From IMG/VR virus record IMGVR_UViG_3300044739_000089, positions 1-40,165 of that record: a DNA stretch of 40,165 bases. One strand, given 5' to 3'. The first letter of the stretch is position 1. Every line of letters starts with the position of its first letter. Under the pieces are notes generated by a model. The model worked only from the letters and a program-made list of their open reading frames with translations, did no database searches and was not told where the DNA came from. Of this stretch, positions 1-40,165 are shown in pieces. The position numbers were made by a program, and so were the translations under genes. Source of the DNA: a virus.

Positions 1-759
1 TTACAGCCGGCCGTCGTTCCAACGAAGTGGTGTTTTCGAGGCTCCGTTGGAACGATCAGATCGACACTCCGGCGCCGGCCGGCAGGTTGCCGCGCGCGTC
101 GCGGACGCCCTGGCCGTAGGCCGCGCAGACGACGGTGCGGCCTGGCGGACGTCGTCGGACATTCGAGCGAAGCGGGCGGCGACGACGGCGGTTTCGCCGT
201 CCAGGATCGCCGCTCGGCAAAGCCCTATGGCATCCTCCCAGCCCAGCGCGTCGGCCGCGGCGACATGAACCTCGCTCGCTCGCCTCAGGCCATGCGGGTC
301 GCCGGCGCCCAGCGCCGCCGTCTCCCCTGCCGGCGATCCGCCTCGGGTCTCGGCGAGACGGCCGAGCATCCGGGCATAGGCTCGGTCCGTGGCCAGGCGC
401 GCCGCCTCGAGCGTGGCTCGGGCGGCCGGATCGAGCGCCGCGACGAACTGCGAATAATCGTTGCCGGAGCGCAGCCGGTCGAGCAGGCGCTTGCGGGCCT
501 GAGCCTTGCCGAGCGTCCTGCGCGCGGCCTCGGCATCGCTCGCCTGCGCCCCGTCGAACTTCGCGGCGAAGGCCGCTTCGAGCGCGACGGCCCCGCGCCC
601 CTGGAGCATGGTCACCACCTGCTCCACCTCGGGCCCGAGCAGCGCCCGCGCCTGCGGCCCCAGCGCCTCGCTCAGGGTGCCGATCGCCGCCGGCGCCAGC
701 GCGCAGCCGGCCAGGGCCAGCGTGGTCGCGATCGCGGCGCCGAATGCATACTTCCTCAT
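1..759 (-). CDS. Lipoprotein, possible outer spanin; 3' end looks frameshifted
   Basis: The N-terminus is a lipoprotein signal: a short basic start, a hydrophobic stretch and a lipobox ending LAGC at Cys19. The rest is helical and Ala/Arg-rich. ATG overlaps the stop of the upstream membrane protein (ATGA), so the two are coupled and may form an inner/outer spanin pair, although 252 residues is long for an outer spanin. The last 50 or so residues read as low-complexity Arg/Ser/Ala. In the -1 neighbouring frame the same DNA reads GRTVVCAAYGQGVRD and ends at a TGA at 56-58, directly before a perfect hairpin (14-55). One lost base near 150-165 would explain this. The true protein then ends at 56, about 234 residues. 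Lipoprotein is well supported; spanin is inferred from topology and position. Confidence 0.7.
   Translation of the reverse strand: MRKYAFGAAIATTLALAGCALAPAAIGTLSEALGPQARALLGPEVEQVVTMLQGRGAVALEAAFAAKFDGAQASDAEAARRTLGKAQARKRLLDRLRSGNDYSQFVAALDPAARATLEAARLATDRAYARMLGRLAETRGGSPAGETAALGAGDPHGLRRASEVHVAAADALGWEDAIGLCRAAILDGETAVVAARFARMSDDVRQAAPSSARPTARASATRAATCRPAPECRSDRSNGASKTPLRWNDGRL
14..55 (-). terminator. Hairpin after the lipoprotein gene
   Basis: Perfect 11-bp inverted repeat, TCGTTCCAACG at 14-24 and its complement at 45-55, with a 20-nt loop. It starts right after the TGA that closes the alternative frame of the lipoprotein gene. No clear T-run follows. It may be a terminator or a bidirectional transcript end where the leftward and rightward operons would meet if the genome is circular. 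Its arm sequence recurs at 24899-24924. Confidence 0.45.
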
Positions 760-1208
760 TTCACCCTCCTCTTCTCGCCGGCGGAACCGTCCGCGCGGTC
801 GATCTCGTGAAGCTCTGCGATCATCTCGGGCGGCAGCGACGGATCGATCCTGAAGGCGCTCCGCAGCATCTCGTCATAGGGGCGCAAGGCGGAGCTGCCC
901 GGATCGAGGGTGCGAACCGCGGCGGCGAGCTGGTGGCAGATGGCGAGCAGCTTGCCCTGCTCCCCCTCGAGCTCGATCAGCCGCCCCTCGATCCGAACCC
1001 GATAGGCGACCTCCTCCGCCTCGATCTTGTTCTCGCGATCGGTCAGCTCCCGATGCCATTGGTCGAGCTTGAGCTGGCGCCCCGTCTGCTGGGCCGAAGT
1101 GAAGCCGAGCAGCCACTTGATCCCGTGCCCGAGCGTCGCCAGCAAGGCGATCGCGCCGGCGAAGATGCCGCCAATCTCTCCGGCCGATATGTTTCCGTTG
1201 CTTACCAT
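756..1208 (-). CDS. Membrane protein with coiled coil, possible inner spanin or holin
   Basis: About 150 residues. One hydrophobic segment lies near residues 8-35 (IGGIFAGAIALLATLGHGIKW), followed by a charged helical region with coiled-coil character, the topology of Rz-type inner spanins. The start is taken as ATG at 1206-1208 because a strong GGGGAGGA ribosome site lies 5-8 nt upstream. A GTG at 1221-1223 would lie on that site. The stop overlaps the lipoprotein start (ATGA). Role in lysis is inferred from topology, neighbour and position at the end of the late operon. A holin is the main alternative. Confidence 0.6.
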   Translation of the reverse strand: MVSNGNISAGEIGGIFAGAIALLATLGHGIKWLLGFTSAQQTGRQLKLDQWHRELTDRENKIEAEEVAYRVRIEGRLIELEGEQGKLLAICHQLAAAVRTLDPGSSALRPYDEMLRSAFRIDPSLPPEMIAELHEIDRADGSAGEKRRVK

Positions 1209-1239
1209 CTCTGTCCTCCCCACGCCGCCCCTGGGGACG

Positions 1240-3390
1240 TCATCCGATCACCCAGTTCGTCCCGTTGCAGATCACCTGAACGTTGGTCCCGCCGCCGCCG
1301 GCCACCGTCGACGCGAAGGTCGTCGCGGTGGCGTCGGTGACATAACCTCGAATGCCCTTGAGTCCGGTCGCTGCAGGCGGAAGCCCAGCAACGGCGCAGT
1401 TGGGAAGCGGCCCTGTTGGAACGCAGGTCACGTTCGTATGAGCGTTGATATGATCGTGGCGCTCGCGCCCGTAGAGAGTGAAGCCGGGCGTTCCCCCGTT
1501 GAGCGACTCGCCGGCCCCGCCGTCGAGCAGGGCGCGCGAATTTTCGGAGACGTTGTCACGCAAGACGAGCGTGCTGCCGGCGGGCGCGGCCGACCCCACC
1601 ATCGAGAGGTTGAACGAGCGATAGCAGGCCCGGAACCGGTTGCCCTCGATCTTCAGATGAAGCGGCAGCGGGGTCGGATCGGCATACCAGCTGCCGTTGT
1701 TCAAAATCCCTTCGCCGAGGCCGATGAACTCGTTGCCGACCAGCTCGATCAGGCCTTCCATGTGGCCGCCATAGGCAAACTGAAGCCCTAGCTCGCTCGC
1801 CCCCGTCAGGGTTTCGGCCCGGAAGGTGTTCCAGCGGATGAAGACGTCGGAAAGCTTGGCGGAGGTGCCGACCTGGAACGTCGCGGGCAGGCCCGCCCAG
1901 GAGACGATGTTGTGCTCGATGAACAGCCTTTCGAGCGAACGATAGGTGCCCGTTCCGGGGTTGCCGTTGCCAAGGCTGAACGGCACGTCCGTTCCGCCGC
2001 TGGCAGTCGGGAGCCGCCAGATATTGCGGCGAAGGTAGACGTCCGACACGGTACATTCGGCGACCTCCGCGTTGAAGCCGCCGATCGCCACCTGGGTCGT
2101 GCCCTCGAAAACATTGTCCTCGATATAGATATGGCTGTTGTTGAGCCCCCCATCCTCAATATCGATCGCCCCCCAAGGGCGGGTCAAGGCAACGCCGCGG
2201 TCTTCGTTGAGGACGAGGTTCTCGCGGAAATAAATATGGTCCGCTGCCTGGTTCCCGGCATTCTGCTCGATCACAAAGGCCCATCGGCCACAGCGCTCGA
2301 ACACATTTTTGATGACATGAACGTGCTTGATACCGTTCGAGCACCAGATGCCGTCGCCCCTCTGGTCCGGAGTCCCGCCGCCAGTTCCGGAAAGGACTCC
2401 GTGGTCCACGAACCTGCAGTCGGCGATCAGGACATGCTCTGTCGCGTGAGGCCCCGGAGTCCAAAAGACTATGCCGGCATTGAAGCCATAGCCCTGCACA
2501 TGACCCGCCGTGTGGCTCTGGTTTGCACGGTTGCCGTCGAACCTGAGACCGCGAATGTTTACGTTCGTGCAGTCGACGATGTTGATCTGCCCCCAATTGT
2601 AGCCGAGGGAGGCGGTAGGGCAGCCGCTGTTCTTGGTCTTGAGCGTGGCCCCGTCGCCCTCGATCAGCAGCCCGTTGACACCCTGGAAGCGCATCGTCAG
2701 CTGCGCGGCGTGGCCGAGCAGATAGATCTTGCCCGGGTTGAAGAAGACCCGGCCGCCGCCGGCGGCGTTGACCGCGGCGGCGAGCTCGAGCAGGGCCGCC
2801 GTGTCGTCCGTCGCGTTGTCGCCGACCGCTCCGAACTGCTCGGGCGTGTAGAAATGCAGCCCGTCGAGGTCGATCTCCCCCGGCGGGCCCGGCGGAAAGT
2901 CGCCCATGGAGCGCATCGCATAGCCGCCAAGAGCGTCGAAGGTCAGCACCTTCCCCGCCCGCACCGCCTTGCTGAGCTCGCCGATGCTGTCGCCGCCGGG
3001 GACCCGGAGCGAACGGCTCTCGAGGTCGAGCGCCGCCGCGCCGATCTCCTGGGCGATCATCGTCACCCGGTCGAGCGCCCGCTCGTGGCTCTCCGCCGGG
3101 AAGCGGTCGCCCGGCGTATAGTCGGTCGGCTGGGTGCGCGCGGTCGAGCGCCGGATCCGAAGCCGCCAGCCGGCCGCCTTGGCCACCGCCATGGTCACCG
3201 AGCCGGTGGCGCCGTCGCCGCCGGCGACGCTGTAATCGGCGCCGAGCGTGGCGAGCGTCATCGCGCCGGCCGAGTCGAACCGCTCGACGACCAGGTCGGT
3301 CGCCGCCAGGAACTGGAAGGGCACCGCCTGGACGACGGTGGTCCCATTCTCGAGATAGGTGATCGTCGGCGCTGTGCTGGCGACGGTCAT
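1240..3390 (-). CDS. Tailspike / tail fibre with right-handed beta-helix
   Basis: 716 residues. The first 110 or so resemble the T7 tail-fibre N-terminal adaptor (YLENGTTVVQ, then DYSV, then TDYTPGDRFPAESHERALDR), which anchors fibres to the podovirus tail. Near residue 175 begins a pectate-lyase-like signature, FGAVGDNATDDTAAL, then a long run of short strands rich in Asn and Gly (IEDNVFEG, LRRNIWR, IRWNTFR) typical of right-handed beta-helices. This suggests a receptor-binding spike, perhaps cutting surface polysaccharide; no catalytic residues can be assigned by eye. The start is ATG at 3388-3390, with GGGGG 6 nt upstream, rather than GTG 12 nt earlier. The beta-helix section is less GC-rich than its neighbours, as expected for an exchangeable receptor module. 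It is preceded by a structured leader shared with the capsid gene. Confidence 0.85.
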   Translation of the reverse strand: MTVASTAPTITYLENGTTVVQAVPFQFLAATDLVVERFDSAGAMTLATLGADYSVAGGDGATGSVTMAVAKAAGWRLRIRRSTARTQPTDYTPGDRFPAESHERALDRVTMIAQEIGAAALDLESRSLRVPGGDSIGELSKAVRAGKVLTFDALGGYAMRSMGDFPPGPPGEIDLDGLHFYTPEQFGAVGDNATDDTAALLELAAAVNAAGGGRVFFNPGKIYLLGHAAQLTMRFQGVNGLLIEGDGATLKTKNSGCPTASLGYNWGQINIVDCTNVNIRGLRFDGNRANQSHTAGHVQGYGFNAGIVFWTPGPHATEHVLIADCRFVDHGVLSGTGGGTPDQRGDGIWCSNGIKHVHVIKNVFERCGRWAFVIEQNAGNQAADHIYFRENLVLNEDRGVALTRPWGAIDIEDGGLNNSHIYIEDNVFEGTTQVAIGGFNAEVAECTVSDVYLRRNIWRLPTASGGTDVPFSLGNGNPGTGTYRSLERLFIEHNIVSWAGLPATFQVGTSAKLSDVFIRWNTFRAETLTGASELGLQFAYGGHMEGLIELVGNEFIGLGEGILNNGSWYADPTPLPLHLKIEGNRFRACYRSFNLSMVGSAAPAGSTLVLRDNVSENSRALLDGGAGESLNGGTPGFTLYGRERHDHINAHTNVTCVPTGPLPNCAVAGLPPAATGLKGIRGYVTDATATTFASTVAGGGGTNVQVICNGTNWVIG

Positions 3391-3414
3391 GAAGACCCCC
3401 ACAAAATGCGGATG

Positions 3415-3552
3415 CGTTTTGCGGAGGGCTAGGGGAAGAAAGCTTCCGGCCGTCCTATCGTTTAGCGCCCGCGTTCGGCGGAGGTTTCCCCCTCAGGGAC
3501 CGGGGCGGCTATGCGCTAGGCCGGCTCTCCAGGGCAGCTAGGGCGGGCTGCC
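3415..3552 (-). promoter_or_regulatory. Structured 5' leader of the tailspike gene (copy 2)
   Basis: On the minus strand, 3475-3530 is identical over 56 nt to 17174-17229 upstream of the capsid gene. Downstream parts (about 3415-3474) are similar but varied. Possible helices: a long-range pairing of CCGGCC (3519-3524) with GGCCGG (3446-3451); UAGCGC with GCGCUA; a hairpin GGAAG-CUUU-CUUCC at 3434-3447, where the capsid copy has GGAGC-AGCA-GCUCC, so two pairs changed on both sides. A further 6-bp hairpin, GGCAGC/GCUGCC, lies at 3533-3552. This is probably a cis-acting RNA in the leader; function unknown. Confidence 0.7.
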
Positions 3553-3559
3553 GGACAAT

Positions 3560-3588
3560 GTTATGAGTCAACGCGACTCGATTGTCTA
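3560..3588 (-). promoter_or_regulatory. Candidate sigma70-type promoter for the tailspike
   Basis: On the minus strand, TAGACA (3583-3588) and CATAAC (3560-3565) are separated by exactly 17 nt. They match the -35 and -10 consensus at 5 and 4 of 6 positions. Transcription would start near 3553, at the 5' edge of the structured leader. The promoter overlaps the proposed start of the opposing gene at 3582. It is a pattern match only. Confidence 0.4.
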
Positions 3589-4487
3589 GGGGGGCACGTC
3601 CGATCATCTTCGATAACCTTCCGTACACTGTCCGGCATGGGGAAGAGGTCAACGGCGGCTTGATCGAACTGGATGGAAACTGGTTCACCGACTGCCGCTT
3701 TGAAAGCTGCCAGCTCGTATTCCGGGGAGAACGGCCCTTCGGCTTTACGAAGACGCAATTCCCCAATTGTCGCTTTGTCATCGAGGACCGGGCCGAGATG
3801 GTCTTGTCGCAGATCGGCCAGCTGGTCACGGTCGCACCGGAATTCACTGAGATCGTTCCGGCGCCCAACCTCCGGTTCGGGATTTACCGAACCCGTGCTA
3901 CCTACGCTCCGGCGACTCGACTGTCAAAGGGGGCGTTCGTGGGGCCAGATGGCGGCTTGGTAGTGGTGGGCCTGCTCATCGTTTTCGGAGCGCTGATCAG
4001 CTTTTTGACGCGCGAGAAGCCGCGGCCTGCCAAGTTTACGGACGATCAGGTCCGGTCTCAGGTGCTTGTCTACAAGACGCCAGAGGCCCTCTTCGCCTAT
4101 TGGTGCAAGTACGGCAACACGGAGATCATCCTTGATCGGCCACTTCTCGCACAGCTGATTGACCCGGGCGATGTCGCCGGCCCGGGGTTGCCCGCGATCG
4201 GCTTCCGCGCCGACGGCATCCAAACGGTCATGTTGAAGGTCGCCGCCAGCGACGGCGGGTTCATCGTCATCGCATCTACTGCCTCAAGGAGAGGTCCGCG
4301 ACTTCGAGTCGGCGACTTGGTGCTGTGGGCGCCGGGGGCATATGTTGACGGATTAGGAAACGAACTCGGCGACCCGCGGGCTGGTTACGTAGGCCTGATC
4401 GTGGCAACGGTTGCCCCGGCCTGGAGCATCAAGGACGGGTTTAAGATTATCGAGCGCTTTCTTCCCGATCCCGAAGCGGTTCGTTGA
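3582..4487 (+). CDS. Unknown protein with one membrane segment; opposite-strand moron
   Basis: About 301 residues, not assigned to a known function. Residues 30-70 have pentapeptide-like turns (CRFESCQLVFRG, then CRFVIED). A single hydrophobic segment (GLLIVFGALISFL) lies near residue 150. The C-terminal half looks like a small beta-rich soluble domain (RLRVGDLVLWAPG). It is the only plus-strand gene within the leftward late region and is less GC-rich: 31 of 60 bases at 3661-3720 against 45 of 60 at 5041-5100 in the next gene. This suggests a moron acquired by transfer. The start is uncertain; TTG at 3582 gives the longest credible N-terminus, but no good ribosome site precedes it. Its 3' end overlaps a 42-codon minus-strand gene. 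A membrane-linked lysogenic or exclusion role is speculation. Confidence 0.65.
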   Translation: MSRGARPIIFDNLPYTVRHGEEVNGGLIELDGNWFTDCRFESCQLVFRGERPFGFTKTQFPNCRFVIEDRAEMVLSQIGQLVTVAPEFTEIVPAPNLRFGIYRTRATYAPATRLSKGAFVGPDGGLVVVGLLIVFGALISFLTREKPRPAKFTDDQVRSQVLVYKTPEALFAYWCKYGNTEIILDRPLLAQLIDPGDVAGPGLPAIGFRADGIQTVMLKVAASDGGFIVIASTASRRGPRLRVGDLVLWAPGAYVDGLGNELGDPRAGYVGLIVATVAPAWSIKDGFKIIERFLPDPEAVR

Positions 4488-4575
4488 AGACCAGGACGGT
4501 CGGCACCTTGCTCTCCGAATACGGGGCAAGATAGGTCGCGCGCTGAAGCATGGGGAGGCCCTTACTGTCTCTCAT
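4447..4575 (-). CDS. Small protein, 42 residues, coupled to the ejection protein gene
   Basis: The ATG at 4573-4575 overlaps the stop of the large internal virion protein (ATGA), and the frame stays open to a TAA at 4447. The translation (MRDSKGLPMLQRATYLAPYS, then SKVPTVLVFNEPL) has a balanced, gene-like composition. The last 41 nt are antisense to the end of the plus-strand gene 3582-4487. Not recognised. It may be a small virion or tail-associated protein of the late operon. The coupling is the main support. Confidence 0.5.
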   Translation of the reverse strand: MRDSKGLPMLQRATYLAPYSESKVPTVLVFNEPLRDREESAR

Positions 4576-7016
4576 TCCGGAACCTCCCCCTCCCAGGCAT
4601 TGGCCGCGTTCGGTAGCCGTTCCGGTGCATGGAAGTCGGAGATCCGGCCTTCGCCCGGCCGCCACCAGAAGTCCTGCCCTTTGTCGGCCGCGGCGCGCTC
4701 GACGCGCGACCAGCTGTCGTAATAATTCTCGTCGGTCCATGCGCGCAGCTCGTCGATCAGCAGCCGCTCATAGGCCAGCCGCCCGTACCACATGGTTCCG
4801 CCCGGCGTGTAGCGGCGCGCCGCGTCGGCCGCGCTCATATTGCCCGTCGCGAGCCGAATGGTGTCTCCGATCGTGCCGACGCCCGGCCCCGCCACCGCCT
4901 CGGCCAGGCTGCCCGTCCGCTCGCTGGCGCCGGCCGAGGCGAAGTCGCCGAAGATGCCGAACCCGCCGCCCTGGAACATCGCCCGCGACCAGAAGCCGCC
5001 GTGGAGCCTGCCGTCCTTCAATGAGGGCAGGTCGTTCATCGGCAGCGGGTCGCGCCCCTTGGCGATTTCCTTGAGCTGCACCGCCAGCGCCCCGAGCGCC
5101 GTCAGGATGATCGTTCCGCCGGCGGCGTAGATTGCACCGTTGACCGGCCGCAAGCTCAGCGCGCGCCCGCCGTGACTGAGGATGACGGAGGTTCCGAAGC
5201 TCTTGAACAGCATCATGTTGCGGCTGATCTCGCCGGCGAGGCTACCGGGCCGCCCAAACGTCGTATAGGCCCGGCCCCGCACGGACGCGACCGGGACCGC
5301 ATAGTCCGTCTCCGTCAGCATCATCGCATGGACCTTGTCCGCCAGCTTGCGGTCGGCGATGTCGATCGGCCGCAGGAACGTCGCACCGCGCTTCTTCTCC
5401 AGCGGCGTCGCCCGTATCTTCTCCCAGTCGGCGCCGTCGATGCCGTAGCGCTCCATCGCTTCGCGGACCGGCCTCGGCACCTTCGCGAACGCCACGCCCG
5501 CGTGCTTGGCGAGAAGGCCCTGAAAATCGCGATCGAAGGCGTGCCTTCCGGCCGCGGTCCACGGGCTCAACCCGGAGACCCGCAACACGCCTTCGGCGAG
5601 GCGCCGCGCCCATTCGTGTCCGCCGCTCTCCCCCAGCCAGCGCTGCTGCGCCGAGCCGATTTGTGCCGACTCTTCCGCGACCACGCCAGATCTGAGGGCG
5701 TCCATCCGATCCGCTGCGTCAAGCGGGTTGAGCATCTTCAGATACCCGGTCATGGCGCCGGTGATCGGCAGTCCGTTGAACGCTCGCGTGATCGCCTGAA
5801 AGCCGACGTCCGTTATGGCCGAGATCATCGCTCCGCCCAGCATCTGCGCGGAATTGATTGACCGGAGCGTTCCGAACCGCCGGGCCCACTTCGCGTTGGC
5901 CGGGCTGTTCAGCGCGCCCGAGGTGATGTCGTACATCTGCTGGACCATCAGGGCCCCGCTGCGCGCGCGGTCGATCGCCGTGCCTTTGCGGTCGACGCCG
6001 ACATGAGCGCCCTTCATCAGCCCGTCCTTCAGCCACTCCACCTGCGCGGCCGGGTTCGGTCCGAGTATCTCCATATGCGCGATGTCGCGCGCCATCCCCT
6101 CTACATAGCCGATCATCGCGTCGAACACGTTGCCGTCGCCGAACGCCGCGTCATATTCGAACCAGGCGGCCGCGTCCCTGAAATGGAGGAAGCGATGCTC
6201 CGCCCGCTGGTTCGCCAGCTTCTTGCCGCTGTCGACGCCCCCGAGGGTGCGCCCGGCCCATCCTTCGGTGCTCACCGTCTCGTAGACGTCGTGCAGGACA
6301 GATCGCAGCGTCTCGTCGTCGAACGGCTGCCCGGTGACATCGTCGACCATTCGCTCGCGGTCGAGCAGCGGCGCGATGAAGTCCGCCCATTGCTCAAAAT
6401 CGACGGAGCGCACCTTTAGGCTGTTGTGGCTTTGCGGCGCCCAATTCTCCAGCTTGCCGATGGCACCGCCGGCGGCATTGAAGCGCAGCCTCAGATCCTC
6501 CGCGACGATGCGGAACGCCTCCGCCATCTCGCGGGCGGACAGGTTTCCGGTATTCTCGCCGCGCAGCTCGCGCACGATGTCCACCAGGCCGGATTTGTCG
6601 CGCACCTCGCCCAGAAGGTTGCGCCGGTGCCTCTCCAGGAAGTCGGCCATCCTGGCATGGGCTCGGCCGACGATCGTCTTCCGCAGCGCCTCCACGTTCA
6701 TGTAGGGCGCCTTGCCGTCATGATCGAACAGCGCCTGCGCCGCCGCCGCCGAGTTGTCGCCCTTGTAGCTGGCGAGGTCGCCGATCAGGCGCTTCTGCAC
6801 CGCGTGCTGCAGCAGCCTCTGGCGCTGCGCCTGGTCCGCGGCGCGCTCGATCGCGTCGACCGTCTCCTCGCTCGCCAGCGCCGCCGCGGTCGGCTCCCCG
6901 AAGCTGCGCTGGTGATGGCGCACCCGGCGGCCGTATATCTCCCGAGCCCGCTCCGCCTGCTCCGGCGTGATCCGGCCCTCCTCCAGAAGCTCCGGGATAC
7001 AGCGTTCCAGGCTCAC
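4572..7016 (-). CDS. Large internal virion (ejection) protein
   Basis: About 814 residues. Position in the operon, size and mostly helical, charged composition fit the large T7 gp16-type or BPP-1-like internal proteins that are ejected with the DNA and help span the cell envelope. Residues 660-700 hold a hydrophobic stretch (GAIYAAGGTIILTALGALAV) that may be a membrane segment. The start is taken as GTG at 7014-7016: it overlaps the stop of the preceding gene (GTGA) and has GAGGGGG 5 nt upstream, while the GTG two codons earlier would lie on that site. No enzymatic motif is seen here; the transglycosylase-like motif is in the preceding gene. Confidence 0.75.
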   Translation of the reverse strand: MSLERCIPELLEEGRITPEQAERAREIYGRRVRHHQRSFGEPTAAALASEETVDAIERAADQAQRQRLLQHAVQKRLIGDLASYKGDNSAAAAQALFDHDGKAPYMNVEALRKTIVGRAHARMADFLERHRRNLLGEVRDKSGLVDIVRELRGENTGNLSAREMAEAFRIVAEDLRLRFNAAGGAIGKLENWAPQSHNSLKVRSVDFEQWADFIAPLLDRERMVDDVTGQPFDDETLRSVLHDVYETVSTEGWAGRTLGGVDSGKKLANQRAEHRFLHFRDAAAWFEYDAAFGDGNVFDAMIGYVEGMARDIAHMEILGPNPAAQVEWLKDGLMKGAHVGVDRKGTAIDRARSGALMVQQMYDITSGALNSPANAKWARRFGTLRSINSAQMLGGAMISAITDVGFQAITRAFNGLPITGAMTGYLKMLNPLDAADRMDALRSGVVAEESAQIGSAQQRWLGESGGHEWARRLAEGVLRVSGLSPWTAAGRHAFDRDFQGLLAKHAGVAFAKVPRPVREAMERYGIDGADWEKIRATPLEKKRGATFLRPIDIADRKLADKVHAMMLTETDYAVPVASVRGRAYTTFGRPGSLAGEISRNMMLFKSFGTSVILSHGGRALSLRPVNGAIYAAGGTIILTALGALAVQLKEIAKGRDPLPMNDLPSLKDGRLHGGFWSRAMFQGGGFGIFGDFASAGASERTGSLAEAVAGPGVGTIGDTIRLATGNMSAADAARRYTPGGTMWYGRLAYERLLIDELRAWTDENYYDSWSRVERAAADKGQDFWWRPGEGRISDFHAPERLPNAANAWEGEVPE

Positions 7017-9400
7017 AGGCACCCCCTCAACGTGGCCGCGAAGGTCAGCTCGCCGTCCGTCTCCTCGAGCAGGGCGATCGCCGTCTTGTCGCCAGCCTCG
7101 GCATCCATCCTCAGATCGTGAAGCAGACTCTCCACCTGCAGCGCCGCCCCCTCGCCGTCCGGCGCGTCGAAGCGCGCGAGCTCGCCCGTGGGAGGGGCGG
7201 AGGTGGCAGTATCAAGCCTAACCGCCGGCGGCGGCGGCTTGCCTTCGCGCCGCGCCAGGATGCGGTCGCGCAGATGTTCGCCGGTCGTCACCGCGTCCGG
7301 CCCATGCTCGCGCCGGAAGGCGCGAACCTCGTCGCGATATTCGCCGGTGAATATCTCCGGCCGCTCCTTGGCGGCCTCGGCGAGCCACCCTTTGCGGCCC
7401 GCCACCGTGCCTATCTCTTCCCGCAGCACCGTCGTCAGATCGCCCCCGTCCGTCAGATCGCGTGCGATGGCGGCTACCGACCGAGTTTTACCCTTGCCGT
7501 CCGACAATTCGATCCCGGCATGACGGGACGCATTGAGCAGCACCCGCTCGTTATAGGGCAGGGCCTCGTAACGCTCGCCAGCGTCGACGATCCGCTGCAC
7601 TCGCGCCTGCAGGCGCTCGGCCGCCTCTTCCATCGTTGCCGGCGCAGCAAACTCCCGGTTCGACAGCATCGCTTCCGTCGGATGCTCCCGCGACCCATAT
7701 TCGATCGGGTTCTCGCCCGCCTCGCGTTGCACCGCAAATTGGGTAGCCGCATGCTCCTCCGGCGTCGCGAAATCCTCAACGCGCAACATGGCGACATCGT
7801 CGCTCCAGCTTTCTGCCGCCTCCCGCTCCGCCGGGAGTGGGGGGAGGTCGTCGACCTCGTCCAGCTCAGACCGATCTTCCCCCGCCGCCCGCTCCGCCGT
7901 CTCACCCGCTTTGGGTCGAGTCTCGCCGGGCGCCCCCATCTTTCGATCCGCCCACTCGACCAGATCGGCGGCAGACATCCCTTTCAGGAAGCGGTTCTTC
8001 TCGATCGCGAGCGGCTTCAGCAATTGCGCGACCGGCGTGTCGGGCGCCGCGCGCAGGACCTTGAGCCCATCCGGTCCGGCGAAATGGAGCAGGTACAAGC
8101 TCCCCGCCGTTTCCGGCTGCCCGGCGTCGCGAAGCATCGCCGCATTGTCCGCGACGAGATCGTTCATCAGCACGTCGTTCAGAGCCGGGTCGCGCCTTTT
8201 GGCGGCGATCTGCGCGTCGGAGAGGCCGCCACGTCCGTAGCGCCGTACATAATAGCTCCGCCACGTCGATGCGAGGAACTGGTACGGCCCCATCGCTCCC
8301 GACGCCTCGTTATAGCCGTCACCCTCTTCGACGCGCCGGATCCTGGACTTGAGCTGCTCGCGCGCTCCCGCCGAGCTCACCGGCGAGGGCGGAGATGTTC
8401 CACGTGTCACACGGCCATAGGCGGCGCCCAGCCGCGCCGCGTGGACGTCGTCGCCCGCCGGGCTCCGTTCGAAGGGCGAAGTCTCCAGCACCTCGGCATG
8501 CCTTTGAACGACATTCGCGGCTGCCTGCTCGCCGGGCGTCCGCCGCTCCTCGGGCAGGCCGGCATCCATCAGCGCAAGCAACTGCCGCTCGGCGGCCGTG
8601 CCGGCCCGGCGCGCCGTAATAGCATGTACGCCCAGATCGAGGGTCTTCCCAGCGCCCCCCAGGACGCCGCCGGTGAGGCCGGAGACGCCAGTGTCGATCA
8701 GCGTCTCACGCGCCCCACGCTCCACGCCAAGGGAGGCCGCGTCCTCGCGGGTGAAGGGTTCCAGCGCGAGGGTCAGCCCCGCGTTCGCGGCGGCCTCGCG
8801 CCCCGCCACGGACAAGATCATCCGCGCGGCCGTGAGCCCCTTCAGCGCCGGACCGCCGACGGGAATATAGCTCGTCGGATCGAGGAAGCCGGCGCCGAGC
8901 GCGCCGGCCACTTGCCCCGCGGTCGAGCCGCCTCGCAGCTCCGCGTCCGCCCTCCCCACGTCGGTGCGGCGCTGGTCGACGGCGAACCGGCGAAGACCCT
9001 CCCGGTCGTGGATCGTTGCATATTGGGGAAGGAGCCTTGGGTCGCGAGATCGCTCGGCCTGGTACCAGGCCATTAGGGAGTTTTCCCTTTCGTCCTCCAC
9101 ATCCCCGAGGTCGTGATCGGCGCCATAGGCGAGGGCATCCTCCCGCGTCCGGGCCCTCGGCGCCATGTGCCACGTGCCGCGCTTCCGAGCCTCCGCCTCG
9201 ATGTCCGCCAGAACGCGCCCCTCGTAATTCATCTGGTTGAGGCCCCAATCCTCCGCCGCCCTGGCGCGGCGAAAGCCTGGGCCGATGCTGCCGAAGAAGC
9301 CTGGGCCGGGAGGCTCCGCCTTGGGCGTCCCGGCGCTTGCTGCCCGCACGTCCTCGCGGCTCGGCGGCGCCCACGGATCACTCATCAGGGAGGCCTTCAT
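7013..9400 (-). CDS. Internal virion protein with lytic transglycosylase-like domain
   Basis: 795 residues. Residues 351-480 resemble soluble lytic transglycosylases: a candidate catalytic Glu at 358-359 (RRVEEGDGY), then SGAMGPYQFLASTW at 367-380 and a YLLHFAG segment at 436-442. This would open the peptidoglycan during DNA ejection, as in T7 gp16. Here the domain is in a different protein from the largest ejection protein. The N-terminal 300 residues are helical and Gly/Ala-rich (GQVAGALGAGFLDP); the C-terminal third is charged and probably extended. The start is uncertain between ATG at 9398-9400 and ATG at 9383-9385; neither has a clear ribosome site. The gene overlaps the preceding one. 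Confidence 0.75.
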   Translation of the reverse strand: MKASLMSDPWAPPSREDVRAASAGTPKAEPPGPGFFGSIGPGFRRARAAEDWGLNQMNYEGRVLADIEAEARKRGTWHMAPRARTREDALAYGADHDLGDVEDERENSLMAWYQAERSRDPRLLPQYATIHDREGLRRFAVDQRRTDVGRADAELRGGSTAGQVAGALGAGFLDPTSYIPVGGPALKGLTAARMILSVAGREAAANAGLTLALEPFTREDAASLGVERGARETLIDTGVSGLTGGVLGGAGKTLDLGVHAITARRAGTAAERQLLALMDAGLPEERRTPGEQAAANVVQRHAEVLETSPFERSPAGDDVHAARLGAAYGRVTRGTSPPSPVSSAGAREQLKSRIRRVEEGDGYNEASGAMGPYQFLASTWRSYYVRRYGRGGLSDAQIAAKRRDPALNDVLMNDLVADNAAMLRDAGQPETAGSLYLLHFAGPDGLKVLRAAPDTPVAQLLKPLAIEKNRFLKGMSAADLVEWADRKMGAPGETRPKAGETAERAAGEDRSELDEVDDLPPLPAEREAAESWSDDVAMLRVEDFATPEEHAATQFAVQREAGENPIEYGSREHPTEAMLSNREFAAPATMEEAAERLQARVQRIVDAGERYEALPYNERVLLNASRHAGIELSDGKGKTRSVAAIARDLTDGGDLTTVLREEIGTVAGRKGWLAEAAKERPEIFTGEYRDEVRAFRREHGPDAVTTGEHLRDRILARREGKPPPPAVRLDTATSAPPTGELARFDAPDGEGAALQVESLLHDLRMDAEAGDKTAIALLEETDGELTFAATLRGCL

Positions 9401-11537
9401 AAGCGGACCGGGCGCTCGGGCGCCCGTCGTCGAATGGCGTTACCAGCTCATAGGCCGAGCGGACCGGCTTGGACGGGGCCGCGCGCGGAGTCGGAGCCGG
9501 ACCCGCGCGACCGTGCGTTAGGCGGCCGAGCTGGCGGATGTCGAGGATGAAATTGTCGCCGGGATGCTTGGCCGAGGCGACGAAGCCGCTTCCGGATTGG
9601 AACATGTAGAGCCCGTCGCGCCACATCACCGGCCTCAGTTTCTTGAACTCCGCCGCCGACATTCGTTTTCCGCCCCACAGCGGCACGTCACGGCCACCGA
9701 ACGCGGCGCCCATGATCGCCTCCTCGTCCGACCGCGCCAGGACCAGATCGACGTCGCCTTGGCTCATTCCGCGCGGCAGGCCCATCTTGGAGCCATCCCG
9801 CGCTTCGCCGATGCCGCCTGTGCCATCCCCGGCCGCGCCGAAAGCTGCGCGATACGCCTCCAGCCACAGGGGCCGGTCGTAGCTCGACTTCCCCCGGCGG
9901 GCGGCGCGCGCAGCATATATTCCCCGCGCCGCCTCGTTGATGCCTTCGAGCGTCACCCCGTCCATCATCCGTGTCGCCTCGCCGAACTCGCGCTCCGCGT
10001 CGGCTCGCATCTGCTCGGTCGCGCCATCGCCGCCGGCGAGCTTGGGATTGGCCCTGATCAGGTCCCACCCGCCCAATGCCTCCCTCACCAGCCCCATCCC
10101 CGCCGACCGATTGCGCATCGATGCCAGATCTGCCAGCGCAGCATATTCGGCCTTCGCCGGCGCGACCTGACGTAGCAACTGCTTGCCCCTTGCATTGCCG
10201 TAGGCGGTCATCGTCTCGATCATCGCAGCCTTGTCGCCGGCGCTGCCGCTCTCGAACTCCTCATGGTAGCGCGCTGCGATCTCCGCCGTCATGTGGGTCG
10301 GCGGCCCGCCGTACCTTTCCGCGGCGCCGTCACCAGCCGCGAACCACCGGCTCATCGCCCGCGGGTCGGCCAGATCGAATTCGGGCAGGCCGCGACCGCC
10401 GCCATTCTGGATGAACAGGCCCAGCTTGTCCTTTTCGGCTCGACCACGCCACCGCTCGATCATAGTGCCGAGCTGGTCGTACTCCGCCTTGAGGCTCCGG
10501 TCCTGCTCCCAGCCGTCCTTTGCCGCGATCGCGCGCTGCGCCGCCCGCAGCTCGCCCTCGTCCGAAGCCCCATATTTGTCTGTAACCCGCGCCTTGCCGC
10601 CGGTCACCTCCAAGTCCCGCGCCAGTTTCTCGAACTCTGGGCCACCAATCGCGACCGCGCGCCGACGCGCCTCGTCAATGGATGCCGGATCAACCTCGAC
10701 TCCGCTGTTCACGTCTTCGATCAAATTCTCGGCGCGCGCCCGGAACTCCGCCTGCTCCCCCTTCACTGCCTGCCGCGCGCGCGCTTGGTCGCGCTCCAGC
10801 CGGGCGTCGATGCGCTCCCGCACGTTGCCGACAGCGTCGCCGAGCCATCCGGTGTAGTAGCCGCTTTCCAGCTCCCGCTTTGCTTCCTCCGGTGGTAGCC
10901 CGTCGAGCACCGCGCGCGAGGCGGCGGCGGCGATCCGCGCTCTGTACTGGCGCTTTTTCTCGTCCGACCCTGGCAAAGCCGCCAGACGATCGTCGACCGT
11001 CGCCATTTCCTCAACCAACGTCTGGCGACCAGGATTGAGATTGATCCGCCCGAGGCTGAAATTGTCGGCGTCAACTTGGTCCTGCCACCTTTGCTCTCCC
11101 CTGGCAGCCGCCTCGAAAGTCTCGGCGCGAAGGATCAGACGGTCGACCGCTCCATTCAGATGCTCCTCGACCCTGTCGCGCACGCGCCGGTCCGTGATCG
11201 TGCCGACATATTCCTGCGTCAGGTGGCGCCCGTATGTCTCAAAGCCAGCGGCATGACCGGCGGCCCCCGCCGCCGGGTTCTCCTCCATCTCGATCCGCTT
11301 CCGCTCGATATCGAGCAGGACTTCGCCGGCACCCTTTGACGCACGCGTGAATTCCGCTTCCTCTTCGTGCTGCTGGTCGATCCGCAGACGGGTCAGCCCG
11401 GCTTGGTGGAGCTGGCCGCCCGCCTGCTCGAGCGATCGCCCGACCCCGGCGCCGAACGCCTCCGCCGGAGCTCCTCCGAACGCCGTGCTTCCGCCGGGGG
11501 CGACCTGCGGCCGATAAATCTCCTCCCGGGCGGCCAT
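9378..11537 (-). CDS. Internal virion protein, long helical (T7 gp15-like position)
   Basis: 719 residues, strongly charged and helical (many Glu, Arg and Ala heptads), with no signal peptide or membrane segment. Its place between a small internal protein and the transglycosylase protein matches the gp14-gp15-gp16 order of T7-like and BPP-1-like podoviruses. It probably forms part of the internal core and ejection tube. The ATG overlaps the upstream stop (TGATG). The last 60 residues are Pro/Ala/Ser-rich, perhaps a flexible tail. The assignment rests on order and composition rather than on motifs. Confidence 0.65.
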   Translation of the reverse strand: MAAREEIYRPQVAPGGSTAFGGAPAEAFGAGVGRSLEQAGGQLHQAGLTRLRIDQQHEEEAEFTRASKGAGEVLLDIERKRIEMEENPAAGAAGHAAGFETYGRHLTQEYVGTITDRRVRDRVEEHLNGAVDRLILRAETFEAAARGEQRWQDQVDADNFSLGRINLNPGRQTLVEEMATVDDRLAALPGSDEKKRQYRARIAAAASRAVLDGLPPEEAKRELESGYYTGWLGDAVGNVRERIDARLERDQARARQAVKGEQAEFRARAENLIEDVNSGVEVDPASIDEARRRAVAIGGPEFEKLARDLEVTGGKARVTDKYGASDEGELRAAQRAIAAKDGWEQDRSLKAEYDQLGTMIERWRGRAEKDKLGLFIQNGGGRGLPEFDLADPRAMSRWFAAGDGAAERYGGPPTHMTAEIAARYHEEFESGSAGDKAAMIETMTAYGNARGKQLLRQVAPAKAEYAALADLASMRNRSAGMGLVREALGGWDLIRANPKLAGGDGATEQMRADAEREFGEATRMMDGVTLEGINEAARGIYAARAARRGKSSYDRPLWLEAYRAAFGAAGDGTGGIGEARDGSKMGLPRGMSQGDVDLVLARSDEEAIMGAAFGGRDVPLWGGKRMSAAEFKKLRPVMWRDGLYMFQSGSGFVASAKHPGDNFILDIRQLGRLTHGRAGPAPTPRAAPSKPVRSAYELVTPFDDGRPSARSAYEGLPDE

Positions 11538-11974
11538 CAGCCCGCCGCCCGCGCATTGGCGTAATCGGCCTTGTGGTTGGCCACCGCGCTCGCCGCTCCG
11601 AACAACCCGCCGACCAGTGCCTGGCGTCCCTGCGCCGCGGCGATCTCGCCCTGGGCGCGTCGCGCCGCGGCGGCGCTGGCGCCGCGGCGGCGCAGGTTCA
11701 TCACGTCCATTTCCGCTTCGATTTGGCTCTCGCGCAGGCTGTCGAGGTTGGTGCCGGTGCCGACCTCGAAGCCGCTTTCCGCCTGCGCTCCGACCTGCCG
11801 GCCCATCGCCACCCTCGCCGAGTCGCGGATCCGCGCCACTTCGGCCGAGGCGTCGCGTTCGTCGCCGATCGCATTGGCCTCTTCGACCTTCTGGTTGAAC
11901 TGCCCGGCCCGGTAGCCGGCCAGGCCCTGGACGAGGTTGCCCGCGATCATCAGCGGAAGCGCCGCGGCCTGCAT
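11537..11974 (-). CDS. Small internal virion protein (T7 gp14-like position)
   Basis: 145 residues. The start (AAALPLMIAGNLVQGLAG) is hydrophobic and could enter a membrane. The middle has the pattern NQKVEEANAIGDERDASAE, then RESQIEAEMDVMNLRRRG, seen in small podovirus internal proteins. The end is Ala/Gly-rich. Start ATG overlaps the GNAT-like gene stop (TAATG), and its stop overlaps the next start (TGATG). Probably ejected early with the DNA to form a pore or tube in the outer envelope; inferred from T7 gp14. Confidence 0.65.
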   Translation of the reverse strand: MQAAALPLMIAGNLVQGLAGYRAGQFNQKVEEANAIGDERDASAEVARIRDSARVAMGRQVGAQAESGFEVGTGTNLDSLRESQIEAEMDVMNLRRRGASAAAARRAQGEIAAAQGRQALVGGLFGAASAVANHKADYANARAAG

Positions 11975-12441
11975 TATCCGACCCTTTCGAACAGGAGGTG
12001 GGTCTTGCCTTCCGGCCCCCATTTGCGGAGCAGCGCGCGGCGGCGAAGGCCGACCAGCCGCGCCCATTTGGGCTCGGCGACGATCCCGGCGCGGACGATC
12101 GCCTCGATCCGGTCGAACCGGCTCTCCTCGATCCGCCGCCGCGCGAACCTGGTGATCGCCAGCTGGGCGGCGCCCAGATCGGCCGCCAGCAGCGCCCAGG
12201 CGACCGCGTGGCCGCCCGTCAGGCCGTTCGCCGGCCAAAGCAGGGTGAAGCCCGCGCAGCACAATATGCGCCCGTCGCCGCCGACCGCCGTCCAGGCCGG
12301 GCCGCCCGCGACGAGCTCCTCGCCCTCCTCGATCGAATGGACGGCGCGGGTCACTCCGAGGCAGACATGCTGCGACGGCTGGAGCGCGAGCTGGACGACG
12401 TCGCCGGCGCACATCGGCCTGAAGGTGACCGGGCCGGCCAT
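11974..12441 (-). CDS. GNAT-like phage protein (gp13 / DUF2833 type)
   Basis: 155 residues. The fold pattern is that of degenerate GNAT acetyltransferases found between tail tubular B and the internal proteins in podoviruses. It has a start strand (VTFRPMCAGDVVQLAL), a central AVGGDGRILCCAGF strand pair, and a C-terminal ARLVGL segment followed by G-x-H-x-LFE. The acetyl-CoA loop is not clearly present, so it may be structural. Neighbouring genes overlap at both ends (TGATG upstream, TAATG downstream). Confidence 0.6.
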   Translation of the reverse strand: MAGPVTFRPMCAGDVVQLALQPSQHVCLGVTRAVHSIEEGEELVAGGPAWTAVGGDGRILCCAGFTLLWPANGLTGGHAVAWALLAADLGAAQLAITRFARRRIEESRFDRIEAIVRAGIVAEPKWARLVGLRRRALLRKWGPEGKTHLLFERVG

Positions 12442-14717
12442 CAGCGCTCGCCCAGCGTGTAGGTCGGCATCGCCGCTACCACCATGCAGGGCAGAGGGTC
12501 GTCGGAGATGATCGTATATTGGCCGTCATAACCATAATTGCCGCCGAGCGACTTCGACGTGTCGCCGGTGAAGGGCGGCACCGGAGCGTCCATCTCGGCG
12601 CTTCCCGGGCGGTCGATCAGCTGGTCGGCATGGCCGGTGTCGGGATCGACCTTGATCCCCACCGTCTCGAGCAGCCTCAGCACGATGGAGACCAGCCGCT
12701 TGCGCTTGCCCTGCAGGGTGCCTCCGTCCGGCGCCCGCGCCTCCGGCCGAAGCGGCCTCAGCCGCGCCGTATAGCCGAGGCCGACATGGCATTTCAGGGC
12801 TGTCGCGCCGTTGGGCAGCGCCAGCGTCGCATTGGGTCCGGCGCTGACCGTCAGTCCCGGCACCACCCCGCCGTCCGCCAGCACCGCCACCGCCTTGCCG
12901 GCGAGGTGATCGATCGCCCCCGCATTGGCGGGCGCCGGAAAGCTGTTCCGCGCGGCCCCGTCATAGCTGACTCCGCTGTCGACGAAGAAGGCGTCCTCGA
13001 GCGCCGTTTCCTCCTCCTCCCAGGCCGGCGCCTGGAGCTCGACGCTCTTGCCCGCCGCGCCGCCGTCGACCAGCGCCCACAATTCGTCGCGGGTCCCGTC
13101 CTCGGACGGGATGGCCACCGCGCTCAGCACCGCCCCGGCGGCGTGGGCGACTCGGGCGAACCCCTTCACCTCCTGCTCGGGGACATGGGGATGGAGCGCG
13201 AGCAGTCCGTCGTTCCGGACCGCCCAGACCAGCTCCTCGGGTTCCTGCTGGAAGGTCATCTGCTTCGCGCCGCTCTTCAGGATATGGCGCTGCCACACGG
13301 CGATGTTGGCCGCCGAATAGCGGTCGCTCCCCAGATCGTAATCGGCCTCGCGGATCTTGCGGCCGCTTTTCTGGACGAACAGGGTCGAGGTTCCGGTCTC
13401 GACCGGGCGCACCGGCTGCGAGCCGTAGCTCGACTGGGGAACGCACTCGATATTGTCGCTCGAGAAGATGTCGGCATTGTTGATCTTGCGGATGACGTGC
13501 TCGCCGTCCGACGTCCCGATCAGCACTCCGTCGCGGTCCGCCTTCGCCCACAGCACCGGGTTGGAGATGGTCAGCCGCTTTCGGAACGCCATGTCGGGGG
13601 CGAGCAGGCCGCTTTCGGTGAACGGCGCCATGTTGACGCTTCCGCCGCCATAGTCGCCGACCACCGAGGCGATCAGCTCGAAATCGGTGAAGAAGAGCAG
13701 CCGGCCGAAGCCGAGCAGGACGATGCCCGGCCACCCCGCCGCGGCCGAGACGGCCGCGAGCGCCCAGCGGTGGCTCGCGGCGGCGGCGAGGCTCGCCGGG
13801 ATCCGCCGGGTGACCGAGATGGTCGCCGCGGTTCCGCCGCCCCCGACCGAGAGGATCGTGCCGATCCCGAACCGGTCGTGAAGATAGGTCCACTTGACCC
13901 CGTACGGGCCCTTGGCGTTGACGTCGCTTCCGCCCGAGCCGTCCCATTCGGAGCCGTGGCTATGGGTCGGCTGGACGCTGCCGGTGCGATTGGTCGCCAC
14001 CGCGGCGGCGGCGAGATAGGCCTTGCCGTCGCTTCGGACGATGGTGGTTCCGACGACCACGCCGTCCATCCCCGCTTCCCAGGCCTTGATGTCGGAAAAA
14101 TCCTCCGCCTCGATCATGACCGAAGATCCGACATGGCCGGCCAGGAAGGGCGCTCCGCCCGCCACGTGAACGATCGCGTTACCGCCGACCGTGAGGGTGC
14201 CGGTCACCGTCACCGTGATCGCCTCGTCGACGTTGGAGTCGGCGAACGGCCCGTTCCTGAGCGTCAGAGCGGTGTGGGCGAAGGTGGTCGCGGTCAGCCG
14301 GGTCAGCGCCGCCGGCGCGTGCGAGCGGTGGGCGAGATAGAGCCGGTCGTAGCTTTGCTGATACCAGACCGAGGGCGCCTGCGCCGCCGTATAGGGCACA
14401 ACCACCTCGTAGGCGACGTTCGGAGCGGTCTCGATCCGGCCGCCGTTCGTATAGAAGCGAAGCTTCGCCGGGCCCCATTCGATCACATAGGCCTGGGTTC
14501 GGCTGACGATGAACGGGCTCAGCCAGGTCGAGCCCGTCATCGCCGCCCGGATATAGGCGAAGCCCGACCGCTTCATCGCCGGCCCCTCGACCGTGGGGAC
14601 GAAGTTGAGCATCTCGGCCGCCGAGATGGCGTAGATTGCTTGGTCGCTCCGGCCGTGCATCCGCGGCGACACCTCGCCGCCGTTGAAGCTGTTGATCATG
14701 GGGGCGAGGGCGCTCAT
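12441..14717 (-). CDS. Tail tubular protein B-like (tail nozzle)
   Basis: 758 residues from ATG at 14715-14717, which overlaps the tail tubular A stop (ATGA). The longer open frame upstream runs through the tail tubular A gene and is not used. The start has the hallmark INSFNGGEVSPRMHGRSDQ, followed by LNFVPTVEGPAMKRSGFAY, typical of podovirus tail nozzle proteins related to T7 gp12. The rest is beta-rich with repeated short strands. It would form the lower tail tube below the adaptor. Confidence is high from motif and order. Confidence 0.85.
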   Translation of the reverse strand: MSALAPMINSFNGGEVSPRMHGRSDQAIYAISAAEMLNFVPTVEGPAMKRSGFAYIRAAMTGSTWLSPFIVSRTQAYVIEWGPAKLRFYTNGGRIETAPNVAYEVVVPYTAAQAPSVWYQQSYDRLYLAHRSHAPAALTRLTATTFAHTALTLRNGPFADSNVDEAITVTVTGTLTVGGNAIVHVAGGAPFLAGHVGSSVMIEAEDFSDIKAWEAGMDGVVVGTTIVRSDGKAYLAAAAVATNRTGSVQPTHSHGSEWDGSGGSDVNAKGPYGVKWTYLHDRFGIGTILSVGGGGTAATISVTRRIPASLAAAASHRWALAAVSAAAGWPGIVLLGFGRLLFFTDFELIASVVGDYGGGSVNMAPFTESGLLAPDMAFRKRLTISNPVLWAKADRDGVLIGTSDGEHVIRKINNADIFSSDNIECVPQSSYGSQPVRPVETGTSTLFVQKSGRKIREADYDLGSDRYSAANIAVWQRHILKSGAKQMTFQQEPEELVWAVRNDGLLALHPHVPEQEVKGFARVAHAAGAVLSAVAIPSEDGTRDELWALVDGGAAGKSVELQAPAWEEEETALEDAFFVDSGVSYDGAARNSFPAPANAGAIDHLAGKAVAVLADGGVVPGLTVSAGPNATLALPNGATALKCHVGLGYTARLRPLRPEARAPDGGTLQGKRKRLVSIVLRLLETVGIKVDPDTGHADQLIDRPGSAEMDAPVPPFTGDTSKSLGGNYGYDGQYTIISDDPLPCMVVAAMPTYTLGER

Positions 14718-15289
14718 GAATAACGCGCCGTTATCCAGTCGCTCTCGACCGTCACGACCGGGGGATTTTCCTTGGCGTCGACGCCCTTGGCCTTGGCCAG
14801 GGCGGCGCGATAGGCCCGGAACGCGTCGTCCTTGCGGCCACGATCGCCGGTGATCCGGTCGGCGATCTGGAAGGCGAGCCGGGCGGCGAAGGCCGAGACG
14901 AACAGAGCGTCCCACAGGCCCGTCTCCTCGACGTCGCGGACGTAGCGGACCCACAAGGGCCCCGCCGTGTCGGCGAGGATCCGCCCGCCTTCATTCTCGA
15001 ACGTGTCGCGGCAGCCGGGCGGATCGAGCACCTCGAGCAAGCGAAGGCAATCCTCGGGGAGCTGGAACGCCGCCGCCCACGGATAGGTAACGATATCCTC
15101 GACCGCGCTCAGATCGCGGCGGGCGATCGCGAAGTTCCAGGGATGGTCGCGCAGGACGTCGCGGCGGACCTCGTCCCACACCGCCCGCACCGCCCGCGCC
15201 GCATGGCTGTCCTGGTCGGGATCGCGCAGCTGGTCGTCCTCGCCGATAAGCGAGAGGGTGAGATTGGCGATGGTGACATAGTCGGCCAT
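14714..15289 (-). CDS. Tail tubular protein A-like (head-tail adaptor)
   Basis: 191 residues, the usual size for T7 gp11-type adaptors. It begins ADYVTIANLTLSLIGEDDQL, the family's conserved start with helices that bind the portal ring, and continues AVWDEVRRDVLRDHPWNFA and YPWAAAFQLPEDCLRLLEV, both characteristic. It sits directly before the tail nozzle gene and overlaps it by ATGA. It acts in the virion neck. Confidence 0.85.
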   Translation of the reverse strand: MADYVTIANLTLSLIGEDDQLRDPDQDSHAARAVRAVWDEVRRDVLRDHPWNFAIARRDLSAVEDIVTYPWAAAFQLPEDCLRLLEVLDPPGCRDTFENEGGRILADTAGPLWVRYVRDVEETGLWDALFVSAFAARLAFQIADRITGDRGRKDDAFRAYRAALAKAKGVDAKENPPVVTVESDWITARYS

Positions 15290-15304
15290 GGGCGTGGGCC
15301 GCGG

Positions 15305-15499
15305 CTAAAGCTGCGGCCAGGGGTGCTCGTGGATCTGCTTCTTGATCTCGTCGAGCAGGATCAGCGCCTCGCCCTTCGGCAGCACCGTGAAATCCACGTT
15401 GACGAAGAGCGCGTCGGATCCGGAGATCGCGCTGCCGGCGGCGACGACGACGTCCTGCGCCCTCTGGCCCCTTTTGATGGTCAGCTTGAACGTCGACAT
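15305..15499 (-). CDS. Small protein between head and tail genes
   Basis: 64 residues (STFKLTIKRGQRAQDVVVAA at the start, EALILLDEIKKQIHEHPWPQ at the end). Not recognised. Position between the decoration-like protein and the tail adaptor matches a small gene of BPP-1-like phages. The pattern of a short beta section then a helix could fit a head-completion or chaperone role, but no function is claimed. It is flanked upstream by three hairpins (15516-15605). A ribosome site GGAGG lies just upstream of the ATG. Confidence 0.6.
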   Translation of the reverse strand: MSTFKLTIKRGQRAQDVVVAAGSAISGSDALFVNVDFTVLPKGEALILLDEIKKQIHEHPWPQL

Positions 15500-15515
15500 G
15501 CTGGAGCCTCCCTTT

Positions 15516-15605
15516 CCGGATGAAAAACCGTCCCTCGGGGCGGCTTTTCATCCGGGCGGCGGGTCTCGTGGGATCCCCGCCGCCCGGCGCTCTGGCCCGA
15601 GCGCC
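15516..15605 (-). terminator. Three tandem hairpins, first read terminator-like
   Basis: Three perfect or near-perfect stem-loops lie back to back. At 15586-15592/15599-15605: 7 bp. At 15554-15563/15576-15585: 10 bp. At 15516-15526/15545-15555: 11 bp with an inner 7-bp stem. On the minus strand the last contains CCGCCCCGAGGGACGG followed by TTTTT, a classic terminator shape, itself enclosed in the longer stem. They fill the gap between the decoration-like gene and the 64-residue gene and probably trim or attenuate the late transcript. Confidence 0.6.
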
Positions 15606-15608
15606 CCC

Positions 15609-16052
15609 TCAGGCCGAGGTCGTGAAGAAGATGTCGATGATCAGGATGCCGGAAGCGGGCAGATTGGCCGCTGCGATCGTCGCCAGCAGCCGTTCCGTCG
15701 CGGTCAGCGGGACGTCGTCCTTCGCCGCCGCGTTGCCGAACGCCGTCGGCGTGTCGACCGCGGTGAAGACGGCCGCGGTGCGATATTTGCCGGTCGCTCC
15801 GGAAATGCCGATCGCGAGCGTCGCGGTCGCGCCCATCGTCGCGCTGGCCGTCATCAGGCCGTGCGAGAAGGCGGCGCCCTGCGGCATGTCGCCGAGCACG
15901 AGGCTGTCGCCGCTGGCGAAGGTCGCGGTCGACAGGTCGAAGCTGGCGCGGATACGCCGCAACTTGCCGCCATGGAGACGGCTGTCCACGGGCGTCGACG
16001 GCAAGGTGCCGTCGAGATGGCCGGCCGTTTCGGCTGAATAGCGCGTCGTCAT
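15609..16052 (-). CDS. Head protein, probable decoration/cement protein
   Basis: 147 residues, rich in Ala, Thr, Ser and short strands, with few charges. Contains SFDLSTATFASGDSLVLGDM and, further on, TLAIGISGATGKY. It lies immediately downstream of the major capsid gene, where BPP-1-like phages carry a minor head or decoration protein. A ribosome site (GGAGGG) precedes ATG at 16050-16052. The assignment is from position and composition, not from a recognised domain. Confidence 0.5.
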   Translation of the reverse strand: MTTRYSAETAGHLDGTLPSTPVDSRLHGGKLRRIRASFDLSTATFASGDSLVLGDMPQGAAFSHGLMTASATMGATATLAIGISGATGKYRTAAVFTAVDTPTAFGNAAAKDDVPLTATERLLATIAAANLPASGILIIDIFFTTSA

Positions 16053-16065
16053 TTGAAGGCCCTCC

Positions 16066-16132
16066 TTGTCACCGGAGCGGCGGACCGGGCCCGCCGCTCC
16101 GGAGACAAGGCGGCCCGCCGAAGCGGGCCGCC
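16066..16132 (-). terminator. Two strong hairpins after the capsid gene
   Basis: First: GGCGGCCCGC/GCGGGCCGCC at 16109-16118 and 16123-16132, 10 bp closed by a UUCG tetraloop on the minus strand. Second: 12 bp (16072-16083/16091-16102), extended by TTGTC/GACAA (16066-16070/16104-16108) past one A-A mismatch. There is no clear T-run, so these may be attenuators or 3'-end protectors that keep capsid mRNA abundant over downstream genes. Confidence 0.55.
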
Positions 16133-16139
16133 CGCCGAC

Positions 16140-17069
16140 TCAATTCCGCTTGTTGACGATGTAACCGACCTTGCCGTTGTCGGTGCGGGTCACCGCACCG
16201 CAGAAGGACGCGTAGACCTGGATCGAATTGTGCTTATCGACGCGCCGATCGAGGGAGGTCTTGATGTTCCACCAGGGCACCCGGATCAGGCCGGATTTCG
16301 ACCAGAACGGGGTTTTGCGATTGCCCGAGCCGGCATCGAGGAGCGCCGCGTTCCAGAAGAGCGGGTTCTCGGTCTCCATGTCGACGAAGGTGAAGCCCAT
16401 CAGCTTGCGCAACTTGCCGTCGCGAAGCTCGCCCCCCTCGGCCCCGAATTCGCGCGAGGTCACCGGCATCTCGTTGAGCAGTTGGTCGCTGTCGTCGGCG
16501 GTGAGAGGCATATAGGCCGGCTCGTTCATGTCGACGAAGTTCTGCATGCGCAGCTTGCGCGCCGAGCGCAGCTTGGCGAGGTTCATGCCGGTCGCCGTGC
16601 CGCTGACGCCGCCGACGTCCGACGCGACGACATTGCCCGACGGGAAGGGGGACAAAGTCGTTCCGTCCTTGCCGACGATCATGTTGCCGAAGAAGCCGGC
16701 GAGAACTTCATCGTCTTTGCCCCGGTTGATCGTCGCCACCGCGGTCTGCATGTAACCGCTCTGGATTTGGATCATCGCCTGCACTTGGTCGTTATTGTCG
16801 ACCAAGTCGGCGTAATAATGGAAATCGGGTTTCGCGACCCAGAGTCGGCTGTGCGGCGTATTCGCGAACTGCGTGTCCCCGTGGCGGCCGTCGGCCGAAC
16901 CCTTCATCGACTTCACGTGGCCGATGATATCGTCGATCTGCTTCTTTTCGCTGCCGGTACCGGTCCGCTCGTCGAGCAGGTTCCAGAGCAGGGGCTGGGT
17001 CTGGTTGAGAGCCAGACGTATATTGTTTTCGAACTGGACGGTGAAGGTGGTTGGAACCTGGTCGCTCAT
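16140..17069 (-). CDS. Major capsid protein
   Basis: 309 residues. It begins TTFTVQFENNIRLALNQTQP and continues through WNLLDERTG, QIDDIIGHVKSM and HYYADLVDNNDQVQ, fitting the Phage_capsid_3 (DUF4043) group used by BPP-1-like podoviruses. It directly follows the scaffold gene and sits upstream of the decoration-like and tail genes. Its ATG at 17067-17069 has an ideal GGGAGGG ribosome site. The leader is unusually long and structured and is shared with the tailspike; strong hairpins lie on both sides. These features fit high, separately tuned expression. The exact family name is from memory of the pattern; major capsid is well supported by order and size. Confidence 0.85.
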   Translation of the reverse strand: MSDQVPTTFTVQFENNIRLALNQTQPLLWNLLDERTGTGSEKKQIDDIIGHVKSMKGSADGRHGDTQFANTPHSRLWVAKPDFHYYADLVDNNDQVQAMIQIQSGYMQTAVATINRGKDDEVLAGFFGNMIVGKDGTTLSPFPSGNVVASDVGGVSGTATGMNLAKLRSARKLRMQNFVDMNEPAYMPLTADDSDQLLNEMPVTSREFGAEGGELRDGKLRKLMGFTFVDMETENPLFWNAALLDAGSGNRKTPFWSKSGLIRVPWWNIKTSLDRRVDKHNSIQVYASFCGAVTRTDNGKVGYIVNKRN

Positions 17070-17100
17070 GGCGCCCTCCCAAAATGACGTTGAAGCCAGT

Positions 17101-17229
17101 TTGCGAAGGGCTAGGGGAGCTGCTGCTCCGGCCTTTCTATCGTTCCCCCGGATCGACTCCGGGGCGCCTGCGGTCGGCGGAGGTTTCCCCCTCAGGGACC
17201 GGGGCGGCTATGCGCTAGGCCGGCTCTCC
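17101..17229 (-). promoter_or_regulatory. Structured 5' leader of the capsid gene (copy 1)
   Basis: 17174-17229 is identical over 56 nt to 3475-3530 upstream of the tailspike. Shared helices are possible: CCGGCC (17218-17223) with GGCCGG (17128-17133), and a 3' hairpin GGAGC-AGCA-GCUCC (17116-17129) that differs from copy 2 by paired substitutions. This copy has an extra hairpin, CCCCGGA/TCCGGGG, at about 17147-17165 which is absent from copy 2. The conserved tail reads CCTAGCCCTTCGCAAA and lies about 35 nt before the start codon. Probably a cis-acting RNA; function unknown. Confidence 0.7.
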
Positions 17230-17248
17230 TATTCGTCTAAAACGACGA

Positions 17249-17280
17249 TGCCGCCGGGTTTCTCACGGAACCCGGCGGCA
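17249..17280 (-). terminator. Perfect 12-bp hairpin between scaffold and capsid genes
   Basis: TGCCGCCGGGTT (17249-17260) pairs with its full complement (17269-17280) around an 8-nt loop. On the minus strand it is followed by CGTCGTTTTAGACG, which itself can form a small 5-bp hairpin. Directly upstream, 17281-17286 reads TTGACA on the minus strand, a perfect -35 box, but no good -10 follows at the right distance. Probably an intercistronic terminator or processing site separating scaffold from capsid mRNA. Confidence 0.5.
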
Positions 17281-17317
17281 TGTCAAGACGTTGGCGCGGA
17301 TCGGGCGCCGATTTTTC

Positions 17318-18367
17318 TCAGGTCGCGGTCGCGGCCCTCTGCTGGCGCTCGCGATCGGCCGCGACGGCGGCGTTGAGACGGTCCCACCGCGCCACGGCCG
17401 CCGGATCCTTCGCCATCAGCTTGGCGCCGAATTCCTTGTCGGCGGTCAGCGCTTCGATCTCCTTCTGAGCCTCCGCCCCGGTGATCCCGAACCGGCCCTT
17501 GCCGCCGTCGAGGAAGCTCGCCTCGGCCATTCCGGCGCCGAGCTTCTGGAACAGGTCCAGCGTCCGCGCCGACCCGGGCTTGCCGTACTGCACCTGGAAG
17601 CCGCGCTGGATGGCGGCGAAGTCGTTCGAGTCGAGCCCGAGCATCCGCATCGCCGACTGGACGTCGGCCATCTTGGCGTCTTTCTGCCCGCCCCATTCCT
17701 TCTCCTTGGCGGCATAGTCGGCGTTCTCGGCCAGGCGCGCCGCCGCCATCTGGTCGAGCTGGTGCTGGACGACGCCCTCGGCCAGCGCCTTGAAGCCGGC
17801 GGCCGGGACCCCAGCCTTGTGCGCCAGCTCGCGCAGCGGAGTGACCATGTCCATGTCTAGTTGGTTGGGGGTGACGCCCTCGGGCAAGGCGATCTCATAT
17901 TTGTCGGGGCTCTCCGGAACGCCGATCGCCTTGTGGAAGGCGGCCACCTCCTCCGGCTTCGCCCCCTCTCCGGGCACCTTGAGAGCGTTGCGCGCGGCGC
18001 TCTGATTGTCTCGAAGTAATTTCGCCAGCTGGCTCGGGTCCTTGACTCCGAGCCCCTTGATATAGTCGCGCGCCGAAGGATTGTCGGCGTCGCCGCCCTC
18101 GGCCGAGAACAGTTCGAGGAACTTGTCCCCCTCGGCACCGCCCGCGCCGCCGCCGGCATCTCCGCCCGCGCCGCCAGCGCTTCCGGAGGCGGCGCCCGCA
18201 CCGGCACCCGCCAGGGCATCGGCCGCGCCGCCAGCGCCGTTCCCGGCTCCTCCCCCTCCGGCGGCGCCCTCGGCGCCTTCCGCCTCGATCGAGCAGAACC
18301 CGCCCGCCAGGGCCGCGGTCATCGCATTCATTCCCGCCATCGGGCCGAAGCCCGTTCCTTTATTCAT
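17318..18367 (-). CDS. Capsid scaffolding protein
   Basis: 349 residues. Residues 30-80 are an Ala/Gly low-complexity stretch. After that comes an acidic helical domain with the pattern KFLELFSAEGG, then LGVKDPSQLAKLLRDNQ and AAFHKAIGVPESPDKYEI, which is characteristic of podovirus scaffold-like proteins placed just before the capsid gene. The end (RERQQRAATAT) is basic and Ala-rich, as in scaffolds that bind capsid through the C-terminus. The start overlaps the upstream gene by 8 nt and has GGAG at good distance. Confidence 0.75.
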   Translation of the reverse strand: MNKGTGFGPMAGMNAMTAALAGGFCSIEAEGAEGAAGGGGAGNGAGGAADALAGAGAGAASGSAGGAGGDAGGGAGGAEGDKFLELFSAEGGDADNPSARDYIKGLGVKDPSQLAKLLRDNQSAARNALKVPGEGAKPEEVAAFHKAIGVPESPDKYEIALPEGVTPNQLDMDMVTPLRELAHKAGVPAAGFKALAEGVVQHQLDQMAAARLAENADYAAKEKEWGGQKDAKMADVQSAMRMLGLDSNDFAAIQRGFQVQYGKPGSARTLDLFQKLGAGMAEASFLDGGKGRFGITGAEAQKEIEALTADKEFGAKLMAKDPAAVARWDRLNAAVAADRERQQRAATAT

Positions 18368-18665
18368 TTTCCAACTCCACGAGCTTCTGGACTCTCTCCT
18401 CGTCCAGGTTGAGGTGCTGCGATATGCGCAGCCACATCTCCCGCCGCCCCTGCCGCCGAGCGGCGATCATCGGGTCGGCGTCGAAAGTCGATTTATTGGC
18501 GAAGGCGAAGTCGCGCAGGTCGGCGAGCACGATCTCGCGATCTCGGTCGACCGCCCCGCCGGGCGCGAACACGGCCCGATAGGAACGGGCGCGAAGGATC
18601 GCCATGCGGCGAAGCATGTTGACGGCGGTCTGCCGAAGCTTTTCCTCGAAGGACGGCGGATGCAT
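18360..18665 (-). CDS. Bbp19-like small head protein
   Basis: 101 residues from ATG at 18663-18665, overlapping the previous stop (TGATG). Contains YRAVFAPGGAVDRDREIVLADLRDF, then FDADPMIAARRQGRREMWLRI, the pattern of the small proteins encoded between portal and scaffold in BPP-1-like phages (Bbp19 family). Function in head assembly is unproven. An upstream in-frame extension exists but lies over the preceding gene and is not chosen. Confidence 0.65.
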   Translation of the reverse strand: MHPPSFEEKLRQTAVNMLRRMAILRARSYRAVFAPGGAVDRDREIVLADLRDFAFANKSTFDADPMIAARRQGRREMWLRISQHLNLDEERVQKLVELENE

Positions 18666-18862
18666 CAGAGCCCTCCGCTGCCAGAGGAACTTTGAGCTTC
18701 CCTGCTCACCCGTCTTGCCAGGTGCGCCCAAAGGTCCGTGCCCGGCAGCGGCCGGAGCTCGATATGCACCGCCGAGCCCAGAAGTCGCTCGGCGCTTTCG
18801 CGAAAGGCGACAATTGCGCCACCCAACGGCAACTGGGCGTATAGATAGTTCACGCGCCTCAT
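18665..18862 (-). CDS. Small hypothetical protein downstream of portal
   Basis: 65 residues, starting MRRVNYLYAQLPLGGAIVAF and ending in a Ser/Gly tail. The ATG overlaps the portal stop and its own stop overlaps the next ATG, both as TGATG, so it sits in a fully coupled cassette. Not recognised; a small protein at this place is common in BPP-1-like genomes. Sequence composition is gene-like. Confidence 0.55.
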   Translation of the reverse strand: MRRVNYLYAQLPLGGAIVAFRESAERLLGSAVHIELRPLPGTDLWAHLARRVSREAQSSSGSGGL

Positions 18863-20526
18863 CACATCCCCCCTCCCGCGGCCAGGCCGCCGGCGATCTC
18901 GTTCGCCCGGGCCAGGTCGAGCGCGGCTCCGGCGGCTTTCGGAGCGACCTCGCCCAAGGCGGCGACCTGCTCCTTCTCGGCGCGATCGCGGCGGATCTCG
19001 GCGAGCTCGTCGTCGCTCAAGATCCAGCTGTCCCTGACGCCCAGCACCTCGCCGACTCCGACCATGCCCGCGTCGAAATTGATCCGGTCGAGCGCGTCGG
19101 GCCGCCCCGCGCCGGCGGCCTGGACCCCGATCTCGACCCAACGGGTGAAGGCGGAAGCCTCCTGCGCCCGCGCCATCCGCGCGAGCGGGTTGGTCATGAC
19201 GATCAGCGGCCTCGCCCCCGCCTCGACCATCTCCGGCGGCATCGGATCGATCTGGCCGGAGCGCATCAATATATCGAGCTCGCGCTCGACCATGACGCCC
19301 AGTTTCTCGGTCTCGTAGCGGTCGGCGAAGGGCTGGATCAGGACGCCCTGCTTGGCGACCATCTCCAGCACCTGGGTCGCCGTCATGCGGTCAGAGGGGT
19401 CGGTCAAAATCTTGAAGAATTCTTCCAGGAAGGCGGTCTTGACCGGCTCTCGCTCGTTATTCTGAAGCTCGAGACCGAACGGGAAGTTGCTCCCCATCTC
19501 GATCGGCCTGACGAGCAGGTTGCCGCGCTCGTCGACCATGCCCGGGTTGAGCCCGCCCGGCTTGGTGACCAGTTTCGAGATGTCGCCGTCGTCGTAGAAG
19601 GCCAGCGCAGGATCTACCGCTTTGTGGCCGGCACGGATCATCGTCTTCGCCATCTCGTTGAGCATCTTGATCGTGCCGAGCACCTTCATCGCCGGCGACC
19701 GCCCATATTTGTCCTTGGGGCTGGTCGAGTTGCGCGAGACCGCGATCGGCATCGTGAAATAGCCGCCCCGGCGCACGATCCATTTGTCGGCCACGGCGAT
19801 GTAGCGGCTGACGATCGGCTTGCCGTGCCAGTCCATGCGCTCGGGCTCATAGCCTTCGTTGGGCTTGATGACGTGCAGGAACTGAAATTTCGTCCCGCAG
19901 GTCCGTTCCTGCTCCAGCGCCTTGCGGATCGAGAGCGGCAACGCCTCCTCGCCGAATTCCTGCTTCGCCTGGCGCGCGGTCAGCTCGAACTTGCGGTGGA
20001 CGGTGTCGATCCGCCCCCGGAAATCCTCGTCGACGAACACTTCCGACATATGGAGCGCGTTGTAGAACAGGCCGCGGCCCCTCCACTCGTCGACCAGCAT
20101 CGGCGCGGTGCCGTAGGAGCCGATCTGGCGCCGGTCCTGGCTGAACTGGACGCCGGCGCCGACATGCGGCGCGTAGCGGCACGCGAACAGCCGGTCGACT
20201 GCATGCTCGCACCAGCGCCGCACCGCCGGCACCCGAGCCAGGTCCTTGTCGAGCACGGTCGCTCCGTGCCAGCGCTGGTTCTTGGGAGTCGTGACCGCGC
20301 CCAGCGCCGCGTCGAACCGGTCGAGCCCCTCCGGCGCGGTCGGATCGTAGATGTCGAGCCCGCGCACCCCACCCGGCGACTCGCCGTTGAAGCCGCCGGC
20401 CGCGACCGGGTCGACATATCGCTCGACGTCGCGATACATCGCCTCCCACGGCGTCCGCTCGCTCTCCATCTCCTCCTGGCGGAGCAGGTCGGCCTTGACC
20501 CGGTCTTCGTCCTGCAACTGTTCCAT
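18862..20526 (-). CDS. Portal (head-tail connector) protein
   Basis: 554 residues, usual for T7 gp8-type podovirus portals. Signature segments: ERYVDPVA near residue 40, then DRFDAALGAVTTPKNQRWHG, FNALHMSE-type text at YNALHMSEVFVDEDF, YGRSPAMKVLGTIKMLNEM, and MTATQVLEMVAKQGVLIQPF. These form the wing, stem and crown of a dodecameric ring through which DNA enters. The start is ATG at 20524-20526 with GGGAGGGG 9 nt upstream; a TTG nine codons earlier overlaps that site and is rejected. The gene lies between TerL-proximal genes and scaffold, the usual order. Confidence 0.9.
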   Translation of the reverse strand: MEQLQDEDRVKADLLRQEEMESERTPWEAMYRDVERYVDPVAAGGFNGESPGGVRGLDIYDPTAPEGLDRFDAALGAVTTPKNQRWHGATVLDKDLARVPAVRRWCEHAVDRLFACRYAPHVGAGVQFSQDRRQIGSYGTAPMLVDEWRGRGLFYNALHMSEVFVDEDFRGRIDTVHRKFELTARQAKQEFGEEALPLSIRKALEQERTCGTKFQFLHVIKPNEGYEPERMDWHGKPIVSRYIAVADKWIVRRGGYFTMPIAVSRNSTSPKDKYGRSPAMKVLGTIKMLNEMAKTMIRAGHKAVDPALAFYDDGDISKLVTKPGGLNPGMVDERGNLLVRPIEMGSNFPFGLELQNNEREPVKTAFLEEFFKILTDPSDRMTATQVLEMVAKQGVLIQPFADRYETEKLGVMVERELDILMRSGQIDPMPPEMVEAGARPLIVMTNPLARMARAQEASAFTRWVEIGVQAAGAGRPDALDRINFDAGMVGVGEVLGVRDSWILSDDELAEIRRDRAEKEQVAALGEVAPKAAGAALDLARANEIAGGLAAGGGM

Positions 20527-20554
20527 TTCGGCCGACCCCTCCCGTTCGAGCAAT

Positions 20555-21667
20555 TCAGATGACGATCGTGTTCTCGAGCAGCACCCGCCCGTTGCGGGGC
20601 ACGACGATGTCGTCGGGCAGCTCGCGCCAGCCGATCTGCTCGCCGCCGGCGAGAATGCCGAAGCCGGCGACCCTCAGCTCCGGAGCGTCGATCTCGCCGG
20701 GCTCGAGCAGGATCGGGTCCCGAAGCGCATAGCCTCGCGCGCCCCGCTGCCAGGCGTCGCCGGCCGCGGAGACCGGCGCCAGCTCGACGATCTCCTCCCG
20801 GCCGTCCGAAAAGACGATTTCGACCTCGCCGGCGTCGATCGCCGCCCGCGCCGCGGCGGGGTCGTAAGGCTCGGCCGCCTTGCCGAACAGGCCCGTCCGA
20901 CGGCCGATCTTGCGCGGCGTCGGCGACCTCTCCAGCCGCAGCACCGCCACTTCCTGCCGAGCCTTGGTCGCGGCGCCCTTCTGCGCTCGAAGGCTCGCCT
21001 CGGCGGCCTCCGCTTTGCCGCGCAGATGGTTGATCAGGATCTTGATCATGACGGTCGGCCGGGTCTCGTCATGGTTCGAGACCTGGTTCTCCTTGAGGAT
21101 CTGGACGCAATCGGTGGCGATGACGTCGCGGACGTAGACCGCCGCGTCGAGTTGCTCGACGAGCCGGATCGCGCCGTCCCCAACGCCTTCGCCCGGCGCC
21201 AGGGCAAACCCCTCCCGCGCGCCCAGGTAATCGCCCAGCGCCGCGACCTGCAGCCCGGCGCCCCGCAGCTCCCCGTTGCTGCGGCCGAGCTCGCCGAGCA
21301 GGCGCACGGCTCCGTCGATCACATCCTCGTCTTCGCCCAGGTTGAAATAGTCAACCGCGGCCAGCGCGTCGCGAAGCTTTGCGAACCGGACGACGGCGTC
21401 GGGCTCGCTCTCCCGCTCCTCGGCGGTTTCTGCCCGGTTCTTGAGCGTCTCGACGACGTCCCTCAGACGGGCGACGTCGCCCATCGCCGCCGCCATCGCG
21501 CTTCCACGCTCGCCCACGGCCCGGATCGCCGCGTCGAACACGTCTTCGCCGCCCGCCGGGGCGACCCCGGCCGCTTCGAGCTGAGCGCCGAGCGCCGTCG
21601 AGCGCCGCTCCAGCAAAGCGAGCCTTCGATTATTGTCGGGACGTCCCGATTTTGCCTGATTAGCCAT
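20555..21667 (-). CDS. Coiled-coil protein upstream of portal, unknown
   Basis: 370 residues. The first 120 are charged helices with coiled-coil character (RLALLERRSTALGAQLEAAG, then RLRDVVETLKNRAETAEERE). The middle is Ala-rich and helical. The last 110 residues, after an Arg-rich linker, form a beta-type domain (VEIVFSDGREEIVELAP, then GGEQIGWRELPDDIVVPRNG). No known function; by position it may be a head protein or a packaging accessory. ATG has GGAGGAG 8 nt upstream, part of which comes from a REP-like hairpin in the gap. Confidence 0.6.
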   Translation of the reverse strand: MANQAKSGRPDNNRRLALLERRSTALGAQLEAAGVAPAGGEDVFDAAIRAVGERGSAMAAAMGDVARLRDVVETLKNRAETAEERESEPDAVVRFAKLRDALAAVDYFNLGEDEDVIDGAVRLLGELGRSNGELRGAGLQVAALGDYLGAREGFALAPGEGVGDGAIRLVEQLDAAVYVRDVIATDCVQILKENQVSNHDETRPTVMIKILINHLRGKAEAAEASLRAQKGAATKARQEVAVLRLERSPTPRKIGRRTGLFGKAAEPYDPAAARAAIDAGEVEIVFSDGREEIVELAPVSAAGDAWQRGARGYALRDPILLEPGEIDAPELRVAGFGILAGGEQIGWRELPDDIVVPRNGRVLLENTIVI

Positions 21668-21681
21668 CTCGTCTCTCCTCC

Positions 21682-21708
21682 GTCATCCCGGCGAAAGCCG
21701 GGACCCAT
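21682..21708. repeat. REP-like palindromic hairpin
   Basis: CCCGGC-GAAA-GCCGGG (21687-21702) in the context GTCATCCCGGCG is the repetitive extragenic palindrome widely spread in sphingomonad and related chromosomes. Its complement in a neighbouring frame reads WVPAFAGMT. It fills the 45-nt gap between a small gene and the coiled-coil gene. Suggests past exchange with a host chromosome. Confidence 0.65.
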
Positions 21709-21712
21709 CCGT

Positions 21713-21943
21713 TCAGCTGCCGAGCGTCGTCTTGCCGCCCGCGCCGGCCTCGGCGCCGAGCCCGGCGACGATGTCGGCCGCCCCGCCGCGGCGCCGCCGA
21801 AGCGCGTCGCGCTGGTCGAGCTCGGCCCGGGCATCGTCGCGCGTCGGAGTCGGCAGCGGCGCCGGAAGCGCCTTCTTCTTCGGGCCGTCGAGCATGCCCG
21901 TGGCGGCCAGCAGCGGGCTCGCCGCCCATTTCAAAGCCTTCAT
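21713..21943 (-). CDS. Small conserved podovirus protein after terminase
   Basis: 76 residues from ATG at 21941-21943, a few bases after the TerL stop, with GGGAGGG upstream. The end, ALRRRRGGAADIVAGLGAE then GGKTTLG, matches a short protein widespread in podoviruses between terminase and portal, which ends in an RRGRAATxLTGG...KTLLG-type motif. Function is unknown, possibly head-related. The longer open frame further upstream overlaps TerL and is not used. Confidence 0.6.
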   Translation of the reverse strand: MKALKWAASPLLAATGMLDGPKKKALPAPLPTPTRDDARAELDQRDALRRRRGGAADIVAGLGAEAGAGGKTTLGS

Positions 21944-21947
21944 CGCC

Positions 21948-23528
21948 TCACCCTCCCAAAATCGCATAATCGCTGTCGTTGACGATCCGCCGCCCCTCGC
22001 CGCGCCTCGCCTTGCCCCGGATGTCGCCGATGACATGCTCGCCCTCGAGGGCGGCATATTGCTCGGCGTCGCAGACGTGGGTGTAGATCGTGTCGGCGAT
22101 CTCGAGGTGGCCGCGAACCTCGCCCGAGGCCGCCGGGAGCTCCGCCTTCCGATAATGATAGCCGCCGAGATGGCCGCGGATGAGGTGCTTGCAGCTGGGA
22201 TGGACGGCGTAGCCGTCCCGCTCGGCCAGCGCCCGCCAGATCGCCTCGTTCCTCAGCGCCTGCCGGTTCGACTTCGCCTTGTGGACGCGCACGAACCAAT
22301 GGTCGTCCCGCCGCCGGCCGATGTTGAGGGCGGTGCGGAAGGCGAGGATCCAGTCCTGCTCGTTATCCTCGCGATCGTCGGCCGCGAAGGCGGCGGGATC
22401 GGCGACCACCCGAAGCATCTCGGGGCGAAGGTCGGGAAAATTGTCGTTCAGCATCTGCCGCACCATCTGCCCGAACGTGGTCGGGCCGATCTTGAGCAGC
22501 GACTTGCCCTCCTCGCGCATCAGCACCGTCTCGCGCAGGGTCCGAAGCTGCCCCATGACCGTCCGCTGCGAAGCGACCGCGGCCGCGAACAGCCCCTGGT
22601 CGACTGCGACGATCAGCTTGCGGCGCGGGTCCCATTCGAGGTCGGCGCGGACATGCTCCGAATATTTGAAGCCGGGATTGACCGGCTGCCCGTGCTGCAT
22701 CGGCACGAACTTGTTGTCGAGCATCCGCTCGACATAGCCGACGCGGTGCTTGTTCGCCGCCGCCTGGAGCACGTAATAGCCGCGGCCGCCGCGAAGGTTA
22801 TGGATATTCTCGGCGTCGGGCTCCCGGCCGCCGGGCTGGATGAAGCATTCGACCAGGGGCCGTCCCTCGAGCGCGGCGATCAGCTCCGGATCGTCGAGCT
22901 CGCCCAGATCCTTCTCGATCAGCAATTTGTAGGCGTGGTTGTCGGTGTAGGGCGCGTTGAGCGACAGGATGATCTGCGGATCCACCACCAGCGACGGGTC
23001 GAGCGACGAGAAGCGGCCGACGCGGCCCGACAGGAAAGACACCAGGTCCGGCGGCTGAAGGTCGAATTCGTCGACGATCACCGCATTGACTTCCCAGCCG
23101 CGGGTGACTTCCTCGACGCTCCGGTCGCCGATCGCCCTGAACTCGACCTGCATGTCGAGCACGTCGATCGGCCGCCCGTCGCGCTGCCCGCCCTCGCGCC
23201 TCAGCACCTTGCGAAAGCTGTGCACGTAGGGCGCCTTCCAGCTGAACTTGCCCTCCTCCTCGGGGACGATGTTCCACCAACTCTTGAGCGTGTTCGCCTC
23301 GAGGTTCGGATAGGATTCGCGGATCACCCCGACGCGCGCCGTCCGCCAGGTCACCCCCTTGTCGTCGACCTTGCCCCCCTGCAGCGCACCGACCCGAAGC
23401 CCCTTCTGAAGCGCGGTCAGCGTCTTGCCCGACCCCACCGGCCCGATGATCCCGCAAATAAACGCCCGCGACTGCAGGAACTCCGCCGCCACCGGCCCGG
23501 GCGAGTTGAGGCGGCGGGGCGGGATCAT
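21948..23528 (-). CDS. terL: Terminase large subunit
   Basis: 526 residues. The Walker A motif GPVGSGKT is at residues 29-36, unusually close to the N-terminus but normal for this podovirus group. Walker B is EVNAVIVDEFD near residue 155. The C-terminal nuclease domain shows the acidic segments KLIVAVDQGL, LRVVADPAAFA and EIADTIYTHVCDAE. It packages DNA through the portal using ATP and cuts the concatemer. ATG overlaps the HTH gene stop (ATGA). Confidence 0.9.
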   Translation of the reverse strand: MIPPRRLNSPGPVAAEFLQSRAFICGIIGPVGSGKTLTALQKGLRVGALQGGKVDDKGVTWRTARVGVIRESYPNLEANTLKSWWNIVPEEEGKFSWKAPYVHSFRKVLRREGGQRDGRPIDVLDMQVEFRAIGDRSVEEVTRGWEVNAVIVDEFDLQPPDLVSFLSGRVGRFSSLDPSLVVDPQIILSLNAPYTDNHAYKLLIEKDLGELDDPELIAALEGRPLVECFIQPGGREPDAENIHNLRGGRGYYVLQAAANKHRVGYVERMLDNKFVPMQHGQPVNPGFKYSEHVRADLEWDPRRKLIVAVDQGLFAAAVASQRTVMGQLRTLRETVLMREEGKSLLKIGPTTFGQMVRQMLNDNFPDLRPEMLRVVADPAAFAADDREDNEQDWILAFRTALNIGRRRDDHWFVRVHKAKSNRQALRNEAIWRALAERDGYAVHPSCKHLIRGHLGGYHYRKAELPAASGEVRGHLEIADTIYTHVCDAEQYAALEGEHVIGDIRGKARRGEGRRIVNDSDYAILGG

Positions 23529-23893
23529 GCCGCCTCCCCTTCCAAATAGGTGGCCACCTCATCGGCGTCGTCCAAAACAGCGTCGACCAGCTTTCCATCG
23601 ATGACCGCTTTGAGAATGCGGCGAAGCAACTCCAGCACTGTGATACCGCGACGAGCAGCGTGAGGCCCCAGCCTGTCGAGAAGGACTGAGGGCAGCAAGG
23701 CGGCGCGCCCGACGACCTCGCCCGCAGCGGAGGCGCGTCGCGAGCGGCCAGCTGAGACTTCGAGCGCCGTCACAGTGTTTTCGCCGATGCCTATGGCGTC
23801 AGCGATCTGGCGGGTAGAAAACCCTCGTCCGCGGAGGCCAATCACTGCCGCCGTTCGACTGGGAAAACCGAGGGTCGGCTTAGGCGTGCCCAC
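23525..23893 (-). CDS. HTH protein between terminase genes
   Basis: 122 residues from GTG at 23891-23893 (GGAGGG upstream), joined to the preceding gene as TAGTG and to TerL as ATGA. Residues 20-47 form a helix-turn-helix (RGRGFSTRQIADAIGIGENT). The C-terminal half is helical. Small terminases often carry an N-terminal HTH, so this could be the DNA-recognition small terminase, with the preceding gene a partner; or it could be a regulator inserted here. The two cannot be told apart by eye. Confidence 0.6.
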   Translation of the reverse strand: MGTPKPTLGFPSRTAAVIGLRGRGFSTRQIADAIGIGENTVTALEVSAGRSRRASAAGEVVGRAALLPSVLLDRLGPHAARRGITVLELLRRILKAVIDGKLVDAVLDDADEVATYLEGEAA

Positions 23894-24498
23894 TATTCAC
23901 CCTCCCCGCCATCTTCCAGCTCGAGGAAGTCGGCGTCGACGATGTTGGCGACTTCCTCGCGAGTATGGGTCAGCCCCTCGATCACCAGGTCGGCGATGCC
24001 ATTGAAGCTCAGGTCGACGGCGACCGGCTTCTTGCTCTCGAAATAGGGCATCAGCCCCTCGGCGCAGCGGATCCGAAGGCTCTGGGCGGCCTCATAGGTC
24101 AGTCGCTCGATGACGACGCGCGGCTCGCCGAGCTTCGAGAAGCTGTGGACCTTCTCCTGCTTCGACGCCTCGATCAGCACCTCGGGCGGAGTCGACTGGA
24201 TCTGCATCATCGTGATCGCGGGATGCTGGCCGAAGCCGAGCAAATAGCGCGACAGATCGTCGCTGCGCTTGTTCTTCGCCCCCTTGGGCCGGCCACGCCG
24301 CACCCGCGCCTCGCGAAGCACCGCCATCTTGCCGGCGGCGGGCCCGAGCGCCTCGCGCGCCTCCACCATCTCCTCCGCCGTCGGCGCCAGCATGTCGAGC
24401 TGCCGCGCCTCCTCGGCCTCGGCCGCGCTGAGCAGCGACTTCGCGTCGGCCATGACGTCGGCGACGAGCTTGCGGTCGCCGGTTTCAGGCGTTGACAT
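23893..24498 (-). CDS. Probable terminase small subunit or partner
   Basis: 201 residues from ATG at 24496-24498 with GGGGGG upstream. Contains a basic RRGRPKGAKNKRSDDLSRYL segment followed by helical text (PPEVLIEASKQEKVHSFSKL) and an acidic tail (DADFLELEDGGEGE). As the first gene of the late packaging operon, directly before an HTH gene and TerL, it takes the usual small terminase position. RGRPKGAKNK is a typical DNA-contacting segment in phage terminase small subunits. The role is inferred from position. Confidence 0.55.
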   Translation of the reverse strand: MSTPETGDRKLVADVMADAKSLLSAAEAEEARQLDMLAPTAEEMVEAREALGPAAGKMAVLREARVRRGRPKGAKNKRSDDLSRYLLGFGQHPAITMMQIQSTPPEVLIEASKQEKVHSFSKLGEPRVVIERLTYEAAQSLRIRCAEGLMPYFESKKPVAVDLSFNGIADLVIEGLTHTREEVANIVDADFLELEDGGEGE

Positions 24499-24697
24499 CG
24501 CCGCCCCCCGCCCATAGCCTCGAAAACTCATCCGGACGCCCAACGGAAGAACGCCCATCCCCTACCCGAACGACAGATCCGGAACGGCGCGGCTCCCCGC
24601 TCCGGGGCTTCCTCGCGCGCCGGGAGTCTGAGACCCCCAACCCCATTTGCGCGAGCGACCCTTCCGACCCGTCCTGAACTCGATCAGGCGGAGCAGG

Positions 24698-24713
24698 TCG
24701 CGCCGCGGCGCGA
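24698..24713. repeat. Perfect 16-bp palindrome
   Basis: TCGCGCCGCGGCGCGA is fully self-complementary and lies in the intergenic hub. It could be a protein-binding site, a cruciform or part of a packaging site. A second small symmetrical feature, eight G then TG then seven C, is at 24776-24792. Confidence 0.5.
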
Positions 24714-24898
24714 TCTTCGATCCAAATCCGGGCAAATGTCTGCGCCAGCATGCCAGGGAGCGGCGCGGCGGCGATGGGGGGGGTGCCCCCCCTCCGGCCG
24801 CGATCGGCGCCGGGGCCGGCCGCCAGGCCGAGGCTGGTCAGCTGCGCAAGCTTGCGCGCTGGCCCCGAAAAGCGGGCGATATCAGCGCCTTGAACAGA

Positions 24899-24924
24899 CC
24901 GTTCCAACGCAACCGTTCCAACGG
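24899..24924. repeat. Tandem CCGTTCCAACG repeats
   Basis: CCGTTCCAACG occurs at 24899-24909 and again at 24914-24924. The 10-base core CGTTCCAACG also occurs twice as an inverted pair at 14-55, at the far left end. Four copies of a 10-mer is more than chance predicts in 40 kb. Possible terminase or operator site. Confidence 0.45.
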
Positions 24925-25181
24925 CCCCTCGCGCCCCCTCGAAAAACGGCGGAAATCCGCCATTCCCGCCCAGGCCGGATCCCGCCAGGCCGGCCAGCTC
25001 GGCCGAGCCCATCGCCGCCGGCCTCGAGCCCGCCCAGGCGCGCCGCCCCCGAAACTTTTCGCCCGCACTCCCTCCAAAGGGGCGGCCCCTCGCGCCCCCT
25101 CGAAAAACGGCGGAAATCCGCCATTCCCGCCCAGGCCGGATCCGCCCCCGAAACTTTTCGCCCGCACTCCCTCCAAAGGGG
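24922..25181. repeat. REP-like direct repeats (A1, B1, A2, B2)
   Basis: Repeat A is 61 bp, identical at 24922-24982 and 25083-25143. It contains GGCGGA-AA-TCCGCC, a small hairpin, and reads AWAGMADF in one frame, like host REP elements. Repeat B is 40 bp, identical at 25043-25082 and 25142-25181 (contains GAAACTTTTCGCCCGCACTC). The order is A1, spacer, B1, A2, B2, so a unit was partly duplicated. It lies beside the iterons. No coding function. Confidence 0.8.
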
Positions 25182-25262
25182 TGCAGATCGGCCGACTGGC
25201 GACGGTCGAGCGAATATCCGCACCCTATTTTAATCGGGCAGCGGAAGGCGCCCGCCGAGGCT

Positions 25263-25515
25263 GTTACCGTGTTACCGGCTGGCGAGGGGCGGAGTAGCAG
25301 CGCCGGGAACGGCCAAGTCATTGTACTGCAAAGATAAAGAGACATGTTACCGATGTTACTCGATGGAGAGAGAGGATAAGGCGCACGCGCGCACGCATGC
25401 GCTCGCATATGTAGCGCCGCGCCTTGGGAGTAACAGGGTAACACCCCCTTAAACCCCTGTAGAAACAACGACTTAGCCGCTACTCCCGCTGTTACCACAC
25501 CGAGTAACAGGGTAA
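25263..25515. repeat. GTTAC iterons, candidate replication origin
   Basis: Four paired sites with consensus GTTACC-S-(W)-TGTTAC: forward at 25263-25276 and 25346-25359, reverse at 25430-25442 and 25503-25515, plus a half site at 25491-25496. The two reverse sites are identical (GTAACAGGGTAAC). The middle holds an AT-richer patch (25319-25345) and an alternating purine-pyrimidine run (about 25381-25412). Iterons beside a D5/P4-type helicase gene suggest an origin bound by that helicase-primase, as in P4-like replicons. Experimental origin activity is unknown. Confidence 0.6.
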
Positions 25516-25588
25516 CGCTCGGCAAGCAGACGGCCGAGCCGCGCCATCTGAATGAAATCAACGGGTTAGGGTCACGGGTTGGGGACGC

Positions 25589-25710
25589 AAAAAAAAGAGC
25601 GGCGCGGACCCGGGCGTCGCGACGCCGGGTCGGGGCCGGAAATGTGGACGCGGGCGCACCGGCGGCGGCTGTCGCCGCCACCTGCCCGCGGGCGCGCCTG
25701 GTGGGCGCGC
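25589..25710 (-). terminator. Terminator-like region after the helicase gene
   Basis: On the minus strand, a perfect 7-bp hairpin (arms 25692-25698 and 25704-25710) touches the helicase stop. Further on, a GC-rich inverted repeat (25607-25631) is followed after 10 nt by eight T (A run at 25589-25596). The spacing is not classic. Together they probably end the leftward early transcript before the origin region. Confidence 0.4.
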
Positions 25711-27596
25711 TACGCATCGGTCGTCACCTCGGCGGCGACCACCGCGACCTCGTCGGGCGAAGGATCGCCCCACACCGCCTCGACCGGCACCAATGTGCAG
25801 GCGGTCGTGATCCCGCCGATGCGCTGCCGCTCGTTGGCGATCGCGCCCGGGATCCGCTTCAAGGACTGGACCCAGCCGCCCGAAGCCCCCGGCCGCCCTT
25901 TCCACTGGGTCTCGGCGAACAGCTTGCCGAGCCCCTGATTGGCGTTGGCGACGACCAGATAGCAGCGCCCCGGCACGGGCTGGGGCCGGTCGCTCTCATC
26001 CTCGGCCGATCGCTTGCGGATCCCGCCGACGAAGAAGCCGAGCCCGATCTTGGCGAGCTCGCGCCGGGCTCTGGCCTGGTCGTCGCCGTCGCTCGTCTGC
26101 CTCACCGCCTGGTCGACCCAGTCGGCCACCGATCGCGACTGGCCGTGCCCCGAAAGCTGGACCAGCGACGTCGCCAGAAGGTTCAGGCAGCGGCGGTCGT
26201 CCCCGTCCGCGTCGCGCATCTCGGCGAGCCGGTCGGCGGCGAGCATATGCCCCCACATCGCCAGCTCCTCGTGGTGGGGCGCATCGTCCTCGATCGCGAG
26301 GTGGGCCGCCGCCAGCAGGGTTCCGAATACGTCGGCGCCGCGGTTCCTGTGCCCTCCGAAGTCGATCAGAGCGTCGCGAAAGGCCTCGAGCGTCCGGTCC
26401 CACCGGCCCCATTGGTCGACCATCCGCCGGGTCAGGGCCGCGGCCATCGTCCGTTTCTCGGCCGCCGAGATCTTCGGAGCCCTCTGCCCCGCCGGCAGCG
26501 GCCCGAGCTCGAGCAGGGCGAACCGGCTCTTGTCCTGCGGCTGGAGCCCCGGAACCAGGATCGAGGAGAAGACGAAGCACGATCGGGCGGTGAACCTCAC
26601 CCCCTTATGATCCTGCCCGCCCTTGCCGATATCGTCCCCCGACGCGGCGATCCGCGCCAGCTGGATGATCGCGACCATCTTGCGGTCGTCTTCCTCATTC
26701 TCGGCCTCGTCGAGCAGCACCGGCAAAGTGTCCTGGCCGAGCAGCTGGCGCACCGCCGCCTCGGTCGCCGAACCGAGCTTCAGGAGCCCGCCGTCGAACA
26801 AAGCCTTGATCAGGTCCATCAGGGTCGACTTGCCGGTCTGGGCGCCGCCGGTGATCCAGATGAGCGGCCGCCAGTCGATCGCGCCTCCGAGCCGGGCGAT
26901 CGCGATCCAGCCCAGAGCCAGCATCGGGTCGATCGTCGGCCGAGCCCAGTTCCAGGTCTTGAGCCAGGCGAGAAGCTCGACCGCCGCTCCGGTCCCGGCC
27001 GGCTCGGGCGCCGGCCGGCCGAGCGCCGGAGCGGTCGGATAGACGAAGCCGTCATAGCGGCCCGGCTTCCGCCACATTCCCAGGTAGAGGACGTGGTTGC
27101 CGCAATGGAGGATCAGCCTTCCGTCCTCGTCGCGCCAGGCGCCGCGGCCGCGCACCATCTGGCGCACGTCCATCACTCCGCGCGCCGCGGCGACCCGCAT
27201 CAGATGCTTCGACGTGTCGTCGGCCTTCCAGCTGTTCGGAACCGCCGTCCAGGCGCCGGTCTTGGCGTCCTGGGTCATTCGCGGCCAGGTTTCCTCCAGA
27301 TATTTGTCGTAGGGCACGAACATGCCGACGATATGCTTGTTGGCGACCTTGTCGGCCGCCAGCGCCCGAAGCTCGCCCAGGGCGGTCAGGAAGAAGAAGA
27401 TGTTGTCGGCGGTGCCGAGCGGCTCGACCGGGCAGCCCGGCGGCATCGAGATCCGGCCGTCCCCCGGGGTCTCGCGTTCGGCGCCGCCATAGCCGTCCCC
27501 GTCGTGCGGCGGGAAGTCGGCGAAGGCGTCCGCCGGCGGCTCGTACGCATTGTCGAGCACCTCCCTGACCGCGGCGAGATGTTGGCGCTCGCTCAC
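25710..27596 (-). CDS. D5/P4-type replicative helicase
   Basis: 628 residues. The ATPase core has Walker A GGAQTGKST at residues 250-258 and Walker B LPVLLDEAEN at 291-300, followed by a sensor-like segment (TARSCFVFSSILVPGL). This layout belongs to phage/P4-alpha-like superfamily 3-type helicases. The N-terminal 240 residues have a YDKYLEETWPRM segment and may bind the origin or primase. The start is GTG at 27594-27596, overlapping the preceding stop (GTGA). It would unwind DNA at the neighbouring iterons, working with the Toprim primase two genes upstream. No DNA polymerase is encoded, so host polymerase is implied. Confidence 0.8.
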   Translation of the reverse strand: MSERQHLAAVREVLDNAYEPPADAFADFPPHDGDGYGGAERETPGDGRISMPPGCPVEPLGTADNIFFFLTALGELRALAADKVANKHIVGMFVPYDKYLEETWPRMTQDAKTGAWTAVPNSWKADDTSKHLMRVAAARGVMDVRQMVRGRGAWRDEDGRLILHCGNHVLYLGMWRKPGRYDGFVYPTAPALGRPAPEPAGTGAAVELLAWLKTWNWARPTIDPMLALGWIAIARLGGAIDWRPLIWITGGAQTGKSTLMDLIKALFDGGLLKLGSATEAAVRQLLGQDTLPVLLDEAENEEDDRKMVAIIQLARIAASGDDIGKGGQDHKGVRFTARSCFVFSSILVPGLQPQDKSRFALLELGPLPAGQRAPKISAAEKRTMAAALTRRMVDQWGRWDRTLEAFRDALIDFGGHRNRGADVFGTLLAAAHLAIEDDAPHHEELAMWGHMLAADRLAEMRDADGDDRRCLNLLATSLVQLSGHGQSRSVADWVDQAVRQTSDGDDQARARRELAKIGLGFFVGGIRKRSAEDESDRPQPVPGRCYLVVANANQGLGKLFAETQWKGRPGASGGWVQSLKRIPGAIANERQRIGGITTACTLVPVEAVWGDPSPDEVAVVAAEVTTDA

Positions 27597-27898
27597 AGCA
27601 GCCTCCGGGTGAATTTGGGAAGCGGGAGACCGTCATAGGCTCCGGCGAGGCCATAGCCGGCGAAGAGGACGAAGGCATGCACGCCGCCCTGGTTGAGCCA
27701 GGCGCCGTACAGGCGATGGCCCCTCTCGGTCATCGCGGTCGAACCGAGGCGGCTCATCGCGCCTGCTCCCCGAGCTCGGCGCGGATCCGCCTGAGCTGCG
27801 CCCCCCCCCCAGGCAAGCGAGCGCCAGAGCTGCGCCGCCGCTTTGGCCGGGTCGCCATGGCGCGAGAGGTTCTCGGCGAAGTGATCGAGGAGGGTCAT
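27593..27898 (-). CDS. Two small ORFs fused in frame by a G10 tract
   Basis: As read, one 101-residue frame. It looks like two genes. The first half (MTLLDHFAENLSRHGDPAKA, then QLWRSLAW) is followed by ten G. With nine G it would continue GAQLRRIRAELGEQAR and stop at a TGA (27754-27756) overlapping an ATG at 27755-27757 (ATGA), the junction style used all over this genome. The second gene would then be 27593-27757, 54 residues: MSRLGSTAMTERGHRLYGAW, then VHAFVLFAGYGLAGAYDGLP. Neither is recognised. Either a homopolymer error, slippage-based expression, or a true fusion. Confidence 0.55.
   Translation of the reverse strand: MTLLDHFAENLSRHGDPAKAAAQLWRSLAWGGGAAQADPRRARGAGAMSRLGSTAMTERGHRLYGAWLNQGGVHAFVLFAGYGLAGAYDGLPLPKFTRRLL
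27801..27810 (-). repeat. G10 homopolymer tract inside a coding region
   Basis: Ten G on the minus strand, the longest homopolymer in this operon. Its length decides whether the two small ORFs are fused or separate. Runs of nine (29655-29663) and eight G (29467-29474) lie in nearby small genes without upsetting their overlaps. Confidence 0.6.
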
Positions 27899-28362
27899 GC
27901 CGGAACCTCAGCAAGGCGGAGCGACCACCTCTGCTTGGGTTGCTCTTCGATCAGACGCGCAGTTCTAGGGCGCGATCGGCGGCTCCACGCCGCCGCAGGA
28001 ACGGAAGCCTCTAGGATAAAGCCGGCCGCCCTTAAGGGTGCCCCACTCTCTCGGACGAGCGTATACGTCACCAGCCGGGTGCCACCCATCAACTGCCAGA
28101 CCCGCTTGGCGCGGGCAGCCAGTCTCGAGCAGGCATTACGCGGCGCGTCGAGGGATACGCAGCAGCGCAGCAACTCCGCCGTGCCTTCCTGCTGCAACAT
28201 ACGAGCGACGGGGCGGCCGACTATGGCAACTCCCACCAACTGGCCGTCTTCCTCGAGGCCGATCGCAAACTTACCTCCGTCGTTGGACGTACGGGAGCTA
28301 TGGCGATGGTGGCGCTCGACGAAGTCGTTGGCCGCACGGAGGGTAAGGGGTATGATCTTCAT
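27895..28362 (-). CDS. XF1762-like (GNAT-fold-like) phage protein
   Basis: 155 residues. Nearly every conserved block of the XF1762 family is visible: IPLTLRAANDFVERHHRHS at the start, KFAIGLEEDGQLVGVAIVGRPVAR in the middle, NACSRLAARAKR, then TYTLVRESGAPLRAAGF. This family is common beside phage primase/helicase genes and is distantly like acetyltransferases. Activity and substrate are unknown. It overlaps the primase by ATGA and the next gene by ATGA. Base composition is less GC-rich than its neighbours. Confidence 0.75.
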   Translation of the reverse strand: MKIIPLTLRAANDFVERHHRHSSRTSNDGGKFAIGLEEDGQLVGVAIVGRPVARMLQQEGTAELLRCCVSLDAPRNACSRLAARAKRVWQLMGGTRLVTYTLVRESGAPLRAAGFILEASVPAAAWSRRSRPRTARLIEEQPKQRWSLRLAEVPA

Positions 28363-29462
28363 GCCGCCACCAGCTCGCGCTGAGCCAGCGCGTTGACGTC
28401 CTTCACGTCCCTCGGCGGCCGAGCCACCTTGACCCGGACGCCGCGGGCGCGCTGCGCGGCGATCGCGCGGCCGAGCGCCTTCTCGGCGTCGGAGCCGGGC
28501 GGGTCGTTCTGGGCGAGGATGACCAGCGCCCCGATCTTCGGCGGAAGCTCGAGCGTCCCGATGTTCGAGACCGAGATCCCGGCGATCACCCGAAGCGACG
28601 GATCCGCGCAGGCGGCGGTCAGCCCGTCCTCTATCCCTTCAGAGACCCAGATGTCGGTTCCCTCCGGAACGTCGCGAAGCGGCATCGATCCGCACGCGCC
28701 CTTCCACAACGGAATATGGGCGCCCTCGAAGCGCCCGAGCACCTTCTTGGGCTTGAACCCCTCGACTCCGGGCGGAGCGGCCGCCTTGTCGCTCCCGTCC
28801 GGAGCGAGCCAGGTGCGGTGGGTCGCGACATGCTCGCCGTCCAGCGCCGTCACCGCGGCCAGCATCGCCGGCATCCGCGCCGCCCCGTCGCCGAACCCGT
28901 ATTGGACCTCGGGGTTGAAGCGAAGCGCGCCCGGCGCCCTGCCGAGCGCTCGAAGGCAGATGCCTCTCGACGCCAAATAGATTTCAACAGGCGTCCCCGG
29001 GATTGGCACCCCCATATGCCAGCGCTTTCTCGCGCTCGCCCGGGCGCGCCGGTCGCCTTCGGCCGCCTGGCGCGCCCGGGCCTCGCCCGCCGCCTTCGCC
29101 TCGATCCGGTGCCGCTCGAGCCGCGCCGGATCCTGATCGTCGAGCTGGAGCCAGGACTTCGCCCAGGCCACCGCCTGGCCGAGATCGCCTCCGAACAAAG
29201 CGCAGGCGACCAGCCAGAGCAGGTCGCCCCGATCGCGCCCCGCCACCGTCCCGCCGGCGCCGTCGCGCCAGTTGCCGCATTTGCCGCCGCCGATCTCGAC
29301 CCACAGGCTCTGCCCCGCCTCGCCGGCGAGGCTTCCGATCCGGAACCGGTCGCGCCCCTCGCGCCGGCCGTTGGGGAACAGTTCGAAGCACAGGTTCTCC
29401 GCCCGCCCCTTGAGCAGATCCTCGATCTCGCCGACCGAAATCATGTCTCGGCGCTCAGTCAC
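28359..29462 (-). CDS. Toprim-domain primase
   Basis: 367 residues. The N-terminal 90 residues (ENLCFELFPNGRREGRDRFR, then WVEIGGGKCGNWRDGAGG) match the primase-type phage domain seen before Toprim domains. The C-terminal Toprim shows the invariant Glu in WVSEGIEDGLTA, the acidic pair region LVILAQNDPPGSDAEKAL, and a DVNAL end. It would make RNA primers for phage replication. The start is GTG at 29460-29462, which overlaps the stop of the preceding gene (GTGA) and follows a G-rich site. The ATG six codons later is the alternative. The open frame extends upstream but over other genes. Confidence 0.8.
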   Translation of the reverse strand: MTERRDMISVGEIEDLLKGRAENLCFELFPNGRREGRDRFRIGSLAGEAGQSLWVEIGGGKCGNWRDGAGGTVAGRDRGDLLWLVACALFGGDLGQAVAWAKSWLQLDDQDPARLERHRIEAKAAGEARARQAAEGDRRARASARKRWHMGVPIPGTPVEIYLASRGICLRALGRAPGALRFNPEVQYGFGDGAARMPAMLAAVTALDGEHVATHRTWLAPDGSDKAAAPPGVEGFKPKKVLGRFEGAHIPLWKGACGSMPLRDVPEGTDIWVSEGIEDGLTAACADPSLRVIAGISVSNIGTLELPPKIGALVILAQNDPPGSDAEKALGRAIAAQRARGVRVKVARPPRDVKDVNALAQRELVAA

Positions 29463-29671
29463 CCTGCCCCCCCCGGCGCGAGCTCCGCCACGCTTCGATG
29501 ATCGAGGAACGGCCACGGCCCCTGCGCCGCCACCGGATGCGAGCGGGCTCGCCAGGCGGCCGCCGCGGCGAGCCCGGCCTGCCGCCGCGCCGAGCGCGCC
29601 GCGACGCCGGCCGCGAAGTTGCGGACCGGCGCGGAAGCCGGGCTTCCGACCTTGCCCCCCCCCACGGTCAT
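29459..29671 (-). CDS. Small basic protein, unknown
   Basis: 70 residues, Ala/Arg-rich, with a gene-like end (HPVAAQGPWPFLDHRSVAEL). Its ATG overlaps the preceding stop (ATGA) and its stop overlaps the primase GTG (GTGA), so it sits in a fully coupled chain. Not recognised. Confidence 0.5.
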   Translation of the reverse strand: MTVGGGKVGSPASAPVRNFAAGVAARSARRQAGLAAAAAWRARSHPVAAQGPWPFLDHRSVAELAPGGAG

Positions 29672-29937
29672 CCCAGCGGCTCCGGCTCGATCGGGCCGCC
29701 CGGCTCCCAGTAGCGGAAATAGTCGATCGTCGGATCGGGCGCGGGAACCCGAAGCTCCCGGCGAGTGCCGTAGTCGGCGAGGGTGATCGTGCAGTCGATC
29801 GATCCGTCCGGATAGGCCTTGTCGACCACGCCCGGCGCCGGATTGGGCTCGGGCGGGTCGTAATTGTTGAAATAGCTGATCGGGTCGTCGACGTCGGGCA
29901 GGCGCGGCGTGGAGGGCGAAGGGACGGACTTGGACAT
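29668..29937 (-). CDS. Small acidic Pro-rich protein, unknown
   Basis: 89 residues with many Pro, Asp and Tyr (DPISYFNNYDPPEPNPAPG, then TIDYFRYWEPGGPIEPEP). ATG has GGAGG 9 nt upstream; its stop overlaps the next ATG. Not recognised. Such composition is seen in small phage proteins near virion genes; it could accompany the two virion-like proteins upstream. Confidence 0.55.
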   Translation of the reverse strand: MSKSVPSPSTPRLPDVDDPISYFNNYDPPEPNPAPGVVDKAYPDGSIDCTITLADYGTRRELRVPAPDPTIDYFRYWEPGGPIEPEPLG

Positions 29938-29959
29938 GGTGAAAAACCTCCGCTGGATG

Positions 29960-30526
29960 TCAGGTGTAGTAAATCGTCACTCGAACGTGATCGACGCTGA
30001 AGGTCGGCGCGCCGGAGACAGTGAACATGGTGAGGTCTACCGAAAAGTTCGCACTGTTTACGATGGCCGGAGTAAGCGCGCTCCCCCACAGGTCGGCCGA
30101 GCCCCCAAAGGTATAGTACGCATCGCTCGTCGTTAACGTCGCAGGCACTCCCGATGTTGCCGTACCGATTTGGTCGCTGGAATCGCCTAAATTGTTAGTG
30201 GCGAGATCAGCTGAATTGATGCGGCCGCCGAGTGCGCTCACCTTCGCTTCAATGTCGACCTTGACGCCGTTGATGGTGGCGCCCCCCGGGATCGCAAAGC
30301 CTAAGCCGCGCACCCGCAGCACGTTGCTCGAATTCGCCGGGTCCGGAGCGGTCGTCGCCGGGCTGTTGTCGGAAACCAGCACATTCCCGACGTTGGTCCA
30401 GGGATAGAAGTCGTTCGAAAGGTCGGTGGCGATCGAAGGCGACAGCGGTCCCGAAGAGGACGGGGCCGCGGCGGCCGTCCCGCCGCTCGCCTGCGCCGCC
30501 GCCATCAAAAGAGCCGCGAAGCGCAT
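29960..30526 (-). CDS. Beta-rich virion-like protein
   Basis: 188 residues from ATG at 30524-30526, overlapping the previous stop (TGATG). A short hydrophobic start (FAALLMAAAQASGG) is followed by repeated beta-type text with many Gly, Asn and Thr (RVRGLGFAIPGGATINGVKV, then FTVSGAPTFSVDHVRVTIYY). This resembles small phage structural or tail-decorating proteins. It lies in the replication operon, away from the main virion block. Confidence 0.55.
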   Translation of the reverse strand: MRFAALLMAAAQASGGTAAAAPSSSGPLSPSIATDLSNDFYPWTNVGNVLVSDNSPATTAPDPANSSNVLRVRGLGFAIPGGATINGVKVDIEAKVSALGGRINSADLATNNLGDSSDQIGTATSGVPATLTTSDAYYTFGGSADLWGSALTPAIVNSANFSVDLTMFTVSGAPTFSVDHVRVTIYYT

Positions 30527-31692
30527 CAGGTGAAGTCCCCGATGCCGGTCACGGCGACGTTGGTCCCGGTCGTCACCTTCCACGCGCCCGAGACGCTGAA
30601 CAGGTTGAACGGGACGATGATCGGCCGAAGGTCGGCGAGCGTTCCGGCGGTGAAAGTATAGATCACCGTCGCGTTGTCGAGCACGGTCACCGGGCCCGCC
30701 GCCGTCGTCGCCGGCTGGATGATGATGTGGCTTAGATAATCACCGGTCGCCCCGGTCGCGCCGAGCGCCTGAGCGGTCGACGAGGCCGCCACCGTCTCAT
30801 ATTCGAGCCCGGCCTGGGTCACCGACAGGCTCGCCGACGCCGCCTTGGTGCCGAGCGAGGCGGGCAGCTTTGCCGACGCGGCCGCAAGCGTCGTCTCCGT
30901 GGCGGCCCCGATCGGCAATGGCAGCGATGCCGCCGACACCGGCTGGGCGACGCCGCCCGCAACGCCCTCGACCTTCATCCCTCCGCCCGCCGCCAGCGCC
31001 GCCGGAAGCTTGGCGGAAGCCGCCGCCAGGGTCGTCTCGCTCGCCGCGCCGGTCGGAAGCGGCAGCGAAGCGGCACTGACCGGCTGGGTCGCCTGCCAGA
31101 AGGTCCCTGAGACCGGTTGGGCCACGCCGCCGGCCACGCCCTCGACCTTGAGCCCGCCGCCCGCCGCCAGCGTCGCCGGCAGCTTGGCGGAAGCCGCCGC
31201 CAGCGTCGTCTCGCTCGCCGCGCCGGTCGGAAGGGGCAGCGAAGCGGCACTGACCGGCTGGGTCGCCTGCCAGAACGTTCCGGAGACCGGCTGGGTGGCC
31301 TGCCAGAAGGTCCCGGAGACGGGCTGGGCGACGCCTCCCGCCACGCCCTCGACCTTGAGCCCGCCGCCGGCGGCCAGTGCGGCCGGCAGAAGCGCCTCGA
31401 GATCGATCGCTCGGATGTGGAGCTGCCCCTTGGACGTCGCCTTGGCGGCGACATTGTCGCCGTCGGCGGAAACTTCGCTCGCGCTCAGAGTGTCGCGGCG
31501 GATGAGGATCAGGGCTCCGCCCGACGGGTTCGCCGCGGCGGCCGCGTCCTCGACATATTCGGTCCCGGCCGAGCTTCCGCCGACGATCGCGACGGGCAAG
31601 GGATTGGCGGTGGCGACGGGGAGCATCTCCTCGCCCACGTCGCCGGTGGCGATGACGGCGAAGCGGGCGCCCGTGACGGTGGGTCGGCTCAT
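30526..31692 (-). CDS. Repeat-containing virion-like (fibre-like) protein
   Basis: 388 residues. Residues 102-281 hold three tandem copies of a unit of about 55 residues: LAAGGGLKVEGVAGGVAQPV, then SGTFWQATQPVS (once doubled), SAASLPLPTGAASETTLAAA. The N-terminal 100 residues and the C-terminal 100 (TAAGPVTVLDNATVIYTFTA) look like beta-type caps. Such repeats occur in phage fibre or decoration proteins and can vary in copy number by recombination. It directly follows a 171-residue gene without a gap (TAAATG). The virion role is inferred. Confidence 0.65.
   Translation of the reverse strand: MSRPTVTGARFAVIATGDVGEEMLPVATANPLPVAIVGGSSAGTEYVEDAAAAANPSGGALILIRRDTLSASEVSADGDNVAAKATSKGQLHIRAIDLEALLPAALAAGGGLKVEGVAGGVAQPVSGTFWQATQPVSGTFWQATQPVSAASLPLPTGAASETTLAAASAKLPATLAAGGGLKVEGVAGGVAQPVSGTFWQATQPVSAASLPLPTGAASETTLAAASAKLPAALAAGGGMKVEGVAGGVAQPVSAASLPLPIGAATETTLAAASAKLPASLGTKAASASLSVTQAGLEYETVAASSTAQALGATGATGDYLSHIIIQPATTAAGPVTVLDNATVIYTFTAGTLADLRPIIVPFNLFSVSGAWKVTTGTNVAVTGIGDFT
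30890..31400 (-). repeat. Tandem coding repeats in the fibre-like gene
   Basis: Roughly three near-identical units of about 165-180 bp (sharing CGGCACTGACCGGCTGGGTCGC-like blocks at about 31071-31093 and 31243-31266) encode the protein repeats. Identity is high at the DNA level, which favours recombination and assembly collapse. Confidence 0.65.
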
Positions 31693-32208
31693 TTATCTTT
31701 CCCCCTCGAGCGCTCGATCGAGCCCGGCGCGCATCGCGAGGGCTTCCTCTATCGTGAAATCGCTGGCGCCCGCCGAATGCCACATCCGGATGCCGCCGCC
31801 TGCGCGGGCGAAGGCCGGCCCCTCCGGCTGAACCGACCGCCAGGCGCCGCCGGCTTCGGCCCCCGGCAAAGCACCGCTTTGCGGGGATTGGTGGGGCGGC
31901 GGCGCCGCGGCGGGATGAACCTCCGCGGTCGGGTCGCCGCCGCCCCTCCCGCCGCGCCCCGGGGGGGTTGCGGCGGCGGGATCGAATCTGATGCCTCGGG
32001 CGATCCGCTCGGCGAGGTCGGGCTCGGGCTCGACCTCGCCACGCTCGATCCGCTGAAGGGTCTCGAGCCCGACCCCGAACAGCAGCCGGCTGCTCGCCTC
32101 GTCGAGATGATGCTCGCCGCCGCCGCGGCCGGCGCGCCAGCCGGCGAGCGCCGCGGCCAGCGGGCCCGACCCGGGCGCCGGGGCGAAGGCGGGGAAGGCC
32201 GAATTCAT
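31693..32208 (-). CDS. Unknown protein with possible HTH-like segment
   Basis: 171 residues. Residues 30-75 (EASSRLLFGVGLETLQRIERG, then ERIARGI) have a weak XRE-like pattern. The middle is Pro/Gly/Ala-rich, and the end (DFTIEEALAMRAGLDRALEG) is helical. ATG overlaps the stop of a 55-codon gene (ATGA). Not recognised; either a regulator or a virion accessory. Confidence 0.5.
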   Translation of the reverse strand: MNSAFPAFAPAPGSGPLAAALAGWRAGRGGGEHHLDEASSRLLFGVGLETLQRIERGEVEPEPDLAERIARGIRFDPAAATPPGRGGRGGGDPTAEVHPAAAPPPHQSPQSGALPGAEAGGAWRSVQPEGPAFARAGGGIRMWHSAGASDFTIEEALAMRAGLDRALEGER

Positions 32209-32372
32209 TGCACGTCGTCCGGAACCGGCGGCACCGCGCCGTCGCCCTCGTGGCGCAGCGGCGCCCCGAAGGCCCGGTCGATCAGCTCGCCGAGCCTCGC
32301 GCCCAGCTCCGAAAGCCCGATCGCCAGCAAGGCCAGGCCGCCGATCGACGCCAATGTCTCCCCCCAGCCCAT
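32205..32372 (-). CDS. Small protein with one hydrophobic helix
   Basis: 55 residues. ATG at 32370-32372 has GGGGGAGG upstream, and the TGA overlaps the next ATG. The N-terminal half is a hydrophobic helix (TLASIGGLALLAIGLSEL) that could sit in a membrane; the C-terminal half is Pro-rich and acidic. Not recognised. It may be a small membrane protein; a holin role would be guesswork. Confidence 0.55.
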   Translation of the reverse strand: MGWGETLASIGGLALLAIGLSELGARLGELIDRAFGAPLRHEGDGAVPPVPDDVQ

Positions 32373-32373
32373 C

Positions 32374-32664
32374 TCAGCCTCCCCCGGCCGGGTCGGACAT
32401 CGTCGAGCGGAGGCGATCGATCACTTCGCCGAAGTCCCAGTCGACCGCCGCCGAGCCGCGGTGGCGGCCCTCCGGCCCGAGCTCGCCGTCCCGAGCCGCC
32501 GCCAGATCCCTCCGCCGGGGCGCCATCCGAGCCTTGGCGGCCGCCGCCTTGCGGCCGGCCGCACTTCGGTTTCTACGTAGCTGGGCGGCGGCCGAGGCTC
32601 GCTCCGCAGAGGGGGATTTAACCTGCATCGTTGCCCCGCTGCATCCATCCATAATGGAGTCCAT
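32374..32664 (-). CDS. Small basic Ala/Arg-rich protein
   Basis: Up to 96 residues; ATG at 32626-32628 (MQVKS) is an alternative start with GGGG upstream. The sequence is Arg/Ala-rich with a C-terminal helical segment (VDWDFGEVIDRLRSTM). It ends one base before the next ATG (TGAGATG), in line with the rest of the operon. Not recognised. The 120-nt gap between it and the Cro-like gene holds no obvious gene. Confidence 0.45.
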   Translation of the reverse strand: MDSIMDGCSGATMQVKSPSAERASAAAQLRRNRSAAGRKAAAAKARMAPRRRDLAAARDGELGPEGRHRGSAAVDWDFGEVIDRLRSTMSDPAGGG

Positions 32665-32787
32665 TTCGGATCATCTTGCGGAAAGCGCGGATCGCCCTAA
32701 CATAGGTTTGGGCGGCTCTCCCGAGTCGCTCCACCGGCGTGGGGCGGGTGCCGAGGCAGGAGAGCCAAAATGCCCGGTGCCGCGCGA

Positions 32788-33096
32788 TCATGCCGCCATG
32801 TCCTGCAAAGTTTCACTCTCGACGGGGGCCAACAGCGGAGCCGGGGCAGGAGGTTCGGCGAGGCCGAGCGGCAATTCGGGGGTGCCGAGATCGGGCAGGT
32901 CATAATAATCGTTCGGCTCCACCGCACCTTTCGACAGGACGTAGAGGCGGCGCATGAAACCGCGGGTCGGAATGCGTTTATCGGAGTGCCCCTCTTCCAG
33001 CTCCCAACGGAACACCGTCGAGACGTCCGTCCCAAGCTCCTCGGCGAGGTGCTTAAGGGATCGGCTGGTCTCGTCGCGCCATGCCTTCTGTTTCAC
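32788..33096 (-). CDS. Cro-like transcription regulator
   Basis: 102 residues. The HTH is at about 12-32 (RSLKHLAEELGTDVSTVFR). The segment KRIPTRGFMRRLYVLSKGAVEPNDYYDLPDL is the typical end of Cro-like phage regulators. It is transcribed away from the CI-like repressor. The start is taken as GTG at 33094-33096; no ribosome site is clear, so the true start may differ. It would repress the repressor promoter and favour lytic growth. The inferred promoter and two operators lie in 33122-33180. Confidence 0.75.
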   Translation of the reverse strand: MKQKAWRDETSRSLKHLAEELGTDVSTVFRWELEEGHSDKRIPTRGFMRRLYVLSKGAVEPNDYYDLPDLGTPELPLGLAEPPAPAPLLAPVESETLQDMAA

Positions 33097-33121
33097 GGGG
33101 TGGTTCCAGTTCAGAAACGAA

Positions 33122-33180
33122 CATTTCCAAACTGGCTATCCTGTCGCTTACCATTGTGGCAATATGCCAATTTGGAAATG
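33122..33180. promoter_or_regulatory. Divergent operators between cro-like and cI-like genes
   Basis: Two copies of CCARTTTGGAAATG face each other: minus at 33122-33135 and plus at 33167-33180. Their outer 10 bases form a perfect inverted repeat (CATTTCCAAA/TTTGGAAATG). Between them is a short inverted repeat TGGCA-ATA-TGCCA (33157-33169). For the Cro-like gene, a minus-strand TTGCCA and GATAGC spaced 16 nt apart are a fair promoter, with one operator at the start point. Likely the lysogeny switch. Confidence 0.65.
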
Positions 33181-33204
33181 AGGCGAACCGGCTATCTTAA
33201 CGGG

Positions 33205-33561
33205 GTGGCTAACGACGATGCCCCGCCCAACCGGGTTCGTGAGCTGCGCGAAAGAAAAGGCCTGTCCCAGGCCGAGCTCGCGCGACTCGCGAACGTTACG
33301 CCGTCCGCGCTCAATAAGCTGGAGAACGGCGCACGCCGCCTCGACCAGCATTGGATGTTGCGCTTGGCGCCGCTGCTGGACTGCGCACCGCCGGACCTCC
33401 TCCCGATCGAGCAGAACCCCAACCATCTCGGCGACGCGGAGCGCGCCCTGGTCCTGCTGTTCCGTTCGGCCGACGAGACGCAACGCCGGCAGATCTTCGC
33501 GATGATCCAAGCGCTGCTCTCTCCCGAGGAGATCCGGAGGCTGTTCCCCGAGGCGGCGTGA
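33205..33561 (+). CDS. CI-like XRE repressor
   Basis: 118 residues from GTG at 33205-33207. The HTH is at residues 10-40 (VRELRERKGLSQAELARLAN, then VTPSALNKLENGARR), clearly XRE. The C-terminal part is short and helical (LSPEEIRRLFPEAA), without the LexA-like self-cleavage domain of lambda CI, so induction must differ. An in-frame ATG at 33178-33180 lies inside an operator and has no ribosome site. A TATCTT box at 33193-33198 would start mRNA about at the GTG, so the message may be leaderless, as for lambda cI. It is divergent to the Cro-like gene. Confidence 0.75.
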   Translation: MANDDAPPNRVRELRERKGLSQAELARLANVTPSALNKLENGARRLDQHWMLRLAPLLDCAPPDLLPIEQNPNHLGDAERALVLLFRSADETQRRQIFAMIQALLSPEEIRRLFPEAA

Positions 33562-33812
33562 ACGCCGTCATCTCATTTGCCGAGGGCGCTCTGTTATTCA
33601 TTGCCATCGTGGTGATGAGCTTCGCATGGTACTTGGGCCCGATGGCCCTCGTGATTTACAATCCGTGGCAGCACCTGATTGCAAAGCGATGGCGAGGCTG
33701 GACCGCGCTCGGCGTTTATCTCGGCAGCTACGGCGTGCTCTGGCTGTTCACCTTCTACGTCCTACCAGACGCGGTTAGCTCGCACATCATGCTTCCGAGC
33801 TACGACGAGTAA
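33558..33812 (+). CDS. Small membrane protein coupled to the repressor
   Basis: 84 residues from GTG at 33558-33560, overlapping the repressor stop (GTGA). Two hydrophobic segments are visible at about 5-33 (LLFIAIVVMSFAWYLGPMAL) and 47-70 (ALGVYLGSYGVLWLFTFYVL), with a basic loop between. Co-expression with a repressor suggests a lysogenic function such as superinfection exclusion; this is inference. Confidence 0.65.
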   Translation: MNAVISFAEGALLFIAIVVMSFAWYLGPMALVIYNPWQHLIAKRWRGWTALGVYLGSYGVLWLFTFYVLPDAVSSHIMLPSYDE

Positions 33813-33823
33813 CCGAAGGATAT

Positions 33824-33872
33824 CCAAAACGGAAATTAGCGGCTTGACGGCGTAGCCAAAACGGAAATAAAC
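33824..33872 (+). promoter_or_regulatory. Promoter of the rightward operon with two operators
   Basis: CCAAAACGGAAAT occurs at 33824-33836 and 33856-33868. It shares CCARNNNGGAAAT with the sites in the cro/cI region. TTGACG (33844-33849) and ATAAAC (33867-33872) are spaced 17 nt and overlap the second site. A short hairpin (CCGAAG/CTTCGG) follows in the leader. A repressor bound here would block the rightward operon. Confidence 0.65.
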
Positions 33873-33901
33873 AGGCCCCGAAGACACCTTCGGAGGCCGT
33901 C

Positions 33902-34225
33902 ATGCCCCTTCCCGACTCCGCCCGCCGCGACCGCGACCCTCCTGACCCACGGGAGAGTGACCAAGCCCCCAACGCGGCGGGTGGGGAACCGTGCGGGAAA
34001 GGAGGCTCCGGGGGAGCCTCCGGCCGCACGGTCCCCCGGAGGGAATTGAGTCCCGGGGAATGGTTGATCCTCGACCATCCAAACCGGCGCCACGTCGTGC
34101 TGGTCGAGGACCTCGCCGGCTCGACGGTCACCCTCAATGTGGAGGGCCGCCACGTTCCGGAGTTCCTCAACTTCATCAGGACCCGAACGTCCGGCTCCGC
34201 CCGCCACATGGGCCTCGCGGTCTGA
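33902..34225 (+). CDS. First gene of rightward operon, unknown
   Basis: 107 residues; ATG has GGAGG 5-6 nt upstream. The first 45 residues are polar, Gly/Asp/Arg-rich and probably disordered. The rest (LSPGEWLILDHPNRRHVVLV, then TVTLNVEGRHVPEFLNFIRT) looks like a small beta-alpha domain. Not recognised. Being first behind the repressed promoter, it may act early. Confidence 0.6.
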   Translation: MPLPDSARRDRDPPDPRESDQAPNAAGGEPCGKGGSGGASGRTVPRRELSPGEWLILDHPNRRHVVLVEDLAGSTVTLNVEGRHVPEFLNFIRTRTSGSARHMGLAV

Positions 34226-34599
34226 TGTCCATCCCCCAGGCCGAATGCGACCTGCGGCCGGGCAGCCGGAGCTGCAGCGCCTGGTACATTGCCGGGCGCG
34301 GCGGCTTTCGCGAGCGAAGCCCGGCGTGGATCCTGCGCCAGATCCGGGCCTGGATCGACAAGGCCGGCTTCCCGCCTCCGATCATCCTGTTCGACTGCGG
34401 CCCCGGCCGCAAGCCGGTCAAGGTCGACGAATTGACGACGCGCGCCCGCTGGAACCTCGAGGCGGTCGACCTGTGGTTCACCGGCCAGCCCTCCGCCGCC
34501 TTGCCCGCGCAGGTGCTCGAGAGCGCCAGCGCCGCCCTCGCCGCCCATTATGCCGCCGCCCTCGACGGTCGCGCCGTCGGCCTCGGCCGCAAGTCATGA
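34225..34599 (+). CDS. Unknown protein, 124 residues
   Basis: ATG overlaps the preceding stop (TGATG). The sequence has a helical section (SPAWILRQIRAWIDKAG) then strand-like text (PPIILFDCGPGRKPVKVDEL) and an Ala-rich helical end. The pattern resembles small phage proteins of unknown role. No motif for an enzyme is seen. Its stop lies just before the next small gene. Confidence 0.55.
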   Translation: MSIPQAECDLRPGSRSCSAWYIAGRGGFRERSPAWILRQIRAWIDKAGFPPPIILFDCGPGRKPVKVDELTTRARWNLEAVDLWFTGQPSAALPAQVLESASAALAAHYAAALDGRAVGLGRKS

Positions 34600-34609
34600 G
34601 TCGATCGTC

Positions 34610-34807
34610 TTGACCCGCGCCGTCGACCGCCTCCGCGGCCCGCGCGCCGCGGCCTCGCCGCCCCGGCCGCGCGCCGCGATCCGCCGCGCCGGCGACGACG
34701 CCGCCGGCCTCGCCCCCGCCGCGCCCGCCGGCGGCGGCGCCGCCCCCGATTCCGGCACCGGCCGCGAGGTCCGGCGCGAGATTAGCGGCCAGGGGTGGTC
34801 GGCATGA
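34610..34807 (+). CDS. Possible small Ala/Arg/Pro-rich protein
   Basis: 65 residues if TTG at 34610-34612 is used. Low complexity in the middle; a gene-like end (TGREVRREISGQGWSA) with a TGA overlapping the next ATG (ATGA). The start is weak and the case rests on the coupling and the lack of another gene in the gap between 34599 and 34804. Confidence 0.35.
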   Translation: MTRAVDRLRGPRAAASPPRPRAAIRRAGDDAAGLAPAAPAGGGAAPDSGTGREVRREISGQGWSA

Positions 34808-35106
34808 ACGAAACGTCTCCGGGCGCGCTTCGCTCTGCTCCCGAAGCCGGGCAGGCCAGGTGCGCCGCGTGCCGATATTTCGACAAGCAGGAAGCTGGTC
34901 ACCGCTACGGCGATTGCCGCCGCCTTCCGCCCCAGTTCAACTTCAGCGCCCATTTCAAGCAGGAGGCGCAATATGGCGAAGATCCGCCCAGGATGACGGC
35001 CGATATAACGCGCTTTCAGAACGGCGTGTGGCCGAACGTCCACCAGGACGAATGGTGCGGCGAATTCAGGCCGCTCCATAGTACCACTTTGGAGCGCAAG
35101 CCATGA
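34804..35106 (+). CDS. Four-Cys zinc-finger-like phage protein (copy 1)
   Basis: 100 residues; ATG has AGGGGTGG upstream. Cys residues are arranged C-x2-C (CAACRYF), C in GDCRRLPP, and C in DEWCGEFRP. The same spacing and signature occur in the gene at 35944-36156, so the two are paralogues around the lysozyme. This type is widespread in phages and probably binds zinc; function unknown. The middle (FKQEAQYGEDPPRMTADITR) differs between the copies. Confidence 0.65.
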   Translation: MNETSPGALRSAPEAGQARCAACRYFDKQEAGHRYGDCRRLPPQFNFSAHFKQEAQYGEDPPRMTADITRFQNGVWPNVHQDEWCGEFRPLHSTTLERKP

Positions 35107-35276
35107 TCGCCCGCTCCTCGGCCCGCTACCTCGCCTCGCGCACCGCCGGCGCGGGCATGGTCGAAATCGTAAGGCGTCCCGCTGCGAGTCTCCCTTCGCA
35201 GCCTGGCGCCGGCGGCGCGGCCGATCCGAGAGGCCGCGCCGCCGCATCGTCTCCGGCCGCGGGGCGAGAACAGTGA
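35103..35276 (+). CDS. Small protein upstream of lysozyme
   Basis: 57 residues. ATG overlaps the preceding stop (ATGA), and its TGA overlaps the lysozyme GTG (GTGA). Begins MIARSSARYLASRTAGAGMV and ends in a Gly/Ala/Arg stretch. No membrane segment, so not an obvious holin. Not recognised; the double coupling supports it. Confidence 0.5.
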   Translation: MIARSSARYLASRTAGAGMVEIVRRPAASLPSQPGAGGAADPRGRAAASSPAAGREQ

Positions 35277-35947
35277 TCGGCTTCAACCCGCTTCGCCCGC
35301 GCGCCGCGATCTTCGGCGCGGTCCGTCCCTGGCTCGGCAAGGGCGGCCTCACGCCGGCCCGGATCCGCGAGATGAACCGAGTGCTCGATTTGGCCGGAGT
35401 GCCCGACGATCGCGACGATCGACCGGCCCCGGCCCCGCAGGCCGGCCCGTTCCCCGCCGCCGTGTCGCCCGGGCTTCGGCCGAGCCTGCGCTGTGTCGAG
35501 ATCGTCCAGAAGTTCGAAGGCTGCGCCAGGGAGCGCCGTGACGGCCGCTTCGAAGCCTATCCGGATCCGGCGAGCGGGGGCGATCCCTGGACGATCGGCT
35601 GGGGCTCGACCGGCCCCGACGTCAGGCCCGGCACGATCTGGGACCAGAAGCAATGCGACGACCGCTTCGTCGCCCATCTCGGCGAGTTCGCCGGCAAGGT
35701 GGCGAAGCTGCTCGGCGACGCTCCGACGACCCAGAGCCAGTTCGATGCCCTGGTCAGCTTCGCCTACAATCTCGGCCCCGGCAACCTCGCCTCGAGCACC
35801 CTGCTCAGGCGCCACAAGGCCGGCGATTTCGCCGCCGCCGCCGCCGAGTTCGCCAAATGGAACAAGGCGAACAAGAAGGTCATGGCCGGCCTCACCCGCC
35901 GCCGCTCCGCCGAGGCGGCGCTCTATCTCGAGGCGGGCGGGCCATGA
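35273..35947 (+). CDS. GH24 lysozyme (endolysin)
   Basis: 224 residues from GTG at 35273-35275. Catalytic positions of T4-type lysozymes are visible: Glu82 in FEG, Asp98 in AYPDPASG, Thr107 in WTIGWGS. Later blocks QFDALVSFAYNLGPGNLASS and GLTRRRSAEAALYL are also typical of GH24. The first 65 residues are an extension with GGLTPARIREMNRVLDLAGV, then a Pro/Ala linker. There is no signal peptide, so a holin should release it, but none is adjacent. The gene sits in the early-side rightward operon, far from the spanin-like pair at the left end. Confidence 0.9.
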   Translation: MIGFNPLRPRAAIFGAVRPWLGKGGLTPARIREMNRVLDLAGVPDDRDDRPAPAPQAGPFPAAVSPGLRPSLRCVEIVQKFEGCARERRDGRFEAYPDPASGGDPWTIGWGSTGPDVRPGTIWDQKQCDDRFVAHLGEFAGKVAKLLGDAPTTQSQFDALVSFAYNLGPGNLASSTLLRRHKAGDFAAAAAEFAKWNKANKKVMAGLTRRRSAEAALYLEAGGP

Positions 35948-36156
35948 GCGCGACCTGCTCCAGCTGCAAATATTGGGAGAAATCCGACCGGCATTATGCC
36001 GACCATGAATGCCGGAGGATGCCTCCGATCATGGTCATCCACCGCTCGTCCAGCGCCCGCTGGACCGGCCCGGGCTGGCCCGACGCGAAAGCCTCGGACT
36101 GGTGCGGCGAATATCGCCCCCGGACGCTCCGCAAGGGGACCTCCATTGCCAGATAA
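35944..36156 (+). CDS. Four-Cys zinc-finger-like phage protein (copy 2)
   Basis: 70 residues; ATG overlaps the lysozyme stop (ATGA). C-x2-C in CSSCKYW, C in HECRRMPP, and C in SDWCGEYRP repeat the layout of the gene at 34804-35106. Likely zinc-binding; function unknown. The two copies bracket the lysozyme module. Confidence 0.65.
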   Translation: MSATCSSCKYWEKSDRHYADHECRRMPPIMVIHRSSSARWTGPGWPDAKASDWCGEYRPRTLRKGTSIAR

Positions 36157-36736
36157 GACCGAATTGCTGGCCTGCCCGTGGTGCGCAGAAGTCCCCAGCC
36201 GCATTCTCGGGATGGATGACCGCTTCGCGCACTCTTGGGACAGCAATTGCCCCCTCGCCGGACAGCAATTCAGCCGCTCGGCATGGAACACCCGCCCCAC
36301 TCCACCCCCTCCAGTAGGGGAGCGGGCGGAGCTGATCGAGCGGCTGCGGGCGGCAATGGATCGCAAGGGCTTCACGACGCGCGACGTGGCGAGCGAGACT
36401 GGGTTGAGCTTCTCAACAGTGGCCGTCAGGACGAAGGCCGCGCTTAGAGACTGGACGGCCAAGAGCTCGCCCAGCGCGCGCGAGCACTTCGCGATTGTAC
36501 TGCCCAGTGGCTGGTACGCTGAGATTAGGCGCGTCACGGAAGCGAGCGAGCGCCACTTTTCGGGGCCCTTGGAATACGAAGTCTGGCTGTCAGACGAAGG
36601 TGTCGCGGCATTTTGCAGCGCGGCCCTTCCCTCGTTCGCCGAGGCGGTCGGCAACATCATGGGCTTTGTCTGGCGAACCTATGGCGACGACAGGATCTTT
36701 GACGTCGTCGAGCTGCCAGAGGTCGGCCACCAATGA
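36146..36736 (+). CDS. Protein with Lar-like N-terminal zinc ribbon
   Basis: 196 residues from TTG at 36146-36148, with AGGGGA 7 nt upstream. The first 51 residues (LLACPWCAEVPSR, then NCPLAGQQFSRSAWNTRP) match restriction-alleviation Lar-type domains: CPxC, a later Cys, and AWNTR. The rest holds an HTH-like segment (TTRDVASETGLSFSTVAVRT) and a C-terminal part resembling phage proteins on substrate-binding chains (LEYEVWLSDEGVAAF). Lar-like proteins blunt type I restriction; whether this one does is unknown. Confidence 0.55.
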   Translation: MPDKTELLACPWCAEVPSRILGMDDRFAHSWDSNCPLAGQQFSRSAWNTRPTPPPPVGERAELIERLRAAMDRKGFTTRDVASETGLSFSTVAVRTKAALRDWTAKSSPSAREHFAIVLPSGWYAEIRRVTEASERHFSGPLEYEVWLSDEGVAAFCSAALPSFAEAVGNIMGFVWRTYGDDRIFDVVELPEVGHQ

Positions 36737-36960
36737 CGCACGGACCAAAAGCCCTCGCCACCCCGGCTCCAGTAGGGGAGGAGGCGGTAGAGCGGGAAGC
36801 CGTACTTTGGGCTCGCGAGGACTGGACGGCGCGCCCGCATATCCCGGCGGACGTGGCAGCGAAATGTCGTGCCGGAGCCTACGACGAGTTGCCCGATATC
36901 GCCGGCCGGGTTCGAGCGTACATCGCGGGCCGCGCCTCCGTCACAAGGGCTGCCCAATGA
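36733..36960 (+). CDS. Small unknown protein
   Basis: 75 residues, overlapping both neighbours by ATGA. Charged and helical (EEAVEREAVLWAREDWTARP, then AYDELPDIAGRVRAYIAG). Not recognised. Typical of small early phage proteins. Confidence 0.55.
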   Translation: MTHGPKALATPAPVGEEAVEREAVLWAREDWTARPHIPADVAAKCRAGAYDELPDIAGRVRAYIAGRASVTRAAQ

Positions 36961-37094
36961 CCGATCGAGAACACCTCATTCGCCGGTGTAAAGAGCATGC
37001 CAAGCCGGAAGCCATGCACTCGGAAAGCATTCGGCTGCTGTTGACGGAGTGCGCCGAAGCTCTCGCCTCCCCATCCACCGGCCAAAAGCCATGA
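36957..37094 (+). CDS. Small unknown protein, 45 residues
   Basis: ATG overlaps the previous stop (ATGA), and its TGA overlaps the next ATG (ATGA). Translation MTDREHLIRRCKEHAKPEAM, then ESIRLLLTECAEALAS, is helical and charged. Too short for a domain call; supported by coupling on both sides. Confidence 0.5.
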   Translation: MTDREHLIRRCKEHAKPEAMHSESIRLLLTECAEALASPSTGQKP

Positions 37095-37264
37095 GCGTCA
37101 TGGCCAGTTGCTCCTGCGGCGCCGGGATCGGTGACTTCGCTCACAAGACCGGCTGCAGGGTCGAGGAGGCGGACGAGAGAGACTTTGAGCGGGATCGGGC
37201 CGAAGAGGCGGCCGCGAACAGCCAGCCTTCCCCGGCGCCCGGCGATGAAGGACCCGCCCAATGA
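37091..37264 (+). CDS. Small Cys-containing protein
   Basis: 57 residues with CSCGAGIGDFAHKTGC near the start, a possible metal-binding cluster, then an acidic helix. Coupled by ATGA at both ends. Not recognised. Confidence 0.5.
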   Translation: MSVMASCSCGAGIGDFAHKTGCRVEEADERDFERDRAEEAAANSQPSPAPGDEGPAQ

Positions 37265-37548
37265 GCGCCTCGCTCGCCCGGCGCCAGGACGAAAGCTGCG
37301 AGCGCTGCGGGCTCGAGCCCTGCGGCTGCCCCGAGGCCGCCGCCGCGATCGCGGCCGCGCCGCCCCCCGATTTCGGTCCGGACGAGCCCGGCCCGGCGCC
37401 GCCGGCCGCCGCGCCGGGCGAGGCCGCCGCCGCCTTCGCCGCCCGCCGTCTCGAGCTCGAGGCCACTCATGGCGGCAAAGCCTGCTGTCACCGCGAACGC
37501 CCCGCTTTGTGCATCCTGATCGACGCCGGCGGCCGGGAGGAAAGATAA
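37261..37548 (+). CDS. Cys-rich, Pro/Ala-rich small protein
   Basis: 95 residues. CERCGLEPCGC near residue 13-23 and ACCHRERPALC near the end suggest metal binding. The middle is Pro/Ala linker. The ATG overlaps the previous stop; the TAA overlaps the next ATG (TAATG). Not recognised. It resembles its upstream neighbour in having a short Cys cluster then acidic or Pro-rich text. Confidence 0.5.
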   Translation: MSASLARRQDESCERCGLEPCGCPEAAAAIAAAPPPDFGPDEPGPAPPAAAPGEAAAAFAARRLELEATHGGKACCHRERPALCILIDAGGREER

Positions 37549-38360
37549 TGTCCGAGAAGAAGCCCGACTTCGCCCCCCCCCAGGGCCGCCGGCCCTCGAT
37601 CGAGTGGGTTCCGCTGGCCGAACTAAGCATCGACCCGGCGTATCAGAGGTCCATCGAGAACTCCGCCTCGCGCAGGCTCATCGCCGTGATCGCTCGGGGC
37701 TGGAATTGGGACCTGTGCATGACGATCGCCGTGTCGCGCAGGCCTGACGACAGCCTGTTCGTGGTCGACGGTCAGCACCGGCTGGCTGCCGCGCGTCTGC
37801 GCGGCGACATTGATGCCATGCCTTGCTGCATCACACGTCGCGCCAGCGCCGCCGACGAAGCGACCTTGTTCATCGCGGCGAACCGAGCCCGCCGGCCGAT
37901 CAATGCCCTCGAGGATTTCCACGCCGCCCAAGCCGCGGGCGAGGAGGAGGCGGTCGCCATCGCCACTATGGTCAGCCACGCGGGCCTGCGTCTGGCCCGC
38001 GAGAAGGCTGTGAAATGGTACGCCGCCGGCGAGCTCGCGCACGTTCGTGGGCTTCGCGCCGCCTATCGCAATTTCGGTGCGAGAGTTCTAGCGGCCGCGC
38101 TGGAGACGATCGGCACCGCCTTCGCCGACCAGGTAATCGACAATAGCGGAGCGCTACTCGGCGCATTGCTGAAGATCCATGCGCAACCGCCGCAGCCATT
38201 CCGACAGGCAGTGCTGGCGGAGACGCTCGCCGGGGCCAGCCCCGCTAAGTGGAGCGTTCGGGCGCAGCTGCACCTCCTCACTGGCGGCCAGCAACGGATA
38301 GATGCTCTGAAGGGTGTGATCCTGGCCGCGTACGGCGTCAACGCGAGAGAGGCGGCATGA
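37548..38360 (+). CDS. ParB/sulfiredoxin-fold protein
   Basis: 270 residues; ATG has GGGAGGAAA upstream. The ParB N-terminal fold is clear: VPLAELSIDPAYQRS at residues 21-35 and VVDGQHRLAAARLRG at 72-86, with the catalytic-type DGQHR box. The C-terminal half is helical (REKAVKWYAAGELAHVRGLR). No ParA gene and no parS repeats are seen, so partition is unproven. Such genes in phages are often nuclease- or regulator-like. Confidence 0.7.
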   Translation: MSEKKPDFAPPQGRRPSIEWVPLAELSIDPAYQRSIENSASRRLIAVIARGWNWDLCMTIAVSRRPDDSLFVVDGQHRLAAARLRGDIDAMPCCITRRASAADEATLFIAANRARRPINALEDFHAAQAAGEEEAVAIATMVSHAGLRLAREKAVKWYAAGELAHVRGLRAAYRNFGARVLAAALETIGTAFADQVIDNSGALLGALLKIHAQPPQPFRQAVLAETLAGASPAKWSVRAQLHLLTGGQQRIDALKGVILAAYGVNAREAA

Positions 38361-38566
38361 CCGAAACCCGCACCGCCGCTCAAAAGCTTCACTCCGCCCA
38401 GATCGTCAAGGTACGGCTTGAGGGCACGAGCCTGTGGATCCGAGTCGACAAATGCGAGATCCACGCCGTCCGAGCGGCGCTCGGCGGCTGGGACCGGATC
38501 GAGGTCGACATGGTTCCCGGCGGGGGCAAGGCCATCGTCCTCGTCTCCATCCGGATGGCCGCATGA
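38357..38566 (+). CDS. Small unknown protein
   Basis: 69 residues, starting by ATGA overlap with the ParB-like gene. Alternating strand and turn pattern (VKVRLEGTSLWIRVDKCEIH, then KAIVLVSIRMAA), perhaps a small beta domain. Not recognised. Confidence 0.5.
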   Translation: MTETRTAAQKLHSAQIVKVRLEGTSLWIRVDKCEIHAVRAALGGWDRIEVDMVPGGGKAIVLVSIRMAA

Positions 38567-38727
38567 CCCGCGCCGGCAAGCTCGCGCTGCTCGATCGCGC
38601 CTGGGCGGACCTCAAGGCCGCGCGCGGCGAGCAGATTCCCGTCGCCGCGGCCTACACGCTCGGCCTGTCCCACGGCCTCTTCCCCGAAATCGACCGCGGC
38701 GAAGCGCCGCCTAAGGAACCCACATGA
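38563..38727 (+). CDS. Small helical protein, 54 residues
   Basis: MTRAGKLALLDRAWADLKAA, then YTLGLSHGLFPEIDRG. ATGA overlaps at both ends. Looks like a short two-helix protein; not recognised. Confidence 0.5.
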   Translation: MTRAGKLALLDRAWADLKAARGEQIPVAAAYTLGLSHGLFPEIDRGEAPPKEPT

Positions 38728-39053
38728 CGCGGCGCATTGTGAAGAATGGTCGCTATTGGGCGCTCGCCGACCAGATGCTCGGCGAATGGCTGGGTGAACG
38801 AGATGAGACCGGGCTCATCCAGGCCGTCGCAGCGGTGGACAAGGCGGCCTCCGAGCTTGTCGGTCACTCCGGTGTGGACGATGGCGACGACGAGTTGTTC
38901 GAAAAGGCGGAGTTCGTCCGCCAGTGCATGAGCGGGCGAGCCGCCGGCGACTCGATATCCCGGCTTCTGCGCGCCCGCGGCTTCCACAAAGCGGGCGTGA
39001 CAGGAAGCGCCCTCACTTATGATCGCCAGCCGCTCTACCGAAAAGCCTCATGA
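38724..39053 (+). CDS. Unknown acidic protein, 109 residues
   Basis: Helical and acidic (WLGERDETGLIQAVAAVDKA, then GVDDGDDELFEKAEFVRQCM). ATGA overlaps at both ends. Not recognised; lower GC than its neighbours. Confidence 0.5.
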   Translation: MTRRIVKNGRYWALADQMLGEWLGERDETGLIQAVAAVDKAASELVGHSGVDDGDDELFEKAEFVRQCMSGRAAGDSISRLLRARGFHKAGVTGSALTYDRQPLYRKAS

Positions 39054-39727
39054 CCCTGAAGCCCCTCGACTTCGACTTTTCGCTCATGTCGGACCTGTCG
39101 GTGCGGCCGCCCCACTCGGTGCCGGAGGAGGAGATGCTGGCCGAGGTCGAGCAGACGCTCGCCGACCGCTCCGTTTTCTACCGGCGCCAGGTCGAGCGAG
39201 GCAAGATGCGCGTCGACGAGGCCGAGCGCCACATCGCTTTGCTCGCCGACGTCGCCGCCGACCTTCGCGGCCGGCCGGCCGGCGAGCCCGCCGCTTTCGC
39301 CTGGGAGGCCAAGGTGCGCGAGCTGCGCCGGGAGATCGCCATCCGCCGCAACCGCTGGCCGAAGAGGATCGACAGCCACGTCGACCCGCTCGACCGCGCC
39401 ACCGCGGCCCGGCGCCTCGAGCAGCTCGACTCCGTCCATTTCCATTACTGGGTCCGCTTCGCCTTCGCCGACGATCTCGTCGCCGGCCTCGAGCCGCCGC
39501 ATTTCCTCGCCAGCGACGGGCGCCGCGGAGTCCTGCGCGGCTGGCAATGGCGGGCCTGGGCCTGGGAGCGCGACGCTCTCGCCCGCGGCGACCCCGCCGC
39601 CCGCCCGGCCATGGCCGGCTTCTACGCCGACGTCGCCGCCGGCGACGCCTGGGCCGCCGGGATCTGGAACCATTATCGTTTCTGCGCCGAGCGGCTCGGC
39701 TTCGCCGAACCCGCGCGCGCAGCTTGA
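39050..39727 (+). CDS. Unknown helical protein, 225 residues
   Basis: ATG overlaps the previous stop (ATGA). The sequence is helical and rich in Arg, Glu and aromatic residues (AEVEQTLADRSVFYRRQVER, then FHYWVRFAFADDLV and WQWRAWAWERDALARG). No catalytic motif is obvious. It is the last gene before a hairpin-marked gap, so it may end the main rightward cistron chain. Function unknown. Confidence 0.55.
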   Translation: MTLKPLDFDFSLMSDLSVRPPHSVPEEEMLAEVEQTLADRSVFYRRQVERGKMRVDEAERHIALLADVAADLRGRPAGEPAAFAWEAKVRELRREIAIRRNRWPKRIDSHVDPLDRATAARRLEQLDSVHFHYWVRFAFADDLVAGLEPPHFLASDGRRGVLRGWQWRAWAWERDALARGDPAARPAMAGFYADVAAGDAWAAGIWNHYRFCAERLGFAEPARAA

Positions 39728-39731
39728 GAGA

Positions 39732-39787
39732 TCCGGCAAGGTTGCCGGGTCGGGCGGCGGGTTTCTTTGTGAATGGACCCGCCGCCC
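39732..39787 (+). terminator. Two hairpins after the 225-residue gene
   Basis: CCGGCAA/TTGCCGG at about 39733-39748 (7 bp), followed by a perfect 11-bp stem GGGCGGCGGGT/ACCCGCCGCCC at 39752-39762 and 39777-39787. No T-run follows, so termination is unproven. They may mark the transcript boundary or stabilise its 3' end. Confidence 0.5.
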
Positions 39788-39824
39788 GCAATCGCTCCAC
39801 CGGGAGCGGCAAGAGGAGAAGAGC

Positions 39825-40078
39825 ATGTCCAAACCCGAAACCCACGGCCGCGCGATCGCCGTGCTCGAACGCGGCTTCGTCTTCGTCGGCGACGTCGCCA
39901 CGGACGATCGCTGGATCCGGATCGGCGGCGCTCGATCGATCATTCGCTGGGGAACCCAGAAACACCTCGCGCAACTTGCCAACGAGGGCCCGCAGAGCGG
40001 CACGAAACTGGGCGACGCGTCCGACGTCAAGGCACCCCTGAGCGCGCTGATCGCGATCCTTCCCGTGGATCCGGCCAA

Positions 40079-40091
<13 letters not shown>
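39825..40091 (+). CDS. Small unknown protein near the right end
   Basis: 88 residues; ATG has AGGAG 5 nt upstream. Beta-type start (GRAIAVLERGFVFVGDVATD) then helical text (GGARSIIRWGTQKHLAQLAN). It resembles the small phage proteins placed before Gly/Asp/Tyr repeat proteins; no function can be assigned. Its stop overlaps the partial repeat gene by 13 nt. Confidence 0.6.

Positions 40092-40165
<74 letters not shown>

Follow-up and report, generated by a model that had tools for sequence, protein, structure and literature searches.

The leaders of the major capsid and tailspike genes in the virus record studied here carry two copies of a structured RNA that, judged by comparison of homologous leaders, almost certainly represents a genuine and new family of cis-acting RNAs. 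The element precedes the capsid gene in numerous alphaproteobacterial viruses. It has the appearance of a switch that turns the production of virus shells on or off: its twin loops change together, and one of its helices is in competition with a hairpin in which the Shine-Dalgarno (SD) sequence is hidden. We favour, with somewhat better than even confidence, a translational switch of riboswitch-like type that acts on late structural genes and is recognised through both loops by a factor.

Results

The window, i.e., the whole stretch of DNA analysed, is a 40,165-base virus record with its late genes on the minus strand. These encode a portal-like protein (phrog_332), the major capsid protein (phrog_3437; PF19821), a tail tubular B-like protein (phrog_376), internal virion proteins and a tailspike. 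The capsid protein is distant kin of the HTVC010P-type pelagiphage capsids. The initial annotation had reported that minus-strand positions 17174-17229 and 3475-3530 are identical over 56 nt, and this identity is exact. Ungapped extension of the pair gives 66 nt at 97% (17164-17229 and 3465-3530), and the 3' halves of the two copies align at 79% over 45 nt (E 1e-4), having diverged with the structure kept. The two hairpins previously noted within these 3' halves, GGAGC-AGCA-GCUCC and GGAAG-CUUU-CUUCC, are indeed present and differ by two compensated pairs. A chance origin of the repeat is excluded, because the same layout precedes the capsid gene in dozens of other phages. The elements had also been described as ending about 30-40 nt before a start codon. 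The distance holds at about 30-35 nt, but the last stretch is structured as well, with hairpin P5 holding the SD (Table 1).

Table 1 Features of the two leader copies and their surroundings in the window.
Feature	Position	Strand	Details
TTGACA, -35-like box 5' of copy A	17281-17286	minus	TTGAC here in 68/72 homologous leaders
Terminator-like hairpin directly 5' of copy A	17248-17281	minus	13 pairs, then CGTCGTTTTA
Copy A, entire structured leader (P1 to P5) of the major capsid gene	17073-17224	minus	model R1 match 17083-17232, 101.8 bits, E 1.9e-27; read directly
Copy A P1	17198-17224	minus	outer stem GCCGG/CCGGU; loop CCUA (17216-17219) opposite C17203; inner stem GCG/CGC
Copy A 5' twin loop CCUA	17216-17219	minus	key position matches 3' loop in 66/66 homologues
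Copy A P2 hairpin	17180-17193	minus	GAGG-GGGAAA-CCUC, GGA-type loop
Copy A P3 hairpin	17165-17179	minus	CGCC-GACCGCA-GGCG; nearly invariant core among homologues
Copy A extra hairpin	17146-17164	minus	present in L057 and L191; missing from copy B and most homologues
Copy A P4	17105-17137	minus	basal stem GAAAGGC (17131-17137)/GCCCUUC (17105-17111)
Copy A P4, inner parts	17112-17130	minus	C17130 opposite CCUA (17112-17115); apical hairpin GGAGC-AGCA-GCUCC (17116-17129)
Copy A 3' twin loop CCUA	17112-17115	minus	
Copy A P5 hairpin	17073-17111	minus	GCCCUUC...GGAGGGC, pairs SD (17074-17080); strand 17105-17111 common to P4
Major capsid protein gene	16140-17069	minus	PF19821 Phage_capsid_2, E 1.4e-52; phrog_3437; start ATG 17067-17069
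Promoter-like site directly 5' of copy B	3574-3588	minus	TAGACAATCGAGTCG; one mismatch to TTGACNNNCGAGTCG, which precedes many capsid leaders
Copy B, structured leader of the tailspike gene	3396-3525	minus	model R1 match 3402-3533, 112 bits, E 2e-30
Copy B helices	3396-3525	minus	P1 3499-3525; P2 3481-3494; P3 3466-3480; P4 3423-3455; P5 ~3396-3429
Copy B 5' twin loop CCUA	3517-3520	minus	
Copy B apical P4 hairpin	3434-3447	minus	GGAAG-CUUU-CUUCC
Copy B 3' twin loop CCUA	3430-3433	minus	
Tailspike / tail fibre gene 3' of copy B	1240-3390	minus	phrog_1640 tail protein, 1.3e-31; start ATG 3388-3390

A degenerate pattern built from the conserved core was searched in viral contigs and bacterial genomes, where it matched 61 and 30 stretches, respectively. 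Thirteen of the 30 matches in bacterial genomes were real elements (12 in Sphingomonadales and 1 in Rhodopseudomonas) and 17 were chance. The Sphingomonadales hosts comprise Sphingomonas, Novosphingobium, Erythrobacter, Croceicoccus, Aurantiacibacter and Altererythrobacter. In almost every real element the core lies about 50-75 nt from the start of the capsid gene, which is about 300 codons long. Some 60 distinct phages and prophages of Sphingomonadales carry the element just upstream of the PF19821 capsid gene, and a diverged form, with the layout kept and a different sequence, occurs in about 20 Rhizobiales-type phage leaders. Both of the phages closest to the window by capsid (~80% identity) carry it directly before the capsid gene.

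A covariance search over phage and prophage genomes had been proposed as a check of the initial annotation. We built a covariance model, R1, from the element and scanned phage records with it; the model finds the element widely before the capsid gene. Most records hold one copy. Two are found in the window and in phage G011; the second one of G011 stands, via a short overlapping reading frame, before a 662-aa protein beside the structural genes. A search with the capsid protein added 95 further loci. Of the Sphingomonadales-type relatives scanned, 52 of 57 have the element, and the five without a match carry capsids at most 28% identical to the query. Model R1 gave no match in the pelagiphages HTVC010P and HTVC028P, Vibrio phage 1.182.O or two Manatee Spring phages. 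A stretch resembling only the 3' half is present in Manatee Spring phage L098. In a Rhodopseudomonas phage (G002), an apparent second copy (E 2e-4) falls within a reading frame and was discarded as a false match.

Rfam yielded no relevant match for the window, for ten homologous loci or for single leaders at permissive E-values; the matches to radC, mir-9195, ar7, Xoo8 and suhB were under the gathering score or located elsewhere. A limited literature search for structured leader RNAs of phage capsid genes found nothing relevant.

The helices of the element emerge from comparison of the homologues. In P1, both sides change in 5/5 pairs (44 sequences). P2 is paired in 100% of cells, with changes on both sides in 4/4 pairs, and the apical stem of P4 is paired in 96%, with compensation likewise in 4/4 pairs. 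P1, P2, P3 and apical P4 all beat every shuffle and every slid control. P3 and the AAACGAUAG core are near invariant; the two internal loops vary between phages. The element is thus a conserved structure with compensatory changes, 5' of a gene. The earlier proposal that late structural genes have a conserved cis-acting RNA in their leaders receives strong support, from covariation far above the controls and from a fixed position before the capsid gene. The same compensatory changes refute the opposing view that the copies are only promoter DNA; the promoter-like TTGAC box is separate and lies upstream.

The basal stem of P4, with consensus GAGnGGC and GCCCUUC, is paired in 97%. One of its pairs occurs as A-U, C-G and G-C, the last being the type of copy B, and another is G-C in L190 and C-G in the rest. 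In the Sphingomonadales set, support for this stem rests on few compensations, and a partner-swap test gave -5.22 for own partners and -5.28 for swapped ones; swapping does not weaken the stem because it is nearly invariant there. In the Rhizobiales set its sequence varies and covaries, and only 4 of 2000 permutations were as good. A pseudoknot GATAGA/CUUCG, considered for the covarying pair 155-202, is better read as part of the P4 basal stem. The closing stem CCGGCC/GGCCGG of the initial annotation did not hold up. It can pair in copies A and B, but with 79.5% of cells paired and no compensatory change it is no better than shuffles; its 5' strand is part of P1 and its 3' strand part of P4.

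The GCCCUUC strand also pairs with the SD, forming P5. The SD is paired in P5 in 43 of 51 distinct leaders, compared to 43% in shuffles (mean z -3.1). This pairing is phage-specific, as the energy of own pairs beat that of all 1000 permutations of SD regions between phages (0/1000). The SD therefore pairs with an upstream strand in a covarying manner, and comparison places the same anti-SD strand in an alternative conserved helix, basal P4, for which the swap test is weak in the Sphingomonadales set. P4 basal and P5 are mutually exclusive, because both use the same bases. A nearest-neighbour model favours P5 over the P4 basal fold by a median of 7 kcal/mol, which would leave fold 1, the fold with P4 closed, a minor form unless a factor or kinetic trapping intervenes.

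An asymmetric internal loop, with four bases (NYWA) facing one C, occurs in P1 and again in P4. The two loops are related by a pseudo-twofold, as the GCC/GGC stem lies on the apical side in P1 and on the basal side in P4. Aligned homologues reveal that they are also identical in sequence. Loop columns 53 and 193, 55 and 195, and 56 and 196 agree in 47/47 sequences. At position W (55/195), 40 of 66 sequences have U in both loops, 26 have A in both and none is mixed; positions 53/193 and 56/196 are always alike where aligned, and a C/U exchange is tolerated at 54/194 only. Mapped onto a tree of 59 capsid proteins, W switched between U and A about ten times, and both loops changed alike in 10/10 independent pairs (p 0.002). 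Even L103 (CCUA/CCUA) and L067 (CCAA/CCAA), with capsids 97% identical, differ at W in both loops. Rhizobiales-type leaders have similar matched loops (CGCA, CGCG, CGCATA, CGCAA), with a C/U exchange in L206 and an extra C inserted in L215. In L195, L197 and L198, which are distant, both halves contain ACAA.

Domain-swapped pairing between the halves was considered as a cause of the loop identity and rejected, as L190, L075 and L161 break the cross pairs with the key loop base still matched. A mutual-information scan of the RNA found no third column that tracks the loop state. Comparing close phages with different loops likewise yielded no loop-binding protein; the compared phages differ too much across the genome to leave a single candidate.

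Upstream of the element, TTGAC is present in 68 of 72 leaders, against a shuffled mean of 5.8 of 72, and is often followed by CGAGTCGCG and TGAGATTT. A strict sigma-70 scan found no site at the TTGACA box of copy A. The recurrence of TTGAC, together with TAGACAATCGAGTCG before copy B, suggests that a separate transcript begins with each element, from a promoter-like site upstream.

Discussion

Translation control is the role, among those considered in the initial annotation, that the sequences favour: one anti-SD strand serves both a conserved RNA fold and the hairpin that holds the SD. We regard it as fairly likely that the element acts on translation through P4 and P5; no specific support was found for the other possible roles, put-like antitermination, mRNA stability and cleavage. 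In the model we propose, one copy of the RNA would make up the 5' leader of the capsid mRNA and a second copy that of the tailspike mRNA, each controlling translation start. In fold 1 (P1-P2-P3-P4), GCCCUUC would close P4 and could not hold the SD, and both NYWA-opposite-C loops would be made. In fold 2, the same strand would pair the SD region as P5 and hinder translation start. P5, with the SD hidden, is proposed as the default in view of the energy preference, and we infer that the P1-P4 fold opens the SD and is the ON state. As fold 2 is the more stable in the energy model, fold 1 would probably depend on being the first to fold as the RNA is transcribed, or on a factor reading both loops together. 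Such a factor would most likely be a dimeric, phage-encoded protein whose specificity shifts in step with the loops. That the twin loops are read by a phage-specific factor strikes us as an evenly balanced proposition. Constant tuning of translation, with no switching, would be another explanation for a folded leader that contains an SD hairpin.

The matched loops could alternatively recognise each other. Homotypic loop-loop docking inside the folded RNA could act as a metastable timer that needs no trans factor: the docked fold would form during transcription, leave the SD free for a while and then relax into P5. Docking of the loops as such we rate as doubtful to unlikely, and the timer as unlikely; the same low expectation applies to the idea that recognition by sequence identity, through a homotypic contact, gates capsid translation. 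What speaks for docking is that identity and not complementarity is conserved, that loop changes are always matched, even in the close pair L103/L067, and that no other RNA column follows them. However, standard base pairing does not account for identity, most loop classes (CCAA, CUCG, CGCA) lack self-complementarity, and homo-pairs of this kind would be most unusual. If true, this would be like-with-like loop recognition, with phages free to change the loop letters provided both copies change alike.

The element might instead act on RNases and not on ribosomes, stabilising the most abundant mRNA from its 5' end or directing its processing. Its 5'-end position would fit, and a G-rich/C-rich run, a potential 5' hairpin, often lies between the TTGAC box and P1; this reading leaves the covarying SD pairing and the two matched loops unexplained, and we consider it improbable. 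Slightly less credit still goes to an antitermination role, in which an RNA close to the promoter would render RNA polymerase resistant to terminators and so allow transcription through the late operon. The HK022 put RNA is structured, lies near a phage promoter, acts on polymerase and precedes early operons. Here, too, a promoter-like site lies shortly before the element, and copy A is directly preceded by a terminator-like hairpin. In contrast to put, it is found at the capsid gene, abuts the start codon of one late gene and pairs that gene's SD with its last strand, which antitermination does not need; moreover, the terminator-like hairpin is upstream of the element and not downstream, and copy B stands before the last part of the operon.

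Pairing of both loops with a phage-encoded trans-acting small RNA would account for the C/U exchange allowed only at 54/194, as if opposite a G. It is very improbable, as every occurrence of GGGCTAGG in the window is the complement of one of the two elements and other phages show no excess of the complement of their own loop class. A self-cleaving ribozyme heading the message, suggested by the compact, highly conserved core with variable helices, is hardly credible given that no Rfam ribozyme matched at gathering level or at permissive E-values and no invariant cleavage site was recognised.

The translational switch we favour has counterparts in known systems. Riboswitch and ribosomal-protein-type leaders sequester the SD via mutually exclusive folds and likewise combine an aptamer-like fold with a last strand common to the SD-pairing hairpin. 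The present element differs from them in serving a phage capsid gene and in twin loops that vary between phages yet stay matched, unlike an invariant ligand pocket. RAT sites of the BglG/LicT antiterminators also hold two related asymmetric internal loops, arranged by a pseudo-twofold and read by a protein dimer. The RAT loops, however, lie in one hairpin and act on a terminator, whereas the loops described here lie in two helices and the output strand pairs the SD. In the lambda boxB/nut system with N, the loop sequence differs between phages and is common to the copies within one phage. The element resembles it in this combination of variation between phages and match within a phage, as expected for a phage-specific RNA-binding protein; boxB, by contrast, is one hairpin per site and serves antitermination, while the element has twin internal loops in one leader. 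Translation of a capsid gene is also set by RNA structure at the start site in the MS2 coat-protein operator. Compared with it, the element belongs to a dsDNA tailed phage, is a larger RNA and has an SD-pairing strand common to an upstream fold.

The major capsid protein is the product that a phage must make in the greatest amount and at the right time. To our knowledge, control of its translation by a dedicated structured RNA has been little described in tailed dsDNA phages. The element is widespread, tied to one capsid family and absent from Rfam, and it is transferable to other structural genes, as the tailspike copy demonstrates. Its strict loop matching within one RNA is an unusual evolutionary signature, from which one would expect either a dimeric RNA-binding protein specific to each phage or a new way in which RNA recognises itself.

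Promoter-like sequences upstream of the leaders

A promoter-like motif, TTGAC-NNN-CGAGTCGCG-NNN-TGAGATTT, occurs 5' of the capsid leaders, its TTGAC box in 68 of the 72. The near palindrome CGAGTCG, located between both boxes of the motif, resembles a binding site for a phage activator. Window-wide, the full motif was not clearly enriched (10 occurrences versus 5.4 expected). Copy B, the leader copy preceding the tailspike gene, is itself preceded by two promoter-like sites, and on the opposite (+) strand the stretch separating them contains an open frame, for which no Pfam match was obtained. This stretch may be a gene whose insertion duplicated the promoter.

Variant leaders

In G011, a record with two copies of the element, a start after the Shine-Dalgarno-pairing hairpin P5 of the second copy (L013, upstream of 7010) opens a short reading frame, which overlaps the start of a 662-aa protein (TGATG); this overlap suggests translational coupling. 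The Manatee Spring phage MW202898 (L098) retains a stretch resembling the 3' half, comprising a hairpin, ACAAGCCCTTCG and the SD hairpin, and lacks a recognizable 5' twin loop, the internal loop in helix P1. It may represent an ancestral one-loop form. An extra GC-rich hairpin is inserted directly after hairpin P3 in some leaders: copy A of the window (before the capsid gene), L057 and L191.

Further features of the window

Features located in the window.
Feature	Position	Strand	Match
Promoter-like site	3574-3588	-	
Promoter-like site	3913-3927	-	
Stretch separating promoter-like sites	3582-4487		
GC-rich hairpin	17146-17164		
61-nt exact direct repeat, 161 nt apart	24922-24982, 25083-25143		
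Second exact repeat block	25043, 25142		
Mom-like DNA modification protein	27895-28362		phrog_1384, 1.7e-29
174-nt tandem repeats, 91% identical	30904-31389		
ParB-like protein	37131-38360	+	phrog_1033, 1.4e-19
CGGCGA/CGGCTA hexamer repeats	40105-40165		

The 61-nt repeat, together with the second block, looks like a non-coding repeat array. The tandem repeats lie within a 388-aa reading frame without assigned function, and the hexamer repeats continue off the record end. The Mom-like gene adjoins primase genes. The ParB-like protein could indicate that the virus is temperate or lives like a plasmid.
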